The position numbers and the translations under genes are program-made. DNA of 64,000 bases from Reichenbachiella agarivorans (lineage in GTDB: Bacteria > Bacteroidota > Bacteroidia > Cytophagales > Cyclobacteriaceae), in NCBI RefSeq assembly GCF_025502585.1, contig NZ_CP106679.1, positions 2,263,501-2,327,500 of the forward strand, read 5' to 3'. Each line of letters starts with the position of its first letter. The first letter of the stretch is position 1. A model generated the notes under the pieces. It did no database searches and had not been told where the DNA came from. It was given only the letters and a program-made list of their open reading frames with translations. Shown here piece by piece: positions 1-64,000 of the stretch.

Positions 1-728
1 ATCCGCTGATTCGTAGTGAGGAGGCTTGTTATATTTCTTCTTCCAAAGCAGTGGCATTGGCCAAGAAGAACAAGACCAAATTTCACGTCCTACACATCTC
101 TACTGCCAAAGAGACCGATCTGTTTGACAACAGTATTCCGCTCAAGGACAAGTTGATTACATCTGAGGCGTGCATACATCACATGTGGTTTTCGGATGAT
201 GATTATTTGACCAAAGGGGGTGATATCAAGTGGAATCCTGCGGTGAAGACTGCATATGATCGTGATACGGTATTTCAAGCCATGTTGGATGATAAGATAG
301 ATGTGATAGCTACTGACCATGCTCCCCATACACTCGAAGAGAAGGCCAACGGATACAGCAGTTGCCCATCTGGAGGGCCATTGGTGCAGCATGCACTGCC
401 TGCCATGATGGAGCACTACCTCAATGGCAAGATTTCAATTGAAAGAATAGTGGAGAAGATGTGTCACAATCCTGCAATATTGTTTGAGATCGAAAAAAGG
501 GGATATATCAGGGAAGGATATTATGCTGATTTGGTTTTGGTGGATACCTCGGACAAGTGGCGCGTAGAACGCTCCAATATCTTGTCCAAATGTGGCTGGA
601 GCCCGTTTGAGGGACAATCCTTCCGGTCCAAAATTAGCCATACTTTTGTTTCGGGTCACTTGGCATATGAGGCTGGTAAGTTTGACGAATCCACTTGTGG
701 AGAGCGACTTAAATTTATTAGAAAATAA
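1..728 (+). CDS. pyrC: Dihydroorotase, C-terminal part (5' end outside window)
   Basis: The frame is open from base 3 with no start, so the window begins inside the gene and shows about its last 240 residues. Dihydroorotase interconverts carbamoyl-aspartate and dihydroorotate in cytosolic de novo pyrimidine synthesis. Amidohydrolase signatures seen are FHVLHISTAKE (metal-binding His strand), KWNPAVKTAYDR, and TDHAPHT at bases 312-332, whose Asp is the conserved catalytic/metal residue of the family. The tail IREGYYADLVLVD is the small beta-sandwich that closes many amidohydrolases. An allantoinase or hydantoinase is possible, but TDHAPHT with the EACIHHMWF segment favours dihydroorotase. The next pathway-related gene here is pyrF at 36,040; the two are not linked. 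The gene ends about 80 bp before tRNA-His. Confidence 0.9.
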   Translation, partial: PLIRSEEACYISSSKAVALAKKNKTKFHVLHISTAKETDLFDNSIPLKDKLITSEACIHHMWFSDDDYLTKGGDIKWNPAVKTAYDRDTVFQAMLDDKIDVIATDHAPHTLEEKANGYSSCPSGGPLVQHALPAMMEHYLNGKISIERIVEKMCHNPAILFEIEKRGYIREGYYADLVLVDTSDKWRVERSNILSKCGWSPFEGQSFRSKISHTFVSGHLAYEAGKFDESTCGERLKFIRK

Positions 729-753
729 ATCAGAAAATAAAATGGAAATTAGT

Positions 754-785
754 TTTGAAATGTAGTCAGCACTTTTCTATTTTTG
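754..785 (+). promoter_or_regulatory. Bacteroidetes-type promoter for tRNA-His
   Basis: A TTTG at 754-757 is followed 20 bp later by TATTTTTG at 778-785. This matches the Bacteroidetes sigma-ABfr consensus (-33 TTTG, -7 TAnnTTTG) with normal spacing. It would start transcription near 791, about 20 bp upstream of the mature tRNA. Confidence 0.65.
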
Positions 786-809
786 CACTCCCATTTACAG
801 GGATATACG

Positions 810-883
810 GTGGTTGTAGCTCAGCTGGTTAGAGTATTGGTTTGTGGTACCAAGGGTCGCCGGTTCGAACCCGGTCATCCACC
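810..883 (+). tRNA. tRNA-His (anticodon GTG)
   Basis: The sequence folds as a cloverleaf: acceptor 810-816 with 876-882 (one T-T mismatch), D stem GCTC/GAGT, anticodon stem TTGGT/ACCAA with loop TTGTGGT and anticodon GTG at 844-846, and T arm GCCGG-TTCGAAC-CCGGT. A G at 809 can serve as the histidine-specific G-1 facing C73 at 883. CCA is not encoded in full, since the genome continues CATT after C73. Confidence 0.95.
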
Positions 884-889
884 CATTAG

Positions 890-922
890 AACAGCAACTT
901 TGAAAAAGGTTGCTGTTTTTTT
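890..922 (+). terminator. Rho-independent terminator after tRNA-His
   Basis: AACAGCAAC (890-898) pairs perfectly with GTTGCTGTT (909-917), followed by a run of T to 922. It sits 7 bp after the tRNA. Confidence 0.85.
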
Positions 923-1243
923 ATGCCCAATTTTTTTTGGAGGGTTCAGTGAGGGTGGTTTTTGAAAAGGGAATTGAAGTTTTGATAACTGAAGATGTTT
1001 TAACCAAGCATGTGAATTGCATCTGCTTTATCTGAGCGTAGGGAGAATATTGAATTTTTATGAGTCTATCGCCCAGCTATGATGAGTGAGGATTAGAAAT
1101 CACTAACCTCTCGTCTCCCACATAGCCCTGTCTGCCGACAGGCAGGCACGCCTTGATTTAAATTTAAAACTTGTGGCGGACTTTCCAATCCCCACGAAAA
1201 TATTCTGACCGATGGAACCCCATTCATTCATTCATAGCGTTTG
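923..1243. other. Intergenic stretch at the edge of the accessory island
   Basis: No credible gene is seen. It holds a REP-like hairpin at 1127-1146 and runs into an attC-like half-site overlapping the stop codon of the next remnant. The rest is featureless AT-rich sequence. Confidence 0.5.
1127..1146. repeat. REP-like GC-rich hairpin
   Basis: CCTGTCTG (1127-1134) pairs with CAGGCAGG (1139-1146), with one T-G pair and a 4-base loop. It is GC-rich in AT-rich surroundings. Similar CTGCC-type palindromes are dispersed in many Bacteroidetes genomes (recollection, not checked). Only one copy is seen here. Confidence 0.45.
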
Positions 1244-1249
1244 TTAGCG
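1231..1249 (-). other. attC-like half-site overlapping a stop codon
   Basis: On the minus strand the sequence CGCTAAC-AAACGCTATGAATG resembles one arm of the palindrome at 2988-3102 (CCTAAC-AAAATGTATAGTGAATG). GTTAGCG at 1243-1249 fits the GTTRRRY core loosely and contains the stop codon of the 1244-1750 remnant. A convincing opposite arm was not found, so this is weak. Confidence 0.2.
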
Positions 1250-1750
1250 AGCTGTTTTTCTAAGCATTTCGATTTTTAAATTTGGTTGAATCAAGAGTTC
1301 CTCTTTCCATAATCCATCAATCTCAAATTCAGGCATGCTCTCTTTGTTCGGGTTCATGATATTAATCGTTATATTGTTGCCGTTGTACCAAGGCATGGCG
1401 ATTGTGTCTTGTTCGACTTCTCCTCCAGTGTAATAGTTCGGATAAGTTCGGAAGTCCTGAATGCAGTAATCTGAGTCTAAAGTTGATACTACTAGAGTTC
1501 GGTAGTTGGAGTATTTGATGTTAAACAGCAGCAAAAATCCTTCATGGATTCTCTGCAAATACTGCAATGAAATTAGATCAATATTTTGTTCTTTCGTTGA
1601 TAGTATATCGAGCGGAACATTTCCTTCTGTTAAGGTTCCTCCCTCCATTTCAATCGAAGTGTAGAAGCCACTGTACTGTTCCAGATCTGCCTTTAGGCAA
1701 CCTCGATCTTCGATTCCATTGGTAAATAAAACAATCGTTAAAATTCCGAT
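1244..1750 (-). pseudogene. Unrecognised gene, 5' end removed at the IS3 boundary
   Basis: An ATG at 1648 gives 134 residues, but the frame stays open upstream, without a start, to the IS edge at 1750. The upstream residues include a hydrophobic run (ILTIVLFTNG) followed by a Cys, as in a signal peptide or lipoprotein start. So the original protein probably began just beyond the IS insertion point and lost its first codons. No family was recognised; the sequence contains TYPNYYTGGEVEQDTIAMPWYNG. Continuing the frame across the IS gives no start. Joining the far flank (2968 onward) directly does not restore one cleanly, so either the insertion came with a small deletion or the match is spoiled. 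Expression from the internal ATG at 1648 cannot be excluded. Confidence 0.5.
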
Positions 1751-1766
1751 TGTAAGCTTCCCATTT

Positions 1767-2576
1767 TTAGGACAGCTGTAATTTATAATTATTGTCTAAT
1801 ACTTCAACCTTCAGAGAGTCCAAGAGGGTACCCTCTTGGACTCTCTGAAGGTTTTCTCCGAACATTTTTGGAGTAATCCTACCAAGGCTATCATGCGGGC
1901 GATGGTTATTGTAATCTTCCATCCACTTATCTACTTCTTCTCTGGCCTGGTCGATGTGCTCAAATACAAACGCATCAAACACGCCCCGGCGCAGAGAGCC
2001 ATTGAACCTTTCGATGTAAGCATTCTGCGTGGGCTTGCCTGGTTGGATGTAACAAAACTCAATTTCTTGCGCATAACTCCATGTTTGGGTCATTAAGGCT
2101 ATGAATTCTGGCCCATTATCCATCCTGATGCGCTTTGGTTTTCCTCTCCTATTGATCAGGTGGTTCAGTACCCAGATCACTCGACTGCTTTTTAGTGAAA
2201 AATCTACTTCTATATGCAATGCCTCTCTGTTTGCATCATCCATTACGTTGAAACTTCTGATTTTTCGACCATTTACCAATCTATCCTGCATAAAGTCTAT
2301 TGACCATGTATGATTAAGGTGATTCGGAGCCTCAAGATGCTGCTTGGACCTAGCGGGGAGACGTTTCTTCTTCTTGACCCTTAAGGATAGCCCCAGAGCT
2401 TTGTAAACCCTATATACCCTTTTATGATTCCAATGCTTGCCCTCTAGTCTAAGGCGGCCATAAGCCTTCCAAAAACCTTCTCTGGGAAATTGTGCAGCCT
2501 TATCATTCAAAGCCACTTCAATCGGGGTGTCATCCTTTTGGGGTTTATAATACATCACCGACCTAGACACATCCAT
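1767..2576 (-). CDS. IS3 transposase OrfB (DDE integrase)
   Basis: This is the catalytic part of the transposase: an HTH_21-like region followed by an rve/RNase-H fold integrase core. The DDE residues are seen in [14 protein letters not shown] and YIERFNG, with the expected RPHDSLG after the Glu. The ATG at 2576 is probably not the true start. The frame is open upstream to the A7G slip site at 2651-2658, so the working product is an OrfAB fusion made by -1 frameshifting. The last codons overlap the terminal repeat region, and a 48-bp perfect palindrome (1806-1853) lies inside the 3' coding part. Confidence 0.93.
1806..1853. repeat. 48-bp perfect palindrome inside orfB
   Basis: Bases 1806-1829 are the exact reverse complement of 1830-1853, centred on GGGTACCC. 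The sequence is in frame within orfB and encodes the region around [19 protein letters not shown]. As RNA it would make a 24-bp hairpin without loop bases. Confidence 0.9.
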
Positions 2577-2644
2577 TACACGGCACGCCCTGTTGATACC
2601 GTATTTAGGCAGCTCTTTACTAATCCTACGCTTATCACAGGGCT

Positions 2645-2911
2645 TTAGAGCTTTTTTTCTATGATCTCTTTGGCCATCTGGTGATCCAATGCCAGCTCAG
2701 CATACATACGCTTTAGTTTGGCATTCTCCTCCTCCAGAGCCTTCAAACGCTTCAGGTCTGAGGCTTCCATGCCGCCATACTTCTTGCGCCAATTATATAG
2801 CGTGCCTTGGCTTATACCATGATGGCGGCATACCTCTTGTGCCGATTTACCTTGTTCAAATTCCTTGAGAATCTTAACGATTTGCTGGGGACTAAATGTA
2901 CTCTTCTTCAT
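2645..2911 (-). CDS. IS3 OrfA (HTH_Tnp_1)
   Basis: This 88-residue protein has a helix-turn-helix ([23 protein letters not shown]) followed by a leucine-zipper-like tail ([22 protein letters not shown]), typical of IS407-type OrfA, which binds the inverted repeats. The gene ends GAA AAA AAG CTC TAA, placing the slip site directly before its stop. Confidence 0.93.
2651..2658 (-). other. Programmed -1 frameshift site (A7G)
   Basis: On the minus strand the end of orfA contains seven A then G. Slipping back one base converts CTC-TAA into GCT-CTA-AAG and continues in the orfB frame with no stop up to the orfB ATG. A6G/A7G slip sites are standard in IS3. Confidence 0.75.
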
Positions 2912-2987
2912 TTCTACAGTTTAAATCTATTCATTTTTAAACTGTCCTGTTTTTGGGGAAGCTTACAATTTCATGCTTCTAAATGCT

Positions 2988-3102
2988 CTCTAACGTCTAT
3001 GTATGGTGAGTGCGCTCACACTCTCCAATATCACTAAAGTATCGAATTGCAGAGAAAGTTGAAAGAAGCTTGAAAGCGCATTCACTATACATTTTGTTAG
3101 GT
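2988..3102. other. attC-like imperfect palindrome (candidate cassette recombination site)
   Basis: The left arm from 2988 reads CTCTAACGTCTATGTATGG and continues GAGTGCGCT. The complement of the right arm (3075-3102) reads ACCTAACAAAATGTATAGTG and continues AATGCGCT. They align along about 27 bases with one extra base on one side, as in the extrahelical bases of attC. The outer end GTTAGGT (3096-3102) fits the GTTRRRY core; the other end, CTCTAAC, is one base off RYYYAAC. The 115-bp length is in the attC range. It lies downstream of the helicase gene's 3' end, where a cassette attC belongs. No integrase is present in the window. Confidence 0.45.
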
Positions 3103-3156
3103 TTTCGTGTTTTTCGTTCTGGGTAGTTCTTCTCGGTTTACCACAGTGCGTTGGCT

Positions 3157-3224
3157 CAGACACACTTATTGACAAGCTTTGGATTGCGCGGTGGCTTTGA
3201 GCGGCTTGGCAATGTGTGTGGCTG
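3157..3224. repeat. Imperfect hairpin after the helicase stop codon
   Basis: CAGACACACTTATTGACAAGC (3157-3177, one residue longer than needed for the core) pairs with 3204-3224 at 17 of 21 positions around a 26-base loop. GCGTTGGC-type motifs flank it at about 3148 and 3229. It is either part of a compound recombination site with 2988-3102 or a structured 3' region of the helicase transcript. Confidence 0.45.
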
Positions 3225-3237
3225 TTGAGCGTTGGCA

Positions 3238-6200
3238 TTAGTTCTTTACTTCAATTATTTCCACAAAATTGTCAAGATTACCAACCTTTACAATGTTACC
3301 AACGGAATGTCCAAGAATTGATACGGCTAATGGTGATTTCATACTGATTTTTTGAATTCCATTAGATAATTCATTCTTGTTAGCTGTCTCAACGATATGT
3401 ACTTTAATATCCTTGCCGTTGTTCATATATTTTACCTTGACTTTACTTCCTAAGTTGATTTCATCTTTAAAAAGCTTGGCTTGTTTTTCTTCTTTCTTTT
3501 CAATGGTTTTTATTGTCGCAACTTCATTGTCTGTGTCGGTAATTGTTGATTGAGCAACATAATTTTCAACCATTTGAAACTCGTCTGTGAATGCAAATGA
3601 TGTTTTAGAATGGTCAGCTAAATTATAGTCGTTTCTTGACTCAACATTTCTGATAAATTCAATTAAACGCTTGGTTTCCTTTTGAGGATTTCTCCACCAA
3701 TTTGTACTCCAAATTCTATGAAATACAAAACCGTGGCTTTCAAGAATTTTTTGTCTGTGTCGGTCGTGTAAATATGCTTCTCTACTTGAATGATACTTTG
3801 CACCATCACATTCAATCGCAATCTTAGGCACTCCTGCAATTTTCGGGTCGTAAACAATATCAATTCGGAACTCAGAAACCTTCATTTGCGGAATTAGTTT
3901 TGATTCGTCCACTTCATCAACTAAACGCTGATAAACTTCTTCTTCAAAAGGTGATTCTAACTCTCCAAAATTGCCGACATTGAAAGAGGTGCTTTTTGTA
4001 GAATTTTCGCTAAGTGCAGTTAGGACTCCTATTCTTGAATCATTATTGCCTTCACTGACAGCTTTACTGTATGCTAAGTATGCGAAGAAAACTGCTCTCT
4101 TGTTGTTCGACCCCTCAGTTATTAAAAAGTCTTTGTAATTCATAAATGCCATTTCTGGTACGGATGAACAGACGTAAACTTTATACTTTGCTCTTGTGAT
4201 AATTACGTTTAAAAGCTTGTAGCCTTTGGAATGATTAATCGGGCCAAAGCGCTGTGCAAATTTCTCGTCTTTTCCTGGGCCGTAAGTAGTTGATAGAATA
4301 ATAACATCTCGTTCATCTCCTTGAATATTTTCCAAATTCTTGATGAACATTCCGTTTTCTTCTAATTCTTGAATTTTAGCATTGAACTCTTCAAACTTTG
4401 AGAATTTTTGCCTTTCTAATATTTTGCTCTTTATGTGATTTCGTTGAGCAATATTAAACGTTGCGATTCCAACCGTTGGATATTCTCCATTTGGTAGTCG
4501 ATTTATATTGTTCTCAAGTATTGATAAAACCATTTCAGTTTCTGCATCATTGATGTGGTCTGAAAAGGTTCCATTTACTTGAATATACTTTATTGGCGTA
4601 TAATCAAATGTATTAGGTAGTGGCTTAAGTCTTTGATTATAAAAGGCGTAGTTTGAAAAATCTATGAGATAGGGATGCCTTGACCTATAATGAAAATCAA
4701 GGTGTCGCTTCTCAAAGTTGAGTTCTGAACCAAAGTCTAAAAGGGATTCACAGGATAAAAGAATGTTATCTCTGTCTACTACAATTTCATCTTCTTCATC
4801 AATGTCGTCTTCGTCTTCAATTGTACCATCAAAGACTTTACTAAAGTAATTTGAAGGTGGCATTTGGTGTTCATCACCTGCAATTATTATCTGCTTTCCT
4901 TTCAAAATTGCTGGCAAGTTGTCTTCTAAACGTAATTGACTGGCTTCATCAAACATTACAATGTCAAAATATCCATTCATCCCTTTGAATAGGTTACTTG
5001 CGACATCAGGCGAGGTTAGAATTATTGGGAAAAAGGTCGTGAACAAATCAGCGTCATATTGTACTATTTGGCGTAATGAAAGACGCTTAAATCGGTTGCT
5101 ACTTCGCTTATTGTACAAATTTTCAACTGAGAGATTCGAGTTTCGCTGTTCAAAATCTCTTGTTGTGTCAATTTGCTTTGAGAACCAAAATTCACGGATA
5201 TATTTCAATTGCTCTTTCTCTAAACCACCCAAAGTGCCATTTAGCTCTATATGTTCAGAGTCATTTGTCGGCAAATGAACGTTTGCGGAATTTATGAGCA
5301 TTGAGTTTAGATAATGAACTAGAAAGGACTTTCGCCAATCCTTTTTAACCTTCAATTCATTAACAAGAAGTTTAGCTTCATTAGACAGACCATTATAAAA
5401 TTGAAACCATTTAAATTCTGTGGTAAAAATGTCATTTTCATTGTTGAAATAATTATTCTTCTCTTGAATGATTTTCTCAACAGCCTTAATGAAACCCTTG
5501 AATTCATTGGCTTGAATTTTATGAGCTGTCCAACTATCTGACTTAATTTTCTCGCTAAGTCGAGAGCAATAGTCTTTCAGTGATATTAAAGTTTCTGTCT
5601 GATATTCTGGTGTTGAAAACCCTAATACATCAATGGAATCATATTCATTCTCAATTTTGGATTGAAAATCGGAGCTAGTCTGCTCTATTAGATTGTTGGC
5701 TTCATCAATCCTTTTCAGATTACTTTTAATGGATTGAGAAATTTGAAAATCTTTAAGGTCAGCACATTTTGAATAATGGTTTGTAAGACTTGTAAAAAGG
5801 CTTTGGATTTCCTTTTGGTCTTGAACGACCTTCTTTTTTGGTTGAGAGAAGATTGTTAAGGCTTTGTACAGTAATCCATTAGTTTTTTCTTCATTAAGAA
5901 AATCCGGATTCGCTTTGTGTTCTGCATAAATGGCATTAATCGAATTTTGAATCTGTTTTCCGCTTTGGATTTGCTCAGAAAGCTCCGTTTTTCTTAGTTT
6001 AAAATACTCGCTTTTATATTTTGATTCGAGCTCACAGACCTTTTGAAGAGACTTTTCGTATTCTTCAAATGAATCGTTGATTCCTTGCTCAATAACATAC
6101 GGATTGTCTCCAACTAATTTTTTTGAGTTTAGAAATGAAGCCGAATCATACGTTTGATAATTTGAATAGAGACTTTGGCCTTTCTGGACTATTTCTAAAA

Positions 6201-7617
6201 GTCCGTTTAATTCTTGTGAATTATACTTGAATTGAGATTTGTCAATGTTTAAAGTATGGTTTTCATCAGTCCCATTAAGTTCGGATAGCAACGTTCCGAC
6301 TATATCAGTCCAAGATTTATTGCCTAGAATTTTCTCATCAAGCTTTTTATGCTTTCCATTAATTGATTCAATTAAAGTTTTGGCCTTTTTTATAAGATTG
6401 TCAAGTGATTCTTTGGAATATGTGTAACGGTATCTTCGATATGACGAATTATCAACTCTGTCTCTGACGGAATCAACGACTGTTTTACGGTCTTTAACTA
6501 TATCTCGAATAAGAACACAGTGATAGTTTAAGCCTTTGTCAATTAGTGCATTATGTAAAACTTCTAAAGCCGTTCTCTTTTCACAAACAACTATTGTTTT
6601 TCTGTGATTCTCTAATGCGTTGATTAGAATTGCCGATAAGGTCTGACTTTTGCCTGTCCCTGGAGGACCTTGAATCAATATATTTCTCGTTGCTTCTAGG
6701 GAATGTAGGATGCCTTGTTGTGATGGGTCTGTTTCTACTGATGAAATGGGTTGAAAAGTATGATTTTCTAAATCGTCAAGGTCAATAGATAAACCTTCCA
6801 AATCCATTAACTTACCATAGTCGTTTATGATATTTTGTTTTTGAACTTCAAATATTGAGAACAAACCCCCAAAGTCAATTAGCGCATTAGTGGAATTTAT
6901 AGGAAGTTTTTCGTAATGATTTTTGTCGCCAATTGAAACCACATTATCAAGTTTCTTGATAAATGCATCTTTGATGTCGGAAGAAACGGAAGTATTGATT
7001 TCCTTAATGAGTTTTACACAAATTTCGAGCAGTTCATCCTTTGTGATAAGCCCATCATCTAACATTTCGCTTGGAATCTGCTCAATCTCAATGTTTGAAT
7101 CCGATTGTAAATGATTGATTAAAACTTCATTCAAATAAATCGGGTCGTCTTCATTTCTGTTAATTTCCCAAGTATTGAATTCTTTGGTTCTTTTTATTCG
7201 TAACGACCAAATTAGAATAGGTGCAACCGTGAGTTTGTTGTCTGATTGGTCTCGTCTGACAAGAATTGGAAAACCGAATCCAAAGGTGTTGATTCCTTTT
7301 TCTGATTCAATCGCTTCTGTCTGATTTATTAAATTTTCAAAGGATTTTGTGATTCTGACTAATTGCGTTTGGTCTTCTTCAAAAAGTGTATTTAAGTCTG
7401 GAACATTGTCCTTCCAACTAATTCTGAACTTTAGCGGTTGTTCTGAAAGTAATGCGTTTATGAAATTGTCAGGAAGATTCTTGTCAATATTAGAAAGTCT
7501 GTTTAGGTCAAACTTGTATCTTGAATTTGCAGGTATGGCATTTAGGTGCACGCCCCTGCGATTACCTATTTTCAGTCTCCTTTGAAGTTCATTTAATAAT
7601 TTTTCTGTCAATTCCAT
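3238..7617 (-). CDS. DUF4011-type SF1 helicase with Vsr/MTES_1575-like nuclease and Gre C-terminal domain
   Basis: A 1,459-residue protein. Residues 1-300 resemble the N-region of DUF4011-type helicases. Walker A GPPGTGKSQ is at 317-325; a long helical, coiled-coil-like insertion spans about 400-850; DEAS box VMFDEASQL is at 887-895; motif III AGDEHQMPPS at 913-922; HYRSRHP at 976-982; QGDERDVIILST at 1099-1110; LLNVIITRAK at 1135-1144. A PD-(D/E)XK-type endonuclease follows (SPFEEEVYQRL from 1222, FRIDIVYD with D1253, IAIECDGAKYH with E1269 and D1271, then RIWSTNWW). Residues 1390-1459 match a GreA/GreB C-terminal domain (KISMKSPLAVSILG). Helicase-nucleases of this kind are candidate antiphage proteins in published defence screens (recollection). 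The AT-rich gene has no operon partner and sits between attC-like palindromes. DNA unwinding and cleavage are inferred, and the role is unproven. Confidence 0.85.
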   Translation of the reverse strand: MELTEKLLNELQRRLKIGNRRGVHLNAIPANSRYKFDLNRLSNIDKNLPDNFINALLSEQPLKFRISWKDNVPDLNTLFEEDQTQLVRITKSFENLINQTEAIESEKGINTFGFGFPILVRRDQSDNKLTVAPILIWSLRIKRTKEFNTWEINRNEDDPIYLNEVLINHLQSDSNIEIEQIPSEMLDDGLITKDELLEICVKLIKEINTSVSSDIKDAFIKKLDNVVSIGDKNHYEKLPINSTNALIDFGGLFSIFEVQKQNIINDYGKLMDLEGLSIDLDDLENHTFQPISSVETDPSQQGILHSLEATRNILIQGPPGTGKSQTLSAILINALENHRKTIVVCEKRTALEVLHNALIDKGLNYHCVLIRDIVKDRKTVVDSVRDRVDNSSYRRYRYTYSKESLDNLIKKAKTLIESINGKHKKLDEKILGNKSWTDIVGTLLSELNGTDENHTLNIDKSQFKYNSQELNGLLEIVQKGQSLYSNYQTYDSASFLNSKKLVGDNPYVIEQGINDSFEEYEKSLQKVCELESKYKSEYFKLRKTELSEQIQSGKQIQNSINAIYAEHKANPDFLNEEKTNGLLYKALTIFSQPKKKVVQDQKEIQSLFTSLTNHYSKCADLKDFQISQSIKSNLKRIDEANNLIEQTSSDFQSKIENEYDSIDVLGFSTPEYQTETLISLKDYCSRLSEKIKSDSWTAHKIQANEFKGFIKAVEKIIQEKNNYFNNENDIFTTEFKWFQFYNGLSNEAKLLVNELKVKKDWRKSFLVHYLNSMLINSANVHLPTNDSEHIELNGTLGGLEKEQLKYIREFWFSKQIDTTRDFEQRNSNLSVENLYNKRSSNRFKRLSLRQIVQYDADLFTTFFPIILTSPDVASNLFKGMNGYFDIVMFDEASQLRLEDNLPAILKGKQIIIAGDEHQMPPSNYFSKVFDGTIEDEDDIDEEDEIVVDRDNILLSCESLLDFGSELNFEKRHLDFHYRSRHPYLIDFSNYAFYNQRLKPLPNTFDYTPIKYIQVNGTFSDHINDAETEMVLSILENNINRLPNGEYPTVGIATFNIAQRNHIKSKILERQKFSKFEEFNAKIQELEENGMFIKNLENIQGDERDVIILSTTYGPGKDEKFAQRFGPINHSKGYKLLNVIITRAKYKVYVCSSVPEMAFMNYKDFLITEGSNNKRAVFFAYLAYSKAVSEGNNDSRIGVLTALSENSTKSTSFNVGNFGELESPFEEEVYQRLVDEVDESKLIPQMKVSEFRIDIVYDPKIAGVPKIAIECDGAKYHSSREAYLHDRHRQKILESHGFVFHRIWSTNWWRNPQKETKRLIEFIRNVESRNDYNLADHSKTSFAFTDEFQMVENYVAQSTITDTDNEVATIKTIEKKEEKQAKLFKDEINLGSKVKVKYMNNGKDIKVHIVETANKNELSNGIQKISMKSPLAVSILGHSVGNIVKVGNLDNFVEIIEVKN

Positions 7618-7626
7618 TATTCTTCC

Positions 7627-7697
7627 TTAGTGCGTTTGCCAAAATTCAAGCTCTTTTGGTTTTTTAGCGTTGGCTTTGCGTGTTGGCAAAAACCAAA
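7627..7697. repeat. Structured region upstream of the helicase gene
   Basis: TTTGGTTTTT (about 7652-7661) can pair with AAAAACCAAA (7688-7697), and TTTGCCAA (about 7627) can pair with TTGGCAAA (about 7684), so two alternative stems compete. A GCGTTGGC-like motif recurs here as at 3148 and 3229. It may be the end of a neighbouring cassette, or the helicase 5' leader. Confidence 0.3.
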
Positions 7698-7739
7698 TGT
7701 GCCTGAATGTGCGGTTGGTTTTCTACGTCACGGCATGAA

Positions 7740-7778
7740 ACCTAACATTTGAGTATGCGGACAAAAGTTCCGCATACT
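7740..7778. other. Truncated attC-like arm with perfect hairpin
   Basis: ACCTAAC (7740-7746) fits RYYYAAC and leads into ATTTGAGTATGCGGA, resembling the arms at 2988 and 43,914. AGTATGCGGA (7752-7761) pairs perfectly with TCCGCATACT (7769-7778) around a 7-base loop. No GTTRRRY partner was found within 120 bp, so this looks like a decayed or rearranged site. Confidence 0.35.
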
Positions 7779-7782
7779 TGCC

Positions 7783-7921
7783 CTATGGCATGAGTAAATC
7801 TAAGTTCTTTAATTTGTCGATAAGGTAGCTTTCTTCACTCATGCCTCCTACCAAAATTAACACCTCAACCTCATATTTGACCAAAAGATGGAATGCTTTG
7901 TAGTATTCATCAATGAAATAT
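7783..7921 (-). pseudogene. Short open fragment, possibly a nucleotidyltransferase remnant
   Basis: The minus strand is open for about 48 codons from an upstream stop to the stop at 7783-7785. It reads FIDEYYKAFHLLVKYEVEVL then ILVGGMSEESYLID. The phrase KYEVEVLILVGGM faintly resembles the start of MNT-type nucleotidyltransferases (VEYLIVGGM). Without a start codon or remaining motifs this is a low-grade call. Confidence 0.18.
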
Positions 7922-7948
7922 ACCCAAATCTAGGGAGATGATTTGGGT
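7922..7948. repeat. Perfect 9-bp hairpin
   Basis: ACCCAAATC (7922-7930) pairs with GATTTGGGT (7940-7948) around a 9-base loop, 24 bp before the 22-bp array. There is no T tract on either side, so a simple terminator is unlikely. Confidence 0.5.
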
Positions 7949-7971
7949 GGTTAAGAAGACGTTCCCCTGAC

Positions 7972-8091
7972 TAACCGTTACCACAGCTCCATGGTAACGT
8001 TATCTCGACCTAATTGTAACGTTACCTCAGCCTCCTTGTAACGTTACCTCGGACTTCTGGTAACGTTACCTCCATGCCACGGTAACGCTAC
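7972..8091. repeat. Six palindromic cores at exact 22-bp spacing (GTAACGTTAC)
   Basis: Ten-base cores start at 7972, 7994, 8016, 8038, 8060 and 8082. Three are exactly GTAACGTTAC; the others are TAACCGTTAC, GTAACGTTAT and GTAACGCTAC. The 12-base spacers vary but mostly begin CTC after the core. The spacing is two helical turns, so all cores face the same side of the DNA. It lies 40 bp downstream of the histidine kinase stop codon. It is not CRISPR: the repeat is too short and the spacers are themselves related. Confidence 0.9.
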
Positions 8092-8130
8092 CGTGAACCC
8101 TCTTCTATTATTATGCCGATATCCGAAGGT

Positions 8131-10077
8131 TTAGGGGTTGTTTACTGGCTCAAGTGTGTTTTTAGGTATGCACAGTGTGAAGGTGTTGCCTTTGCGATTG
8201 GGTCTGGTGTCTAGGTCTATGTCTCCACCGATGAGGCTGGCTCTGGCACTCATGTTTTTCCAGCCATAGCCATGGCCCAGTAGTAGCTGAGATGCATCGA
8301 ACCCCATGCCATTGTCCTCTATCATCAGTAGACTTTCATCCTCATCTTGTATGATCTGTATGGTCACTTCTGTGGCATCAGCGTATTTTAGGATGTTGTT
8401 GAGCCATTCTTGACAGATTCGGTACACAGAGATAGAAAAGTCGCCTGAGGGATAGGTTTCACTGCCATCTGTGATCAGTTCAATCTGTGTCTTGCCAACG
8501 GCATTGATGCGGTCTGTCAATTCTCGAATCGCAGCGACCAGACCTGCAGATTGCAACGATTGTGGCATCAGGTCAAAGCAAACATTCTTGAGCTCCTTGT
8601 ACATATCAGAGAGGGTGTCAGAGCAGAGGGCATAGCTTTCGTCTCGCTCATTGGGAAGTAAATCTGGTTGTGCTTGGAGCTTCCCGATGGACAAGTTGAC
8701 CACCGAGATGAGTTGGCCCAAGTTGTCGTGGAGGTCTTTGGCAAAGCGACTTCTTTCTTTCTCTTGTGATTGAATGGAAGCAGCGAGCGAAGCTTTTTTG
8801 ATTCTCAGGTCTGCTGCGGTAGCCAATATTTTTTGTTTTTTGATCAAACTACTTCTGATAAAATAGGCTAGGATCACCAAAAGTATGGATAGCAAACCTA
8901 GGGCAGTGATCAGGATGGTCTTTTGTTCGTTTTGTGCGGTCTGGAGTTCTATCTCTTGTTTTTGCAAGCGGATGGTGGATTCTTTCTCCTTGACCTGAAA
9001 CTGTATTTCTAGATTGGCAATTTGTTTGGCTTTGGTCTGGTTGAGCAGACTATCTGCGATGTGGTTGTATGCTTTGAGTGTGGATAGCGAAAGCGCAAGT
9101 TTGCCTTGTTTTTCCTGAATGATTTGAAGTGATTCGAGGGCATCTTTCAGACTGGGCAACAGTTGGTGTTGGGTAGATAACTCTCTCGCCTCCGTAGCGT
9201 AATCCAAGGCTTCCATTAATTTATTTTGTTGACTAGATAAGTTGGCCAAGTTGACGAGCGTGTTGACTAGGCTCTCATGGTCCTCTACCAACCTGCTGAA
9301 TCTTGCGGCCTCTTGGTAGTATTCTCTGGCTTTGTCGTATTGATGAATATCCTCCATCACCAAGCCCAGATTGGAAAAGGAAATAGACAGGGAGTTCCAG
9401 TCTTCTTGTGCCTGAAAGACCAAGATGCTTCTTTCCAATACTTGGATGGCCTCTGGATAGCGCTGTAGGTGATAATACAGTCCTCCGATCGTCTGATCAG
9501 ATTGTGCTATGAAGGAACTGTCTGCAATTTCAATTCTAATTTCTTTGGCTTTGAGGGCATATTCCAGGCTTTTTTCATACTCCTGCATGTCCAAATAGAC
9601 CAAGGCGATGTTGTGTTGGGGATTGGAGATAGCGTACAGGTTGTCGCTGTATTTTGCTTGGTCAAGGGACAAATGGTAGGATTGGATGGCTGCTTCAAAA
9701 CTGCCAATGCGTTGGTTGATCAGGCCGAGTAGGTTGTAGATGCTGGCTTGGCCGTAGTGGTTGTCGATGGATTGGTATTGTGTCAATGCTTGTTGACTGA
9801 GTGTGATTGCATCAGGATATTCGCTCAGCAGGTAGTAGATCATGGCCTTGTAATACAACACATCGGCTGTCAACTGCACTGAGGAAAGCTGTGTAGACAA
9901 TCGCTCTGCCGAGTCCAATGCCTGCATGGCCTTCCTAGGTTCGGAGAACTTCAAGCTCCAGGCCAGAGATTGCAAGGATCGGATGGTCAGCGAGTCCTTG
10001 TTGATCGTGGGTTCTGAGTGTGCAGCGATGGAGAAACTAAGAATAAGGAGTATCAGGAAAGAGCGATGATAGGGCAT
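8131..10077 (-). CDS. TPR-containing sensor histidine kinase (NarL/HisKA_3 type)
   Basis: A 648-residue protein. Order: signal peptide (about 1-21, ending AAHSEP), tetratricopeptide repeats (about 50-330, such as ASIYNLLGLINQRIGSFEAA), a short coiled coil, one membrane helix (about 380-405, TALGLLSILLVILAYFI), then HisKA_3. The phosphoacceptor is the His in FAKDLHDNLGQ, about residue 448. The HATPase domain shows the N box (WLNNILKYADA), the D box (IEDNGMGFD) and the G box (GHGYGWKNM). The TPR part should lie in the periplasm, sensing through protein contacts, with the kinase in the cytosol. The cognate response regulator would be LuxR-type and is not adjacent. It is divergent from the GntP operon across 270 bp in which no clear operator is seen, so control of that operon is only a possibility. 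Confidence 0.92.
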   Translation of the reverse strand: MPYHRSFLILLILSFSIAAHSEPTINKDSLTIRSLQSLAWSLKFSEPRKAMQALDSAERLSTQLSSVQLTADVLYYKAMIYYLLSEYPDAITLSQQALTQYQSIDNHYGQASIYNLLGLINQRIGSFEAAIQSYHLSLDQAKYSDNLYAISNPQHNIALVYLDMQEYEKSLEYALKAKEIRIEIADSSFIAQSDQTIGGLYYHLQRYPEAIQVLERSILVFQAQEDWNSLSISFSNLGLVMEDIHQYDKAREYYQEAARFSRLVEDHESLVNTLVNLANLSSQQNKLMEALDYATEARELSTQHQLLPSLKDALESLQIIQEKQGKLALSLSTLKAYNHIADSLLNQTKAKQIANLEIQFQVKEKESTIRLQKQEIELQTAQNEQKTILITALGLLSILLVILAYFIRSSLIKKQKILATAADLRIKKASLAASIQSQEKERSRFAKDLHDNLGQLISVVNLSIGKLQAQPDLLPNERDESYALCSDTLSDMYKELKNVCFDLMPQSLQSAGLVAAIRELTDRINAVGKTQIELITDGSETYPSGDFSISVYRICQEWLNNILKYADATEVTIQIIQDEDESLLMIEDNGMGFDASQLLLGHGYGWKNMSARASLIGGDIDLDTRPNRKGNTFTLCIPKNTLEPVNNP

Positions 10078-10347
10078 GAATCGTTTTGGTTAAATCAAGG
10101 AATGCACTTGGGTTGGTCATGATTCCATCAGTTATCCAATATTGAGTATTTATTAGCTGAAATGCCAATTTTGGGAGCAACAATTGGAAGAGAAGAAAGG
10201 GATGGAAATGGACTTGTTCTTTCTTTGATCCAACTATTCAGGGGGGCTTTTGTCCCAATTGTGATTGGTAATCTGCCGTTCGGCTAATTTATTTCACCAT
10301 CTGTGTGTAATTTTTGAACTTTCATTCACCATCTAAAAAGCATTATT

Positions 10348-11664
10348 ATGCCACTAGTCATTGCGCTGCTTGGAATCGTAGCTCTTTTATTGTTAATTAT
10401 TTTTTTGCGACTCAATGCCTTTATTGCTTTTGTCATCGTGTCCTTATTGGTGGGGTTGTTTCAAGGAATGCCTCTTGATGAAGTCGCCTCGTCTATTCAA
10501 AATGGGATTGGAGGGACCTTAGGGTTTTTGATTATCATCTTAGGGTTTGGTGCGATGCTGGGCAAGTTGGTGGCGGACAGTGGCGCAGCACAGCGGATCA
10601 CCTCATCTTTGGTCAGTTTCTTTGGGACTAAAAATATTCAGTGGGCGGTGGTTCTTACGGGATTCATTGTAGGTATCCCTATGTTCTACTCGGTTGGGTT
10701 TGTGATTTTGGTACCGTTGGTATTTGCTGTGGCACATACGACCAAGCTGCCTTTGTTGTATGTGGGTTTGCCGATGTTGGCATCTCTGTCTGTGACACAT
10801 GGTTATTTGCCACCGCATCCAGCACCCTCGGCGATCGCAGTGATGTTTGAGGCAGATTTGGGACTCACCCTGCTGTATGGAATTGTTGCGGCCATACCTG
10901 CGATTATTTTGGCTGGACCTTTGTTTTCGAGGACACTCAAACACATCAACCCAAAACCACCCAAAGACCTTTTCAATACTGAGGTCATTCCTGAGGAGAA
11001 GCTCCCCAGTCTATTCGTCAGTATCACTACTGCGTTGTTTCCTTTGATTTTGATTGGCTCATCGGCCATCATTCAGATTGTAGCGACACCTGATAGCTGG
11101 ATTTACATATGGTCGGGCTATTGGGGCAATCCTCTCTTGGCGATGCTCTTGTCGGTATTGGTGGCGATCTATACGCTGGGGATACAGCGAGGCAAAGACA
11201 TGACGCAGGTGATGGACAGTCTAGTACAGGCGGTCTCTGGGATCACGATGATTCTTTTGATCATCGGAGGTGCGGGGGCTTTGAAGCAGGTGTTGACTGA
11301 TAGTGGGGTGAGTGACTACATTGGAGGATTGCTCAAGGAATCTACCCTGTCCCCTCTGCTGTTGGCTTGGTGCATCGCTGCTGCGATTAGAGTCTGTGTA
11401 GGTTCGGCGACTGTAGCTGGCTTGACTACCGCTGGGATTTTGTTGCCCGTGCTGAGTCAGTCTGGTGTATCGGGTGAACTGATGGTTTTAGCAATTGGTT
11501 CGGGTAGCTTGATGTTTTCTCATGTCAATGACAGTGGCTTTTGGATGTTCAAAGAATACTTTAATTTGACCATCAAAGAAACCCTATCTACTTGGACGGT
11601 CATGGAAACAATCGTATCAGTGACAGGATTGGTTAGTGTATTGATTTTACAAAACCTTATATAA
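10348..11664 (+). CDS. GntP-family permease
   Basis: This 438-residue inner-membrane protein is hydrophobic throughout, with about 12 predicted helices. It has the GntP-family glycine-rich segments GIGGTLGFLIIILGFGAMLG (about 52-71), FIVGIPMFYSVGFVIL, and the C-terminal SGSLMFSHVNDSGFWM. GntP proteins move sugar acids such as gluconate with protons, but related members carry D-serine (DsdX type). The operon partners (RidA, a PLP D-amino-acid enzyme and a dipeptidase) make a D-amino acid or hydroxy/amino acid substrate more likely here than gluconate. Its stop abuts the RidA start at 11,665, which implies co-translation. Confidence 0.9.
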   Translation: MPLVIALLGIVALLLLIIFLRLNAFIAFVIVSLLVGLFQGMPLDEVASSIQNGIGGTLGFLIIILGFGAMLGKLVADSGAAQRITSSLVSFFGTKNIQWAVVLTGFIVGIPMFYSVGFVILVPLVFAVAHTTKLPLLYVGLPMLASLSVTHGYLPPHPAPSAIAVMFEADLGLTLLYGIVAAIPAIILAGPLFSRTLKHINPKPPKDLFNTEVIPEEKLPSLFVSITTALFPLILIGSSAIIQIVATPDSWIYIWSGYWGNPLLAMLLSVLVAIYTLGIQRGKDMTQVMDSLVQAVSGITMILLIIGGAGALKQVLTDSGVSDYIGGLLKESTLSPLLLAWCIAAAIRVCVGSATVAGLTTAGILLPVLSQSGVSGELMVLAIGSGSLMFSHVNDSGFWMFKEYFNLTIKETLSTWTVMETIVSVTGLVSVLILQNLI

Positions 11665-12123
11665 ATGGATTTAGTCAAAAGAATCAAAGAATTGAATTTG
11701 GAATTGCCACCTGCACCTCCCCCAGGTGGAGTCTATCGCCCCCTTGTTGTCGTGGGTAAGATGCTGTACGTGTCAGGCCATGGACCGGTGAAGATGGATG
11801 CCAGCTTGATCAAGGGCAAAGTAGGTTCTGTTTTAGACAAGGATGAAGCCAAATTGGCTGCCAGACAAGTCGGTTTGACCATGCTTTCTACACTGATCAA
11901 GCACCTTGATAGTCAATATGAAATCAAAAGGATGGTAAAAGTGCTAGGCATGGTCAATAGTGAACCGGACTTCTTTGATCAGCCCTACGTGATGAATGGT
12001 TTTTCGGAGTTGATGGCTGAGGTATTTGGAGAAGAAAATGGCCTAGGCGCACGTAGTGCAGTGGGTATGATCCTGCCAGGCAATATTCCAGTGGAAGTTG
12101 AGGCTATCTTCGAACTTTATTAA
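11665..12123 (+). CDS. RidA/YjgF family protein
   Basis: A 152-residue member of the RidA superfamily, trimeric cytosolic proteins that hydrolyse reactive enamine/imine intermediates released by PLP enzymes. Seen are LYVSGHGPV near the N-terminus, the GARSAVGMILPGNIPVEVEAIF block with its conserved Arg and Glu, and normal family length. The start immediately follows the GntP stop. Placement directly before a PLP-dependent D-amino-acid enzyme fits the RidA role of clearing 2-aminoacrylate-like products. This belongs to the longer YjgF subfamily rather than the archetypal RidA of about 128 residues, so exact specificity is uncertain. Confidence 0.88.
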   Translation: MDLVKRIKELNLELPPAPPPGGVYRPLVVVGKMLYVSGHGPVKMDASLIKGKVGSVLDKDEAKLAARQVGLTMLSTLIKHLDSQYEIKRMVKVLGMVNSEPDFFDQPYVMNGFSELMAEVFGEENGLGARSAVGMILPGNIPVEVEAIFELY

Positions 12124-12188
12124 CTTTTCATTTTCAACCTGTCTATCAACGAGCCGATTTTGAACTTTAAACTTTTAACTTTCAACTT
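12124..12188. repeat. AACTTT-rich spacer
   Basis: The 65-bp gap between RidA and the next gene contains TGAACTTTAAACTTTTAACT followed by TTCAACTT, the same low-complexity motif that flanks the S23 remnant at 36,900 and forms the hairpin at 38,445. Only one arm is present here. Confidence 0.5.
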
Positions 12189-13292
12189 ATGACTCAAACC
12201 ATGAACTGGTACGAAATTGAAGATCAAAGCGAGCTCAGTACGCCAGCGTTGGTCATCTATCCAGATAGAATCAAGCAAAATATCGAAACCATGATCGCCA
12301 TCGCAGGTGGAGTGGAGCGATTGAGACCGCATGTGAAAACCCACAAGATGACCGAAATCATCCATTTGCAGATGGATTATGGCATTAGAAAATTCAAATG
12401 TGCTACGCTGGTAGAGGCTGAAATGTGCGCACAATGTGGTGCCCAAGATGTATTGATGGCCTATCAAATGGTGGGAACCAATGTTGGTTTGTATCTTGAT
12501 ATGATCGAGCGATATCCTGCGACTCGGTTTTCTTCCTTGATAGACAATGAGTACAGCTGGCAGGAATTATCTGCCTCGGCAGACAAGCGTGGTAGGGTGG
12601 TAGATGTCTACATGGACATCAACAGCGGGATGAATCGCACAGGCATTCTATTGGGAGCAGGAGCAATGAATTTGTATCAGAGAATGACAAACGATCCGCA
12701 AGTGCATATCAAGGGATTGCATGTCTATGATGGGCACATTCACGACTCAGATTTGAACATGAGGACACAGAGATGCAAAAAGGAGTTTGCCAAGGTGGAG
12801 CAGTTTGTCACAGAAATGAAAGCCTTGGGTATGGATTTACCAATAGTAGTGGCTGGAGGTTCGCCTTCCTTTCCGATCCATGCACAGTCAGCCGATCGAG
12901 AATTGAGTCCGGGGACGACTTTGTTATGGGATAGCGGATATGGTCAGTCATTTGCAGACATGGAATTCTTGCCTGCTGCAGTGTTGGTGACACGGGTGAT
13001 CAGCCAACCTACTGTTGCCAGCGCATGTTTGGATTTGGGACATAAATCTGTGGCTTCTGAAATGCCCCACCCAAGGGTTCTACTTTTGGGTCTCCCTAAA
13101 TATGAAGCGCTCAATCATAGTGAAGAGCACTTGGTGATCTCAAACGAGTCAATCCATCTGCGAATGGGACAATTGTGCTATGCAGTGCCACAGCATATTT
13201 GCCCAACTGTAGCACTGCATGAGCAGGTATATGTAGTAGAAAATCACCGTGTAACAGGCCAATGGAAAGTAGCGGCTAGAAAAAGATATTGA
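12189..13292 (+). CDS. D-threonine aldolase / D-serine dehydratase-like PLP enzyme
   Basis: A 367-residue fold-type III PLP enzyme with an alanine-racemase-like N-terminal barrel (ALVIYPDRIKQNIETMI). RPHVKTHK at residues 47-54 carries the PLP lysine. HVYDGHIHD and SPSFPIHA line the barrel. The C-terminal QHICPTVALHEQ has the His-x-Cys metal pair of the D-threonine aldolase/eukaryotic-type D-serine dehydratase family. It would cleave or dehydrate a D-hydroxy amino acid. Together with the upstream RidA (enamine removal) and GntP (possible importer) this supports D-amino-acid catabolism, though the exact substrate cannot be read from sequence. Four bases separate it from the dipeptidase gene. 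Confidence 0.88.
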   Translation: MTQTMNWYEIEDQSELSTPALVIYPDRIKQNIETMIAIAGGVERLRPHVKTHKMTEIIHLQMDYGIRKFKCATLVEAEMCAQCGAQDVLMAYQMVGTNVGLYLDMIERYPATRFSSLIDNEYSWQELSASADKRGRVVDVYMDINSGMNRTGILLGAGAMNLYQRMTNDPQVHIKGLHVYDGHIHDSDLNMRTQRCKKEFAKVEQFVTEMKALGMDLPIVVAGGSPSFPIHAQSADRELSPGTTLLWDSGYGQSFADMEFLPAAVLVTRVISQPTVASACLDLGHKSVASEMPHPRVLLLGLPKYEALNHSEEHLVISNESIHLRMGQLCYAVPQHICPTVALHEQVYVVENHRVTGQWKVAARKRY

Positions 13293-13296
13293 TAGT

Positions 13297-14379
13297 ATGA
13301 ATGACGAAAAAAGACCTTTGATAGTGGATGCGCATCTGGATCTGTCGATGAATGCCATCGAGTGGAATCGGGATTTGCGATGGACTGTGACCCAAGTCAG
13401 AGAGCGTGAGCGAGGACTACAAGACAAGCCAGATCGTGGCAAAGGAACCGTGACCTTGCCATCCATGCGTGAGGGAAATGTAGGGTTGTGTGTGGCTACC
13501 TTGATCGCTCGCTATGTCAAGCAGGGAAGCAAACTCCCTGGATGGCATTCGCCTGAGCAGGCATGGGCACAGACACAAGGTCAATTGTCGTGGTACCGTG
13601 CCATGGAGGAGGTTGGGCAGATGACTCAGATCAAGGATTTGAAAAGTTTGAATACGCATCTGGCTCTGTGGGAGAATCCTCCTGTGAATGCACCTATTGG
13701 GTATGTGTTGAGCTTGGAAGGGGCGGATTCTATCTGTACGATAGGGCACTTGGAGCGAGCATATGAGCAGGGTCTGCGTGCCATAGGGCCTGCGCATTAT
13801 GGTCCAGGTACCTATGCACAAGGCACGGATGCGACTGGAGGTATTGGGGCGAAGGGCAAGGAATTGCTGAAGGAAATAGAACGTCTCGGGATTATATTGG
13901 ATGCAACTCATCTCTGTGACGATAGTTTCTGGGAAGCGATGGGTGTTTACAATGGACCAGTTTGGGCGAGTCACAACAATTGTCGCTCACTGGTGCCGCA
14001 CAATCGCCAGTTTTCGGACGAACAAATCAAAGAGCTGATCAGTCGGGGTGCAGTGATTGGTGCTGCACTGGACGCATGGATGATGGTGCCGAATTGGGTC
14101 AGAGGCAAATCCACACCAGTAGAGATGAATGTCTCATTGGAAACGATGGTAGATCATATAGATCACATCTGTCAGTTGGCGGGCAATTCGGAGCATGCAG
14201 CGATTGGTACAGACCTAGATGGAGCTTTTGGGACTGAGCAGGGACCTAAGGATTTGGATACGATTGCTGACCTACAAAAGCTACCAGAGATATTGAAATC
14301 CAGAGGATACACAGCTCAGGATGTGCTCAATATCACCAGTGCCAACTGGATTCGGTTTTTGAGAAAGACCTGGAGTTAG
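13297..14379 (+). CDS. Membrane dipeptidase, peptidase family M19
   Basis: A 360-residue zinc dipeptidase with the M19 ligands: DAHLD at residues 11-15, Glu in SLEGADSI, His in DATHLCDDSFW and ASHNNCRS, and Asp in IGTDLDGAFG. M19 enzymes cleave dipeptides and tolerate a D-residue at the second position; bacterial forms often act on D-amino-acid-containing peptides. No signal peptide is seen, so it is probably cytosolic. As the last gene of the GntP-RidA-D-TA operon it would release the D-residue used by the upstream PLP enzyme (inference). The 3' end overlaps the convergent GH57-like gene by 4 bp. Confidence 0.9.
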   Translation: MNDEKRPLIVDAHLDLSMNAIEWNRDLRWTVTQVRERERGLQDKPDRGKGTVTLPSMREGNVGLCVATLIARYVKQGSKLPGWHSPEQAWAQTQGQLSWYRAMEEVGQMTQIKDLKSLNTHLALWENPPVNAPIGYVLSLEGADSICTIGHLERAYEQGLRAIGPAHYGPGTYAQGTDATGGIGAKGKELLKEIERLGIILDATHLCDDSFWEAMGVYNGPVWASHNNCRSLVPHNRQFSDEQIKELISRGAVIGAALDAWMMVPNWVRGKSTPVEMNVSLETMVDHIDHICQLAGNSEHAAIGTDLDGAFGTEQGPKDLDTIADLQKLPEILKSRGYTAQDVLNITSANWIRFLRKTWS

Positions 14380-15425
14380 GGCTTTTGCAATCGGATTTCT
14401 AGGTCATTGAGGATGTTCATAAAATGATTGTAAAAGTCGTAGGGGAGATGATTTCTATGTTCATCTTTAGACATCTGTATGATGTACTCAATGTTGCCGA
14501 GTTGTGACCAAACTTGCTTTAATTTCTTGTCTTTTGACAATTGGACAGCACTTTCGAGTTGATAATACTGCTTCAAAGTACGGCTTTGCAGGGCATTGGA
14601 GTGAATGGATTCCAAAGACATATGATGAGTGCCAGATATGACAGGTGACTTGATGTTGTAGGCAGAGGTTTTGCTGGACTGACTGATCTGCTCAGCCAAT
14701 GAACGAAGTGCAGCTTTGTTTCGCGCCTTGAAGATAATGGATTTGATTCCGCCCAATTGTTTGATCAGATGTGCGTCGAATTGCAAGAAGTGATTGTTTC
14801 TGTCGGGATCAGAAAAAAGAGCAGTTCCTTCGTCTGTGTCTAACAGAAATATTTTTTGCTTGGGATGGTTGGCCGCATGAAATATGCGCTGATTTTTATC
14901 CTTGCCTAGATACCATTCGATGGTTCCAGCAAAGGTTCCTTTGAAGCCTTTTTTATCCAATATCTCTGTGATTTCTGTGCAGTAGATATTTTCTGTATTG
15001 TAGAAGTATTTGGCTTTGGTAGCAAATAAAGTCTTGAGTAATTTGATATGAGCGTCTATTTCCTCTAGGAAATGAGATTCTGAATAAATGGACGAAGCGC
15101 TGTTGTGATAGGTTCCTGCCAAAAGTGTCAAAAATCCAGAATCCACCACTGTTTTAAGTTTTTGCAGCATGATCAAATCATGCTGCTGGAGCATTTCTAA
15201 AAAATCACCTGAGAAATAAATAGCAAGAGGTGTTTCTTGAGATTCACACAGAGAGATAACCTGAGTCAGCTCCTCTTTGATGGTGTTTTCGTACCAGATA
15301 GCAAAGGTTTCCTCGGTTTTGATCGTATTGAAGTAAGGCTTGTTTTGACCTATGTCAAAGAGAGAAAACGCTGCAAGGACAGGGGCAAAATCAAAGGTCA
15401 ATATGAGGGATAGTTCTTTGTTCAT
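14376..15425 (-). CDS. Degenerate GH57-like (alpha-amylase family) protein
   Basis: A 349-residue protein that aligns by eye with Bacteroidetes GH57 proteins: FDIGQNKPYF, a TYHNSASSIYS segment matching YHSLSSLYS, FYNTENIYC with E145 at the nucleophile position, and a C-terminal helical part ending FYNHFMNILNDLEIRL. However, the family's region 1 His-Gln-Pro is replaced by FDFAP, and the segment carrying the acid/base Asp (MDYETFGEH in relatives) is missing. The protein is about 50 residues short in that area. It may be a non-catalytic glucan-binding partner of the GT4 enzyme upstream, with which it overlaps by 4 bp (ATGA). Function is uncertain. Confidence 0.7.
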   Translation of the reverse strand: MNKELSLILTFDFAPVLAAFSLFDIGQNKPYFNTIKTEETFAIWYENTIKEELTQVISLCESQETPLAIYFSGDFLEMLQQHDLIMLQKLKTVVDSGFLTLLAGTYHNSASSIYSESHFLEEIDAHIKLLKTLFATKAKYFYNTENIYCTEITEILDKKGFKGTFAGTIEWYLGKDKNQRIFHAANHPKQKIFLLDTDEGTALFSDPDRNNHFLQFDAHLIKQLGGIKSIIFKARNKAALRSLAEQISQSSKTSAYNIKSPVISGTHHMSLESIHSNALQSRTLKQYYQLESAVQLSKDKKLKQVWSQLGNIEYIIQMSKDEHRNHLPYDFYNHFMNILNDLEIRLQKP

Positions 15426-16636
15426 TCGGTAGCTGACTCAATGATAGTGAAAATTTTCTGGTTTGTTTTCTCCCAAGAGAGATCTCCAAGCAGGGCATGA
15501 TTTTCACTGGCAATATGATGTGCTACTTTTTCATTTTTCAACAGAGATACGATTTGTTTGGCAAATTTTTCTGGGTTGTCAAACTCAGCGGTGAGCGCAC
15601 TGGTCAAGACCTCTGCAGCTCCAGAGTTGTTGGATAGTACCATCGGTACCTTGGCTCCTGCTGCCTCCAGTGCTGTAAGCCCGAACGGTTCAGATACCGA
15701 AGGCATGCAGTAGACATCAGCCATGGCGTAGGTTTTGAGCAAGTCAGGTTCTTTGAGGTAGCCAGTGATATGAAACCTGTTGGCTACCGTGGAGTGTGCG
15801 CCAGCTTCTATGAGTGACTTGTACAAGTCACCTTCGCCTGCCATGATAAAGCGACTCTCTGGATACATGGCGTACACATGTTCAGCTATTTCTAGGAATT
15901 TGGTCGGGCCTTTTTGTCCCGTCAAGCGTCCTACGAATAGCACGATTTTCTCTTTGAATGGGCTTTGGTATTGTGGGTATTCTTTGGGCTTGTAGCCATT
16001 GTGGGCGACTTCTATTTTGTTGGAGTCTATGCCGTAGATTGTTTGGATGATTCCTTTGGAATAGTTGCTTACGCAAATGATTTTGTCTGCAATGAGGAAA
16101 GCCTCTTTTTCCAAATCAAAAACCCAGGAATTGGAAGTGCCAATGTTGCGGTCATAGTCCAGTGAGTGTACGTGGAGTACCAGAGGTTTCTTTAGTTTGG
16201 TCTTGATATCGATAGCCGCTCTAAACGTGATCCAATCATGCGCATAGATGATATCAAAATCTACTTTTTGTGCTGCGGATGCTATTTGTTTGGAAAAATC
16301 GATGAGCTGATTGTGCAGCGCATGATCTTTTTGTTTTGCCTTGGGACTTGCTACATCAGCCGTATTGGCGTAGGGAGAAATACTCGTCTCTATGTTGATT
16401 TTGGACATTTCGGTGATCACACTGAAATCATCAAAGTCTCCCAGATTTACTTTTTGTTTAGACAGAGAAATGTTGTTGCCGATGGCGTCCAAAGCTTCCA
16501 TGTCATCTGGTTGGATGATGGTGAGTACGGATCTCATCGCTAGGAATTGCGCGATTTCGTGGGCAGCGATACCGAGTCCACTGTTTTTGGAGACGGGTTC
16601 ACCCGGTCCCAACATGAGTATTTTTAACTTTTTCAT
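15422..16636 (-). CDS. GT4-family glycosyltransferase
   Basis: A 404-residue GT-B glycosyltransferase. The N-domain starts KILMLGPGEPVSKNSGLGI, like the glycogen-synthase-type nucleotide-sugar loop. The C-domain has LFVGRLTGQKGPTKFLEIA and the EX7E motif in SVSEPFGLTALEAAGA. No signal peptide or membrane helix is seen, so it is cytosolic. Bacteroidetes often encode such a GT4 directly before a GH57 protein in glycogen loci, and the 4-bp overlap with the GH57-like gene fits. It probably acts in alpha-glucan synthesis or branching; the donor sugar is not readable. Confidence 0.87.
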   Translation of the reverse strand: MKKLKILMLGPGEPVSKNSGLGIAAHEIAQFLAMRSVLTIIQPDDMEALDAIGNNISLSKQKVNLGDFDDFSVITEMSKINIETSISPYANTADVASPKAKQKDHALHNQLIDFSKQIASAAQKVDFDIIYAHDWITFRAAIDIKTKLKKPLVLHVHSLDYDRNIGTSNSWVFDLEKEAFLIADKIICVSNYSKGIIQTIYGIDSNKIEVAHNGYKPKEYPQYQSPFKEKIVLFVGRLTGQKGPTKFLEIAEHVYAMYPESRFIMAGEGDLYKSLIEAGAHSTVANRFHITGYLKEPDLLKTYAMADVYCMPSVSEPFGLTALEAAGAKVPMVLSNNSGAAEVLTSALTAEFDNPEKFAKQIVSLLKNEKVAHHIASENHALLGDLSWEKTNQKIFTIIESATE

Positions 16637-16725
16637 AACAGGTCGATTGGCTTTTGTATAGATTGTTAAGTACTGCTGATGTTTTCAATTTGGGGCAACT
16701 ATGTCATATCTATTGTGAAGTTTGT

Positions 16726-17034
16726 TCACAACGAAATGATGCAGTTGCTTTCGTTGGATAGATGGTTGTCTACATATCCATCGGCTTCATCGTCGTTCAT
16801 CCATATTTCACCATCTATCAAATATCGAAATTGATACTGAGTGTTTTTGGGTAGCTCCATGACCAATTTAAAATCTCCACTTTTGGTTTTTTCGAGAGGA
16901 AGAGAGTTTAAATCCCAATCATTGAAGCTACCAGATAGCGAAATGTTACTTGCATCTTTGGCTACTTGCTTTTTTACCGTCCATGTGACTTTGCAGACGT
17001 CTTTTGATTTGAAAAATTGTTTTTTAATACTCAT
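16726..17034 (-). CDS. Stand-alone CBM48 / AMPK-type glycogen-binding protein
   Basis: A 102-residue protein made of one isoamylase-N/AMPK-beta-like immunoglobulin fold: VTWTVKK, SLSGSFNDWDLNSLPLEK, and the FRYLIDGEIWMNDDEADG strand pair whose Trp contacts glucan. No catalytic part and no signal peptide are present. It lies 12 bp downstream of the GH31 gene and likely targets or regulates the glycogen enzymes of this cluster. Confidence 0.85.
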   Translation of the reverse strand: MSIKKQFFKSKDVCKVTWTVKKQVAKDASNISLSGSFNDWDLNSLPLEKTKSGDFKLVMELPKNTQYQFRYLIDGEIWMNDDEADGYVDNHLSNESNCIISL

Positions 17035-17046
17035 GGTTACAATGGT

Positions 17047-19488
17047 TTAGTGTATTAAGATTTCATTGAAATTTTTGGGTAGTTTCACTTGCATTACAGC
17101 GCCCATCATTTCTACTTCCTTGATCATTTCAACGCCATCAACTAGTATAGAGCTGGGTTTTTCTTCTAGTCCGTGGAATTTAGCTAGATAATTATTGTAT
17201 TCTGTCGCAAATTGACCAACGCATTCTTGTCTGATATTCCATTTGAGGACGGTAGTCTCCGAATGAAATGTTTTGACAGAATACTGACCTTCTTTGTATT
17301 CATAGCCATCGCCCTTGTCCTCATAGAGCTGCGAAGTGGTCACAGTAAAGGGTTTATAAAAGTTGAGAGTCAGTTCCTCTACTATAATCTCTCCGACATA
17401 TTGCATTTTGGGTTGCTCTGGTATCATCGCACCTGCTCTGACGAACAACGGGATTTTATCCAAAGGGGCATCCACTTTCAATTCTCTTTGACCTTCTTCG
17501 ACCATACCCGTCCAGTAGTTGTACCAAATCCCCTTGGGCAAGTACATCAGTCTGCTCACTGCCTTTTCTTCTGATATTGGGCAAATGATCAGGTGCTCAC
17601 CCAGCATGAATTCTTCTTCACGATAAAAAGTCTCGGGATCTATATGTGCCTCCATATGCAAGGACCGGATCATAGGCGTCCCTTGGGTGCTGTACTGCCA
17701 GAATGTGGTGTAGATATAAGGCAGTATTTTGTACCGTAGGTTGATGAATTCTCTGACGATATCGACATAGATTTGATCAAATTTCCACGGTTCCTTGTCT
17801 CCATGATCTCCCGAGGAGTGCGTTCTAAAGAATGGATGGAATACTGCCATTTGAATCCATCTCGTAAATAGTTCTCCATTAGGGGAGCCGATAAATCCTC
17901 CGACATCTGACCCAGCAAATGAAACTCCAGAGGCAGCGAGTCGTTGGCACTGGATGTTGGCCAACTTGAGTTGCTCCCAACTGGCAGAGTTGTCTCCAGT
18001 CCAAACCGAAGCATATCGTTGAATACCAGCATAAGCAGATCGTGTGATCGTGAAGGCACGTTTGTTTTCTAGGAATCTTTGTTGTCCCTCACAGGTAGCC
18101 TGTGCCATCAGTGAGCCATAGACATTGTGTGCCTTGCGGTGACTACATGGATGACCGTCAAAATCGAATCGCACGTCATTGGGGAAGGTGCCGTCTTCGA
18201 ATGTGGCAGGTTCGTTCATGTCGTTCCAGACCCCGTCTACGCCATCTGATACGAGTCCTTCGTAGAGTGACCCCCACCATTTTCTGGTGCGCTTGCTTGT
18301 GAAATCAGGGAAGTGACATGGACCAGGCCAAACGCTGGCTTTGAGCAAAGCACCGTCCATTCTCTTGCAGAAATGGTTGCCTCTTCTGCCTTGTTCGTAG
18401 ACTCTGTATTTTTTATCTATTTTGATTCCTGGATCGATGATTACGACGGTTTTGAATCCATCTTTTTTCAGATCGGATATCATTTTTTGTGGTTTAGGAA
18501 ACTTCTGTTTGTCCCAGGTGAAGCATCTGAATCCATTCATGTAGTCAATGTCCAAATGGATGACGTCACAAGGGATTTCTCGGCTTCTAAATTCCTCAGC
18601 CAATTTTCTCACAACAGATTCTGGGTAGTAGCTCCATTTGCTTTGGTGGTAGCCTAGTGCCCATTTGGGGGGCAATTGAGGTCGCCCTGTGAGCCAGGTA
18701 TATTTTCTAGCCACATCTACCAGTTTGGGGCCATAGATGAAATAAAATCGCATTTCACCACCTTGCGCCCAAAAGCTGCAGGCATTGCCTCTTTCCTTAC
18801 CAAAATCAAAGTAACTCCTAAAGGTGTTGTCCATGAAGACGCCATAGCCAGTCTGGCTGTGTTGCCCCATGTAGAAGGGGATGTTTTTATAAACAGGATC
18901 TGTGTCATTGCCATAGCCATAGCAATCCGTCCCCCAGAGTTCTCTTTTGGTACCGATGAGGTTGAGTCTTCCGGTTTTGTCGCCAAGCCCGTAGAATTTT
19001 TCTCCCTTGTGGAGCACCTTGGTGCTGATATTGATGGTGCCTCCATGGTATTTATGGTCTTGCCAGTGGTAGCCTTTTTCATCTTGAAAAACCACTGTAC
19101 CTTCGTTATTTAGAATCTTGCAGGATAAGTCTTCCTTGCTGATATAGCAGCGGAGTAGGGCGGTTTTTAGTACAAAGCTCGCTTTGAGCTCTTCAAATTT
19201 ATAATCTGTGGTAGGTGCTCTGAAGGCTGGGTCTATGGCATAGGAGAAGTCGTCTTCGAAGTATCCGTCATTGCCATGCCTGAATTTGATGATGTCTTCA
19301 CTGATAATGGTGACCTCCAGTGAAGCATTTTCACCATGTATGATGAAGGAATTTTTTCTCTTCTCCCATGAGACATACTTTCCTGAATAAAACTCTTCGA
19401 CATCTTTGCCCTGAAAGTTTTCGATGTAGTTGCCAGAAAAATCCTTTGATTCATTGGTGGCTGTAGTATCTCCTGTTATTCCTTCCAT
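17047..19488 (-). CDS. GH31 alpha-glucosidase
   Basis: An 813-residue glycoside hydrolase: N-terminal beta domain, then the (beta/alpha)8 barrel with GYHQSKWSYYPE and HLDIDYMNGFR. The nucleophile Asp is in VWNDMNEPA (about residue 420) and the acid/base Asp in SVWTGDNSASWEQLK. C-terminal beta domains include LMYLPKGIWYNYWTG. No signal peptide is evident, so cytosolic action on alpha-glucans or maltooligosaccharides is likely. It is the first gene of a minus-strand run GH31-CBM48-GT4-GH57 and divergent from glycogen synthase. Confidence 0.93.
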   Translation of the reverse strand: MEGITGDTTATNESKDFSGNYIENFQGKDVEEFYSGKYVSWEKRKNSFIIHGENASLEVTIISEDIIKFRHGNDGYFEDDFSYAIDPAFRAPTTDYKFEELKASFVLKTALLRCYISKEDLSCKILNNEGTVVFQDEKGYHWQDHKYHGGTINISTKVLHKGEKFYGLGDKTGRLNLIGTKRELWGTDCYGYGNDTDPVYKNIPFYMGQHSQTGYGVFMDNTFRSYFDFGKERGNACSFWAQGGEMRFYFIYGPKLVDVARKYTWLTGRPQLPPKWALGYHQSKWSYYPESVVRKLAEEFRSREIPCDVIHLDIDYMNGFRCFTWDKQKFPKPQKMISDLKKDGFKTVVIIDPGIKIDKKYRVYEQGRRGNHFCKRMDGALLKASVWPGPCHFPDFTSKRTRKWWGSLYEGLVSDGVDGVWNDMNEPATFEDGTFPNDVRFDFDGHPCSHRKAHNVYGSLMAQATCEGQQRFLENKRAFTITRSAYAGIQRYASVWTGDNSASWEQLKLANIQCQRLAASGVSFAGSDVGGFIGSPNGELFTRWIQMAVFHPFFRTHSSGDHGDKEPWKFDQIYVDIVREFINLRYKILPYIYTTFWQYSTQGTPMIRSLHMEAHIDPETFYREEEFMLGEHLIICPISEEKAVSRLMYLPKGIWYNYWTGMVEEGQRELKVDAPLDKIPLFVRAGAMIPEQPKMQYVGEIIVEELTLNFYKPFTVTTSQLYEDKGDGYEYKEGQYSVKTFHSETTVLKWNIRQECVGQFATEYNNYLAKFHGLEEKPSSILVDGVEMIKEVEMMGAVMQVKLPKNFNEILIH

Positions 19489-19788
19489 TTTCTTAATGTT
19501 TAACTAAAACAAATATACCTTTTCTGCTTGTCCTAGGTTATCAATGATCGTGTTTGGCCATTATTTCTATGTGAAATTTTCACTTCTCACAATATGACCA
19601 TGAGCTTCTATCAAAATTCATCAATAATCTAATTTTCGCACTATAAGATTAGAAAAATAATAATGTAATTGTTGGTGTCTTGCTGGATAAAAAGGCATCG
19701 TACTGCTTTTTTGTTTATAAAAGTCTGCGATTTGTTATGAAAATCGCAAATTGACTTGACAGGGAAAAAAATATGAGATAAAAATCAA
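19489..19788. other. Divergent control region of the glycogen cluster
   Basis: A 300-bp AT-rich gap between the GH31 start and the glycogen synthase start. Several TAATCT/AGATTA pairs occur near 19,628-19,650, but no promoter with both boxes and no known riboswitch could be identified. Confidence 0.4.
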
Positions 19789-21678
19789 GTGTACGTGCCA
19801 AGACTTATTAACTTTCCCACACTCAACAGTAGAAGTATAAGCGTGGGAAAGAAAAAAACCAAAGAACTAAACTTAGAAACTAGGGTACTAGCTGAGGTAG
19901 CCTGGGAGGTATGTAATCAAGTAGGAGGTATCTATACTGTGATTCGCTCCAAGGCACCAGTCATGGTAAAAAAATGGGACAAGAATTACCTGCTACTTGG
20001 CCCCAATATTCACCCCAATGTCAGTGCCGATTTTGAGCCTATATTGGACGCTGACAATGCCATCGCACAGGTGGTCCGCGATTTGCGAGCGATGGGCTGG
20101 GATGTGCAGTTTGGTACTTGGTTGGTTTCGGGTAGACCGCAGACGGTTTTGTTCAATCCCCACAGCGTCATGGGACAGCTGGGCAATATAAAATACTATT
20201 ATTGGCAGAATCATCACATCGAATTTGCCAATTATGATCCACTCATGGATCAGGTTATGGCCTTTGGGTTTATGGTTCATGAGTTTTTGTCTCGATTTGC
20301 ACGGGTATGTTTGGATCAAAATCAAGAGCTTTTAGCGCATTTTCACGAGTGGATGGCAGGTACAGCGATACCTGATATAAGACGCGAGCAAATTCCCATC
20401 AAAACAATTTTTACGACTCATGCTACCTTGCTGGGGAGGTATTTGGCCATGAATGATCCTTATTTTTATGATCATTTGCCTTTTATGAATTGGGAAACGG
20501 AGGCCAAGAATTTTAATGTGGATACCATCGCAAGGATTGAGAGAGCCTGTGCTCATGGCGCCAATGTGTTGACGACTGTCAGCGAAGTGACCGCCAAAGA
20601 ATGCGTGCATCTCCTAGGTAGAAGCCCAGACGCGATCCTTCCCAATGGACTGAATATTGAGCGATTCTCTGTATTGCATGAGGTACAAAACCTACACCAC
20701 AAGTACAAAGATCAAATCAACAATTTTGTGATGGGACATTTTTTTCAGTCCTATACTTTTGATCTGGACAAGGTCATGTATTTCTTTACTTCTGGTCGGT
20801 TTGAGTTCAAAAACAAGGGGTATGATTTGACATTGGAGGCGCTTGCTAGGCTCAATCATAAGATGAAGGAACAAAACATCGATATGACTGTTGTGATGTT
20901 TTTTGTGACCAAGCAGCCATTTTATAGCATCAATCAAGAAGTACTGACTTCACGTGCGATGTTGGAAGAAATAGAAAACAACTGTGAGTCAATCATGGAG
21001 CAGGTCAAGGATAGACTTTTTCATGCGGCGGCTACCAATTCAGATCACCGCTTACCCGAACTCAATGAGTTGGTTGATGATTATTGGAGGTTGAGATACC
21101 GCAGAACCATCCAGTCATGGAAATCGGACAAATTGCCGAGTGTCGTGACGCACAACCTGATGGATGATGCCAATGACCAGATTTTGACATTTTTGCGACA
21201 GGCTAATTTGTTGAACTATCGCACCGACAAGGTCAAGATTGTCTATCACCCAGACTTTATCTCCTCCACCAACCCTTTATTTGGGATGGAATATGGTCAG
21301 TTTGTACGAGGGTGTCATTTGGGTATTTTCCCAAGTTATTATGAGCCTTGGGGCTATACTCCTGTGGAGTGTTTGGCACGAGGTGTGTCCGCTGTGACTT
21401 CAGATTTGTCTGGTTTTGGAGATTATGTCAAGAAACTACCTATGGGGAATGAAGAGCATGGTATATACATGATAGAGCGAGAGAATCAGGATTATCACTC
21501 TGCTGCAGAGCAGCTCTCAGAAAAGCTACTAGAATATGTGAAATCCAGTAGAAAGAAAAGAATCCAAACTAGAAACAAGGCTGAAGATCTATCGGAGGAG
21601 TTTGATTGGAAAAATCTAGTCAAACACTACGATGAAGCCTATGATCTGGCTTGTCAAAAATTTCCAATAGAAAAATAA
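19789..21678 (+). CDS. Glycogen synthase, GT3 (eukaryote-like) family
   Basis: A 629-residue GT-B enzyme that extends alpha-1,4-glucan from a nucleotide-glucose donor. Seen are EVAWEVCNQVGGIYTVI near residue 36, FHEWMAGTAIPDIRR, TTHATLLGRYLA, and the EX7E-like SYYEPWGYTPVECLARG. Length matches bacterial GT3 synthases; those in Bacteroidetes resemble the yeast/animal type rather than GlgA. The start is uncertain: the frame opens with GTG at 19,789, and another GTG at 19,843 lies nearer the conserved sequence. It is divergent from the glycan hydrolase run, giving a complete synthesis/breakdown locus. Confidence 0.92.
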   Translation: MYVPRLINFPTLNSRSISVGKKKTKELNLETRVLAEVAWEVCNQVGGIYTVIRSKAPVMVKKWDKNYLLLGPNIHPNVSADFEPILDADNAIAQVVRDLRAMGWDVQFGTWLVSGRPQTVLFNPHSVMGQLGNIKYYYWQNHHIEFANYDPLMDQVMAFGFMVHEFLSRFARVCLDQNQELLAHFHEWMAGTAIPDIRREQIPIKTIFTTHATLLGRYLAMNDPYFYDHLPFMNWETEAKNFNVDTIARIERACAHGANVLTTVSEVTAKECVHLLGRSPDAILPNGLNIERFSVLHEVQNLHHKYKDQINNFVMGHFFQSYTFDLDKVMYFFTSGRFEFKNKGYDLTLEALARLNHKMKEQNIDMTVVMFFVTKQPFYSINQEVLTSRAMLEEIENNCESIMEQVKDRLFHAAATNSDHRLPELNELVDDYWRLRYRRTIQSWKSDKLPSVVTHNLMDDANDQILTFLRQANLLNYRTDKVKIVYHPDFISSTNPLFGMEYGQFVRGCHLGIFPSYYEPWGYTPVECLARGVSAVTSDLSGFGDYVKKLPMGNEEHGIYMIERENQDYHSAAEQLSEKLLEYVKSSRKKRIQTRNKAEDLSEEFDWKNLVKHYDEAYDLACQKFPIEK

Positions 21679-21704
21679 TATCTAACCAAGTATAATAGTA
21701 CAGC

Positions 21705-23177
21705 ATGTTTAGCGAAAAGGATAAAAAATATATCAAGGAGAGAGGAAGCGAACTGTCTCTAGTAGAAGAACAAATTGGCAATTTCAAAAGTGGGTTTCCG
21801 TACCTGGATATTCAGCGTGCAGCTTCGATAGGAGACGGGATCATCAAATTGTCCGAGCAGGATATTGCTGATTTGATCCAAGATTTTGAATCCAAAATGG
21901 GCACTAAGAAAATTTTGAAATTCGTCCCTGCCTCTGGTGCAGCCACGCGGATGTTCAAAGACTTATTTGCTTATTTGGATGACCATGACATGACTGGCAA
22001 CAAGGCAGTGCAACAGTTTGTGAAGGGGCTGAAGGATTTTGCGTTTTATGAAGAACTGAAGGGACAAATTGCTGATTTTGATACTGCGACTCCAGATCAA
22101 ATCGTGAGTGAATTGTTGTCCGATGAGGGCATGAGTTATGGTTCTTTACCTAAAGCACTGTTGAGTTTTCATAACTATGAAGCTGGCCCGAGGACTCCAC
22201 TAGAAGAACATCTCGTAGAAGGGGTACATTATGCCAAGTCCGCAGATGGTACGGTTCACTTGCATTTTACGGTGTCTCCTCAGCACTTGGACAAGTTCAG
22301 AACTTTGGTAGCTGAGGTGCAGTCGGGTTATGAAGAGAGCTATGGTGTAAAGTTTGATTTATCTTTTTCCCAACAAAAGGAATCTACAGACACCATTGCA
22401 GTGGATATGAACAATGAGCCTTTTCGTGAGGATGACGGTGCAATACTATTTAGGCCAGCAGGGCACGGAGCATTGCTGGAGAATCTCAACGATCTCGATG
22501 CAGATGTGATATTTATCAAAAACATTGACAATGTTGTGCCCGATAGACTCAAGGCAGAAACCTATACCTACAAAAAGGCATTGGCGGGACTGCTGATCAA
22601 TTACCAAACGGAGGTATTCTCGATATTAGAAAATGGAATCAGTGATCCAGACGCAGTAGCGGAAGATTTGGCCAAGAAGTATTTTCTGACAGTAAGCGCA
22701 GACTTTGCTACCCTATCCAAAGCACAAAAAACGGCTCAACTAGTGGAGAAGTTGAATAGACCTATCAGAATATGTGGGATGGTGAAAAATACAGGCGAAC
22801 CAGGCGGAGGACCATTTTGGGTAAAGGAGGCAGATGGTAGTGCCTCTTTACAGATTGCAGAGACCGCTCAGATTGATTTGGACGATGTAGAAAAGGCAAG
22901 CTTGTTGAAGAATTCGACGCATTTCAATCCAGTGGATTTGATCTGTGCTCCCAAAAACTATCAAGGCAAGAAATTTGACTTGTTGCAATACCGAGATGAT
23001 GACACGGGTTTTATCAGTGAAAAATCGAAGAACGGAAAAGATCTGAAAGCCATGGAGCTGCCTGGACTATGGAATGGAGCGATGGCGAAGTGGAATACCC
23101 TGTTTGTAGAGGTTCCTATTTCCACTTTTAATCCCGTCAAAACAGTGAATGACCTACTAAAAGATAGTCATCAATAA
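21705..23177 (+). CDS. DUF4301 family protein
   Basis: A 490-residue cytosolic protein recognised as DUF4301, found mainly in Bacteroidetes. Visible conserved parts are LKFVPASGAATRMFKDL (about 66-82), EDDGAILFRPAGHGALLENL and ICGMVKNTGEPGGGPFWVK. The glycine-rich AGHGALLENL and PASGAATRM segments suggest a nucleotide-sugar-transferase-like fold, but the activity is unknown. It follows the glycogen synthase by 26 bp in the same direction, so a link to sugar-nucleotide metabolism is plausible. Confidence 0.85.
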   Translation: MFSEKDKKYIKERGSELSLVEEQIGNFKSGFPYLDIQRAASIGDGIIKLSEQDIADLIQDFESKMGTKKILKFVPASGAATRMFKDLFAYLDDHDMTGNKAVQQFVKGLKDFAFYEELKGQIADFDTATPDQIVSELLSDEGMSYGSLPKALLSFHNYEAGPRTPLEEHLVEGVHYAKSADGTVHLHFTVSPQHLDKFRTLVAEVQSGYEESYGVKFDLSFSQQKESTDTIAVDMNNEPFREDDGAILFRPAGHGALLENLNDLDADVIFIKNIDNVVPDRLKAETYTYKKALAGLLINYQTEVFSILENGISDPDAVAEDLAKKYFLTVSADFATLSKAQKTAQLVEKLNRPIRICGMVKNTGEPGGGPFWVKEADGSASLQIAETAQIDLDDVEKASLLKNSTHFNPVDLICAPKNYQGKKFDLLQYRDDDTGFISEKSKNGKDLKAMELPGLWNGAMAKWNTLFVEVPISTFNPVKTVNDLLKDSHQ

Positions 23178-23388
23178 GATTTAACAATTTTTAACCAAAG
23201 AAATGATCAGGTGAGATTTCATCAATTATAGGGCTTGGATGGATAATCTGAGCCTTTTGAATAGACGCTGATTCATTTCATGGATGGTGAAGATCACTTT
23301 TGGCTCTAGCCAGAGGAGATGAGAATTTTAAAAATTATGCAAGTCTTTTACATTTGTTGAGTTACAAATCATTGCGAAAATCTGAAAA

Positions 23389-24378
23389 ATGGAAACAAGC
23401 GCGAATATAGAAGAGAAGAAAGCTCTTCAGAGTAAAGTAAAGCAAGTTTACGAAGAGGTAGGTAAGGTAGTCGTAGGACAGCAGTACATGGTCAATCGTC
23501 TGATGATTGGGTTGTTTACCCAAGGTCACATCCTGCTAGAAGGAGTTCCTGGTTTGGCAAAGACACTGACGGTCAATACCCTTGCCAATGTCCTTCATTT
23601 GGATTTTAAAAGGATCCAGTTCACACCAGATTTGTTGCCAGCGGATTTGATTGGTACGATGATTTACAATCAGAAAGCTTCCAATTTTGAAGTCAAAAAA
23701 GGCCCTATTTTTGCCAATTTGATTTTGGCAGATGAGGTCAACAGAGCCCCTGCCAAGGTACAGTCTGCACTCTTAGAGGCTATGCAAGAGAAACAAGTAA
23801 CGATTGGAGAGACCACTTTTCCATTGGACAGACCTTTCTTGGTGTTGGCGACTCAGAACCCAGTAGATCAGGAGGGTACCTACCCATTGCCAGAGGCGCA
23901 GGTGGATAGATTCATGATGAAAGTGCATGTAGACTATCCAACCAAGGAAGACGAACTGGAAATCATGCGTCGCATGTCCAATATGTCTTTTAAGGAAGAG
24001 GTTAACACAGTCTTGAAAAAAGAAGATGTGTTTGCGATCCGGAAAGCGATCAACGAGGTGAATTTGTCTGAATCTTTGGAGAAGTACATTATAGAGTTGA
24101 TTTTCGCTACCAGAGATCCAAAAGCATATGGCATGACAGAAGAAGCCAATTATATTCAGTTTGGTGCATCACCACGTGCTTCTATCAACCTAAACTTGGC
24201 AGCCAAGGCGGTAGCATTTTTAGACGGTCGTGATTTTGTGTTGCCAGAGGACATCAAAGAGGTAGCTGCTGATGTGCTCAACCACAGGATTATCCTCAAC
24301 TATGAGGCTGAGGCAGATGGGATTACGACTCAGCACATCATCGCCACTTTGCTCAACAAGATCAATGTGAATAGATAA
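23389..24378 (+). CDS. MoxR-family AAA+ ATPase
   Basis: A 329-residue ATPase: Walker A GVPGLAKT at 52-59, Walker B LILADEVNRAP at 111-121, sensor 1 ATQNPVDQEGTYPLPEAQ, arginine finger in DRFM, and a C-terminal lid domain. MoxR proteins act as chaperones that assemble or insert cofactors into partner complexes, usually together with DUF58 and VWA-domain proteins. Those usual partners are not present downstream here: a terminator follows at 24,411 and the next gene is a lipoprotein. It is probably monocistronic. A TACATTTG at 23,349 could be a -7 box. Confidence 0.92.
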   Translation: METSANIEEKKALQSKVKQVYEEVGKVVVGQQYMVNRLMIGLFTQGHILLEGVPGLAKTLTVNTLANVLHLDFKRIQFTPDLLPADLIGTMIYNQKASNFEVKKGPIFANLILADEVNRAPAKVQSALLEAMQEKQVTIGETTFPLDRPFLVLATQNPVDQEGTYPLPEAQVDRFMMKVHVDYPTKEDELEIMRRMSNMSFKEEVNTVLKKEDVFAIRKAINEVNLSESLEKYIIELIFATRDPKAYGMTEEANYIQFGASPRASINLNLAAKAVAFLDGRDFVLPEDIKEVAADVLNHRIILNYEAEADGITTQHIIATLLNKINVNR

Positions 24379-24410
24379 GGTAGATTCACGAAGCAAAAAT
24401 CAAGATTTTG

Positions 24411-24436
24411 AGGCATCTCAGTGAGGTGCTTTTTTT
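24411..24436 (+). terminator. Terminator after moxR-like gene
   Basis: GCATCTC (24,413-24,419) pairs with GAGGTGC (24,423-24,429, one G-T) and is followed by seven T. Confidence 0.8.
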
Positions 24437-24597
24437 GTGCTTCACAGTTTCTTAACATTGATAAAGAAGAGGTAACGAAGTGTTGATCTTCTTTAACATA
24501 AACATAACCACGTGTTTCCTTCTTTGTAATATTCCTGAATCAGTTTTGCGAAACAAAATTGAAACTACACAAATAGAATATTTTAAAATTGAAAACA

Positions 24598-25839
24598 ATG
24601 AAAAAGTTATTATCTCTTTTAATGATGGCAGGTATTATGATCTCGATGATCTCATGCTCTGAAGACGACGGTGGATCTACTGATGGCGATGGCGATGGTG
24701 AAGGTACTGCTGGTACAGTAATCGTAGAAGCAAATATTTCAGGTGAAGAGACTTGGACTAGTGACAATGTTTACGAACTAGCTGGAAGAATCACAGTATT
24801 GGATGGCGCAGTATTGACTATCGAGCCAGGTACTATCATCAAAGGACAAGCAGGAACAGGAGCAAACGCAACCGTTCTTTTGGTAGCTCGTGGTGGTAAA
24901 TTAATGGCAACTGGTACTGCTACTGCTCCAATTATCTTTACTTCTGTGGCAGACGAAATTACTCCAGAAGATATAGCTGCAGGTAACTTCTACAGCAATC
25001 TTGATCCAGACATCAACGGTCTTTGGGGTGGTGTGATTGTATTGGGTAAGGCTCCAATATCTGCAGCCAACGCAAATAAGGAAGATATCAGCGAAACTGT
25101 AATTGAAGGTATTCCTTCTACAGATACTAACGGTATCTACGGTGGATCTGATGCAGCTGATGACTCAGGTGAGTTGCACTATATCTCTATCCGTCATGGT
25201 GGTAGCTTGATCGGTGCTGGAAACGAGATCAATGGCTTGACTTTGGGTGGTGTTGGTTCTGGAACTTCAATTTCTAACATAGAAGTAGTAGCTAACCAAG
25301 ATGATGGTGTTGAAGTATTTGGTGGAGATGTAAGCCTTACCAATGTATTGGTATGGAATTCATCTGATGATGCACTTGACACAGATCAAGATTGGAGTGG
25401 TTCAATCACTAACTTTATCATCATTGATCCTAAAAATGGCGGTTCTGCATTCGAACTTGATGGTCCAGAAGGATCTGCAGCTTCTACAAGAGGTGTTTGC
25501 CATACATTCGAAAACGGTACTGTGTACGCTAGCGTAGAAGAAGGTTTTGAAAGTTTGGTAGATTGGGATTCTAACACCAACGCTGAGGTAAAAAGCATTT
25601 ATTTCTTCGGAATGCCTGCTTCTTATACTGATAAAATTGCTTCTTACAATGGAAATGGATGTGGTACATCTGACAACTGGGAAGCAACACTTGCTGACGG
25701 TGTAGATGCAGCTGATGTATTCGGTGATGCTGAGGTTACTGTGGTAGCTAAAAATGCTAACACTGTTGGAGCTGATGCTTCTGCTTTCGGTTGGACTTGG
25801 GCTGCTAAGTCAGGTAAACTAGCTGAAATTGGCTTGTAA
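24598..25839 (+). CDS. Surface-type lipoprotein with beta-helix-like repeats
   Basis: The ATG at 24,598 is preferred over the in-frame TTG at 24,589 because it gives a clean lipoprotein signal (MKKLLSLLMMAGIMISMIS, then Cys). The residues after the Cys, SEDD, fit the Bacteroidetes lipoprotein export signal (Ser followed by acidic residues), so surface display is inferred. A Gly/Asp-rich linker follows, then about 370 residues with parallel-beta-helix character (EIVANISGEETWTSDNVYEL-like strands; VLDGAVLTIEPGTIIKGQ; GLWGGVIVLGKAP; ISNIEVVANQDDGVEVFGG). The ligand is unknown. It precedes the TonB receptor at 26,110 but two hairpins lie between, so the two may be controlled separately. Confidence 0.8.
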   Translation: MKKLLSLLMMAGIMISMISCSEDDGGSTDGDGDGEGTAGTVIVEANISGEETWTSDNVYELAGRITVLDGAVLTIEPGTIIKGQAGTGANATVLLVARGGKLMATGTATAPIIFTSVADEITPEDIAAGNFYSNLDPDINGLWGGVIVLGKAPISAANANKEDISETVIEGIPSTDTNGIYGGSDAADDSGELHYISIRHGGSLIGAGNEINGLTLGGVGSGTSISNIEVVANQDDGVEVFGGDVSLTNVLVWNSSDDALDTDQDWSGSITNFIIIDPKNGGSAFELDGPEGSAASTRGVCHTFENGTVYASVEEGFESLVDWDSNTNAEVKSIYFFGMPASYTDKIASYNGNGCGTSDNWEATLADGVDAADVFGDAEVTVVAKNANTVGADASAFGWTWAAKSGKLAEIGL

Positions 25840-25854
25840 AAAAATATGATTTGT

Positions 25855-25887
25855 ATAGTCTCCTATCTGATAGGAGACTATTTCTAT
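25855..25887 (+). terminator. Hairpin after lipoprotein gene
   Basis: ATAGTCTCCTATC pairs with GATAGGAGACTAT (arms 25,855-25,867 and 25,869-25,881, around a central T). The sequence TTTCTAT follows. The stem is strong and the T tract weak. Confidence 0.65.
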
Positions 25888-25908
25888 ATAAAGATCATTT
25901 TCTGAATT

Positions 25909-25938
25909 AAGCTTCAGCCGAAAGGTTGGGGCTTTTTT
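25909..25938 (+). terminator. Second terminator before the TonB receptor
   Basis: AGCTTCAGCC, a GAAA loop and GGTTGGGGCT form an imperfect stem, followed directly by seven T. With the hairpin at 25,855 it makes a double stop. Confidence 0.75.
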
Positions 25939-26109
25939 TGTGAAGGAGCTAGAATCACAGTAGCAAGTAGATAAGAATAGGTATGTTATCTTAATGTTAC
26001 GTCATGAGTGATTTGAGTCTCGACTTTTAAATATTTGATAAAGTACTAAGTATGAGCGTCCTTTTTTCAAAAATTATCTTTGCGCAAGATTTTAAAGGAA
26101 ATTCAGAAA

Positions 26110-29007
26110 ATGAAAAAAATTATTGCAACGGTACTTTTATTAAGTGCCTTCTTACCCTCTTTTGCCCAAACGGGTACCGTGCGAGGTACTGTAACGGATA
26201 GGTCAAATGGAGAACCACTCTTTGGTGTTGCAGCAGTAGTTGCAGGTACTACCAAAGGTGCTGTCACGGACTTTGATGGTAAATTTGAGTTTCAACTAGA
26301 GCCAGGAGTCTATAATTTACAATTCTCATTTGTCTCTTTTGAAAGAATCAATATCACAGACGTAGTAGTAGATGCGGGTGAAGTGACAGTTCTTCATAAC
26401 ATCATGATGAATGAATCAGTAGAGACTTTGGAAGCCGTAGTAGTATCTGCTGAGGCAATTAGGAGTTCAGAAACTGCATTGCTGACTGTAAAGAGAAAAT
26501 CTCCTGCCTTGATGGACGGGATATCTGCTGCGAGTTTTGATAAAATTGGAGATTCTGATGCGGGCGATGCTGTAAAGCGCGTGACGGGTGTTTCTGTAGA
26601 AGGTGGCAAGTATGTATTTGTGCGTGGACTTGGTGATAGGTACACGAAGACCATGTTGAACAACGTGGATATACCAGGTTTGGATCCAGATAGAAACAGT
26701 TTGCAAATCGATATTTTTCCAACCAGCTTGTTGAATAACATGATGGTGGCTAAATCATTTACGGCTGACATGCCTGCAGATTTTACTGGTGGTATGGTTA
26801 ATATCGAAACCAAAGATTTTCCTGATGAACGCATTTTTGATATTTCTGTCAGTACTGGGTTTAATCCATCCATGCATTTCAATGATAACTACTTGAGCTA
26901 CAAAGGAAGTAGTACAGATTGGTTGGGGTTTGATGATGGTCAACGTAGCTTGCCACAATATGCTAAAGAAACAACCATACCGACTCCATTGAGTGCGATA
27001 GGTGGTCAGTACACAGAGCAAGAGGTCAATACCTTTGTAAATAGTTTTGATCCTAATATGGCGGCACAGAGATCTACCAGTTTTATGGATTATGGTGTTA
27101 GTGCAACATACGGAGACCAGACATCTGTTGGGTCTGGCAAATTGGGCTATATTTTTTCTCTTTCTTATAAGAACTCGACTAAATATTATGATGATGTAGT
27201 GTATGGAGAGTATCAATTGTCAAGTGACTTATCCAGAAATGAATTACAATACTCATTGATACAAGACGGTGAAAGAGGAGAGTCAAATGTATTGTTGGCT
27301 GGACTGGCAGGTTTGGCATACAAAACGCACCTGTCTAAATATAAGTTAATGGTGATGCACTTACAAAATGGTGAGTCCACTGCTATGAAACTCAATATTG
27401 ATAATGATGGTGATGCAGCTATTGGACAGTCTGGTTATCAAGCAAGTGCTGATAACTTGTCCTATAATCAGCGTGGTTTGACTAATGTCATGTTGAATGG
27501 CGAGCACAATAATTCTAATGGTAACTGGAACGTAGAATGGAAGTTAGCATCTACTTTTTCCAACATGGTAGACCCAGATATTAGAAGAACGGCCTTTACA
27601 ATTACGCCATCAGGCAATTCAGTATTCTCACCAGGAGCAGGCGGCTACCCAAGTCGTACGTGGCGTTATCTTGATGAAGTCAACTTGGTGGGAAAAATTG
27701 ATGTTGCTCGTAAATATATGTTTTTGGGAGAGGATGCCAAAGTGAAGTTTGGGGTTAGTCACGTGTACAAACAAAGAGACTATGAGATTTTGACTTACAA
27801 CATGCAGTTTTTTGGATCACAACCAGATTTTGGTGGCGATCCTGACAAAGTTTTGGAAGATCAATACATCTATCCTAATGGTCCAGTTTATTTCCAGACT
27901 GGAAACAATACACCCAATCCGAATGCATACAATTCGAATTTGAACAATACGGCCTTCTATATTTCAAATGAATTCAATCCGTTGACCAATTTGAAAGCAA
28001 TAGTAGGTTTGAGAGCAGAAAAGTTTACACAGAGACATACGGGTAGAGACATAGAGTACGCCAGTTTTGGAGAAAATGGTAACGGAAATAACTTGGATAA
28101 TGAAAAGGTCTTAGATGCATTGGACTTGTTTCCAACCGTCAATTTGGTTTATAGTCTTACAGAAACGATGAATTTGAGAGGTTCTTATTCGCGTACGATT
28201 GCACGTCCTTCGTTTAAGGAGCTTTCTTTTGCACAGATTATTGACCCTATGACCAATAGGATTTTTGATGGAGGTTTGTATGCTTTTGATGGTTCATGGG
28301 ATGGAAACCTTCATGAAAGTAACATCAATAATTTTGACTTGAGGTGGGAAACTTATATGCAGCAAGGACAAATATTATCTGTAAGTGCGTTTTACAAAAC
28401 CTTTCAAGATCCTATAGAACTGGTAAGAATACCTCTCCAAGCTACCAGTACAGAATATCAGCCGCGAAATGTCGGTGATGGTACATTGTTTGGGTTGGAG
28501 CTTGAGTTCAGAAAGAATTTAGATTTTATCGCCCAGTTTTTGGAGAGTTTTAGCATAAACGGAAACATGACGTTGGTCAAGTCGGAAATCCAAATGACTG
28601 ATACAGAGTATGTCTCTAGAGTCAATAATGCAAGAGATGGCCAAACGATTGAGAATACTAGACCTATGGCTGGTCAGGCTCCATATATTCTTAATGGAGG
28701 GATTGGATATGATAACTCTAAACTAGGAATGGATGTAGGACTGTTTTACAACGTGAGAGGAGCTACACTGACGATTGTAGGAGGAGGGATATTCCCAGAT
28801 ATCTACGAGCAACCATTCCATAGTTTGAACTTTAATTTGAATAAATCTTTTGGAATCAATAGGAAATCAAGTGTCAGTTTTGGAATAGATAATATTTTGA
28901 ACTCTGAAAGAAGAGTAGATTATACCGGCTACAAGGCGAGTAATCAGCCATATACGAGATACAGCCCTGGGACGTCTTTCAACGTATCATACAAACTGTC
29001 CATATAA
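26110..29007 (+). CDS. TonB-dependent outer-membrane receptor
   Basis: The ATG at 26,110 gives a proper signal peptide (MKKIIATVLLLSAFLPSFAQ). The upstream TTG at 26,080 lies inside a TATCTTTG promoter-like box (26,075-26,082) and is unlikely as a start. After the signal comes a carboxypeptidase-like regulatory domain (GTVRGTVTDRSNGEPLFGVA ... FDGKFEFQLEPG), then a plug (VKRVTGVSVEGGKYVFVRGLG, GLGDRYTKTMLNNVDIPGLD) and a 22-stranded barrel ending FNVSYKLSI. It imports a ligand that cannot be named from sequence. No SusD gene accompanies it; instead a surface lipoprotein lies upstream, which might present the ligand. Confidence 0.93.
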   Translation: MKKIIATVLLLSAFLPSFAQTGTVRGTVTDRSNGEPLFGVAAVVAGTTKGAVTDFDGKFEFQLEPGVYNLQFSFVSFERINITDVVVDAGEVTVLHNIMMNESVETLEAVVVSAEAIRSSETALLTVKRKSPALMDGISAASFDKIGDSDAGDAVKRVTGVSVEGGKYVFVRGLGDRYTKTMLNNVDIPGLDPDRNSLQIDIFPTSLLNNMMVAKSFTADMPADFTGGMVNIETKDFPDERIFDISVSTGFNPSMHFNDNYLSYKGSSTDWLGFDDGQRSLPQYAKETTIPTPLSAIGGQYTEQEVNTFVNSFDPNMAAQRSTSFMDYGVSATYGDQTSVGSGKLGYIFSLSYKNSTKYYDDVVYGEYQLSSDLSRNELQYSLIQDGERGESNVLLAGLAGLAYKTHLSKYKLMVMHLQNGESTAMKLNIDNDGDAAIGQSGYQASADNLSYNQRGLTNVMLNGEHNNSNGNWNVEWKLASTFSNMVDPDIRRTAFTITPSGNSVFSPGAGGYPSRTWRYLDEVNLVGKIDVARKYMFLGEDAKVKFGVSHVYKQRDYEILTYNMQFFGSQPDFGGDPDKVLEDQYIYPNGPVYFQTGNNTPNPNAYNSNLNNTAFYISNEFNPLTNLKAIVGLRAEKFTQRHTGRDIEYASFGENGNGNNLDNEKVLDALDLFPTVNLVYSLTETMNLRGSYSRTIARPSFKELSFAQIIDPMTNRIFDGGLYAFDGSWDGNLHESNINNFDLRWETYMQQGQILSVSAFYKTFQDPIELVRIPLQATSTEYQPRNVGDGTLFGLELEFRKNLDFIAQFLESFSINGNMTLVKSEIQMTDTEYVSRVNNARDGQTIENTRPMAGQAPYILNGGIGYDNSKLGMDVGLFYNVRGATLTIVGGGIFPDIYEQPFHSLNFNLNKSFGINRKSSVSFGIDNILNSERRVDYTGYKASNQPYTRYSPGTSFNVSYKLSI

Positions 29008-29053
29008 TAAGGAAGGTTTGTTTAATTAAGAAAATTCCAATCTAACCTATGTA

Positions 29054-29085
29054 AGCCGACTCGTCTTTGACGGGTCGGCTTTTTA
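29054..29085 (+). terminator. Terminator after TonB receptor
   Basis: AGCCGAC (29,054-29,060) pairs with GTCGGCT (29,074-29,080), extended inward by CGTC/GACG. A T run follows. It overlaps the 3' end of the convergent gene at 29,083, so it may serve only the plus strand. Confidence 0.85.
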
Positions 29086-29670
29086 TTTGATTTTGGCGAG
29101 GTCTCGTTTGAGCGATTCCAAATGAGCTTGGCCTTGCGCTAGTTGTTGCAGGAGTTTTTCTGATGCGACAGAATTGCGGTTCTTTTGTTTGTGAAGCTCT
29201 TTACTGAGTTTGTGATTGTCTTTTTCTTGTTGATCAATCTTCTGTTGAAGAATACGGGTGAAGTAGTTGATTTTGAAATCTACCAGGAGCACCTGGAGGT
29301 CTTTGCGCAGGGTAGCAAGCTGCTCTGCACTCAAAGCAGCATCGATCGGCGCAACGGTCAATATGCTTTGTTGCTTACTTCCATTTTCTATCACCGAAAT
29401 AAACTGTATCGCTGTATTGGATTCTCCTTTTTTAGGAGGTACGGTCAGTGTGTAGTGCGTCTTGTTGTTGAATATATGAGCCTTGGTTCTGATATATTTC
29501 CACCAAGTTTTTTTGACCTCTTTGTATGGTTGGGTAAAACGGGTGCTGAATCCTTTGTAATGGGTCGTGCCAATGCTGAGCGTGCTTTCATAGACGTCTA
29601 GTGAATAATTTTGCGCTGCTACCACTGTGGTCCATAGAATAGCAAGTGTGAGAATGGATGTGATTTTCAT
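29083..29670 (-). CDS. Secreted protein of unknown function with C-terminal coiled coil
   Basis: A 195-residue protein with a signal peptide (MKITSILTLAILWTTVVAAQ), a globular middle with VKKTWWKYIRTKAHIFNNK, and a strongly helical, charged C-terminal part (about 135-195, KIDQQEKDNHKLSKELHKQK). No family was recognised. It is likely periplasmic. It stands alone, converging with the TonB receptor and divergent from the channel gene. Confidence 0.65.
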   Translation of the reverse strand: MKITSILTLAILWTTVVAAQNYSLDVYESTLSIGTTHYKGFSTRFTQPYKEVKKTWWKYIRTKAHIFNNKTHYTLTVPPKKGESNTAIQFISVIENGSKQQSILTVAPIDAALSAEQLATLRKDLQVLLVDFKINYFTRILQQKIDQQEKDNHKLSKELHKQKNRNSVASEKLLQQLAQGQAHLESLKRDLAKIK

Positions 29671-29892
29671 TCGGTATTTTCGTGCCTTTTGATGGGTACG
29701 AAGGTAAGATTTTTATGTGATTTTCTGGATTCACTACATGATTCCCTTACAGAAAGCCACTTATAGGACATGCCCATTTTTACATATCATCTTTCCAAAT
29801 ATCTCCTACTAGATATAATTTGTATAAAGTCTCTATTATTCTAATATTGAACTATTTTTGCGACTGATTAATTTTACTGTGAAACCGCCCAG

Positions 29893-29958
29893 ATGCTAAG
29901 AGAAACCGTAAAGTTGACGATTCGACTCAAGATTTTGATACGATTGATACATGAATAA
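29893..29958 (+). other. Possible 21-codon upstream ORF overlapping the channel start
   Basis: ATG at 29,893 opens a basic 21-residue peptide (MLRETVKLTIRLKILIRLIH, then Glu) that stops at 29,956-29,958, eight bases into the channel gene and in another frame. It could couple or limit channel translation. It may also be chance. Confidence 0.2.
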
Positions 29959-31870
29959 AAATACTCCCCTAACCGTGAGGTTCAAATACGCCTTTGACAA
30001 TTATATCTCCAAAGGAACAGGTAACTTGATTGGAGGTCTTGCATTGATGACCTTGTTTTTGGTGTTTACATTGGCTGTTATTCTGATCATTTCAGGTATT
30101 CACCCTGATCAATCCACCTCATTTACCATCTATGACTCTTTGTGGGAAAACATGATTCACATGTTGGATCCTGGTACTTTGGGTGGTACGGATAGTGATT
30201 GGGGGATGAGAGTGTATTTGCTGGCAGTGACGCTCATTGGGGTTGTCATCCTCTCTACACTGATCGGTTTGATCTCCAACGGTATCTTGACTAAAATCGA
30301 AGAACTAAGAAAGGGTAGGTCTTTTGTGATCGAAAATGGACACACCTTGATTTTGGGATGGTCTTCTAAAATCTTCACGATTATTTCCGAGTTGATAGAG
30401 GCCAATGAAAATATAAAGGATGGTGTTATCGTGATTTTGGCTGACAAGGACAAGGTCGAGATGGAGGACGAAATCAAAGTCAAGGTCGGCAACACCAAAA
30501 CCACAAGAGTGATTTGCCGTACAGGTGATCCAATCGATATTGACGACATTCATATCGCCAATCCATTTGATTCCAAGTCTATTATTATTTTGGACAAGGA
30601 TAATGAAAATTCCGATTCTCAAATCATCAAGACGATCGTAGCGATTGTCACCAATCCTAAAAGAGAAGAGCTGCGAAAAATACCTTACCACATCACTGCG
30701 GAAATCACCGATAGCAAAAACCTAGAAGTCGCCAAGATGGTGGGCAAGGATGAGGTAGAATTGATTCTTTCGGATGATTTTATCTCTCGAATCATGGTAC
30801 AAACCAGTAGACAATCGGGGCTCAGTGTGGTGTACATCGAGCTGATGGATTATGATGGAGATGAGATTTATTTCACCGATGAGGGAACCGATATCCTCGT
30901 AGGCAAAACATTTAGAGATGTTATTTTTGCATACGAGACATCTGCCATTATGGGGATTCAATTTGCTGATGGTACAGTTGCCATCAATCCTCCGATGGAC
31001 ACGGTATTCAACCAAGGAGACAAAGTCATCGGTATCACGGCGGATGATGATACCTTGATACCGTCAGGCAGGACGGATTATGAGATTGAGACATCTCGAA
31101 TAGCTAGGCCTAATGATTTGAGTCAAAAGGACGAGAGAATCTTGATCATTGGCTGGAACGACAGAGCAAAGAACATCATCAGAGAGTTGGATCATTACAC
31201 ACCATTTGGTTCTCATTTGACTGTGGTGTCCAAGTTTGACGATCCAGTATCTGTCATTCAAAAAATCAAGCCGAATCTAAAGAACCTCAATGTTGAGTTT
31301 GTGCGAGCAGAAACAACAGAGAGAGAGACTTTGGAATCGCTGAATATACCGAGCTATGATTACATCATGTTGCTCTGCTATGAACAAAATTTCCCAGTGC
31401 AAGAGGCGGATGCGCAAACACTGATCACCCTATTGCACATCAGAAGTATTGCAGAGCGTACAGAAAAGCACCTCAACCTAGTCTCAGAGATGATTGATAT
31501 GAAAAACCGTCAATTGGCGGATATCACCAGTGCGGATGATTTTATTGTCAGTGACAAATTGATCAGTCTCATGATGACGCAGGTTTCGGAGAATAAATTC
31601 CTGATGAAGGTATTTGAGGATCTCTTTGATGCGGACGGATCTGAAATTTATATCAAACCAGCCATTGAGTATGTGACGATTGACAAGCCCGTCAACTTCT
31701 ACACTGTGATGGAGTCAGCTGCCCGAATGAATCAAGTCGCTATTGGTTATCGAATCTTGGCTGATAGCAAAAATGTAGATGCACAATATGGAGTGACTGT
31801 AAACCCAGACAAATCGCAGATGATTAGTTTCACCGATCAGGATGAAATCATCGTCTTGTCAGAGGACTAA
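29951..31870 (+). CDS. CASTOR/POLLUX-like ion channel with RCK domains
   Basis: A 639-residue membrane protein. Two hydrophobic helices (about 25-50 and 88-112) flank a pore-like loop MLDPGTLGGTDSDWGM. Two Rossmann-type RCK regions follow: HTLILGWSSKIFTIISELI (about 130-150) with the second half ending in FTDEGTDILVGKTF, and ERILIIGWNDRAKNII (about 395) with the C-terminal half ending VNPDKSQMISFTDQDEIIVL. This matches the CASTOR/POLLUX/DMI1-related channel family of bacteria and plants, thought to conduct K+ or Ca2+ under ligand control. It is a single gene closed by a terminator at 31,878. Confidence 0.88.
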   Translation: MNKNTPLTVRFKYAFDNYISKGTGNLIGGLALMTLFLVFTLAVILIISGIHPDQSTSFTIYDSLWENMIHMLDPGTLGGTDSDWGMRVYLLAVTLIGVVILSTLIGLISNGILTKIEELRKGRSFVIENGHTLILGWSSKIFTIISELIEANENIKDGVIVILADKDKVEMEDEIKVKVGNTKTTRVICRTGDPIDIDDIHIANPFDSKSIIILDKDNENSDSQIIKTIVAIVTNPKREELRKIPYHITAEITDSKNLEVAKMVGKDEVELILSDDFISRIMVQTSRQSGLSVVYIELMDYDGDEIYFTDEGTDILVGKTFRDVIFAYETSAIMGIQFADGTVAINPPMDTVFNQGDKVIGITADDDTLIPSGRTDYEIETSRIARPNDLSQKDERILIIGWNDRAKNIIRELDHYTPFGSHLTVVSKFDDPVSVIQKIKPNLKNLNVEFVRAETTERETLESLNIPSYDYIMLLCYEQNFPVQEADAQTLITLLHIRSIAERTEKHLNLVSEMIDMKNRQLADITSADDFIVSDKLISLMMTQVSENKFLMKVFEDLFDADGSEIYIKPAIEYVTIDKPVNFYTVMESAARMNQVAIGYRILADSKNVDAQYGVTVNPDKSQMISFTDQDEIIVLSED

Positions 31871-31877
31871 TAAGATT

Positions 31878-31913
31878 CACGCTTTGCTTTCAGGGCAAAG
31901 CGTGTTGTTTTCT
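31878..31913 (+). terminator. Terminator after channel gene
   Basis: CACGCTTTGC (31,878-31,887) pairs perfectly with GCAAAGCGTG (31,895-31,904), followed by TTGTTTTC. Confidence 0.8.
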
Positions 31914-31955
31914 GACCAATTTTTGTGCTTTAAGAGGAATACCTACAAGGTAAAC

Positions 31956-32132
31956 TCACAAAGACTTCAATGCCTTTCTGATTTCGGTAATGGCTCTCTT
32001 TCGATAGGTGGTTTCTTTGCTGGCCGTCGATGCAGATAGCTGATTGATGTACTGCATGATGTCCACTTGCTGATCCGAATTCATCGTATGAATTCTCTTG
32101 GCAATTTCGAGTTCTAATGCTGGTAAATTCAT
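31956..32132 (-). CDS. Small hypothetical protein (58 aa)
   Basis: The ATG at 32,132 is preferred over the TTG at 32,159. The protein reads MNLPALELEIAKRIHTMNSD and ends with a basic stretch (TYRKRAITEIRKALKSL). The opening resembles the short helical N-termini of small Bacteroidetes antitoxin-like ORFs, but no toxin gene is next to it. It may be a genuine small gene; evidence is limited to length and composition. Confidence 0.45.
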   Translation of the reverse strand: MNLPALELEIAKRIHTMNSDQQVDIMQYINQLSASTASKETTYRKRAITEIRKALKSL

Positions 32133-32397
32133 TTTTCTATTTGTTTTGGTGGTCTTCAAAATAAACTAGAAAAGCTCAATTTTGTTTCCTCACCATGGTT
32201 ATCAATGTATTACAAAATCTTTAATCAATGTAGGATACTATCTGTTCAAAAACATCGGTGTTTTGCTTAAAATAATAATTACAGATTATCACCTATTTAT
32301 CGTTTTGTTAGCTGTTTGCAGAATATAGCTCGTCACATTCTTTGCGTACTTCCCGATAGGATATATCTTTGGGATTCAAATTAAACACGATTGAATT

Positions 32398-32505
32398 ATG
32401 GCAATGTTAGGCTTAATTTTTGTTTTGTTCGTAGGCGCTATTGTTTGTGCATTTGTGTTGCCAAATGAGAAAGTAAGCGATCACAAAAAGGACTGGGACG
32501 TTTAA
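32398..32505 (+). CDS. 35-residue single-span membrane protein
   Basis: ATG at 32,398 opens MAMLGLIFVLFVGAIVCAFV, then LPNEKVSDHKKDWDV and a stop. It is one membrane helix with a charged tail, probably cytosolic by the positive-inside rule. The stop codon lies in the loop of a strong terminator (32,487-32,524), so the transcript looks built for this ORF alone. No known small-protein family was recognised. It is too short for usual gene callers. Confidence 0.55.
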   Translation: MAMLGLIFVLFVGAIVCAFVLPNEKVSDHKKDWDV

Positions 32506-32524
32506 TCTGTCCAGTCCTTTTTTT
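32487..32524 (+). terminator. Terminator overlapping the small ORF's end
   Basis: AAGGACTGGGAC (32,489-32,500) pairs with GTCCAGTCCTT (32,509-32,519) with one bulged G, followed by T residues. Confidence 0.85.
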
Positions 32525-32610
32525 GTCTTCCGTGACAACCACCACTCCTTGTCGGGCGTTTCTCATATCTTTTTTGAAAAAAATCTCGTTGGAGAGCTAA
32601 AGTATATAGC

Positions 32611-34236
32611 ATGAGTATCAAGAACACCCCCTCACAAGTTCGTCTCCCTTTTTTGTTGGCCATCGCTGTAGCTGCAGGGATATTCATTGGTGCTAACGTG
32701 ATCGGAGGAGGCAAAGATGAAAGCGCTGACTCTCGTAAAAGTGCCTTCAAGTTTAGAGAAATCCTCAATTACATCAATAGCAATTACGTAGATGAAGTAG
32801 ATCAGAATAAACTGGTCGAAAATGCCATCACGTCCATGCTCAAAGAGCTTGATCCTCATACGGTTTATATCCCAGCGGAAGAACAAGAGTTGAGTCATGC
32901 TCAGCTACAAGGAAATTTTGAGGGGATTGGTATCGAATACAACATCTTCAGAGACACCATCTATGTGGTAGCACCGCTCAGCGGAGGGCCATCCGAAGAA
33001 GTAGGCTTGCTCACTGGTGACAAGATTATCAAAGTCAACGATGAGTTGGTGGCCGGAATAGGTATTCAAAATAGAGGAGTACTGGATCGGCTCAGAGGTC
33101 CAAAAGGATCTGTCGTGACTGTGACGGTTTTGAGGAAAAACACAAAAGACTTATTGAGTTTTGAGATTACTCGCGATCAAATCCCTCAGTTTTCGGTGGA
33201 TGCAGATTACATGATCAACGAGGAAGTAGGGTATATCAAAATCAATCGTTTTACTTCCACTACATACAATGAATTTAAGGTTTCGCTGGACAAGTTGTTG
33301 GCTCAAGGGATGACCAAACTGGTACTGGATCTGACAGGAAATCCTGGGGGGTACATGGACCGAGCAATCAGAATGGCGGATGAATTTTTGCCAGGAGACC
33401 CGATGATCGTATTTACCAAAGGCAAGGAATACCGCTACAACCAAGAGCACAGAGCTGGAGAATTAGGGGCATTCGAAAAGCAGCCGTTGATTGTATTGAT
33501 TGATGAGGGTAGTGCTTCGGCGTCTGAGATCGTATCAGGGGCTATCCAAGACAACGACCGTGGGTTGATCGTCGGTCGTCGGTCATTTGGCAAAGGGTTG
33601 GTTCAGATGCCGATAGAGCTGAGTGATGGCTCTGAGTTGAGACTGACGATATCGAGGTATTACACACCGAGCGGTAGATCCATTCAAAAATCTTATGAGC
33701 AAGGTACTGATGACTATTATGGCGATATATATGGCCGATTTGAGTCTGGTGAGATGTATCATGGAGACAGCATCCATGTGATTGATTCACTTAAATTCAG
33801 TACTGTCAAAGGACGAGTCGTATATGGCGGAGGGGGAATTGTCCCCGATGTGTATGTCGCCCTAGATACAGTGGGTAGTTCGTCTTACCTCAATAAACTG
33901 TTTACCTCCAATTCGATCAGAGAATATGCCCTCAAATATTCTGACGAGAACAAGGAAAAACTAACCAAGATGGGTTTTGATACTTATTTTAGCTCTTTTG
34001 ATGTGACCAAACCTATGCTGAACGAGTTGATTAGCATCGCCAAGTCCAACAAGATTGCATTTGATCAAAAACAATTTGAACATTCGGAGTCTTTGATCAA
34101 GACCTATGTCAAAGCACAGATCGCGAGAGGCATATGGAACAACAATGGCTTTTACCCAATCTGGAATCAAACCAACGAAATCTACAGAGAAGCCTTAGGT
34201 ATGTTCGACAAAGCCAAGGAAATCCAATCGATGTAG
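32611..34236 (+). CDS. S41-family C-terminal processing protease
   Basis: A 541-residue protease with an N-terminal membrane anchor/signal (LPFLLAIAVAAGIFIGANVI). A PDZ domain (about 85-170, NFEGIGIEYNI; LTGDKIIKVNDE) and the S41 core follow. The catalytic Ser is in EGSASASEIVSGA and the Lys in RSFGKGLVQMP. An extra helical C-terminal part (about 420-541) is common in Bacteroidetes homologues. It faces the periplasm and trims protein C-termini. Distinct from the upstream small ORF because of the terminator. Confidence 0.93.
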   Translation: MSIKNTPSQVRLPFLLAIAVAAGIFIGANVIGGGKDESADSRKSAFKFREILNYINSNYVDEVDQNKLVENAITSMLKELDPHTVYIPAEEQELSHAQLQGNFEGIGIEYNIFRDTIYVVAPLSGGPSEEVGLLTGDKIIKVNDELVAGIGIQNRGVLDRLRGPKGSVVTVTVLRKNTKDLLSFEITRDQIPQFSVDADYMINEEVGYIKINRFTSTTYNEFKVSLDKLLAQGMTKLVLDLTGNPGGYMDRAIRMADEFLPGDPMIVFTKGKEYRYNQEHRAGELGAFEKQPLIVLIDEGSASASEIVSGAIQDNDRGLIVGRRSFGKGLVQMPIELSDGSELRLTISRYYTPSGRSIQKSYEQGTDDYYGDIYGRFESGEMYHGDSIHVIDSLKFSTVKGRVVYGGGGIVPDVYVALDTVGSSSYLNKLFTSNSIREYALKYSDENKEKLTKMGFDTYFSSFDVTKPMLNELISIAKSNKIAFDQKQFEHSESLIKTYVKAQIARGIWNNNGFYPIWNQTNEIYREALGMFDKAKEIQSM

Positions 34237-34416
34237 CTCGTCTGGTGTTTTCACCATGCTTGATCAGAGGATTGTATTATGCAATATGGATAGCAATGAA
34301 TCAAGTGCTATCAATTTGAGGATAGACTTGATAGGTCAAAATTGAACATTCTGCTTGCTAGGTGTATTCAAAATTTGGGCTACCCAAAGTTAAACTCTGG
34401 AAATCCACACAATGTC

Positions 34417-35400
34417 TTAAGAGTTGAATAACTGCCGCCAAGTTCCCTTCACCCAATTGTATTTCAAAGTGCTAGGCAGCGCTGACCAGAAGTATTTGTT
34501 GACCTCCACGGCAAACGATGGCTGCATGTAACAGTTGATCGTGCAGCCTTGGCAGGCAGGCAACTTACCTTCTAGCTCAATCAATTGCTTGACTTCCGTT
34601 GATTGGTAGAGGTGCTTTAGTTGTCCATTGATTGGAAAGGATTTTATGCCGAGGTGATAGCAGGGTACGACTAGTTCATTGTAGGGATTGATGACGAGGG
34701 TCGTACTGGCAGCTTTGCAGACTGGATTGTCTGTTTGATTGCCTCCATCGCGACGCAGCTTAATGAAGGCTTGGTTGAGATAGATGTTTTTCTTTTTGCC
34801 CCATTGAGTGAGTTTTTTCAGCGATTGCTGGGATAAGCCACTGCCAGTCTCTACTTCGTTGTAGTCAAAGGATGGATTTAGAATCAGAACGAGATCATTG
34901 GGTAGGCAAATCTCTTGGTACAATCTTGCTATTTCTTCGATATTTTCTTCGAATACCGTCATTAGGATGTCCGGTCTTTCTCCGAGAGATTTGGCAATCT
35001 GGATAGATTCCATGACATGGTCATAGCAAGCAACTCCCCTCCAAGTATCGTGCTGAGCTCCATCTGCAGTGTCTAGGCTGAAATGCAGCATGTCCACTTT
35101 ACCCTTTAATTTTTCGGCGTATTTAGGATACAAAAGAGCATTGGTGGTCAGTGTGGTGATGAAGCCCAGCTCTTTGGCATAGGCGAAGAACTGGTCAATC
35201 TCTCGATGGAGCAGTGGTTCACCTCCTGTGAAGTCGATGATTTTGACGCCTAGTTTTTTTAATTCCAGCAGGTTGGATTTGACTTGGTCTAAGGTGACGT
35301 AGGGAGAAGGTTTTTCCCAGATGTCACAGAACCCACACTTGGCATTGCATCTATAGGTGACATAGTAGTTGCACAATATAGGGTGGTGGATGATGCGCAA
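34417..35400 (-). CDS. Radical SAM protein with SPASM-like C-terminus
   Basis: A 327-residue protein. The 4Fe-4S motif CNAKCGFC uses C18, C22 and C25; DFTGGEPLLH binds SAM. The C-terminal region has extra cysteines (NPVCKAAST, PCYHLGIKSF, CQGCTINCYMQ) suggesting an auxiliary cluster. The family includes peptide- and cofactor-modifying enzymes; the substrate is not readable. It starts 2 bp after the toxin gene stop, so it is probably transcribed with the toxin-antitoxin pair. Confidence 0.85.
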   Translation of the reverse strand: MRIIHHPILCNYYVTYRCNAKCGFCDIWEKPSPYVTLDQVKSNLLELKKLGVKIIDFTGGEPLLHREIDQFFAYAKELGFITTLTTNALLYPKYAEKLKGKVDMLHFSLDTADGAQHDTWRGVACYDHVMESIQIAKSLGERPDILMTVFEENIEEIARLYQEICLPNDLVLILNPSFDYNEVETGSGLSQQSLKKLTQWGKKKNIYLNQAFIKLRRDGGNQTDNPVCKAASTTLVINPYNELVVPCYHLGIKSFPINGQLKHLYQSTEVKQLIELEGKLPACQGCTINCYMQPSFAVEVNKYFWSALPSTLKYNWVKGTWRQLFNS

Positions 35401-35402
35401 AA

Positions 35403-35678
35403 TTAATTAGGATTGGCCTCAAATAGACCTGTGATATTGATAGATCCTGATCTGATTTTGTAAAAGATGATGTAGTCGCCACAGGTTGTTTCGCGCATGC
35501 TTGGAAACTCAGATTCCACCCCAGCAAAATTGTATTTGGCGATGTATTTTAGGTGAATGCGAAGCAATAGGGTAAATTTTCTACAATCCTCTTTGTCTCC
35601 CGTCTTGGCATAAATCTTCTCTAAAATGGCCTGACGAGCTTGTCGAGCGGTCACTGTCCAAATTATGCCTTTAACCAT
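35403..35678 (-). CDS. RelE/ParE-superfamily toxin
   Basis: A 91-residue protein with RelE/ParE layout: [20 protein letters not shown] (helical N-part), YIAKYNFAGVESEFP, and a C-terminal sheet MRETTCGDYIIFYKIRSGSI typical of ParE-like folds (R-x-x-x-x-x-YxIxYxI). It overlaps the antitoxin gene by 16 bp, the usual order antitoxin then toxin. The target (gyrase or ribosome) is unclear. Confidence 0.8.
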   Translation of the reverse strand: MVKGIIWTVTARQARQAILEKIYAKTGDKEDCRKFTLLLRIHLKYIAKYNFAGVESEFPSMRETTCGDYIIFYKIRSGSINITGLFEANPN

Positions 35679-35965
35679 TCCTCTTCTTCAGTTTGTATTT
35701 TAAACTCCGTGACGATCAATTTTTCTTTGATGTCCATTTCACTGCGTGTCAAAGATTTTTTGTGCGCTGATGTGAGTCTGGTTGCTACTTTTTCGTCACG
35801 CAGGATGCCAGTTGTGCTGATTGAGGCTTTCATCATCATGGCCATTTCGAATTCGTCGGTAGCTTCCTCGCTGATGGTTTTGTAGGAGGTACCCACGTTT
35901 TTCATCAACTCTACGATGTAGTTGAGCTCTTCTTCGTCCCTTGGTCTGATCAGTATTGAATCCAT
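35663..35965 (-). CDS. Antitoxin partner of the RelE/ParE toxin
   Basis: The ATG at 35,965 is chosen over the TTG at 35,974, giving 100 residues beginning [20 protein letters not shown]. It is acidic in its N-part. The C-terminal helix ([20 protein letters not shown]) would wrap the toxin. No clear DNA-binding fold was recognised. It is divergent from pyrF by 74 bp. Confidence 0.75.
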
Positions 35966-36039
35966 TGCTCGCAAAATTACTTATTTTAATTAGAATCAGT
36001 AATCCCCTTTTTTGTTTCATGTATTCTTATTTTTGCCGC

Positions 36040-36861
36040 ATGACTAGAAATTTTCTTTTCGATCAAATTCAGAAAAAACAATCGTTCTTATGTGTCGGGT
36101 TGGATACGGATATCAACAAGATTCCTTCGCATCTTTTGGATACAGAAGACCCAATTTTTGAGTTCAACAAGCAAATCATAGATGCCACACACGATTTGGC
36201 GGTGGCTTACAAACCCAATATCGCTTTTTATGAGGCTTTGGGATCAAAAGGTTGGGAATCCTTGGAGAAAACCATGGATTACATCCCGAAGGATATTTTT
36301 ACCATATCGGATGCCAAACGTGGCGATATCGGAAATACCTCTTCGCTGTATGCCAGAGCTTTTTTTGAGAACATGAATTTTGATTCGGTGACGGTAGCAC
36401 CTTATATGGGGTCGGACTCGGTCAAGCCTTTTTTGGCGTTTGAGGACAAATGGGTCATTCTATTAGGCGTGACTTCCAATGAGGGAGGAAAGGATTTTCA
36501 GTTTCTGGAATGCGAAGGAAAACCGCTGTATCAACATGTACTGTCCAAATCCAAAGAATGGGGCAGTGCAGACAACATGATGTACGTAGTAGGAGCCACC
36601 CGTCCAGAGTACCTGACCGATATTCGTAAAACGATTCCAGATCATTTCCTGTTGGTGCCGGGTGTAGGTGCGCAAGGTGGTGATTTGCAAGAAGTGTGTA
36701 AGTACGGGATGAACAGTCAATGTGGGCTACTCATCAATTCGACTAGAGGCATCATTTATGCTTCGAGTGGAAAAGATTTTGCCGAAAGAGCAAGAGAAGA
36801 AGCGATGAAGCTACAACTAGAAATGAAGGCTGAGTTGGAGAGGTGTAAAGTTAAAAGTTAA
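36040..36861 (+). CDS. pyrF: Orotidine 5'-phosphate decarboxylase (type 2)
   Basis: A 273-residue enzyme that decarboxylates OMP to UMP, the last step of UMP synthesis. Seen are [28 protein letters not shown], and [13 protein letters not shown] with the catalytic Asp-x-Lys-x-x-Asp. [11 protein letters not shown] binds phosphate, and [11 protein letters not shown] follows. The ATG at 36,040 is preferred over 35,956, which would add 28 non-conserved residues. TATTTTTG at 36,028-36,035 sits only 5 bp before this ATG, so the transcript may be leaderless or have a very short leader. Confidence 0.95.
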
Positions 36862-37060
36862 TAAAGTCGAAAGTTCTTGAAAATGTAAAGCTTACTGAAA
36901 TGAAAATCGAACGGTTTGAGGACATTATTTCTTGGCAAAAGACCAAAACTTTGACAGGCTTTATGCCTTGTCATCGGAGATATCCAAATTACTCAGCGGC
37001 CTAATCAAAACGTTATAATTTTAAGAACTTTTCACTTTCAACTTTACGAACTTTCTACTA
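36845..37060. repeat. AAGTTGAAAGTTC-type inverted flanks around the S23 remnant
   Basis: The left flank (about 36,845-36,885) has AAAGTTAAAAGTTAATAAAG and CGAAAGTTCTTGAAAA. The right flank (about 37,018-37,060) has TTTTAAGAACTTTTCACTTT and CAACTTTACGAACTTTC. They are imperfect reverse complements enclosing the pseudogene. The same motif occurs at 12,124-12,188 and 38,445-38,565. Confidence 0.6.
36900..37018 (+). pseudogene. Collapsed four-helix-bundle (S23-like) gene
   Basis: The start ATG at 36,900 reads MKIERFEDIISWQKTKTLTG, closely resembling the beginning of Bacteroidetes four-helix-bundle (23S intervening-sequence-type) proteins. After a frame change, bases 36,963-37,018 read YALSSEISKLLSGLIKTL and stop, resembling the C-terminal helix of the same family. 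About 70-80 central residues are missing. So this is an internally deleted remnant. Frame as written ends early at TAA after SAA. Confidence 0.65.
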
Positions 37061-37081
37061 AAAAAGTAACCCAAAATAGAT

Positions 37082-38440
37082 ATGAAATCAATACAATACC
37101 TCGAAGAGAATAAACAGAAGTTTTTGAATGAGTTGTTTGACTTGCTCAGAATCCCGTCGGTGAGTGCTGACTCTAAGTTCAAAGGAGATGTGCGCAAGGC
37201 AGCAGAGTTTCTCAAGGCCAACTTTGAGAAGATCGGAGCAGATGCCGTAGAGATTTGCGAGACAGCAGGACACCCGATCGTCTATGCAGAGAAAATCATC
37301 GATCCCTCCAAACCAACCATACTGGTCTATGGACACTACGATGTGCAGCCTGCTGATCCCTACGAACTGTGGGATTCGCCTCCATTCGAGCCAGTCTTGA
37401 AAAACGAACGCATCTATGCACGTGGTGCTTGTGATGACAAAGGGCAGATGTTTATGCATGTCAAGGCTTTTGAGGCAATGATGGCCAACAACGAACTGGC
37501 TTGTAATGTCAAGTTCATGATCGAAGGTGAGGAAGAAGTCGGATCGGACAACCTTGGATTGTTCGTCGAGCAGAATCGTGAAAAGTTGAAGTCAGATGTG
37601 ATTTTGATCTCTGATACCAGCATCATCAGCAACGATCACCCATCGATCACGGTAGGTCTTCGTGGATTGAGTTATTTTCAAATTGAAGTGACTGGACCCA
37701 ATCGAGATCTTCACTCAGGGGTGTATGGTGGTGCAGTGGGAAACCCGATCAACACGCTTTGCGACATGATTTCTTCACTGACAGATGACAAAGGAAGGAT
37801 CACGATCCCTGGATTCTATGACAAAGTAGCTGAATTGACAGCTGCTGAGAGAACTGAACTCAACAAAGCGCCTTTTGATCTCAATGAATACAAAGAAGAT
37901 TTGGGTATCAAAGAAATAAAAGGAGAGGACAGCTATACCACACTTGAGCGTGTAGGTATTCGTCCGACACTGGATGTCAATGGCATCTGGGGAGGTTACA
38001 CAGGCGAAGGAGCCAAAACAGTATTGCCATCCAAAGCATACGCCAAAATATCGACGAGACTGGTGCCAGATCAAGAACACACAGAGATCACGCAGTTGGT
38101 CAAAAACCATTTGGAAAGCATCGCACCTGACTATGTTAAGGTCAAGGTGACACCACACCATGGTGGCAATCCAGCGGTTACCCCCACTGACTCCAAAGGT
38201 TATGCGGCTGCCAGTGCCGCCTACGAAAAGGCTTGGGGCAAACGCCCAATTCCGACCAGAGATGGCGGGAGTATTCCGATTGTCGCTTTGTTTTCCAATG
38301 TACTCAAGGTTGATTCTGTCTTGATGGGTATGGGATTGGACATAGATGCCATTCATTCTCCCAATGAGAGCTATGGCTTGTTCAATTATTACAAAGGCAT
38401 TGAGACCATCGTTTGGTTTCATCAGTATTTTTCGAAGTGA
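37082..38440 (+). CDS. M20-family dipeptidase
   Basis: A 452-residue zinc peptidase. Metal and catalytic motifs are LVYGHYDVQPADP (about 79-91), ARGACDDKGQMF, MIEGEEEVGSDN and the C-terminal His in GMGLDIDAIHSPNESYG. The dimerisation domain holds LRGLSYFQIEVTGPNRDLHS. It belongs to the CNDP/ArgE-DapE branch and cleaves dipeptides in the cytosol. It stands alone. Confidence 0.92.
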   Translation: MKSIQYLEENKQKFLNELFDLLRIPSVSADSKFKGDVRKAAEFLKANFEKIGADAVEICETAGHPIVYAEKIIDPSKPTILVYGHYDVQPADPYELWDSPPFEPVLKNERIYARGACDDKGQMFMHVKAFEAMMANNELACNVKFMIEGEEEVGSDNLGLFVEQNREKLKSDVILISDTSIISNDHPSITVGLRGLSYFQIEVTGPNRDLHSGVYGGAVGNPINTLCDMISSLTDDKGRITIPGFYDKVAELTAAERTELNKAPFDLNEYKEDLGIKEIKGEDSYTTLERVGIRPTLDVNGIWGGYTGEGAKTVLPSKAYAKISTRLVPDQEHTEITQLVKNHLESIAPDYVKVKVTPHHGGNPAVTPTDSKGYAAASAAYEKAWGKRPIPTRDGGSIPIVALFSNVLKVDSVLMGMGLDIDAIHSPNESYGLFNYYKGIETIVWFHQYFSK

Positions 38441-38444
38441 GATT

Positions 38445-38565
38445 AAAGTGAATAGTTTATAAAGTTGAAAGTTCTTAAAATGAAAAGTTGCCTCTGCGGG
38501 AATGCTTCTACACTTTCAACTTTTGAACTTTCTACTTTCAACTATACACTTTCTACTTTTTAATT
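38445..38565. repeat. Long imperfect AACTTT/AAAGTT hairpin without a gene
   Basis: The left arm (about 38,445-38,490; AAAGTGAATAGTTTATAAAG, TTGAAAGTTC) and the right arm (38,510-38,560; CACTTTCAACTTTTGAACTT, TCTACTTTCAAC) are imperfect complements around a short GC-richer core (CCTCTGCGGGAATGCTTC). Same motif family as the flanks of the S23 remnant. Confidence 0.6.
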
Positions 38566-38581
38566 TTTAAACTCTTTCCCC

Positions 38582-39922
38582 TTGCTCAAATCCAAAATAG
38601 TCGTCAATTGTCAGCCTAGTATCGCTCCATTCTTGCACAAGGAAGTGGAGGGCAGAGGTTATAAAATATTGCAGTCAGACAAAAATGGTGTGACTGTCGA
38701 GGGTGGATGGAAAGAAGTCATCGACCTCAACTTGAATCTACGCACAGCCTCTCGGGTGCTGTGGTTGATCAAATCGTTTGAGGCGAATCATCCGGATAAG
38801 TTGTATGAGGAAGCGAAGAAAATCCCATGGCACACGATCATTCCCGCCAAGGGCTATATTTCGATCCAGTCTTTCGTGAAGAACGATTACATTTTGGACA
38901 TCCGCTTTGCCAACGTCCGACTCAAAGATGCCATCGTGGATCGTATGCAGGAGGAGAATGGGGAGCGACCTGATTCAGGAAAGGAGCGAGACCGTACGGT
39001 GGTTTACCTCTATTGGTACCTCAACGAAGTGCATGTCTACATTGACACCTCTGGTGAGACGATAGCCAAGCATGGCTATAGGAAAATCCCGTTCAAAGCG
39101 CCGATGATTGAGGCTTTGGCGAGTGCCTGTTTGCTCTCTGCGGATTGGCGTGAAGACAAGGGCAGTTTCATCAACCCGATGTGTGGTAGTGGGACACTGG
39201 CGATCGAAGCTGCCATGATGGCGGCTGGTATTCCTCCCAACCTGAACCGTAGGAATTTTGGTTTCATGCACCTCAAAGACTATGACAACCAACCTTACAA
39301 AGAGGCACGCAACAACGTCACATTCAAAGACAAAATCACCGCGGACATCATCGCAACGGATTGGGATGGTGAGGCGATAGAGGCAGCCCGACAAAATGCC
39401 AAGCTAGCTGGTGTGGAGCACATGATCACCTTTGACAAAGTGCCCTTTGAGAAGACATTTGTACCGAGTGGTCCAGGTATCGTCATGCTCAATCCTGAAT
39501 ATGGTGAGCGTCTAGGGGAAGAGGAAGAACTCAAAACTGTTTACAGGGAGATTGGTGATTTCTTCAAGCAGGACTGCAAGGGCAAGATGGGCTATATCTT
39601 CACAGGTAACGCCAAGCTGGCCAAGTCAATTGGCCTGAGAACCAGCAGTCGCACCGAGTTTCAAAATGCCAAAATTGATTGTCGATTGCTTGCCTACGAA
39701 CTTTACGATGGCAGCAAGCGCCCCGACGAAGAACGTCCTGCACCAAGAGATGTCGCAGCAAAAGAAGAGTCCAAAAGACAGGCGCCCATAGCGCAGAAGA
39801 GAAGCGAACACACCGACGAACACAGCAAGAGAGAAGACAAACCAAAAAGAGAAAGATCAAACGAAGATAGACCCAAAGACGACAAAGCAAGTGACGTGAT
39901 GTCTCGATTGAGAAGGAAGTGA
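38582..39922 (+). CDS. THUMP-domain class I RNA methyltransferase (RlmL-like)
   Basis: A 446-residue SAM-dependent methyltransferase with a TTG start. Domains in order: N-terminal THUMP region (EVEGRGYKILQSDKNGVTVE), SAM-binding Rossmann domain (FINPMCGSGTLAIEAAMMA), IIATDWDGEAIEAARQNAK, and the base-flipping NPPY-type motif here reading LNPEYGERLG. The final 60 residues are very charged and low in complexity (SKREDKPKRERSNEDRPKDD), suited to RNA contact. It likely methylates guanine N2 of 23S rRNA. The NPEY variant of NPPY is worth noting. Confidence 0.88.
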   Translation: MLKSKIVVNCQPSIAPFLHKEVEGRGYKILQSDKNGVTVEGGWKEVIDLNLNLRTASRVLWLIKSFEANHPDKLYEEAKKIPWHTIIPAKGYISIQSFVKNDYILDIRFANVRLKDAIVDRMQEENGERPDSGKERDRTVVYLYWYLNEVHVYIDTSGETIAKHGYRKIPFKAPMIEALASACLLSADWREDKGSFINPMCGSGTLAIEAAMMAAGIPPNLNRRNFGFMHLKDYDNQPYKEARNNVTFKDKITADIIATDWDGEAIEAARQNAKLAGVEHMITFDKVPFEKTFVPSGPGIVMLNPEYGERLGEEEELKTVYREIGDFFKQDCKGKMGYIFTGNAKLAKSIGLRTSSRTEFQNAKIDCRLLAYELYDGSKRPDEERPAPRDVAAKEESKRQAPIAQKRSEHTDEHSKREDKPKRERSNEDRPKDDKASDVMSRLRRK

Positions 39923-39924
39923 TA

Positions 39925-39979
39925 TGGTTTTCTGGTTTTCTGGTTTTCTGGTTTGACTTGTTTTCTGGTTTTCTGGTTT
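39925..39979. repeat. TGGTTTTC octamer tandem repeat
   Basis: Two blocks of TGGTTTTC units (three, then two) are separated by TGGTTTGACTTG, between the RNA methyltransferase stop and the gamma-glutamyltransferase 3' end. Simple-sequence repeat of unknown role. Confidence 0.85.
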
Positions 39980-40040
39980 GATGATTATCCAAAGAGACAA
40001 ATCCATGCGAGCCTCCAGTCTGTACAGTAAGAAAACGACT

Positions 40041-41723
40041 TTAATACCCAACCGCAGCAGCGTCTGGACCTGAAGAATCCGCAGCGCCGACATAGTAGCC
40101 TTCTTTGGGATCGACCGTGATGCCCATCAATCTGCCAAAGTTTTCTCTGGCTTCCACCGTGTGACCCATTTGGATCAGGATATCGCGAGTGTCTGGTGAC
40201 ATCAGGTCTTCTTCGTAGTAGATTTTGTCCGGCATCCATTGTTGGTGGATCTTCATCGCTTCGATGGCTTTGTCGATGCGCATGTCGTATTCCAGTACGT
40301 TGAGTACAGTTTGGAAGACGGTGTTGATGATCGTACGGCCTCCAGGGCTGCCGATCACTAAGTAGGGTTTTCCGTCTTTGGAGACAATGGTTGGGGTCAT
40401 GCTAGACAGCATTCTTTTTTCGGGCTGTATCTGGTTGGGTTGAGTGCCGATCAGCCATCCAGTATCGGTATAGCCTGGTATGGGATTGAAATCCCCCATT
40501 TCGTTGTTGAACAAGAATCCTAATTTGGGTGATCCCATCTTCGAGCCATACAGATATTCTAGTGTGGTGGTGAGGGAAACTGCATTGCCGTCCTTGTCAA
40601 TGACCGAAAAATGCGTGGTATTATGACCGTCATAGAGTTGACCGAACTGGGAGGAGTCACTGACCGAGGCTTTGGTCAAGTCGATGTTGTCGTAGCGCAT
40701 CTGCGCAAATTCCTTAGAGGTCAGTCTGTCCAACGGCATGTCTGGATTGAAGTCTGGGTCTCCGAGATACTCGGCACGATCAGCAAAAGCCCGACGCATG
40801 GCCTCAGCGACGATGTGTACATAGGCAGCAGAGTTGAATTCGATGCTGTCGAGTCCTGCTAGTTCCATCACATTCATCATTTCGATCAGTGCCACACCGC
40901 CTGAGCTGGTAGGAGGCATGGAGTAGATGTCAAATCCTTTGTACGTGCCTTTGATGGGTGCTCGTTCTACTGCTTCGTATTTTTCTAGGTCTTTCATCGT
41001 GATGATGCCGCCGTTTTCTTTCATGTAGCGGGCGATTTCTTTGGCAACTGCTCCTTTGTAGAAGCCATCTTGGCCTTTGTCACGGATGGCCGTGAGGGTC
41101 TTTGCCAGCGCAGGTTGTTTCCAGAGCTCTCCCCATGCTACGATCTCACCAGATTCGTTTTTGTAGAGGGATGGCATGATGTGGTCTGTTTTTTCCTCGG
41201 CATACATCTCTACGGCATGGTTGTGCAAGTTCCATGACAGAGGATATCCCTTCTCGGCTAGGTCGATGGCAGGTTGGACCAAGGATGCCCAAGGTAGCTT
41301 GCCATATTTTTGATGCGCCATGTAAAGTCCTGCAACTGATCCTGGTACGCCAGCAGATAGTAGTCCGTTGTGATTGGAGCCTTTGATCAAGTCTCCATTT
41401 TCGTCTAAGAACATCTTGCTGTGAGCAGCTAGCGGTGCTTTTTCTCTGAAGTCAATGGTGGTCGTGGCATTCTTTTGAGCATCCATATAGACCAGGAATC
41501 CACCCCCTCCGATATTGCCAGCCAGTGGATAAACGACTGCTAGCGCAAAGGCCGTCGCAACACTGGCGTCTATGGCATTGCCGCCTTTTTGTAGAATGTC
41601 AACGCCCACTTGAGAGGCAGTCGCATGCGCGGAAACAACCATTCCATTTTTGGCATAGGTCTGTGAGTATGCGACATGAGCAGACAGGAAAAGGAGGAAG
41701 GCAGAGACGAGTATCTTTTGCAT
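40041..41723 (-). CDS. ggt: Gamma-glutamyltransferase
   Basis: The ATG at 41,723 (MQKILVSAFLLFLSAHVAYS) is preferred over 41,756 because it begins a proper signal peptide. The 560-residue Ntn-hydrolase precursor matures by self-cleavage before the Thr of GHNTTHFSVIDKDGNA. Other motifs are GGNAIDASVATAFALAVVYP, GNIGGGGFLVYMD, PPTSSGGVALIEMM and IGSPGGRTIINTV. It cleaves glutathione and gamma-glutamyl compounds in the periplasm. It is monocistronic and converges with the methyltransferase. Confidence 0.94.
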   Translation of the reverse strand: MQKILVSAFLLFLSAHVAYSQTYAKNGMVVSAHATASQVGVDILQKGGNAIDASVATAFALAVVYPLAGNIGGGGFLVYMDAQKNATTTIDFREKAPLAAHSKMFLDENGDLIKGSNHNGLLSAGVPGSVAGLYMAHQKYGKLPWASLVQPAIDLAEKGYPLSWNLHNHAVEMYAEEKTDHIMPSLYKNESGEIVAWGELWKQPALAKTLTAIRDKGQDGFYKGAVAKEIARYMKENGGIITMKDLEKYEAVERAPIKGTYKGFDIYSMPPTSSGGVALIEMMNVMELAGLDSIEFNSAAYVHIVAEAMRRAFADRAEYLGDPDFNPDMPLDRLTSKEFAQMRYDNIDLTKASVSDSSQFGQLYDGHNTTHFSVIDKDGNAVSLTTTLEYLYGSKMGSPKLGFLFNNEMGDFNPIPGYTDTGWLIGTQPNQIQPEKRMLSSMTPTIVSKDGKPYLVIGSPGGRTIINTVFQTVLNVLEYDMRIDKAIEAMKIHQQWMPDKIYYEEDLMSPDTRDILIQMGHTVEARENFGRLMGITVDPKEGYYVGAADSSGPDAAAVGY

Positions 41724-41756
41724 GAGATTAAGATATTCAATTGTTCTTTTATTCAA

Positions 41757-42116
41757 TAAGCAATTCCTCTTCTTTTGATCAATCCTGTGATTAAGCTCCT
41801 TAGAATAGTACAGATGGCATAAATGTAGGTGGTAGACGATACTAGTGGTGTGGATTTACAGTCTCCATCAGTATCCACTACCTAAAAAAATAAAATCACT
41901 ACTTAGTAAAATATTAGCGCACTAAAAAGGTGGATTAGAACCTGAAATCAAGCATTTTTAGACCAAGTTAGGTGTACTGTGTACTTTGCAGGGATGTTGT
42001 GAGTCATTGTGACCACTCACGAATACCAATCTTGTATATGTTTTTGTGCGGGAAAATTTTCCTATATTTGTTTTGTTGTTCCGTACTAGAATTAACTAAC
42101 AAAGGAAAATTGCCTC
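41757..42116. promoter_or_regulatory. Control region of the HTH-ImmA gene, with palindromic operator candidate
   Basis: A TATATTTG (-7-like) lies at 42,063-42,070. Immediately before it, GGAAAATTTTCC (42,051-42,062) is a perfect 12-bp palindrome. A TTTTTG at about 42,041-42,046 could be the -33 box but the gap is short at 16 bp. The palindrome would suit binding by the HTH part of the gene product (autoregulation, inferred). GTGGAT/ATCCAC near 41,853-41,880 can form another stem. The rest is AT-rich with nothing recognised. Confidence 0.4.
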
Positions 42117-43298
42117 ATGCGTAGTGATATTGATAAATTATTAGCCGATATATTCAGTAGCGAAGACTCGCCTTCCTTAAGGGAGCTATTCGAACAAAGA
42201 ATTATTCAACTTAATATAACCAAATCCCAAGCATACGATGCTTTGGAAATGGATAAAAAATCTGTTGAGCCTATATTGGACAATGAAGCTAAACAGGTTG
42301 ACACAATTAAACTTCTGAAGATCGGTGAATTTTTAAATCTTGATGTTGAAAAAACAATTCAACTTTATTTAAATCAAAATACAGCTGAGAAAACTAAGGA
42401 GCTAAATAGGACTAGAAAAGCAAAATTTATTTTTGAGAATTTTGACTTAACTGGCCTTAAAAAGCTCGGGTTTATTAATGATATAAAGAATTTGGCTGAA
42501 ATCGAAAATCGAATTGTTTCTTTCTTTGGACTCAAAAATATCTTCGAGTACAGAGATGAAATCTTAACTAGAGTTGCATTCAGTAAATCAAAAATATCTG
42601 CCAGCGACAAACTAAGAGCATTTTGGATTCGAACAGCGTATGCACAATTTGAAACTATCAACAACCCAAATGAGTTCGATCGGGATCGTTTAAAGCAATT
42701 GATCAGTCGAATAAAACCCTATTCTCGGAATGAGAAGGATGGCTTCTTTACAGTATGTAAAGCCTTATATCATGCAGGAGTAACGGTCATATTTCAAAGA
42801 CACATTCCTCAAACTCAAGTACGAGGAGCAACATTCGTGGTGAACAACAAGCCATGTATTATTATAACGGACCTATTCAAACGATATGGAACAATCTGGT
42901 TTTCACTGATGCATGAATTGTTTCATTCTCTATACCATTTAAATGATATTAAAACTAGATCCTTTCATTTAACTGGTGAAGCAGACTTGTGGCTTGATAA
43001 CGAAGAAGAGGCTGATGATTTTGCTAGAAGGTATTTTCTGCCAGATGAACGATATAAATTTATTGTCCCATCGATTTCGAATCATTTTGTCGTTCAGAAA
43101 TATGCTAAGGAATGGGACATCCATCCGTGTTTGATTTACAATTTCTATTGCTATGACAATCCTGCCTATTGGCCTGGATACAATAAATACGATCCTGGAC
43201 TGGTTGAATCAGTTCAGAAGATTAATGCGATCCCTTTTGATAAAGAGACTGTAGATGAAATTGTACTGGAGATCAAAAATAATTTAGAACTGGTTTGA
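42117..43298 (+). CDS. HTH plus ImmA/IrrE-family metallopeptidase
   Basis: A 393-residue protein. Residues about 18-75 look like an Xre-type DNA-binding region (LNITKSQAYDALEMDKKSVE ... FLNLDVEKTIQLYL). Residues 195-330 form the ImmA/IrrE zinc peptidase with HELFHSLYH and the downstream EEEADDFARRYFLP ligand helix. Such proteins cleave or sense repressors/antitoxins in stress, mobile-element and defence settings. It overlaps or abuts the next gene and sits in AT-rich sequence. Codon choice is unlike the neighbours, suggesting transfer. Confidence 0.85.
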   Translation: MRSDIDKLLADIFSSEDSPSLRELFEQRIIQLNITKSQAYDALEMDKKSVEPILDNEAKQVDTIKLLKIGEFLNLDVEKTIQLYLNQNTAEKTKELNRTRKAKFIFENFDLTGLKKLGFINDIKNLAEIENRIVSFFGLKNIFEYRDEILTRVAFSKSKISASDKLRAFWIRTAYAQFETINNPNEFDRDRLKQLISRIKPYSRNEKDGFFTVCKALYHAGVTVIFQRHIPQTQVRGATFVVNNKPCIIITDLFKRYGTIWFSLMHELFHSLYHLNDIKTRSFHLTGEADLWLDNEEEADDFARRYFLPDERYKFIVPSISNHFVVQKYAKEWDIHPCLIYNFYCYDNPAYWPGYNKYDPGLVESVQKINAIPFDKETVDEIVLEIKNNLELV

Positions 43299-43300
43299 TT

Positions 43301-43813
43301 ATGAACGAAGAAAATAACGACAAGGAACAGGAAAAAAAGACCGAAGAGCAAAAGAAGCTAGAAAAGGAAAAGAGGCGTAGAGAAATTGAAGAAATTCTCT
43401 CAGAAGCTAACACTAAAACTGGGGAACAACTGGTTCTGGATGAACTAGGTGTGGTTAAATCCCAAGATGAGCTAAAGAAATTTGCTCTAGGTAGTATATC
43501 TGACGATCCAGAAGAGAAGTACAATGTTTACTATAAAGGGATTGAAAAACTTTTAAAGAAATTCTTACCAGAAGGTGAGAAGTACAAATCGGCAAGAGAA
43601 GTCATTCGAGAAGAAAAGAAAATCTTCTTAACTCGTGGCAAGAAGCTTAATGAAAAAGGAATTCGTGGTGCAGATAGCCGAATGGCTTACATACAAGACA
43701 TGGAAGAGATCATGAATCTTATAACAAAATGGGCATTTGAAAGTAGGAATTATTTTGAACTGTATAGCCTTCTTCGAGATAAGAACGAAGAACTTGGATA
43801 TCATAATGATTAG
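43301..43813 (+). CDS. Highly charged helical partner protein
   Basis: The ATG at 43,301 is 2 bp after the ImmA gene stop; a TTG at 43,295 is an alternative with overlap. About 170 residues: a Lys/Glu-rich coiled coil (about 1-35, KEQEKKTEEQKKLEKEKRRR), then a globular helical part (EKYNVYYKGIEKLLKKFLPE ... MAYIQDMEEIMNLITKWAFE). No family was recognised. Tight linkage implies it works with the ImmA/IrrE protein, perhaps as its substrate or as toxin. An attC-like palindrome begins about 10 bp after its stop. Confidence 0.7.
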   Translation: MNEENNDKEQEKKTEEQKKLEKEKRRREIEEILSEANTKTGEQLVLDELGVVKSQDELKKFALGSISDDPEEKYNVYYKGIEKLLKKFLPEGEKYKSAREVIREEKKIFLTRGKKLNEKGIRGADSRMAYIQDMEEIMNLITKWAFESRNYFELYSLLRDKNEELGYHND

Positions 43814-43821
43814 TGAAATAC

Positions 43822-43935
43822 AACAAACACTAAAATGAATATGCGAACAGAGCCCTCTGAAGTGACGGTGTGACGAGAGTGTTGAGAAACATCAGTGCTA
43901 CTAGCAACTGGAGCGCATACTCATTTTAGTTAGAC
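43822..43935. other. attC-like imperfect palindrome after the ImmA pair
   Basis: ACTAAAATGAATATGCG (43,829-43,845) is nearly complementary to CGCATACTCATTTTAGT (43,914-43,930), one mismatch in 17. The right end continues into GTTAGAC (43,929-43,935), a perfect GTTRRRY core. The left outer end is poorer. Length is about 114 bp against 115 bp for the site at 2988-3102, and the inner arm (ATATGCG/GTATGCG) is shared with 7740-7761. The position directly behind the operon's last stop is that of a cassette attC. Confidence 0.45.
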
Positions 43936-43943
43936 GTTGACAA

Positions 43944-44124
43944 TTGCTTTTAGTCGCAATGCAATTGTACATGAGCGGAAGTCGGATTACAAATAGCGGG
44001 TTCGACTTTACAAAAGTCGAACAGGGGGTGGAGACTGTCCAAAAGACCAGTTCAACTCTTTGAGAAATGATGCAGAATAATATTTTGTACTGATTGATTT
44101 TTATAATTCCTGCAAAATATTATT
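43944..44124. repeat. Cluster of perfect hairpins
   Basis: GTTCGACTTT (44,000-44,009) pairs with AAAGTCGAAC (44,013-44,022) around 3 bases. AATAATATTTTG (44,076-44,087) pairs with CAAAATATTATT (44,113-44,124). CAATTGC near 43,941 pairs with GCAATTG near 43,971. None has a clear T tract for termination. The stretch holds no gene. Confidence 0.6.
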
Positions 44125-44127
44125 TCG

Positions 44128-44260
44128 TCCTGGGAAACTTTTGTGCGTCCCGGGAGACTTTGACCCCTCCCCGGGAGACTTTGAGGGTGTCCCGGGAGAC
44201 TTGTGACCCGTCCCGGGAGACATTGAGGGCGTCCCGGGAGACTTTGGGCCTTCCCCGGGC
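44128..44260. repeat. Seven palindromic cores at 20-21 bp spacing (TCCCGGGA)
   Basis: Core centres fall after bases 44,131, 44,151, 44,172, 44,193, 44,214, 44,235 and 44,256. The first is TCCTGGGA; most are TCCCGGGA, some with an extra C. The spacer usually begins GACTTTG and then varies (ACCCC, AGGGTG, GGCCT). The architecture matches the 22-bp array at 7972 although the core is unrelated. It lies 45 bp before the ATG of the next gene and may be in its leader. Confidence 0.9.
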
Positions 44261-44304
44261 GTCGGGAGGAGTACAAATAAATATCTCAAGGGAATGTCCC
44301 AGCA

Positions 44305-47085
44305 ATGTTGCATAAGTATCCTGCACTGGATAATTTGCAGAAAAAGTCTGCAGTGAAAAGAACACTTATTATTCTTCCAGTATTATTAGCCCTCATTGGT
44401 TCGGGGATCTACTTTTACTTCCATTGGCAGTATGCCAGTTTGAGCAAGTGGTCTTTTGTGCCTTCCAGTTCCATCATGGTTTTTCAGCCGACCAACTGGC
44501 CCAAACTCCTCTCTAGTGACGAGGAACGCAAGATTTTGGTCAACCTGAAGAGCCTGCCAGAGCTCAATGAGATCGCTGCATCCTTGGACTCTTTGGATTC
44601 ACTGATCGAGGGAGGCTTCAACATCGAGAAGATCATCGAACCCAACGACCTGCTGATCTCTGTCCATCAGGGAGCCAATGCCTCACTCGCCAATCTCTAC
44701 ATCTTAGAAGTATCGGGGCTCAAACAGCACGACTTCCTCGCCAAAGGGGTAAAATATTTGACGGAAGTAGAAGGATTCAAAGCAAGCACAAGACTCTACG
44801 AAGGATACACCATATCAGAATACAAAAAGGGTGATGTGCAGCTGGCTTACATCTTCTACAGGAACTATTTGATTTTGAGTTTTTCTCCTTTCCTAGTGGA
44901 CGATGCGATCCGAACACTAGTCAATGACAAGGAGAATCCCTACACGAAAAATATTGCCTTAGAATCGACTAGCCAGCAGGTCGTCACTGGCGAAGGTCGT
45001 CTCTATATCAACATGAAGGAACTCAACCGTCTGGTGCAGCATTTTGTGAATCCGACGGATATTGATGGCAGCAATCTTAAGTGGCTCACGGATCTCATGT
45101 ATTTGGATTTGAATGTCAGCGATGAGGACATAGACTTTGCGGGGTTCTCCTACTTGGATACTGCCAATATCAACTACCTGTCTTCATTCATAGGAGTGAA
45201 AGGGACAGGATTTGAGATGAAAAATGTGGTACCTGATCATTCGTCATTGGTGATTCATATGTCATTTGAAGACGTGACGCAGTGGCACAATGGTTTGAAG
45301 AATTTTTGGCGCAAGCACAAACCGTCACAACTGACTAGGATAGGTGAGATAGAAAATAAGTATGGTTTTGATGTCAAAAAGTTCTATGATTTTGTCGGGG
45401 ATGAAATCGGTCTCTTTGTCCTGGAGTCCAAAAGGAACCTGGATAGAGAAAAGATCTTTTGTATCCGTCACAAAGATCAGATCAGAGCAGAAAACTATCT
45501 AGAAGAACTGGCAAAGGGTTCCAATCCGGATACGGCTTTTTATCACCAGACCTATGCCAACCGTGTCATCGGAGAGATCTTGCTGGATGAGCTGCCGGGT
45601 AGGTTGTTTGGTGATCCCTTTTCGGGTTTCCCGACGAGCTACTATTATGTCAGTAGGGACTTTATATTCATAGGCAATACCCAGCATGCGCTGGAGGTAT
45701 TGATAGATGACATAGACATGGAAAACACCTGGCGCAAATCTGTGAGGACCAATTCATTTCTAGAGTCAACCAACGATGACGCCAACCTCTCGGTCTATAT
45801 CAAGTCGTCGGGGATGTGGGGACTGATGGCCAATACGCTCAATGACAAATGGGGTCAGTACATCGAAGACAACAAGTCTGTGCTGAAACAAATCGAATAC
45901 GGTGTGATGCAATTCACAGGTGTGGACAACAAGTTCTACACCAATGTAGCCATTCAGCACCCAGGTCATTTGATCGAGAGTCAAAAACCTCAAGAGTATG
46001 AGCTGATGGCATTGATCGGATTTGATAAACCCTTGATATCAAAACCTTTCGCCGTGCGTAACCACAACGACAAGACCTTGGAATTCATGATTCAGGATTC
46101 GACTTTTCATCTGAGTCTGATCTCAGTGGCCAATCAGGTGGTGTTGGATATTCCTCTGACAGAGCAAATCACGAGTCCCATCTATCAAGTGGACTACTAC
46201 AAGAATGGCAAATTGCAATACTTGTTCTCCACCTCGCATGAGGTACATATCATAGACCGTACGGGAACATACATCCCAGACTACCCTCAGAAAATCAAGA
46301 CGAGTGAAAAGATAGAATTCCTGTCGCTGATAGACTATGACAACTCCAAGAACTACCGCATCATGGTGGCTACCCAAAAGGGTTATTATTACCTGACGGA
46401 TAAGGCTGGTAAGATATTGGAGGGTTGGGATCCTGTCAAACTGAAAGGGGAACCTGTGATGGCGGGTCGTCACCTGCGTGTACAGACTTTGGACTACATG
46501 ATTTTCTTGCAAAATGACGGATTGGCATACGGACTGAATAGAACAGGCACGCCCAAGGATGGTTTTCCATTGGATTTGAAGTCGCCGATATCTAGCCCAC
46601 TACATATCCAAAAAGGTGCGAGTCCCAAAACGACTGAATTGGCAGCTATGACCAACAACGGCGAACTGATCGTGTTCAATCTACTAGGTGATGTGATCAG
46701 AAAAGGGCAGTTGCGCAAAGAAGATCCTACCGAGAATTACCAACTAGTCAGCTCCAACGACGGGGACAATTTCGTAGTGGTGAGGAACAAAAAGGGCAGT
46801 ATCGAATTTTATGGTGAGGATTTGGAGTTGTTGTTTAGCATCAATTCGCCCGGAGAGCAACTCATGTATCAGTACTATGCATTTGGCGAGGACAACCGTA
46901 TCGTCATCGTGATCGATCCGACCAAGAAGGAAGCGCTGATCTATCACCTGGATGGCAGGTTGCTCAATAGCAGACCTATCAAGACGGGAGAGAAAATGGC
47001 GGTGATGTACCACGAGAGCAACGGACAGTACGAGTTGTTTGTGAGTGCTATAGATACCTACAAGCGACTCAAACTAAAACGATAA
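44305..47085 (+). CDS. Large membrane-anchored protein of unknown function
   Basis: A 926-residue protein with one N-terminal membrane helix (about 20-40, LIILPVLLALIGSGIYFYF) and a large outside part. The first 600 residues have repeats of an alpha/beta fold (LISVHQGANASLANLYILEV; FDVKKFYDFVGDEIGLFVLE) reminiscent of DUF3352-type proteins. The last 300 look like a beta-propeller (YYLTDKAGKILEGWDPVKLK; NNGELIVFNLLGDVIRKGQL). No catalytic motif was recognised. It ends 4 bp before the transporter gene, so they are probably co-transcribed. Confidence 0.6.
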   Translation: MLHKYPALDNLQKKSAVKRTLIILPVLLALIGSGIYFYFHWQYASLSKWSFVPSSSIMVFQPTNWPKLLSSDEERKILVNLKSLPELNEIAASLDSLDSLIEGGFNIEKIIEPNDLLISVHQGANASLANLYILEVSGLKQHDFLAKGVKYLTEVEGFKASTRLYEGYTISEYKKGDVQLAYIFYRNYLILSFSPFLVDDAIRTLVNDKENPYTKNIALESTSQQVVTGEGRLYINMKELNRLVQHFVNPTDIDGSNLKWLTDLMYLDLNVSDEDIDFAGFSYLDTANINYLSSFIGVKGTGFEMKNVVPDHSSLVIHMSFEDVTQWHNGLKNFWRKHKPSQLTRIGEIENKYGFDVKKFYDFVGDEIGLFVLESKRNLDREKIFCIRHKDQIRAENYLEELAKGSNPDTAFYHQTYANRVIGEILLDELPGRLFGDPFSGFPTSYYYVSRDFIFIGNTQHALEVLIDDIDMENTWRKSVRTNSFLESTNDDANLSVYIKSSGMWGLMANTLNDKWGQYIEDNKSVLKQIEYGVMQFTGVDNKFYTNVAIQHPGHLIESQKPQEYELMALIGFDKPLISKPFAVRNHNDKTLEFMIQDSTFHLSLISVANQVVLDIPLTEQITSPIYQVDYYKNGKLQYLFSTSHEVHIIDRTGTYIPDYPQKIKTSEKIEFLSLIDYDNSKNYRIMVATQKGYYYLTDKAGKILEGWDPVKLKGEPVMAGRHLRVQTLDYMIFLQNDGLAYGLNRTGTPKDGFPLDLKSPISSPLHIQKGASPKTTELAAMTNNGELIVFNLLGDVIRKGQLRKEDPTENYQLVSSNDGDNFVVVRNKKGSIEFYGEDLELLFSINSPGEQLMYQYYAFGEDNRIVIVIDPTKKEALIYHLDGRLLNSRPIKTGEKMAVMYHESNGQYELFVSAIDTYKRLKLKR

Positions 47086-47089
47086 GCGA

Positions 47090-49312
47090 ATGAAAGAATT
47101 GGTCACACGCAAAGCTGGTTTTGGGACATTGCCAGTGTTTTTTACAGCTATATCCACGATTTTGGGTGCGGTGATGTTTTTACGCTTTGGCTATGCGGTG
47201 GGCAGTGTAGGTTTCTTTGGGACGGTAGCCATCATCTTGATCGGTCATCTGGTGACCGTGCCTACAGCAATGGCAATAGCCGAGATCGCTACCAATCAAA
47301 AAGTAGAAGGCGGAGGAGAATACTACATTATTTCCCGTTCGTTTGGGATCAATATAGGTGCTGCGATTGGGATAGCACTGTACCTGTCTCAGGGTATCAG
47401 TGTGGCTTTTTATATCATCGCTTTTGCAGAATCTTTTGATCCTATCATAGCTTGGTTGGCGGACAATCATGGCATAGTCATCTATGACAAACGACTGATC
47501 AGCATACCAGCCCTGGCACTGCTGAGTGTATTGATGCTCACCAAGGGAGCCAACCTGGGGATGAAAGCACTGTACGGCGTAGTGGTCACGCTGTTTGTGT
47601 CGTTGTTGATGTTTTTTATGGGAGGGACAGATTATGCTACAGAAGTGGAGAGTTTTGATGTCCTAGGGCATGTCACTTCCAACAGTGGTTTCTTTGTGGT
47701 GTTTGCGATTATCTTTCCAGCATTTACAGGGATGACGGCAGGAGTAGGCTTGTCTGGAGACCTCAAGGACCCTAAAAAATCCATCCCTATGGGTACATTG
47801 GCCGCTACCCTTATCGGGATGGTGATCTACGTCTTCATCGCCTACAAACTGACCTTCAATGCCAGCCCAGGAGATTTGGTAAACGATCCGTTGATCATGG
47901 CCAAAATAGCACTCTGGAGTCCAATTATCTACATTGGTTTGGCAGCAGCGACTATTTCTTCTGCGCTGGGTTCGATCATGGTGGCACCTCGTACATTGCA
48001 GGCATTGGCCGGGGACAAAATTTTTCCAGCCTCTGGCATCAACGACTTTCTATCCAAGGGAAAAAAGGGAAGTAATGAACCTGTCAACGCTACTTTGATT
48101 ACCGTAGGAATTGCCTTGTTTTTTGTGGCGATGGGAGATATTGACTCGGTTGCCAAGGTGATCTCGATGTTTTTTATGGTGACGTACGGGGCGATTTGCA
48201 TGATTTCATTTTTTCAGCATTTTGCCGCTGATCCCTCTTATCGTCCTGCCTTTAGATCCAAATGGTACATTTCTCTATTGGGAGCACTGATGTGTCTTTT
48301 CTTGGTGTTCAAGATGGATGCAGCCTATGCGTTTTTCTCTATGTTGATCATGGTGTTGATCTATTTGGGTCTTTCCCGATTCAACCTGGAGAAATCAGGG
48401 ATGGCCAATATTTTTCAAGGAGTGATTTTTCAATTGATCCGCCAGATACAGGTTTTCATCCAAAAGGCAGACAAAGACGATCAAAACTGGAGACCTTCTG
48501 TGATTTGTATCTCGGGAGACTCGTTTGAGCGACCCACTGCCTTTGAGTTGATGCGCTGGATTTCGCATCGCTATGGTTTTGGTACCTACCTGCATTTCAT
48601 CAGGGGTTATTTTTCTAAAGAGACCCATGCACTATCCAAAAGTGAGCTGGAGCGTCTGATCCGAGTAGCAGATATCTCAGGGAGCAATGTCTACGTGGAT
48701 ACGATGGTGTCGCCGTCCTATACTTCTGCGATTGCCCAATGCCTGCAACTACCTAGTGTATCTGGCAAGGACAACAACATGATTTTGTTTGAATTTTCCA
48801 AACGCAATCCAGTGAACCTGGCAGACATCATGGAGAACTACTCGATTGTGAGAACTTCTGGATTTGATACTTGCATTTTGGCTAGCAGTGATCGAGGATT
48901 GGAGATCAAGTCCGAGATACATATTTGGATCACACCCTCTGATTTCAACAATTCCAACCTGATGATCCTTTTGGGCTATGTGATTTTGGGACATCCCCAA
49001 TGGAAAAAGGCGGAGATCAAAATCTCCACCATCGTACCACAGGAAAGTGTGGAGGCAGAGAAGGAAGAATTGCTCGAATTGATCAAATCAGGGAGACTCC
49101 CCATCTCCGCCCACAATGTCAACATCATCGAGCGAGAAGAGACACGCAGCAACAAAGAACTGATCAATCAGTATTCCAAGGATGCAGATTTGACCATCGT
49201 AGGTTTCAGATCAGAGGCCATGAAACAAATGGGGGAAGAGTTATTTCAGGGTTTTGACGAAGTGGGTGATGTGCTTTTCGTCAACTCCACTCATTCTAAA
49301 ATTATTAAATAG
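47090..49312 (+). CDS. SLC12-like cation-chloride cotransporter / APC permease
   Basis: A 740-residue protein with an APC-fold membrane domain of about 12 helices (1-420), beginning GFGTLPVFFTAISTILGAVM and FLRFGYAVGSVGF, with VEGGGEYYIISRSFG and FPAFTGMTAGVGLSGDLKDP. The cytosolic C-terminal domain (about 440-740) resembles the SLC12 regulatory domain: RPSVICISGDSFERPTAFEL ... WITPSDFNNSNLMILLGYVI ... DLTIVGFRSE. This layout is that of bacterial homologues of Na-K-Cl cotransporters. The ions carried cannot be read from sequence. It is coupled to the preceding membrane-anchored protein. Confidence 0.88.
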   Translation: MKELVTRKAGFGTLPVFFTAISTILGAVMFLRFGYAVGSVGFFGTVAIILIGHLVTVPTAMAIAEIATNQKVEGGGEYYIISRSFGINIGAAIGIALYLSQGISVAFYIIAFAESFDPIIAWLADNHGIVIYDKRLISIPALALLSVLMLTKGANLGMKALYGVVVTLFVSLLMFFMGGTDYATEVESFDVLGHVTSNSGFFVVFAIIFPAFTGMTAGVGLSGDLKDPKKSIPMGTLAATLIGMVIYVFIAYKLTFNASPGDLVNDPLIMAKIALWSPIIYIGLAAATISSALGSIMVAPRTLQALAGDKIFPASGINDFLSKGKKGSNEPVNATLITVGIALFFVAMGDIDSVAKVISMFFMVTYGAICMISFFQHFAADPSYRPAFRSKWYISLLGALMCLFLVFKMDAAYAFFSMLIMVLIYLGLSRFNLEKSGMANIFQGVIFQLIRQIQVFIQKADKDDQNWRPSVICISGDSFERPTAFELMRWISHRYGFGTYLHFIRGYFSKETHALSKSELERLIRVADISGSNVYVDTMVSPSYTSAIAQCLQLPSVSGKDNNMILFEFSKRNPVNLADIMENYSIVRTSGFDTCILASSDRGLEIKSEIHIWITPSDFNNSNLMILLGYVILGHPQWKKAEIKISTIVPQESVEAEKEELLELIKSGRLPISAHNVNIIEREETRSNKELINQYSKDADLTIVGFRSEAMKQMGEELFQGFDEVGDVLFVNSTHSKIIK

Positions 49313-49336
49313 ACAGTTAACAGTCCCAGAAACAAC

Positions 49337-49843
49337 ATGCGCATAGGACTCATTTCGGATACACATGGTTTTTTGGATCCAAAGGTTTTTGACTACTTCA
49401 AAGACGTGGATCAAATCTGGCATGCGGGAGATGTGGGTACGGCTGCATTGATAGAGGAGCTGGGAGCTTTCAAACCCATATTGGGTGTGTATGGCAACAT
49501 TGATGGGCAGGATGTACGTCAGCTCTTTCCTGAGGATCAGCGCTTTGTCTGCGAGGGGGTCAGGGTTTGGATCACGCACATAGGTGGCAAGGCGCCTAGT
49601 TACAACCCAAGGGTTCGTCCATTGATCCAAAAGTGGAAGCCTGACTTATTCATCTGTGGGCATTCACATATCCTCACGGTGATGCACGATCCCAAAAACA
49701 AAGGAGTACTGTTCATGAATCCTGGAGCAGCGGGTAGACATGGGTTTCACAAGGAGCGGACACTGTTGCGCTTTTCCATTAACCAAGGAAAAATATCCGA
49801 CCTAGAGGTAGTCAAGCTAGGCAGTCGTGCCAGAGTGGATTGA
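49337..49843 (+). CDS. YfcE/MJ0936-family metallophosphoesterase
   Basis: A 168-residue calcineurin-like phosphoesterase with its metal motifs: GLISDTHG (5-12), HAGDVG, YGNIDGQD, ICGHSHI, and the final MNPGAAGRHG. Single-domain, cytosolic; relatives hydrolyse phosphodiesters. It follows the transporter gene by 25 bp in the same direction. Confidence 0.92.
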   Translation: MRIGLISDTHGFLDPKVFDYFKDVDQIWHAGDVGTAALIEELGAFKPILGVYGNIDGQDVRQLFPEDQRFVCEGVRVWITHIGGKAPSYNPRVRPLIQKWKPDLFICGHSHILTVMHDPKNKGVLFMNPGAAGRHGFHKERTLLRFSINQGKISDLEVVKLGSRARVD

Positions 49844-49961
49844 TTGTCATTTGCACTTGTGAGTCCTGAGGCCAAACCATCTTTTCATTGTACTTGCTAT
49901 TACGTAATCTGAGTTCATACAAATTTTATGTAAACTTGAAGAGATCTTTTCAAATTAGGAT

Positions 49962-50348
49962 ATGACAAGTACAATTCTCGAATTACTCCAAAGACCCTTT
50001 GTGCAGTATTCACTGTTTGTAGTGCTGACGATTCTATCAATTCTTTTGACCATCCCTAAGAATGCAGATACTACTTGGATCTTAGCAGGTTACATTTTTA
50101 TAGGATTTATAGTTGTGAATTCAATTTTTCTTGGTTTTGCAGCTCACAACTGGAGCTATATTCTTTATTCATTGGGGTTTTCTATCTTGTATTTGGCAAG
50201 TATCGCTGGGATTGTTCCAGGGCTCATCAAATTATTGAAAATTGAAGGGTCAGATGAAAGTGCGATGATTTTTATTTTTGTTATTTATCATCCCATTTCT
50301 TTGCTCTGTATGATGGGATTGAAGTGGATTTACTTCAAGTTGTTTTGA
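49962..50348 (+). CDS. Small membrane protein, unknown
   Basis: A 128-residue protein with about four hydrophobic helices (SLFVVLTILSILLTI; TWILAGYIFIGFIVVNSIFL; ILYSLGFSILYLASIAGIVP; MIFIFVIYHPISLLCMMGL). No family was recognised. Starts with MTSTILELLQRPFVQYS; stands alone. Confidence 0.6.
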   Translation: MTSTILELLQRPFVQYSLFVVLTILSILLTIPKNADTTWILAGYIFIGFIVVNSIFLGFAAHNWSYILYSLGFSILYLASIAGIVPGLIKLLKIEGSDESAMIFIFVIYHPISLLCMMGLKWIYFKLF

Positions 50349-50528
50349 TATTTTCAATTGATCCGTAATAATTGAACAAGGAAATGTTTGGATTGCCAGT
50401 ATAAGCCATTGCTTATTTAATCAACCAAGGATTTTGAAAAGCCTGGGTGAGTGGGTGACAAAAAGGGCAGGAATAAACAATTCGTTTGGTAGGTAGTTTT
50501 TATACTTGCGTTTTAAATTAAGGGCAAA

Positions 50529-51500
50529 ATGAAATTAAACTATCCGATCAAATTTGAACCGATTCTGAAATACAGAATGTGGGGAGGAGACAAACTAGTA
50601 GACGTACTCAACAAACAATCAAGTGAGAAGAATCTGGGCGAGAGCTGGGAAATCTCCGATGTGCCAGGTGATGCTTCTGTGGTAGCCAATGGGGATCTCA
50701 AAGGAACAGACCTCAAAGCACTCATCAATACCTATGGAGCGGACTTGGTCGGAAAGAAAAATAGCGAACGATTCGGTGCAGATTTTCCGATCTTGATCAA
50801 ATACATTGATGCTAAAGTGCCGCTATCCATCCAACTGCATCCCAACGATGAGTTGGCCAAAAAGCGTCACAACTCCTTTGGCAAGACAGAAATGTGGTAC
50901 GTCATGGATGCCGAGCCAGATGCAGATCTGATCGTGGGCTTCAACAAAGAAGTGACCAAAGACGAATACATCCAACATGTGGATAACAATACCCTGGAGG
51001 ACATCCTCAATGTCGAAAAAGTCAAAAAAGGGGATAGTTTTTTCATCAACACAGGTAAGATTCACGCCATCGGAGCGGGTTGTTTGATAGCAGAGATACA
51101 GCAGACTTCTGACGTGACCTACAGAGTATTCGACTGGAACAGATTGGACAAAGACGGTCAACCCAGAGAGTTGCATACAGAGTTGGCATTGGATGCCATA
51201 GATTTTGAGAAGAAGGATGATTTCTGGTTGAAGTATGATAAAAAGGAAAATGCCTCCAATGAGATTGCAAGCTGTCCTTACTTCACGACCAACTATCTCC
51301 CTGTCAAAGGTGAAACAGCAGTTGATTACAGCACGACGGACTCATTTGTGATCTACATGTGTGTGGATGGAGAGGGAACCGTCACTGCCAACGATCACAG
51401 TGTCTCTATCAAAAAGGGAGAAACGATTTTGCTGCCAGCAGCGATTGACCAAGTACAATTGAAGTCTAATGGCATGGAGTTGCTAGAGGTGACTGTTTGA
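50529..51500 (+). CDS. manA: Mannose-6-phosphate isomerase, class I
   Basis: A 323-residue zinc cupin enzyme interconverting mannose-6-phosphate and fructose-6-phosphate. Motifs: YRMWGGDKL, LSIQLHPNDELAKKRH (metal His), KTEMWYVMDAEPDADLIVG, NTGKIHAIGAGCLIAEIQQT (metal His and catalytic Arg region). Short bacterial form (PMI type I, two-cupin). It supplies mannose precursors for surface sugars. Possible promoter boxes upstream have poor spacing. Confidence 0.93.
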   Translation: MKLNYPIKFEPILKYRMWGGDKLVDVLNKQSSEKNLGESWEISDVPGDASVVANGDLKGTDLKALINTYGADLVGKKNSERFGADFPILIKYIDAKVPLSIQLHPNDELAKKRHNSFGKTEMWYVMDAEPDADLIVGFNKEVTKDEYIQHVDNNTLEDILNVEKVKKGDSFFINTGKIHAIGAGCLIAEIQQTSDVTYRVFDWNRLDKDGQPRELHTELALDAIDFEKKDDFWLKYDKKENASNEIASCPYFTTNYLPVKGETAVDYSTTDSFVIYMCVDGEGTVTANDHSVSIKKGETILLPAAIDQVQLKSNGMELLEVTV

Positions 51501-51512
51501 GATTAACAAAAG

Positions 51513-51547
51513 GAGTACGTTTACTTTGTTGTGAGCGTACTCAAATT
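51513..51547 (+). terminator. Hairpin after manA
   Basis: GAGTACG (51,513-51,519) pairs with CGTACTC (51,536-51,542) around a 16-base loop, followed by AAATTTT. Weak terminator. Confidence 0.35.
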
Positions 51548-51718
51548 TTGTAAAAAATAAAGAAACGAAGCATAACAGCGAATGACAGATAAATGGTCGG
51601 AATATTTGAGTGAATTGGATAATTAAAGTCATTTCCAACATCAAGTGAAATTGTTTTTGATAGCGTCATTGATGGCACTATGTTATAAGACCCCACCAAA
51701 TATCTCCAAAAAAAATAT

Positions 51719-51752
51719 TTTGGCAGAATTGATTTTTTCTAGTGTAATTTTG
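51719..51752 (+). promoter_or_regulatory. Candidate promoter for the cysteine-cluster gene
   Basis: TTTG (51,719-51,722) and TAATTTTG (51,745-51,752) with a 22-bp gap approximate the Bacteroidetes consensus, 12 bp before the ATG at 51,764. Confidence 0.4.
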
Positions 51753-51763
51753 GCTTTAGAAAT

Positions 51764-52372
51764 ATGTCAATTGTACGAAAAGTGAAGTCGATCGAACGCT
51801 TGTTTGGGCGACTTGAGCAGGAAATCATCCAGTTTAATTCCTCCGCAAATTTGCACTGCAAGCCAGGATGTGGCAAGTGTTGCGCCAAAGCAGATATTGA
51901 TGCCTCTCCCCTAGAGTTTCTACCTTGGTCTTTTCACCTCTTCCTCAATGGCCAGGCAGAGCAAGTATTGGATCAACTCACCAATGATGCGCCAGCCCTA
52001 TGCTACATCTATCAACCCCTAACCCTCTTGGACAGTCATAGCGGTAGCTGTAGTGACTATGCCCACCGTGGGTTGATCTGCCGACTGTTTGGCTATGGTG
52101 CAAGTCGAGACAAATTCGGGCAATTGCGCTTAGCCACCTGCAAAATCATCAAAGAGAGCCAAGCAGAGAATTACCAAAAAGTAAGCGAAGCAATTGCTCA
52201 AGGTCAATACGTACCGATCTTTTCTGATTATTACCAGCAATTGGCGCAGATAGATATTCGTCTGGGCAACACCATGGTGCCCATCAATCAAGCATTGAAG
52301 ATGGCACTTGAAGAGGTTTTGCAACACTACGCATATCGGCCTTTTCCAAGGGGCTTGAAAGGAGCTGCCTAA
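51764..52372 (+). CDS. YkgJ-family cysteine cluster protein
   Basis: A 202-residue protein with the zinc/iron-chelating motif CKPGCGKCC (about residues 30-38) and downstream cysteines (DYAHRGLICRLFGYG; ATCKIIKES). The family is a predicted Fe-S or zinc protein of unknown role. It is cytosolic. Next gene rmuC follows after 91 bp. Confidence 0.85.
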   Translation: MSIVRKVKSIERLFGRLEQEIIQFNSSANLHCKPGCGKCCAKADIDASPLEFLPWSFHLFLNGQAEQVLDQLTNDAPALCYIYQPLTLLDSHSGSCSDYAHRGLICRLFGYGASRDKFGQLRLATCKIIKESQAENYQKVSEAIAQGQYVPIFSDYYQQLAQIDIRLGNTMVPINQALKMALEEVLQHYAYRPFPRGLKGAA

Positions 52373-52463
52373 AACCTGAAGCTTTGTAATTTATCGAGAG
52401 GGTTACACAAAAAGAATTCTTTTTCAGATCACCCTTTTGCACCTCAGTGCATAGATTTGTTTT

Positions 52464-53798
52464 ATGGAAGCATATCATTTTATTTACCTATTCACGGGGT
52501 TGTTTTTGGGAGGCTCGGTGAGTTGGTTTATCGCCAAGGCCAAGTTTGAATCTGGTGTCAATTCTGAAGATACTCTCAAAGCCAAAGAACTAGAAATGCA
52601 GCTCAAAATGGAGCAGGAACGCTCCGTCTCTCTGGGCAAAGATATTGCAACCATCAATACCGAACTGCGGACGGAAAGAGACAAGGGACTTCATCTCAGC
52701 AACCAGTACGCCCGCCTAGAAACCGAACACAAGAACCTACAGGAGACGCTCAAAACTCAGAAGGGAGAACTCAATGAGATCAAAGAGAAATTCTCGGCAG
52801 AGTTTAAAAATCTCGCCAATGAAATCTTCGAAGAGAAGAGCAAGCGATTTACAGATCAAAACAAATTACAAGTCGGTGAACTACTCAAACCGCTAGGGGA
52901 GAAGATTCTCGAATTTGAGAAAAAAGTGGATCAAACCAACAAGGACAGTAATGCTTGGAATCTGACCCTCAAGCATCAAATCGACGACCTCAAAGGTGCC
53001 AATGTAAAGATGACCAAAGAAGCAGAAAATCTTGTCAAAGCACTGAAGGGCGATTCTAAAACTCAAGGCAACTGGGGAGAAATGCAACTCGAAGGCATCT
53101 TAAACAAAGTCGGACTAGAAAGAGAGGTACACTACTCGCGAGAAAAGAACTTTAAGAATGAAGATGGCAACAACCAACGTTTGGACTTTATTGTCAATCT
53201 GCCTGATGGCAAGAGTATCGTGATCGATTCCAAAGTTTCTCTCACCGCTTACGCCCGCTACTTCGAGGAAACTGAAGAAATCAGAAAGGCTCATTACCTC
53301 AGAGAACACATCGATAGTGTCAATTCTCACATCAAGATATTGGGGAGCAAGGATTACCAAAATCTCTATGAGATCAATCAACCAGACTATGTGATGCTCT
53401 TTGTGGCAAACGAACCTGCATTGACCATAGCATTGCAGGAGGATCAGGGATTGTATGAAAAGGCTTTGGAAAAGAACATTGTACTGGTATCTACCTCTAC
53501 GCTGATGGCGACCTTGCGCACGGTTTCATTCATTTGGAAACAAGACACCCAGAGCAAAAATGCCATTGAGATCGCACGACAAGGAGGGGCTTTGTATGAT
53601 AAATTTGTCTCTTTCGTCGAGGATATCAAGAAGGTAGGAGCACAACTCGATCTGACTCAAAAAGTCTATCGTGAATCAGCCAAAAAACTGTACGATGGTA
53701 CTGGCAACCTGATCAATCGTGCAGAAAAACTCAAAAACATGGGCGCCAAAGCCACCAAGGTCATGGATCAAAAACTGATAGAAAGAGCTGGAGATTAA
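52464..53798 (+). CDS. rmuC: RmuC-family protein
   Basis: A 444-residue protein with an N-terminal membrane helix (HFIYLFTGLFLGGSVSWFI), a long coiled coil (about 35-190) and the RmuC nuclease-like core: GNWGEMQLEGILNKVGLERE, RLDFIVNLPDGKSIVIDSKV (D and E/D-x-K active-site pattern), YVMLFVANEPALTIAL and STLMATLRTVSFIWKQ. RmuC limits recombination at inverted repeats and has been linked to defence against foreign DNA. Given the abundance of inverted repeats here this may matter. Confidence 0.92.
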   Translation: MEAYHFIYLFTGLFLGGSVSWFIAKAKFESGVNSEDTLKAKELEMQLKMEQERSVSLGKDIATINTELRTERDKGLHLSNQYARLETEHKNLQETLKTQKGELNEIKEKFSAEFKNLANEIFEEKSKRFTDQNKLQVGELLKPLGEKILEFEKKVDQTNKDSNAWNLTLKHQIDDLKGANVKMTKEAENLVKALKGDSKTQGNWGEMQLEGILNKVGLEREVHYSREKNFKNEDGNNQRLDFIVNLPDGKSIVIDSKVSLTAYARYFEETEEIRKAHYLREHIDSVNSHIKILGSKDYQNLYEINQPDYVMLFVANEPALTIALQEDQGLYEKALEKNIVLVSTSTLMATLRTVSFIWKQDTQSKNAIEIARQGGALYDKFVSFVEDIKKVGAQLDLTQKVYRESAKKLYDGTGNLINRAEKLKNMGAKATKVMDQKLIERAGD

Positions 53799-53863
53799 TA
53801 GCTATAATATTTAGTTTAAAACTAAAATAATTAGCATTTTTGAATTCTAGATTCGAAAATGCT

Positions 53864-54928
53864 ATGTTAGATCAAAATCACGGGAGAGGGGCACAGAGCA
53901 ACCCGCAAAATCAGTTTTTGGCACAAGGAGTGGAAGCTGATCTCGAATTTTACGAACACCTCCATCTCAGTGGCGATTCTCTGAAGCAGAAGACTTCCTA
54001 CTTGAAGGTTACTCCCAAAACCATTGTTAACAAGGTCAATAGCCCTGACCTGCCCTTTCCATACTCTATGAACCCCTACCAGGGTTGTGAGCATGGCTGT
54101 ATCTATTGCTATGCGCGAAATAGCCATGAATATTGGGGTTACAGTGCAGGACGAGATTTTGAGAGTAAAATATTGGTCAAAAACAACGCGGCAGCATTGC
54201 TGCGCAAGAAATTTGACAGTAAAAATTGGGTACCTGCTCCGATCATGCTATCTGGGAACACGGATTGCTACCAACCCATCGAGCGGAAACTGAAAATCAC
54301 ACGGAGCATCCTGCAGGTATGCCTCGAATACCGTCACCCCGTGGGATTGATTACCAAAAATGCCATGTTACTGAGAGACTTGGATATACTCAAAGAACTC
54401 GCTGCGCTGAATCTCGTCCGTGTTGTACTATCCATCACGACTCTCAACGAAAAGCTTAGAGAGAAACTGGAGCCTCGTACCTCTACTGCAGGGTTGCGTT
54501 TCAACGCAGTACGCAGACTGTCCGAAAACGGCGTGCCAGTATCGGTAATGATGGCGCCAGTCATCCCCAACATCAATAGCTCAGAAATCATGAAGATCGC
54601 CGAAAAGGCAGCTGACAATGGTGCCAAACACCTGTATCATACCGTCGTAAGACTCAATGGAGTGATTGGTCAGCTCTTTGAGGAGTGGCTTGACGAACAT
54701 TATCCAGATCGCAAAGAAAAAGTACTGCATCAGATCGAAGAATTGCATGGCGGTCAATTGAATGACAGTCGTTTCAGTACGCGGATGAGGGGGGAGGGCG
54801 AGTATGCCGACCACATCGCGCAAATGTTTGTCATGGCGCGAAAGAAGTACAAGCTAGATGGTCCACGTATCCCTATGGACACTACTTTGTTTCGCAGAGC
54901 AGGAGAGAGTCAATTGAGTTTGTTTTGA
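53864..54928 (+). CDS. PA0069-family radical SAM protein
   Basis: The ATG at 53,864 is preferred over the TTG at 53,840. About 354 residues: a 4Fe-4S motif in GCEHGCIYCYARNSHEYWG, then LSGNTDCYQPIERKLKITRS and HPVGLITKNAMLLRDLD, typical of the SPL/PA0069 branch (relatives of spore photoproduct lyase). Function unknown; a role in nucleic-acid repair is only suggested by the branch. Confidence 0.88.
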   Translation: MLDQNHGRGAQSNPQNQFLAQGVEADLEFYEHLHLSGDSLKQKTSYLKVTPKTIVNKVNSPDLPFPYSMNPYQGCEHGCIYCYARNSHEYWGYSAGRDFESKILVKNNAAALLRKKFDSKNWVPAPIMLSGNTDCYQPIERKLKITRSILQVCLEYRHPVGLITKNAMLLRDLDILKELAALNLVRVVLSITTLNEKLREKLEPRTSTAGLRFNAVRRLSENGVPVSVMMAPVIPNINSSEIMKIAEKAADNGAKHLYHTVVRLNGVIGQLFEEWLDEHYPDRKEKVLHQIEELHGGQLNDSRFSTRMRGEGEYADHIAQMFVMARKKYKLDGPRIPMDTTLFRRAGESQLSLF

Positions 54929-55081
54929 GATGGTTGATTTACTGGCTTATGGGTTGCTAGGATATTCCTAAACATTCCCCAAGAGGTATTTCTCTGGATC
55001 AAAGATGTTTTTCAAAGTCTTCACTACCAGAGACTTCAAGAGATAGAACTTTGGAAAAGCTAACTCTGCCAAAATGAAAGT

Positions 55082-55363
55082 TTAGTTTTTCTTCAAGCGG
55101 TGGGTGATATGTTCTATTTTTCCTTTGAGCGAGCGGAGGTATAGCTGCTCCACTTTTTCTCTGGCCCACGGAGTTTTTCTTAGGAAAGCCAAACTGGATT
55201 TGTAGGTAGGGTTGTTGTTGAAGCAATTGATTCTTATGTGCTTACCTAGCTCTGTCCAGCCATACATTTCGATTAATTCTGTCAACATATCTGCCAATTT
55301 AACCCCATGCAGAGGGTTGTTGACTTGATCGGTGGGTACTTCTTTTTTATTGTTGTCTTCCAT
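55082..55363 (-). CDS. VF530-family DNA-binding protein
   Basis: A 93-residue protein with the conserved VF530 core: [40 protein letters not shown] and [12 protein letters not shown]. Small basic helical protein with predicted DNA binding. The start is placed at ATG 55,363; ATG 55,372 is nearly as good. Confidence 0.88.
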
Positions 55364-55471
55364 GGATGGCATCTTGTGATTATTGAACTGCAAGATAGTT
55401 AACGAATCGATTAGTTTTTTGATGGATAAGGTTTAGTGAAGGGTGTGTTTGTGTTGGGACTGAAAATGCAA

Positions 55472-56149
55472 TTACAGTGGGATCGGAATACTCAACTGCA
55501 CCCTGATGGTCAAGATGTTATCATTGCCTTTCTTGTTGCCCCAAGCAGAGATATTGTCGAGGTAGTCTGTGAGGGTATTGGTGAATCCCCCTTGCATACC
55601 TACGCCATAGCCGTTGTTGAGGTAGTATTTGAATCCGATTTGAGTAGGTAGAATGAATGTCAGATTGCGATACGTTTCATTCAATGCTCTGGTATCTGTT
55701 TGATCCATGAGTTCATTCAAATCTTCATCTTTGGGAACATAGCGCATGAGTCCTATGCCTTGAGATACATATACTCTCCAGTTTTCTTTGTGGATGAGAT
55801 TGTAGTGAACTTCGAAATTGAAACTGAAGTAGTTGGTACTGAATGTTTCATTGGGAGTAGTGGGAGAGCCACTGCCATCATCATATTGATAATCCAGTTC
55901 GTTGCCTTGGATTGAGCCAAAGTTGAGCACAAAGTTGCCATTGAGTCGTTTGTTGCGATTCAGTTCCAGCCCGACTGCAACCAACATCCGCCCTCCCGCA
56001 TATCCATCGCCCAAATCACCACGGTAGTGCGAAGACCCAAGGCCAAGCAACAGTGCTTTTTGTTTTTTGACATGTGTGGTACTATCCTGTGCCTGCAATG
56101 ATGCCGCCAAGAGTAAAAGGAGGGTGATATGTAGAATTGAATTTTTCAA
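55472..56149 (-). CDS. Outer-membrane beta-barrel protein
   Basis: About 226 residues. The likely start is TTG at 56,149, giving a signal peptide (KNSILHITLLLLLAASLQAQ). The ATG at 56,170 falls in the loop of the accC terminator hairpin, so it is unlikely. The mature protein has alternating barrel strands (ALLLGLGSSHYRGDLGDGYA; YFSFNFEVHYNLI; VYVSQGIGLMRYVP; GFKYYLNNGYGVGMQGGF) and ends in ITIRVQLSIPIPL-like sheet. Small OmpW/DUF6089-like porin class; ligand unknown. Confidence 0.75.
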   Translation of the reverse strand: MKNSILHITLLLLLAASLQAQDSTTHVKKQKALLLGLGSSHYRGDLGDGYAGGRMLVAVGLELNRNKRLNGNFVLNFGSIQGNELDYQYDDGSGSPTTPNETFSTNYFSFNFEVHYNLIHKENWRVYVSQGIGLMRYVPKDEDLNELMDQTDTRALNETYRNLTFILPTQIGFKYYLNNGYGVGMQGGFTNTLTDYLDNISAWGNKKGNDNILTIRVQLSIPIPL

Positions 56150-56152
56150 AGC

Positions 56153-56186
56153 AAAAAAATAACCGAGCATTAAGTTACTCGGTTAC
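56153..56186 (-). terminator. Terminator of the fabH-efp-accB-accC operon
   Basis: On the minus strand TAACCGAG (complement of 56,178-56,185) pairs with CTCGGTTA (complement of 56,160-56,167), followed by seven T. It lies 32 bp after the accC stop. Confidence 0.88.
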
Positions 56187-56217
56187 TAATTTAAATGTTG
56201 TGTTTTGACAAAGTCAA

Positions 56218-57567
56218 TTATAGGTCTGACAAATCAAAAGTATCCATGAAGGAAGTATTGAATTGTCCTGACTTGAATATTTCGTCATCCATCAATTTGA
56301 TATGGAACGGAATAGTCGTCTTGATACCTTCGATGACAAATTCTTCCAAGGCTCTTTTCATTCTCACCAAGGCTTCTTCTCTGGTTTGAGCAGAGATAAT
56401 CACCTTAGCAATCATAGAGTCATAGTTCGGAGGAATCGTATAGCCAGCATAGACATGGCTATCGATACGCACACCATGTCCACCAGGTAGATGCAAATTG
56501 GTAATCTTGCCTGGCGAAGGTCTAAAATCTTTCGCTGGATCTTCTGCATTGATTCGACACTCGATGGCATGAAGCTGCGGGAAGTAATTTTTTCCAGAGA
56601 TAGGAATACCTGCTGCCACTTTGATTTGTTCTTTGATGAGGTCAAAATCAGTGACTTCTTCTGTGATCGGGTGTTCTACTTGGATTCTGGTGTTCATCTC
56701 CATGAAGTAGAAATCACCGTGTTTGTCCAAAAGAAACTCTACGGTACCTGCGCCTTCGTATTTGATGGCTTCCGCACCTTTGATTGCTGCTGCACCCATT
56801 CGCTCTCTCAACTCTTGCGTCATCACGCTAGCAGGGCATGGCGTTTCTTCTGTCAATTTTTGGTGTCTACGCTGTACCGAACAATCTCGCTCTGATAGGT
56901 GACATGCACGACCAGTACTGTCTCCTACAATTTGGATTTCTACGTGACGAGGCTCCTCTACGAATTTTTCCAAATACATTCCGTCATTACCAAATGCGGC
57001 TTTAGATTCAGTACGGGCATCATCCCATGCTTTTTGGAATCCACTTTCATCACGAATGATACGCATACCACGCCCTCCACCACCTGCTGTGGCTTTGATG
57101 ATGACAGGATATTTGATTTTTTTGGCGATTTCCTTGCCTTCTTCTACAGATTTCAACAATCCATCCGAACCAGGTATGGTAGGTACGCCTGCCTGTTTCA
57201 TGGTTTCTTTGGCGGTGGCTTTGTCGCCCATGCGGTTGATCATCTCTGCACTCGCACCGATAAATTTGATGCCGTATTCTTCACATACTCTAGAGAATTC
57301 TGCATTTTCGGACAAGAATCCATATCCAGGATGAATGGCATCTGCATTGGTAATTTCTGCAGCAGATACTATTTTTTTGATGTCGAGGTACGATTGAGAA
57401 CTCGGAGGAGGGCCAATACATACCGCTTCGTCAGCAAATCTTACGTGAAGACTGTCTGCGTCGGCCGTAGAGTAAATCGCTACGGTTTTGATCCCCATCT
57501 CTTTACAAGTTCTGATTACTCTTAGAGCAATTTCCCCCCTGTTTGCTATTAATATTTTCTTAAACAC
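56218..57567 (-). CDS. accC: Biotin carboxylase subunit of acetyl-CoA carboxylase
   Basis: A 449-residue ATP-grasp enzyme that carboxylates the biotin on AccB, first step of fatty-acid synthesis. Seen are [29 protein letters not shown], the glycine loop [44 protein letters not shown] and RINAEDP. Full length. Directly downstream of accB (28 bp). Confidence 0.96.
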
Positions 57568-57595
57568 TTAGTCGGTATTTAATTTGAAGTAAAAA

Positions 57596-58072
57596 TTATG
57601 ATGGATCTACCAGGAATAGAGGTTGGTCATACTCAACTGGTTGAGCATTTTCTACCAATACTTTCACGATTGTTCCTGATACTTCAGATTCAATTTCATT
57701 GAATAGCTTCATCGCCTCGATGATGCATACTGGATCGCCAGCGCTTACTTTGTCTCCTATGCTGACAAACTCTGGGGATTCAGGGTTAGCAGATCTATAG
57801 AAAGTGCCGATCATTGGAGATTTTATCGTGAGGTAGTTTCCTTCACTTTTAGGAGCGGCGGCAGTTGCTGCTGGTGCAGCTGCAACTGGTGCTGCCACGG
57901 GCGCTGGTGCCACTGCTACTGGCGAAGGAGCGGAAGCAACCATTTTTTCAACTACTTGCGTTTCGCTGCTTCTCTTTACTTTTATCTTGAATTCTTCTGT
58001 CTCAATATTTACTTCTTCTAAGCCTGTGCTAGAAAGGAAGTCGATTAAATCTCTGATTTCTTTAACCTTCAT
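57596..58072 (-). CDS. accB: Biotin carboxyl carrier protein
   Basis: A 158-residue carrier: N-terminal helix (KEIRDLIDFLSSTGLEEVNI), an Ala/Pro linker (about 48-80), and the biotinyl domain with the biotin Lys in CIIEAMKLFNEIES. Works with accC in malonyl-CoA synthesis; the carboxyltransferase genes are not in the window. Confidence 0.96.
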   Translation of the reverse strand: MKVKEIRDLIDFLSSTGLEEVNIETEEFKIKVKRSSETQVVEKMVASAPSPVAVAPAPVAAPVAAAPAATAAAPKSEGNYLTIKSPMIGTFYRSANPESPEFVSIGDKVSAGDPVCIIEAMKLFNEIESEVSGTIVKVLVENAQPVEYDQPLFLVDPS

Positions 58073-58193
58073 TTGATTGATGTTTAATTTTAGATTTCCC
58101 TGAGCTGCCTCTTTTGGGATATTACCTTACAAATTTAAGAGAATCGAGCAATTAAAAAATTGAACGATTAGATACAAAAAAAAGAGTAACGAA

Positions 58194-58760
58194 TTACTTC
58201 TTTACTCTTTCTACATAAGCTCCTGTTTGGCTTTCGATTTTCAATACGTCTCCTTGGTTGACAAACAAAGGAACCTGAATTTCAGCGCCAGTTTCTAGTT
58301 GTGCTGGCTTACTTGCGTTGGTTGCTGTGTCACCCTTGAGTCCTGGCTCTGTGTAAGTCACCTCCAATATTACATGGTTTGGCAATTCACATCCCAAGAT
58401 TAATTCCTCTTCTGCATGAAAGACCACGGTCACGTCTTGTCCATCTTTGAGGAACTGAGGTGCGTCGATCAATTCTGCTTGGAGTGAAATCTGCTCATAG
58501 GTATTGCTATCCATGAAGTTGTAGCCCAATTCGTCTTTGTAGAGAAATTGATAATCTCTACGCTCAATTCTCGCCGTATTGACCTTGACGCCAGCGGTAA
58601 AAGTGTTGTCTATCACTTTACCAGTTTTGACGTTTTTCAATTTAGTCCTTACGAAAGCAGGACCTTTTCCAGGTTTTACGTGCTGAAAATCAATGATGAA
58701 ATACAATCCGTGATTGTATTCTATGCACATTCCATTTTTAAAATCTGCCGTACTAGCCAT
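58194..58760 (-). CDS. efp: Translation elongation factor P
   Basis: A 188-residue three-domain OB protein that rescues ribosomes at polyproline. The conserved loop is [10 protein letters not shown] with K32 at the position modified in other bacteria. C-terminal motif: [20 protein letters not shown] then AYVERV. No modifying enzyme gene is nearby. Confidence 0.96.
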
Positions 58761-58786
58761 TCTGAATTTGAATTTTAATGTTTACG

Positions 58787-59791
58787 TTACTTTGGGTCAT
58801 AGGCCCATTTCAAATAAATAGAACCCCAAGTGAATCCACCACCAAAGGCAGCTAAGACAATGTTATCACCTTTTTTGAGTTGATTTTCATAGTCCCAGAG
58901 ACAAAGTGGTAGCGTGCCCGCCGTGGTATTTCCATATTTTTGGATATTGATCATGACCTTTTCGTCATCGATCTCCATACGTCTCGCTGTAGCATCAATG
59001 ATGCGCTTGTTGGCTTGATGAGGGACTAGCCAAGCTATGTCATCTCCAGTCAGCTTGTTTCTTTCCATGATTTCGGCAGAGACATCAGCCATATTGGTCA
59101 CTGCAAATTTGAATACAGTTGACCCTTCTTGGAAGGCGTAATGTTTTTTAGCCAACACACTTTCTACGGTGGCGGGTAGTCTACTACCTCCACCTTGCAT
59201 ACCTAGGTATTCGGCTCCAGACCCATCGGTCTTCAGGATCGAATCTATGATACCATTGCCTTCTTTGTCTTCTTCTAGCAGCACAGCTCCACCGCCATCT
59301 CCAAAGATGATACAGGTAGTACGGTCTTCGTAGTTGATGATTGAGGACATCTTGTCTGCCCCTATGATTATCACTTTTTTGTAAGTGCCAGACTCGATAA
59401 ACTGTGCGCCAGTAGTCAGCGCAAATAGAAAGCCTGAGCACGCAGCTGACATGTCGAAGCTAAACGAGTTGACAGCACCGATTTTGTCAGCGATGATATT
59501 GGCAGTAGCGGGGAAGGGCATGTCAGGAGTGACAGTGGCGCAGATAATCAAATCTATGTCCTTGGGGTCTGTCCCTGTTTTCTCCAAGAGACCCTTGCAA
59601 GATTCTATACCGATGACTGAGGTACCTTGTCCCTCGCCTTTCAAAATTCTTCTTTCTTTGATACCTGTTCGGGAGGTGATCCACTCATCACTGGTCTCCA
59701 CCATGGTTTCTAATTCTGCATTGGTCAACACGTAGTCTGGTACATAACCATGTACGCCTGTAATAGCAGCTCTTATCTTACTCATTTGCAA
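58787..59791 (-). CDS. fabH: 3-oxoacyl-ACP synthase III
   Basis: A 334-residue thiolase-fold enzyme that starts fatty-acid chains from acyl-CoA and malonyl-ACP. Catalytic C118 in [14 protein letters not shown]258 in [10 protein letters not shown] and N288 in [11 protein letters not shown] are present. The ATG two codons later (59,785) is an equal start. First gene of the fabH-efp-accB-accC run. Confidence 0.96.
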
Positions 59792-59935
59792 AAGGTGTTA
59801 AATGGTAACTTCTGGTTGATGTTTGGCAACTGTTGGTATCATATAAGGCGGCAATTTAAGCAATTATTTCAGTTTTGAAAGCCGTAAATAGTTGCACCAC
59901 AGATGGTATGCACGCATCATTCATATAAACACAGA

Positions 59936-59958
59936 AAGTCTGCTGATCTAGCAGACTT
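59936..59958 (-). terminator. Hairpin between rpmF and fabH
   Basis: AAGTCTGCT (59,936-59,944) pairs perfectly with AGCAGACTT (59,950-59,958). The T tract on the minus strand is short (TTTC). It likely ends or attenuates the DUF177-rpmF transcript. Confidence 0.6.
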
Positions 59959-59987
59959 CTAATATTTTGCCAAATAGCCTCAATCAA

Positions 59988-60179
59988 TTATGCCGCTACT
60001 TCTTTCTCTATTACTACTTTTCCTTTGTAGTATAGATTACCTTCATGCCAGTAAGCTCTATGAGGTAAATGTGCCTCTCCAGTAGTCGCACAAACTACAT
60101 AGTTTTTAGCCTCAGACTTGTAGTGTGTTCTTCTTTTGTCTCTTCTCGTTTTCGAGATTTTGCGTTTTGGATGCGCCAT
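59988..60179 (-). CDS. rpmF: 50S ribosomal protein L32
   Basis: A 63-residue L32: [20 protein letters not shown], then [20 protein letters not shown], matching Bacteroidetes L32. It keeps one cysteine of the zinc-ribbon type, so it is the zinc-free form. It lies 12 bp after the DUF177 gene. Confidence 0.96.
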
Positions 60180-60191
60180 TTTCTTATTTTT

Positions 60192-60764
60192 TTAATTTTC
60201 CTTATTCTTAATATTTTTTAATAAAGCCCATCTTGGGTCTATATCTTGATCGTCCGATTCTTCTGATTCGTTTTCATCTTCTTCCGAAGAATAAACCAAT
60301 GAGAGCTCGTATTCATCATCTTCCTCCTCTTCAAACTTGGGATGAAGTTTTTTCATCGGGATACTCAAGGTCAGGTAGTCAAAAATGCATTTTTCTACAT
60401 TGATGCTTTGCTGTCCATCAGGTATCGTCCAGATGTCATCTTGACTGTCGTCAAAATCTTCCCCGTATTTGAGAATCAGTTGCTCTTCTATGTCGATAGG
60501 ATGATCGAATGCCTCTAAACTCCTGTCACACACCAATTCTACAGTCCCAGTGATTGAAAAATTGACCTCAATCAACCTTTCTTTTTTTACCAGTTCTATG
60601 GCGCAATGAGCCTTTCCAGATTCAATTACACTATCATCATATTTCTCAAAGAGCGAATTGTCAATGTCAAAACTGAATGAATGAGAACCCAATCTGAGCC
60701 CATAAATGTCAATTCTGAAGTGTTTATTCTCTTTCATATCGTTTGTCAGAAAATAAGTCCGCAA
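60192..60764 (-). CDS. DUF177/YceD-family protein
   Basis: A 190-residue protein upstream of rpmF, the usual YceD position. Conserved features: VNFSITGTVELVCDRSLEAF, acidic region (EEEEDDEYELSLVYSSEEDE), DQDIDPRWALLKNI near the end. YceD helps 23S rRNA accumulation in bacteria and plants. Confidence 0.9.
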   Translation of the reverse strand: MRTYFLTNDMKENKHFRIDIYGLRLGSHSFSFDIDNSLFEKYDDSVIESGKAHCAIELVKKERLIEVNFSITGTVELVCDRSLEAFDHPIDIEEQLILKYGEDFDDSQDDIWTIPDGQQSINVEKCIFDYLTLSIPMKKLHPKFEEEEDDEYELSLVYSSEEDENESEESDDQDIDPRWALLKNIKNKEN

Positions 60765-60853
60765 ATTTAGAGATTAAAATTTATAATTTAAAAACTATTT
60801 CTGAATTTTGGTCTGAATATTAGACTTCTGTCCAAAAACATCTACTATTGATT

Positions 60854-61477
60854 ATGAGAGACTTGCTACTGCCGATGTTTGGAAACGTATTCCAAAAGGA
60901 ACTCATCGATGAAATAGAAGACAAAGCCGTTCTAAAAAATCTAAAAGCAGGTACTACCCTGATAGATTATGGCAAATATATCAAATCGATTCCGCTTGTG
61001 TTGAATGGGGCAATTAAAATTGTCCGTGAAGACGAAAAGGGTCATGAATTGTTTTTGTACTATCTCAATGGTGGTGATACCTGTGCGATGTCTTTGACCT
61101 GCTGTATGAACCATAAAAAGAGCGAAATCAAAGCTATTGCAGAGACCGAAGCGCAAATGGTCATGATCCCTCTAGAGTACATGGATGAATGGATGAAGTA
61201 TGCTAGTTGGAGGCAGTTCGTTTTTCGCTCATACAATGCTCGTTTCGAAGAAATGCTGAGCGCATTGGATGCTGTAGCTTTTATGAATCTGGATGAGCGA
61301 CTTCTGAATTATCTCCTGGATGTCAAGACCAACACAGGCACCTTTGAGATATTCAAGACTCATCAGGAGATAGCTACCGATCTCGGAACCTCGCGGGTAG
61401 TTATTTCTCGTCTTCTCAAGCGCTTGGCTGAAGAAGATCAAATCGAGCTGCATCGCAACAGAATAGAAATATTGTAG
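60854..61477 (+). CDS. Crp/Fnr-family transcriptional regulator
   Basis: About 207 residues from the ATG at 60,854 (TTG at 60,848 is the alternative). N-terminal cNMP-binding-type barrel (LKAGTTLIDYGKYIKSIPLV; HELFLYYLNGGDTCAMSLTC) and C-terminal winged helix (HQEIATDLGTSRVVISRLLK). The cysteine-containing CAMSLTCCMN segment might respond to redox or metal state, which is inference. It precedes the SulP gene by 68 bp and may control it. Confidence 0.9.
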   Translation: MRDLLLPMFGNVFQKELIDEIEDKAVLKNLKAGTTLIDYGKYIKSIPLVLNGAIKIVREDEKGHELFLYYLNGGDTCAMSLTCCMNHKKSEIKAIAETEAQMVMIPLEYMDEWMKYASWRQFVFRSYNARFEEMLSALDAVAFMNLDERLLNYLLDVKTNTGTFEIFKTHQEIATDLGTSRVVISRLLKRLAEEDQIELHRNRIEIL

Positions 61478-61545
61478 TGTAACAATGGTTACATATTTGG
61501 CTCGTACACTCTACTAATTTTGTAGGTATGATTAAATTGCCCTAA

Positions 61546-63249
61546 ATGGAGAAGCTCTTCCCAATCATTGCTACACTAAGGAATTATCATAAGTCTCACC
61601 TCAAGGGAGATTTGACGGCTGGCTTGATTGTCGGGATTTTACTCGTTCCACAAGGGATGGCATACGCCATGATTGCGGGTTTGCCTCCCGTCTACGGCTT
61701 GTATGCAGCGATCTTTCCTCAGATTGTTTATGCTCTATTTGGTAGCTCTCGGCAGTTGGCAGTAGGGCCAGTGGCCATGGATTCGTTGCTCGTTGCGACT
61801 GGGGTGTCAGCATTGGCTGCTGCAGGCAGTGATCACTACATTGAGTTGGCAGTTTTGTTGGCGCTCATGATAGGGATGATCCAGTTGACCATGGGGCTAT
61901 TTAGATTGGGATTCTTGACCAATTTCTTGTCAAGGCCTGTGATCACGGGATTCACTATAGCCGCAGTGTTGATCATCATGGTCAATCAGTTGAAATATTT
62001 GACAGGAGTTGATCTTTCACGCAGCAAATATTTGCACGAAATAATTGTAGAACTGATATCCAAAACCTCTGACATCAACTGGTACTCATTTGCTATTGGG
62101 GTTTCCGGCGTATTATTGACGTTAGTGTTGCGAAAAATCAGCCCCAAAGTCCCTGCGAGTTTGGTGTTGGTAGTCTTGGGCTCTCTTGTCGTTTATTTCT
62201 TTCACTTAGAAACAATAGGGGTGAGCATCATAGGTTTCGTCCCAAAGGGAATCCCATCCGTGCAAGTCCCTACTTGGACTTGGTATCAAATACAGAGTTT
62301 ACTTCCTACCGCCATTACACTGGCAATCATTGGTTTCATAGAGGCCTATTCTTTGGCGCAAGCTGTTCAGGTTAATCACAAGAACGAATATGAAGTCAAA
62401 TCCAACCGAGAACTTATTGCATTGGGGATGGGGAATATGATAGGGTCTATGTTTAGCAGTTTTACTACGACAGGTGGCTTTAGTCGTACAGCCGTCAATG
62501 ATGCAGCTGGAGCGAAAACCACTCTTGCTTTGATTTTTAGTGCGATGGTTGTCTTGTCTGTGCTGATGTTTATGACGGGACTGTTCTATTATTTGCCTCA
62601 CGCTGCCTTGGCTGCTATTATTATTATGGCAGTGGCTGGATTGATCAAAGTCGAAGAAGTCAAGCGATTGTGGAAAACGGATCGCTATGATTTTGTGATG
62701 ATGCTGGTAGCATTGGGAGGTACGATTATGCTAGGGATTGAATGGGGAATCGGATTGGGAGTGGTGATTTCACTTATTGTATTGATCTACAAGACATCTA
62801 CCCCGCACATAGCAGAATTGGGTCAAATAGAAGGGACACATACCTTTAGGAATCTGGAGCGCTTCAAAAATGCTCAGGATAGACCAGAAATTGGGATTTT
62901 GAGATTTGATGCCCGTTTGTATTTTGCCAATACGGTCGCACTACGAGAAAAAATCGACGAGATGCTTGCTAAAAAGACCGAAATGAAACTTTTTGTTTTG
63001 GATGCACAGAGCATAGGAGATGTAGATTCTAGTGGGATGGAGACGCTTCACCGCATCTACGAAAATTTGAACCAAAGAGGAATCCAATTCAAATTGGCAG
63101 CAGTAATTGGTCCTGTGAGGGACAAACTATATCGATCAGGATTAGTGAGTCAGATAGGCCTACACAACTTTCATGAATCTATTGAATCTGCTATTGGAAT
63201 CATACCCAAAGAAGAAATTCCCTTTCAGACGAATGTCTCTGGAGTTTAG
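61546..63249 (+). CDS. SulP-family anion transporter with STAS domain
   Basis: A 567-residue inner-membrane transporter with the SulP signature AYAMIAGLPPVYGLYAAIFP, about 12-14 helices, GFIEAYSLAQAVQ, then a cytosolic STAS domain (about 440-550; FVLDAQSIGDVDSSGMETLH). The family carries sulfate or bicarbonate in exchange for or with Na+/H+. No linked sulfate-assimilation genes here; the Crp-family gene is the only partner. Confidence 0.93.
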   Translation: MEKLFPIIATLRNYHKSHLKGDLTAGLIVGILLVPQGMAYAMIAGLPPVYGLYAAIFPQIVYALFGSSRQLAVGPVAMDSLLVATGVSALAAAGSDHYIELAVLLALMIGMIQLTMGLFRLGFLTNFLSRPVITGFTIAAVLIIMVNQLKYLTGVDLSRSKYLHEIIVELISKTSDINWYSFAIGVSGVLLTLVLRKISPKVPASLVLVVLGSLVVYFFHLETIGVSIIGFVPKGIPSVQVPTWTWYQIQSLLPTAITLAIIGFIEAYSLAQAVQVNHKNEYEVKSNRELIALGMGNMIGSMFSSFTTTGGFSRTAVNDAAGAKTTLALIFSAMVVLSVLMFMTGLFYYLPHAALAAIIIMAVAGLIKVEEVKRLWKTDRYDFVMMLVALGGTIMLGIEWGIGLGVVISLIVLIYKTSTPHIAELGQIEGTHTFRNLERFKNAQDRPEIGILRFDARLYFANTVALREKIDEMLAKKTEMKLFVLDAQSIGDVDSSGMETLHRIYENLNQRGIQFKLAAVIGPVRDKLYRSGLVSQIGLHNFHESIESAIGIIPKEEIPFQTNVSGV

Positions 63250-63343
63250 AGCCATTTTTTGAAGTGCAAAGCCATCAGCACAGTGCACTGCATTTTTTTT
63301 TGATTTCTGGCAAAGTATTTGTTTTCTCTCTCATAACTATAGA

Positions 63344-63877
63344 ATGAAGATGATGAAAAGTTTAGTGATGATATTGATGTTCTTGTTTTTGACTATCGTA
63401 GCGGTATTTGGTCAGGACAAAATGTCGAAAAGAGAGTTGAAAATGCAGGCCAAACAGGAAGCGTATTCAGAGACGAAGGAGTTGGTCAAGTCTGGCGCTT
63501 TTTCTTTTACTGCAGATTGGGCGAGTACACAGAGAGGTCGCCGAATCAATTTGATTGGTAATCCCAATAGCTTCATATTGAAAGATTCTACAGTGACAGG
63601 AGACTTGCCCTATTTTGGAGAAGTACAGATGTATGACATGAGCGGTGACGGTGGAATTAATTTTGATGGTACTGCCATGGGATTGACAGCCATTGCCAAT
63701 GATAAGAAAATGAAAGGACTTGTGATGTTTAGTGTCAAGTCAAAGGCTGGGAATGAGGTGTACAATTGTACTTTGACTATAGTAGGTAGTAGGAGTGCTT
63801 CACTGAGTATCACCAGCAGTGCTAGAAATCGCATCACTTATGATGGGACAATTAAGCCACTGGAAACAAAACTTTAG
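63344..63877 (+). CDS. DUF4251-family secreted protein
   Basis: A 177-residue protein with a signal peptide (LVMILMFLFLTIVAVFGQ). The DUF4251 core reads FTADWASTQRGRRINLIGNP, GDLPYFGEVQMYDMSGDGGI and YNCTLTIVGSRSASLSITSS. Function unknown; Bacteroidetes-restricted as far as recalled. ATG 63,350 is an alternative start. Confidence 0.88.
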   Translation: MKMMKSLVMILMFLFLTIVAVFGQDKMSKRELKMQAKQEAYSETKELVKSGAFSFTADWASTQRGRRINLIGNPNSFILKDSTVTGDLPYFGEVQMYDMSGDGGINFDGTAMGLTAIANDKKMKGLVMFSVKSKAGNEVYNCTLTIVGSRSASLSITSSARNRITYDGTIKPLETKL

Positions 63878-63895
63878 ATTCTTAAAAACAGGCGT

Positions 63896-63935
63896 AAAAA
63901 AGGGGTAGTGCAATTAATTGCACTACCCCTTTTTT
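63896..63935. terminator. Bidirectional terminator, 40-bp perfect palindrome
   Basis: AAAAAAGGGGTAGTGCAATT (63,896-63,915) is followed by its exact reverse complement. It provides a stem plus T tract on both strands for the convergent genes at 63,344-63,877 and 63,951 onward. Confidence 0.95.
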
Positions 63936-63950
63936 GGTATTCTCTAGTAT

Positions 63951-64000
63951 CTATTTGCAATTAGCAATTGCCTCTTCTGCCAATTGCAGTGCCTTTCTGG
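63951..64000 (-). CDS. 3' end of an unidentified gene
   Basis: The minus strand reads RKALQLAEEAIANCK and a TAG stop at 63,951-63,953, open to the window edge. The helical repeat-like sequence could end a TPR protein. The position right behind the bidirectional terminator supports a true gene end. Confidence 0.55.
   Translation of the reverse strand, partial: RKALQLAEEAIANCK

Follow-up and report, generated by a model that had tools for sequence, protein, structure and literature searches.

A putative defence helicase-nuclease of Reichenbachiella agarivorans with a C-terminal Gre domain predicted to dock on RNA polymerase

A 64,000-nucleotide stretch of the Reichenbachiella agarivorans genome (contig NZ_CP106679.1, positions 2,263,501 to 2,327,500; hereafter the window) encodes a very large helicase-nuclease that ends in what had been predicted, from the letters alone, to be the C-terminal domain (CTD) of GreA/GreB. 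The question raised by this locus is what such a domain does at the end of such an enzyme: whether it is truly a Gre domain, how it came to be there, and what it might bring to a nuclease.

Domain order and identity of the tail

The frame originally placed at 3238-7617 is present, and its strand is minus: the plus strand across the same interval is full of stops. Orthologues of the same length are found in two further genomes (G013 and G769). The features of the gene, all on the minus strand, are as follows.

3238..7617, minus: whole gene of 1459 aa (start codon ATG, from 7617; stop codon 3238-3240)
7108..7362, minus: DUF4011-like region, residues 86-170 (Pfam PF13195, 26.4 bits, cut-off 22.2)
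6112..6720, minus: SF1 helicase domain 1A, residues 300-502 (Pfam AAA_11/AAA_19; conservation)
6646-6669, minus: Walker A GPPGTGKS, residues 317-324, within domain 1A
5143..6411, minus: long insert of helices separating the two helicase halves, residues 403-825 approximately (from the AlphaFold2 secondary structure)
4138..5127, minus: domain 2A together with the DEAS motif, residues 831-1160 approximately (Pfam AAA_12; UPF1/Sen1/IGHMBP2/Dna2 fold matches)
4939-4950, minus: DEAS, residues 890-893
3652..3948, minus: PD-(D/E)XK nuclease MTES_1575, residues 1224-1322 (Pfam PF18741, 99.3 bits)
3466..3570, minus: disordered linker of about 35 residues, 1350-1384 (pLDDT below 50, model residues 1091-1125)
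3241..3465, minus: GreA/GreB CTD, residues 1385-1459 (Pfam PF01272; Foldseek; residue counts)
3331-3336, minus: Ser-Pro loop, S1428-P1429, in the Gre CTD

The catalytic motifs lie where they had been predicted: the Walker A octamer is at 317-324, DEAS is at 890-893, and the nuclease residues D1253, E1269 and D1271 are intact. Motif VI is also present, as TRAK, but at residues 1141-1144 and not near 1135. The Pfam AAA_12 match spans residues 968-1150, and the helicase is SF1B, of the UPF1/Sen1 type. Among the 16 Gre-tailed rows of our alignment the helicase and nuclease motifs are kept throughout (16/16; 14/14 for Walker A, as two rows are cut short of that motif). The DUF4011 region of the window protein is, judged by its sequence, marginal.

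That the tail is a Gre CTD is borne out by both sequence and predicted fold. Pfam GreA_GreB matches residues 1384-1458 with 39.5 bits (E 5.5e-10, cut-off 26.9), and the tail modelled alone (pLDDT 83.1) is predicted to take the Gre CTD fold: the best 14 Foldseek matches in the PDB, at TMq 0.58-0.73 and E 5e-5 to 3e-3, are all chains of Gfh1, GreA, GreB or Rnk, headed by Gfh1 in the RNA polymerase (RNAP) complex 3aoi (TMq 0.73). The next match has an E of 0.17, every match with E<0.01 belongs to the Gre family, and HelD appears at rank 24 (TMq 0.58, E 0.32). In contrast to GreA, GreB, Gfh1 and Rnk, with which the tail shares CTD sequence and fold, the domain is here fused to a giant enzyme, and the N-terminal coiled coil with its acidic tip was not found: GreA_GreB_N is not among the Pfam matches of the window protein, the NCBIfam models for GreA begin to match only at about position 58 of the model, and in the AlphaFold2 model the disordered linker directly precedes the tail. 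Since the coiled coil is absent, the tail corresponds to the polymerase-docking half of Gre and not to the RNA-cleaving half.

Two trivial explanations were rejected. A chance motif is ruled out by the Pfam score, by orthologous tails in other genomes and by the predicted fold; mis-assembly, or a frameshift fusion to a neighboring greA, is ruled out because about 110 kb separate the gene from the host's own GreA and because other genomes carry the fusion too.

The serine of MtbGre equivalent to S1428 in the Ser-Pro loop is required for RNAP pull-down (passages of PMC3132773); the high-affinity RNAP-binding part of GreB is its globular domain (passages of PMC7749165). Serine occupies the matching position in 62 of 64 free Gre CTDs. 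Across 19 tails there are 14 Ser, 2 Thr, 2 Ala (L175 and L181) and 1 Lys (L174), with Arg in the viral-contig protein L224; P1429 is kept in 18/19 and G1440 in 19/19. From the kept docking loop, the recurrence of the tail on separate chassis and the prediction made for GreA/B-C in other systems (see below), we infer that the tail probably binds RNAP. In the one pair compared (window vs. G013) the tail is under purifying selection, with a dN/dS of 0.070: this is the highest value among six regions; the linker stands at 0.052 and the insert at 0.065, and helicase and nuclease, at 0.014 and 0.017, are 4-5 times lower.

Distribution, history and surroundings

Gre-tailed proteins are listed in 7 of 395 genomes of the phylum, and all seven long-frame Gre matches among those listed are on helicase-nucleases (a PF01272 survey of 395 genomes is uninformative on fusions, the matches listed being filled with free GreA). 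Copies 92-93% identical to that of the window occur in two genomes of other families. Neither outcome named in advance as refuting (a tail without a Gre-like fold, or one not conserved in homologues) was obtained. Homologues do keep the tail, but not all close ones: L046 is tail-less, L041, L043 and L050 stop after the nuclease, and L036 has lost its tail. The existence of such relatives indicates that the helicase-nuclease core can work without it. Among the tail matches listed for 299 Pseudomonadota genomes no frame exceeds 376 aa, and the best-scoring match in a frame of more than 300 aa (L187) is an ordinary free GreA; a Rhizobium plasmid protein (L181) carries the tail. One of 50,697 phage records matched at 1e-20, and of eight loci on viral contigs (IMG/VR) only L224 is tailed.

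The tail is found on at least three chassis, and the Gre-tailed rows do not form one clade (AU test, P=5.2e-6; rows L174, L062, L086 and L031 removed beforehand if present): a single vertical origin without loss is thus rejected for the rows tested. More than one gain is our tentative reading; the tree does not separate gains from losses. The protein of genome G107 (L174) lies far outside the other Gre-tailed proteins in the tree, yet a profile built from the other tails, L174 excluded, gives its tail 72.5 bits, the best free GreA reaching 45.9. The Pfam Gre scores of L174 and L181 themselves, 22.5 and 25.6 bits, are below the cut-off of 26.9. In the tail tree all 19 fused tails fall on one side of a branch (support 76/75) that is weak, resting on few columns and long branches. 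In view of this grouping we make no case for every fusion having acquired a fresh tail from a local GreA; a tail passed from one chassis to another is the better fit, for L174 at least. In relatives the same C-terminal slot is filled by WGR (L030 and L033), FGE-sulfatase (FGE-sulfatase/FGS in L022, which shares a four-row clade with Gre-tailed L175) or DUF3320 domains.

DNA on both sides of the gene recurs elsewhere.

7623..7722: upstream flank, partly palindromic, common to other Gre-tailed genes
3146..3237: downstream flank, partly palindromic, single copy in the window genome
2984..3106: imperfect inverted repeat with core GTTAGGT, adjoining the downstream flank (labelled attC-like by eye)

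At the DNA level the upstream flank is 85-88% identical to stretches of 75-101 nt at L034, L040, L045 and L174, the last of these a different chassis; the downstream flank is matched at 91% beside L174 in G107, at 77% in G769 and by three longer stretches (75-81%) in G013. Folding of the flanks is close to that of shuffled DNA (upstream z -1.19, 27/200 shuffles as stable; downstream z -1.37, 17/200), and that of the attC-like repeat gives a z of -3.06 (0/200).

The window gene is neighbored by IS3-type frames (assigned by eye), a tRNA-His and a TPR sensor kinase, and its surroundings hold no defence island. Defence-type genes do adjoin three Gre-tailed relatives: genes matching ZorA2, ZorB2 and ZorE2 (Zorya II) stand directly behind the gene in G089, McrB-like and McrC genes adjoin it in G112, and HsdM and HsdR-type genes (type I restriction) adjoin it in L224. 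Among the scanned neighbors of L176, L036, L037, L038 and L045 there were no known defence genes. P. aeruginosa has a DUF4011 gene that belongs to its core genes and borders a defence hotspot (passages of PMC10250203), so DUF4011 alone is no proof of defence.

Comparison with known systems

A defence role, put forward originally on the strength of the DUF4011-type architecture, draws support from the gene context of certain relatives and from a match to PADLOC PDC-S37 (PDLC05009): 471 bits in three stretches, against a profile without a stated cut-off, the best stretch aligning residues 517-1380 to profile positions 574-1393 of 1550. Scores against ProA (NF058533; 442 bits, cut-off 1500) and Hhe (NF042953; 356 bits, cut-off 2000) fall far below threshold. 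All three systems have the helicase and PD-(D/E)XK core in common with the window protein; they differ in that DUF4011 is marginal in the latter, and in that some relatives end in DUF3320 where it ends in a Gre CTD.

The fusion had been called unusual, but it is less unprecedented than was thought. A role of GreA/B-C as an RNAP-association module of conflict systems was already predicted by Kaur et al. 2021, on a PIN-domain architecture (PMC8195603). Their EAD10/effector-TPR-GreA/B-C-PIN system likewise places GreA/B-C in a counter-invader protein, whereas in the window the chassis combines an SF1B helicase and a nuclease of DNase type, and the tail is at the extreme C-terminus; neither TPR nor PIN families are among its Pfam matches. 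Helicase-Gre fusions may already stand in the source data of that study, the literature covered here being open-licence full text. In passages of PMC12839542, PMC11090510 and PMC12458937 the matches to 'grea' are words such as 'greater'.

HelD resembles the window protein in joining an SF1-type ATPase to a Gre-like element that meets RNAP: it has a UvrD-like motor and, at its N-terminus, a globular domain and a Gre-like coiled coil, the Gre-like arm lying in the RNAP secondary channel (passages of PMC7749165 and PMC7749160). It is a weak fold match to the whole model (rank 29). The Gre domain in the window is by contrast C-terminal and without the coiled coil, the best fold matches are of UPF1/Sen1 type, and HelD is not known to carry a nuclease. 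Sen1/senataxin, UPF1, IGHMBP2 and Dna2 share the helicase core fold, a partial likeness (TMq about 0.2 on a 1200-residue model), whereas the window protein is bacterial and Gre-tailed; the Dna2 nuclease is of another family than MTES_1575 and occupies another position, and the others are not known to carry one.

Proposed function and alternatives

We consider it an even call that the protein is a horizontally spread anti-phage or anti-mobile-element helicase-nuclease of the DUF4011/PDC-S37 kind whose Gre domain docks on host RNAP. The Gre domain, on its flexible linker, would dock on the beta' rim-helix coiled coil and so place the UPF1/Sen1-type motor beside the transcription bubble; the motor would load on nucleic acid that foreign or abnormal transcription complexes expose, and by translocating it would then license cleavage of that DNA by the MTES_1575 nuclease. 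Transcribed phage DNA may be what is cleaved. The host would most likely be spared because the nuclease fires only once the motor has encountered an abnormal substrate.

A wider proposal, transcription-guided DNA destruction, is offered tentatively, with somewhat less confidence: helicase-nuclease defence proteins would have captured the docking half of Gre more than once, placing it in a C-terminal slot whose recognition modules can be exchanged (Gre to meet the polymerase; FGS, WGR or DUF3320 for other cues). Host RNAP would thereby either guide the nuclease to invading DNA or signal its own takeover, and the Gre module would have moved between helicase bodies travelling in cassettes whose flanks are the same. 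If true, an innate defence nuclease has a physical route to active foreign DNA, namely the polymerase transcribing it, and the large DUF4011/PDC-S37 family, for whose choice of target we met no explanation in the literature, has a modular recognition slot. The prediction of GreA/B-C as an immune RNAP-association module also becomes testable by changing single residues, namely S1428 (tail), K323 (motor), and D1253 and E1269 (nuclease).

Docking need not imply guidance. The tail could hold an inactive protein on RNAP, with the polymerase as sensor: a phage protein occupying either the secondary channel or the rim helices, or else transcription shut-off, would displace or reshape the protein and release the nuclease. 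Sensor-looking modules in the slot of relatives (FGE-sulfatase/FGS, WGR) fit this, FGS having been proposed as invader-sensing (PMC8195603), and the Hachiman helicase restrains its nuclease until damage is sensed (PMC12278908); the same data fit simple tethering, however, and we regard the guard arrangement as unlikely. A housekeeping remodeller or repair factor of HelD or Sen1 kind, clearing stalled polymerases and processing DNA, is suggested by the presence of Sen1, senataxin and HelD among the fold matches, and by the arm of HelD in the secondary channel, but sits badly with the sporadic distribution, the nearly identical copies in other families, the Zorya, McrBC and type I restriction genes beside three relatives and the absence of the Gre coiled coil; we think it very improbable.

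The polymerase may also not be the partner at all. The Gre fold could serve as an FKBP-like contact module for something else, such as a defence protein, DNA ends or the protein itself, a reading to which we give low probability. The docking serine is Ala or Lys in 3/19 tails and Arg in L224, several free-Gre consensus positions are changed (e.g. Y1406 to V, G1448 to L), and FKBP14 (TMq 0.48, E 0.44) and FKBP51 are among the weaker fold matches of the tail (E 0.4-0.6). Against this, the fold matches with low E are all to the Gre family; P1429, L1430 and G1440 are among the best-kept positions of the tail; and its recurrence on several chassis is as expected for a module with one constant partner.

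Domain order and predicted fold

The gene is real, at the coordinates originally predicted; it runs on the minus strand from 7617 to 3238, and alignment bears out all of the helicase motifs and catalytic residues named in that prediction. Pfam matches give the following order:

residues 86-170, minus strand: DUF4011 (marginal)
residues 300-502 and 968-1150, minus strand: SF1 helicase halves
residues 1224-1322, minus strand: MTES_1575 restriction-type nuclease
residues 1384-1458, minus strand: GreA/GreB C-terminal domain, the tail (39.5 bits; cut-off 26.9)

No Gre N-terminal domain was found among the Pfam matches (limit E 10, most weak ones filtered out), and NCBIfam GreA models align only from about model position 58 onward.

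In an AlphaFold2 model of residues 260-1459 (alignment of 25 rows including the window protein; mean pLDDT 80.8), residues 1350-1384 form a disordered linker and the tail consists of strands plus one helix, Gre-like. Searched as a whole, the model has senataxin, UPF1, IGHMBP2, Sen1 and Dna2 among its best matches, at a TMq of only ~0.2 because the model is far longer than the matched core; HelD comes in at rank 29, and chains of the Gre family (Rnk, Gfh1, GreA) at ranks 36 and 41-43. The Gre assignment of the tail holds when the tail is modeled alone (84 residues, 18 rows, pLDDT 83.1): the 14 best PDB matches, with E from 5e-5 to 3e-3 and TMq of 0.58-0.73, are all chains of Gfh1, GreA, GreA/GreB, GreB or Rnk. 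Matches beyond rank 14 have E 0.17 or worse; HelD is one of them, at rank 24 with a TMq of 0.58, and FKBP14 another, at rank 29 with 0.48.

Putative docking residues, defence context and proposed mechanism

When 19 fused tails are aligned with 64 Gre C-terminal domains from free proteins, V1393 is kept in 18/19 and 63/64, P1429 in 18/19 and 64/64, and G1440 in 19/19 and 64/64, respectively. At the position of S1428 the fused tails carry Ser (14), Thr (2), Ala (2) or Lys (1), and 62/64 free domains carry Ser; in MtbGre, S127 – the Ser preceding that Pro, per the printed primer – is required for RNAP pull-down according to excerpts of PMC3132773. Between the window protein and its copy in G013, a genome of another family (93% identity, overall dN/dS 0.042), dN/dS is 0.014 for the helicase, 0.017 for the nuclease, 0.022 for the N-terminus, 0.052 for the linker, 0.065 for the insert and 0.070 for the Gre tail: the tail is constrained against drift, yet the least so of six regions in this one sequence pair.

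The window protein is a putative polymerase-docked helicase-nuclease, a reading to which we give about an even chance. The domain order, the predicted fold, the conservation of the tail, its occurrence on separated branches and the gene context of relatives are observed. In the reading built on them, the Gre tail would dock the helicase-nuclease on RNA polymerase, the docked helicase would load at transcription complexes, and the nuclease would then cleave. The main rivals are a guard model and re-use of the Gre fold for a partner other than polymerase, each of which we consider unlikely; the well-kept P1429 and G1440 speak against the second, and the substitutions at S1428 speak for it. Ranked last, and improbable in our judgment, is a HelD/Sen1-like housekeeping role. 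HelD is an example of an SF1-type ATPase with a Gre-like arm that is able to work on RNAP (portions of PMC7749165 and PMC7749160), and both HelD and Sen1 appear among the fold matches. The available text of Kaur et al. 2021 (PMC8195603) predicts that GreA/B-C in an effector-TPR-GreA/B-C-PIN system acts on virus-hijacked RNAP; in that text, the section on the system leaves helicases unmentioned, and passages using the word concern other proteins.

The core of the window protein scores 471 bits with PDC-S37, a PADLOC phage-defence candidate, and some relatives have defence genes as neighbors. In one genome (G089) a ZorA2-matching frame directly follows the stop codon of the Gre-tailed gene, and is followed by matches to ZorB2 and ZorE2; in another (G112) the Gre-tailed gene precedes McrB-like AAA_5 and McrC genes; at the IMG/VR locus L224 an HsdM gene comes next, then a frame without a Pfam match and an HSDR_N protein. 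Partial scans found an AAA_21/SMC-type protein upstream at L042, an SNF2-type neighbor matching several defence helicase models at L039, and two neighbors with weak scores to a defence-candidate model and TPR at L177. No known defence genes were found in the scanned parts of the neighborhoods of L176, L036, L037, L038 and L045.

Spread of the tail and the C-terminal slot

Matches to the window protein (E 1e-20 or better) occur in 66 of 395 sampled genomes of the phylum (Bacteroidota, going by the relatives that have names). A profile of 17 tails (A3) was run on 395 genomes sampled by the same procedure, many with only 13 candidates scored. Among the matches listed (to ~3e-7), at least seven lie in long frames (1462, 1462, 1466, 1487, 1473, 1798 and 1803 aa) and the remainder all in frames of 121-213 aa. 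The architecture recurs elsewhere, a point the original prediction had left to a search: by Pfam and alignment, 7/7 listed long frames encode helicase + MTES_1575 proteins. At E 1e-12, long-frame tails number two in 79 genomes of one family and two among 198 genomes of the window's class.

Named genomes hold at least 590 pattern-matching stretches, 579 of these coding for relatives; in the best 80 of the 579, our own tail profile (E 1e-3) finds at least 11 tails (Labilibaculum, Marinilabiliaceae, Bacteroidales, Bacteroidota, Flavobacteriales, Maribacter, Parapedobacter, Mucilaginibacter, Gelidibacter and two Saprospiraceae). The true number is probably higher, because contig ends truncate some loci and the divergent tail of L015/L175 (E 0.043 only) is missed. 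Outside this phylum, the tail is carried by L181, a DUF4011 protein from a plasmid of Rhizobium leguminosarum, which two unannotated stretches of Rhizobium plasmids match. The viral-contig locus L224 from IMG/VR has a tail at 27.5 bits. The family is frequent on plasmids, with matches in 323 of 72,556 records (1e-30), none at 80% query coverage, and almost missing from phages, with 1 match in 50,697 records (1e-20). One relative (L007) has a short tandem duplication (VMSNSIVQRN) immediately ahead of the Gre domain, near locus 1700-1760; in another (L008) the nuclease motif has apparently decayed (ECD motif gone) and the helicase is retained.

After the nuclease, relatives end immediately or continue with DUF3320 (L016, L018), WGR (L030, L033), FGE-sulfatase (L022) or Gre. 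A single four-row clade holds both L175 (Gre) and L022 (FGE), and the L175 core is 62% identical to that of L021 in the same clade. Over the core tree (110 rows) the Gre label changes at least five times, as forced by starred branches; a single clade is rejected for the 18 Gre-tailed rows without L174 (AU test, p 5.2e-6) and for the 16 on the window's side (p 0.00095). Tree and AU test treat tail gains and losses alike; gains may account for some changes, and losses are likely in the window's clade because L036 retains the linker without the tail. L174 (355-5739), a 1795-aa helicase-nuclease on a different branch, ends in a Gre tail that closely resembles that of the window protein (Pfam 22.5 bits, below cut-off); branched-chain amino acid biosynthesis genes adjoin it. 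The fusion was not found in the available portions of the open-licence literature on Gre, RNA polymerase, DUF4011 and PDC-S37. What this analysis adds is the chassis, a helicase-nuclease, together with the occurrence of the tail on separate branches and a C-terminal slot with exchangeable contents.

Flanking DNA and mobility

Both G013 and G769, genomes from other families, carry a copy 92-93% identical to the window protein, and the neighboring frames differ. The surroundings of the gene in the window are:

7623-7722: upstream flank; DNA 85-88% identical to flanks of L034, L040, L045 and L174
3146-3237: downstream flank; DNA 91% identical next to L174 (G107), 77% in G769, 75-81% in G013
2984-3106: attC-like inverted repeat (named by eye), beside the downstream flank
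1767-2911: two frames of an IS3-type transposase (by eye), immediately downstream of the helicase-nuclease gene
810-884: tRNA-His
8131-10077, minus strand: TPR sensor histidine kinase gene
~7975-8095: series of GTAACGTTAC-like palindromes with spacers between them, upstream of the kinase gene

The gene behaves like a cassette, a likeness drawn because its flanks are common to other Gre-tailed genes and lie near R-M genes elsewhere, and because of the attC-like repeat and an array in Maribacter. L174, with window-like flanks, has a different helicase body. The downstream flank occurs once in the window's own genome; its matches in G013 are three, and longer, and extra copies in G013 and G345 lie near type IIG-like and type I (HsdM) modification genes. 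Both flanks are palindromic in look, and fold no better than 27/200 (upstream) and 17/200 (downstream) shuffles.

In Maribacter (L040) the gene lies within an array with repeated 136-146-nt elements; this integron-like array (9639-23757) has a tyrosine recombinase alongside, above the cut-off of the NCBI 'site-specific tyrosine recombinase/integron integrase' model and below that of TIGR02249. Among nine genomes searched, TIGR02249 exceeds its cut-off in two, G345 (with an internal stop) and G089, and not in the window's own. A 5'-end remnant of the same gene lies in another family (L180, G154:C50, ~6510-6732), 83% identical to the window gene over residues 1-72.
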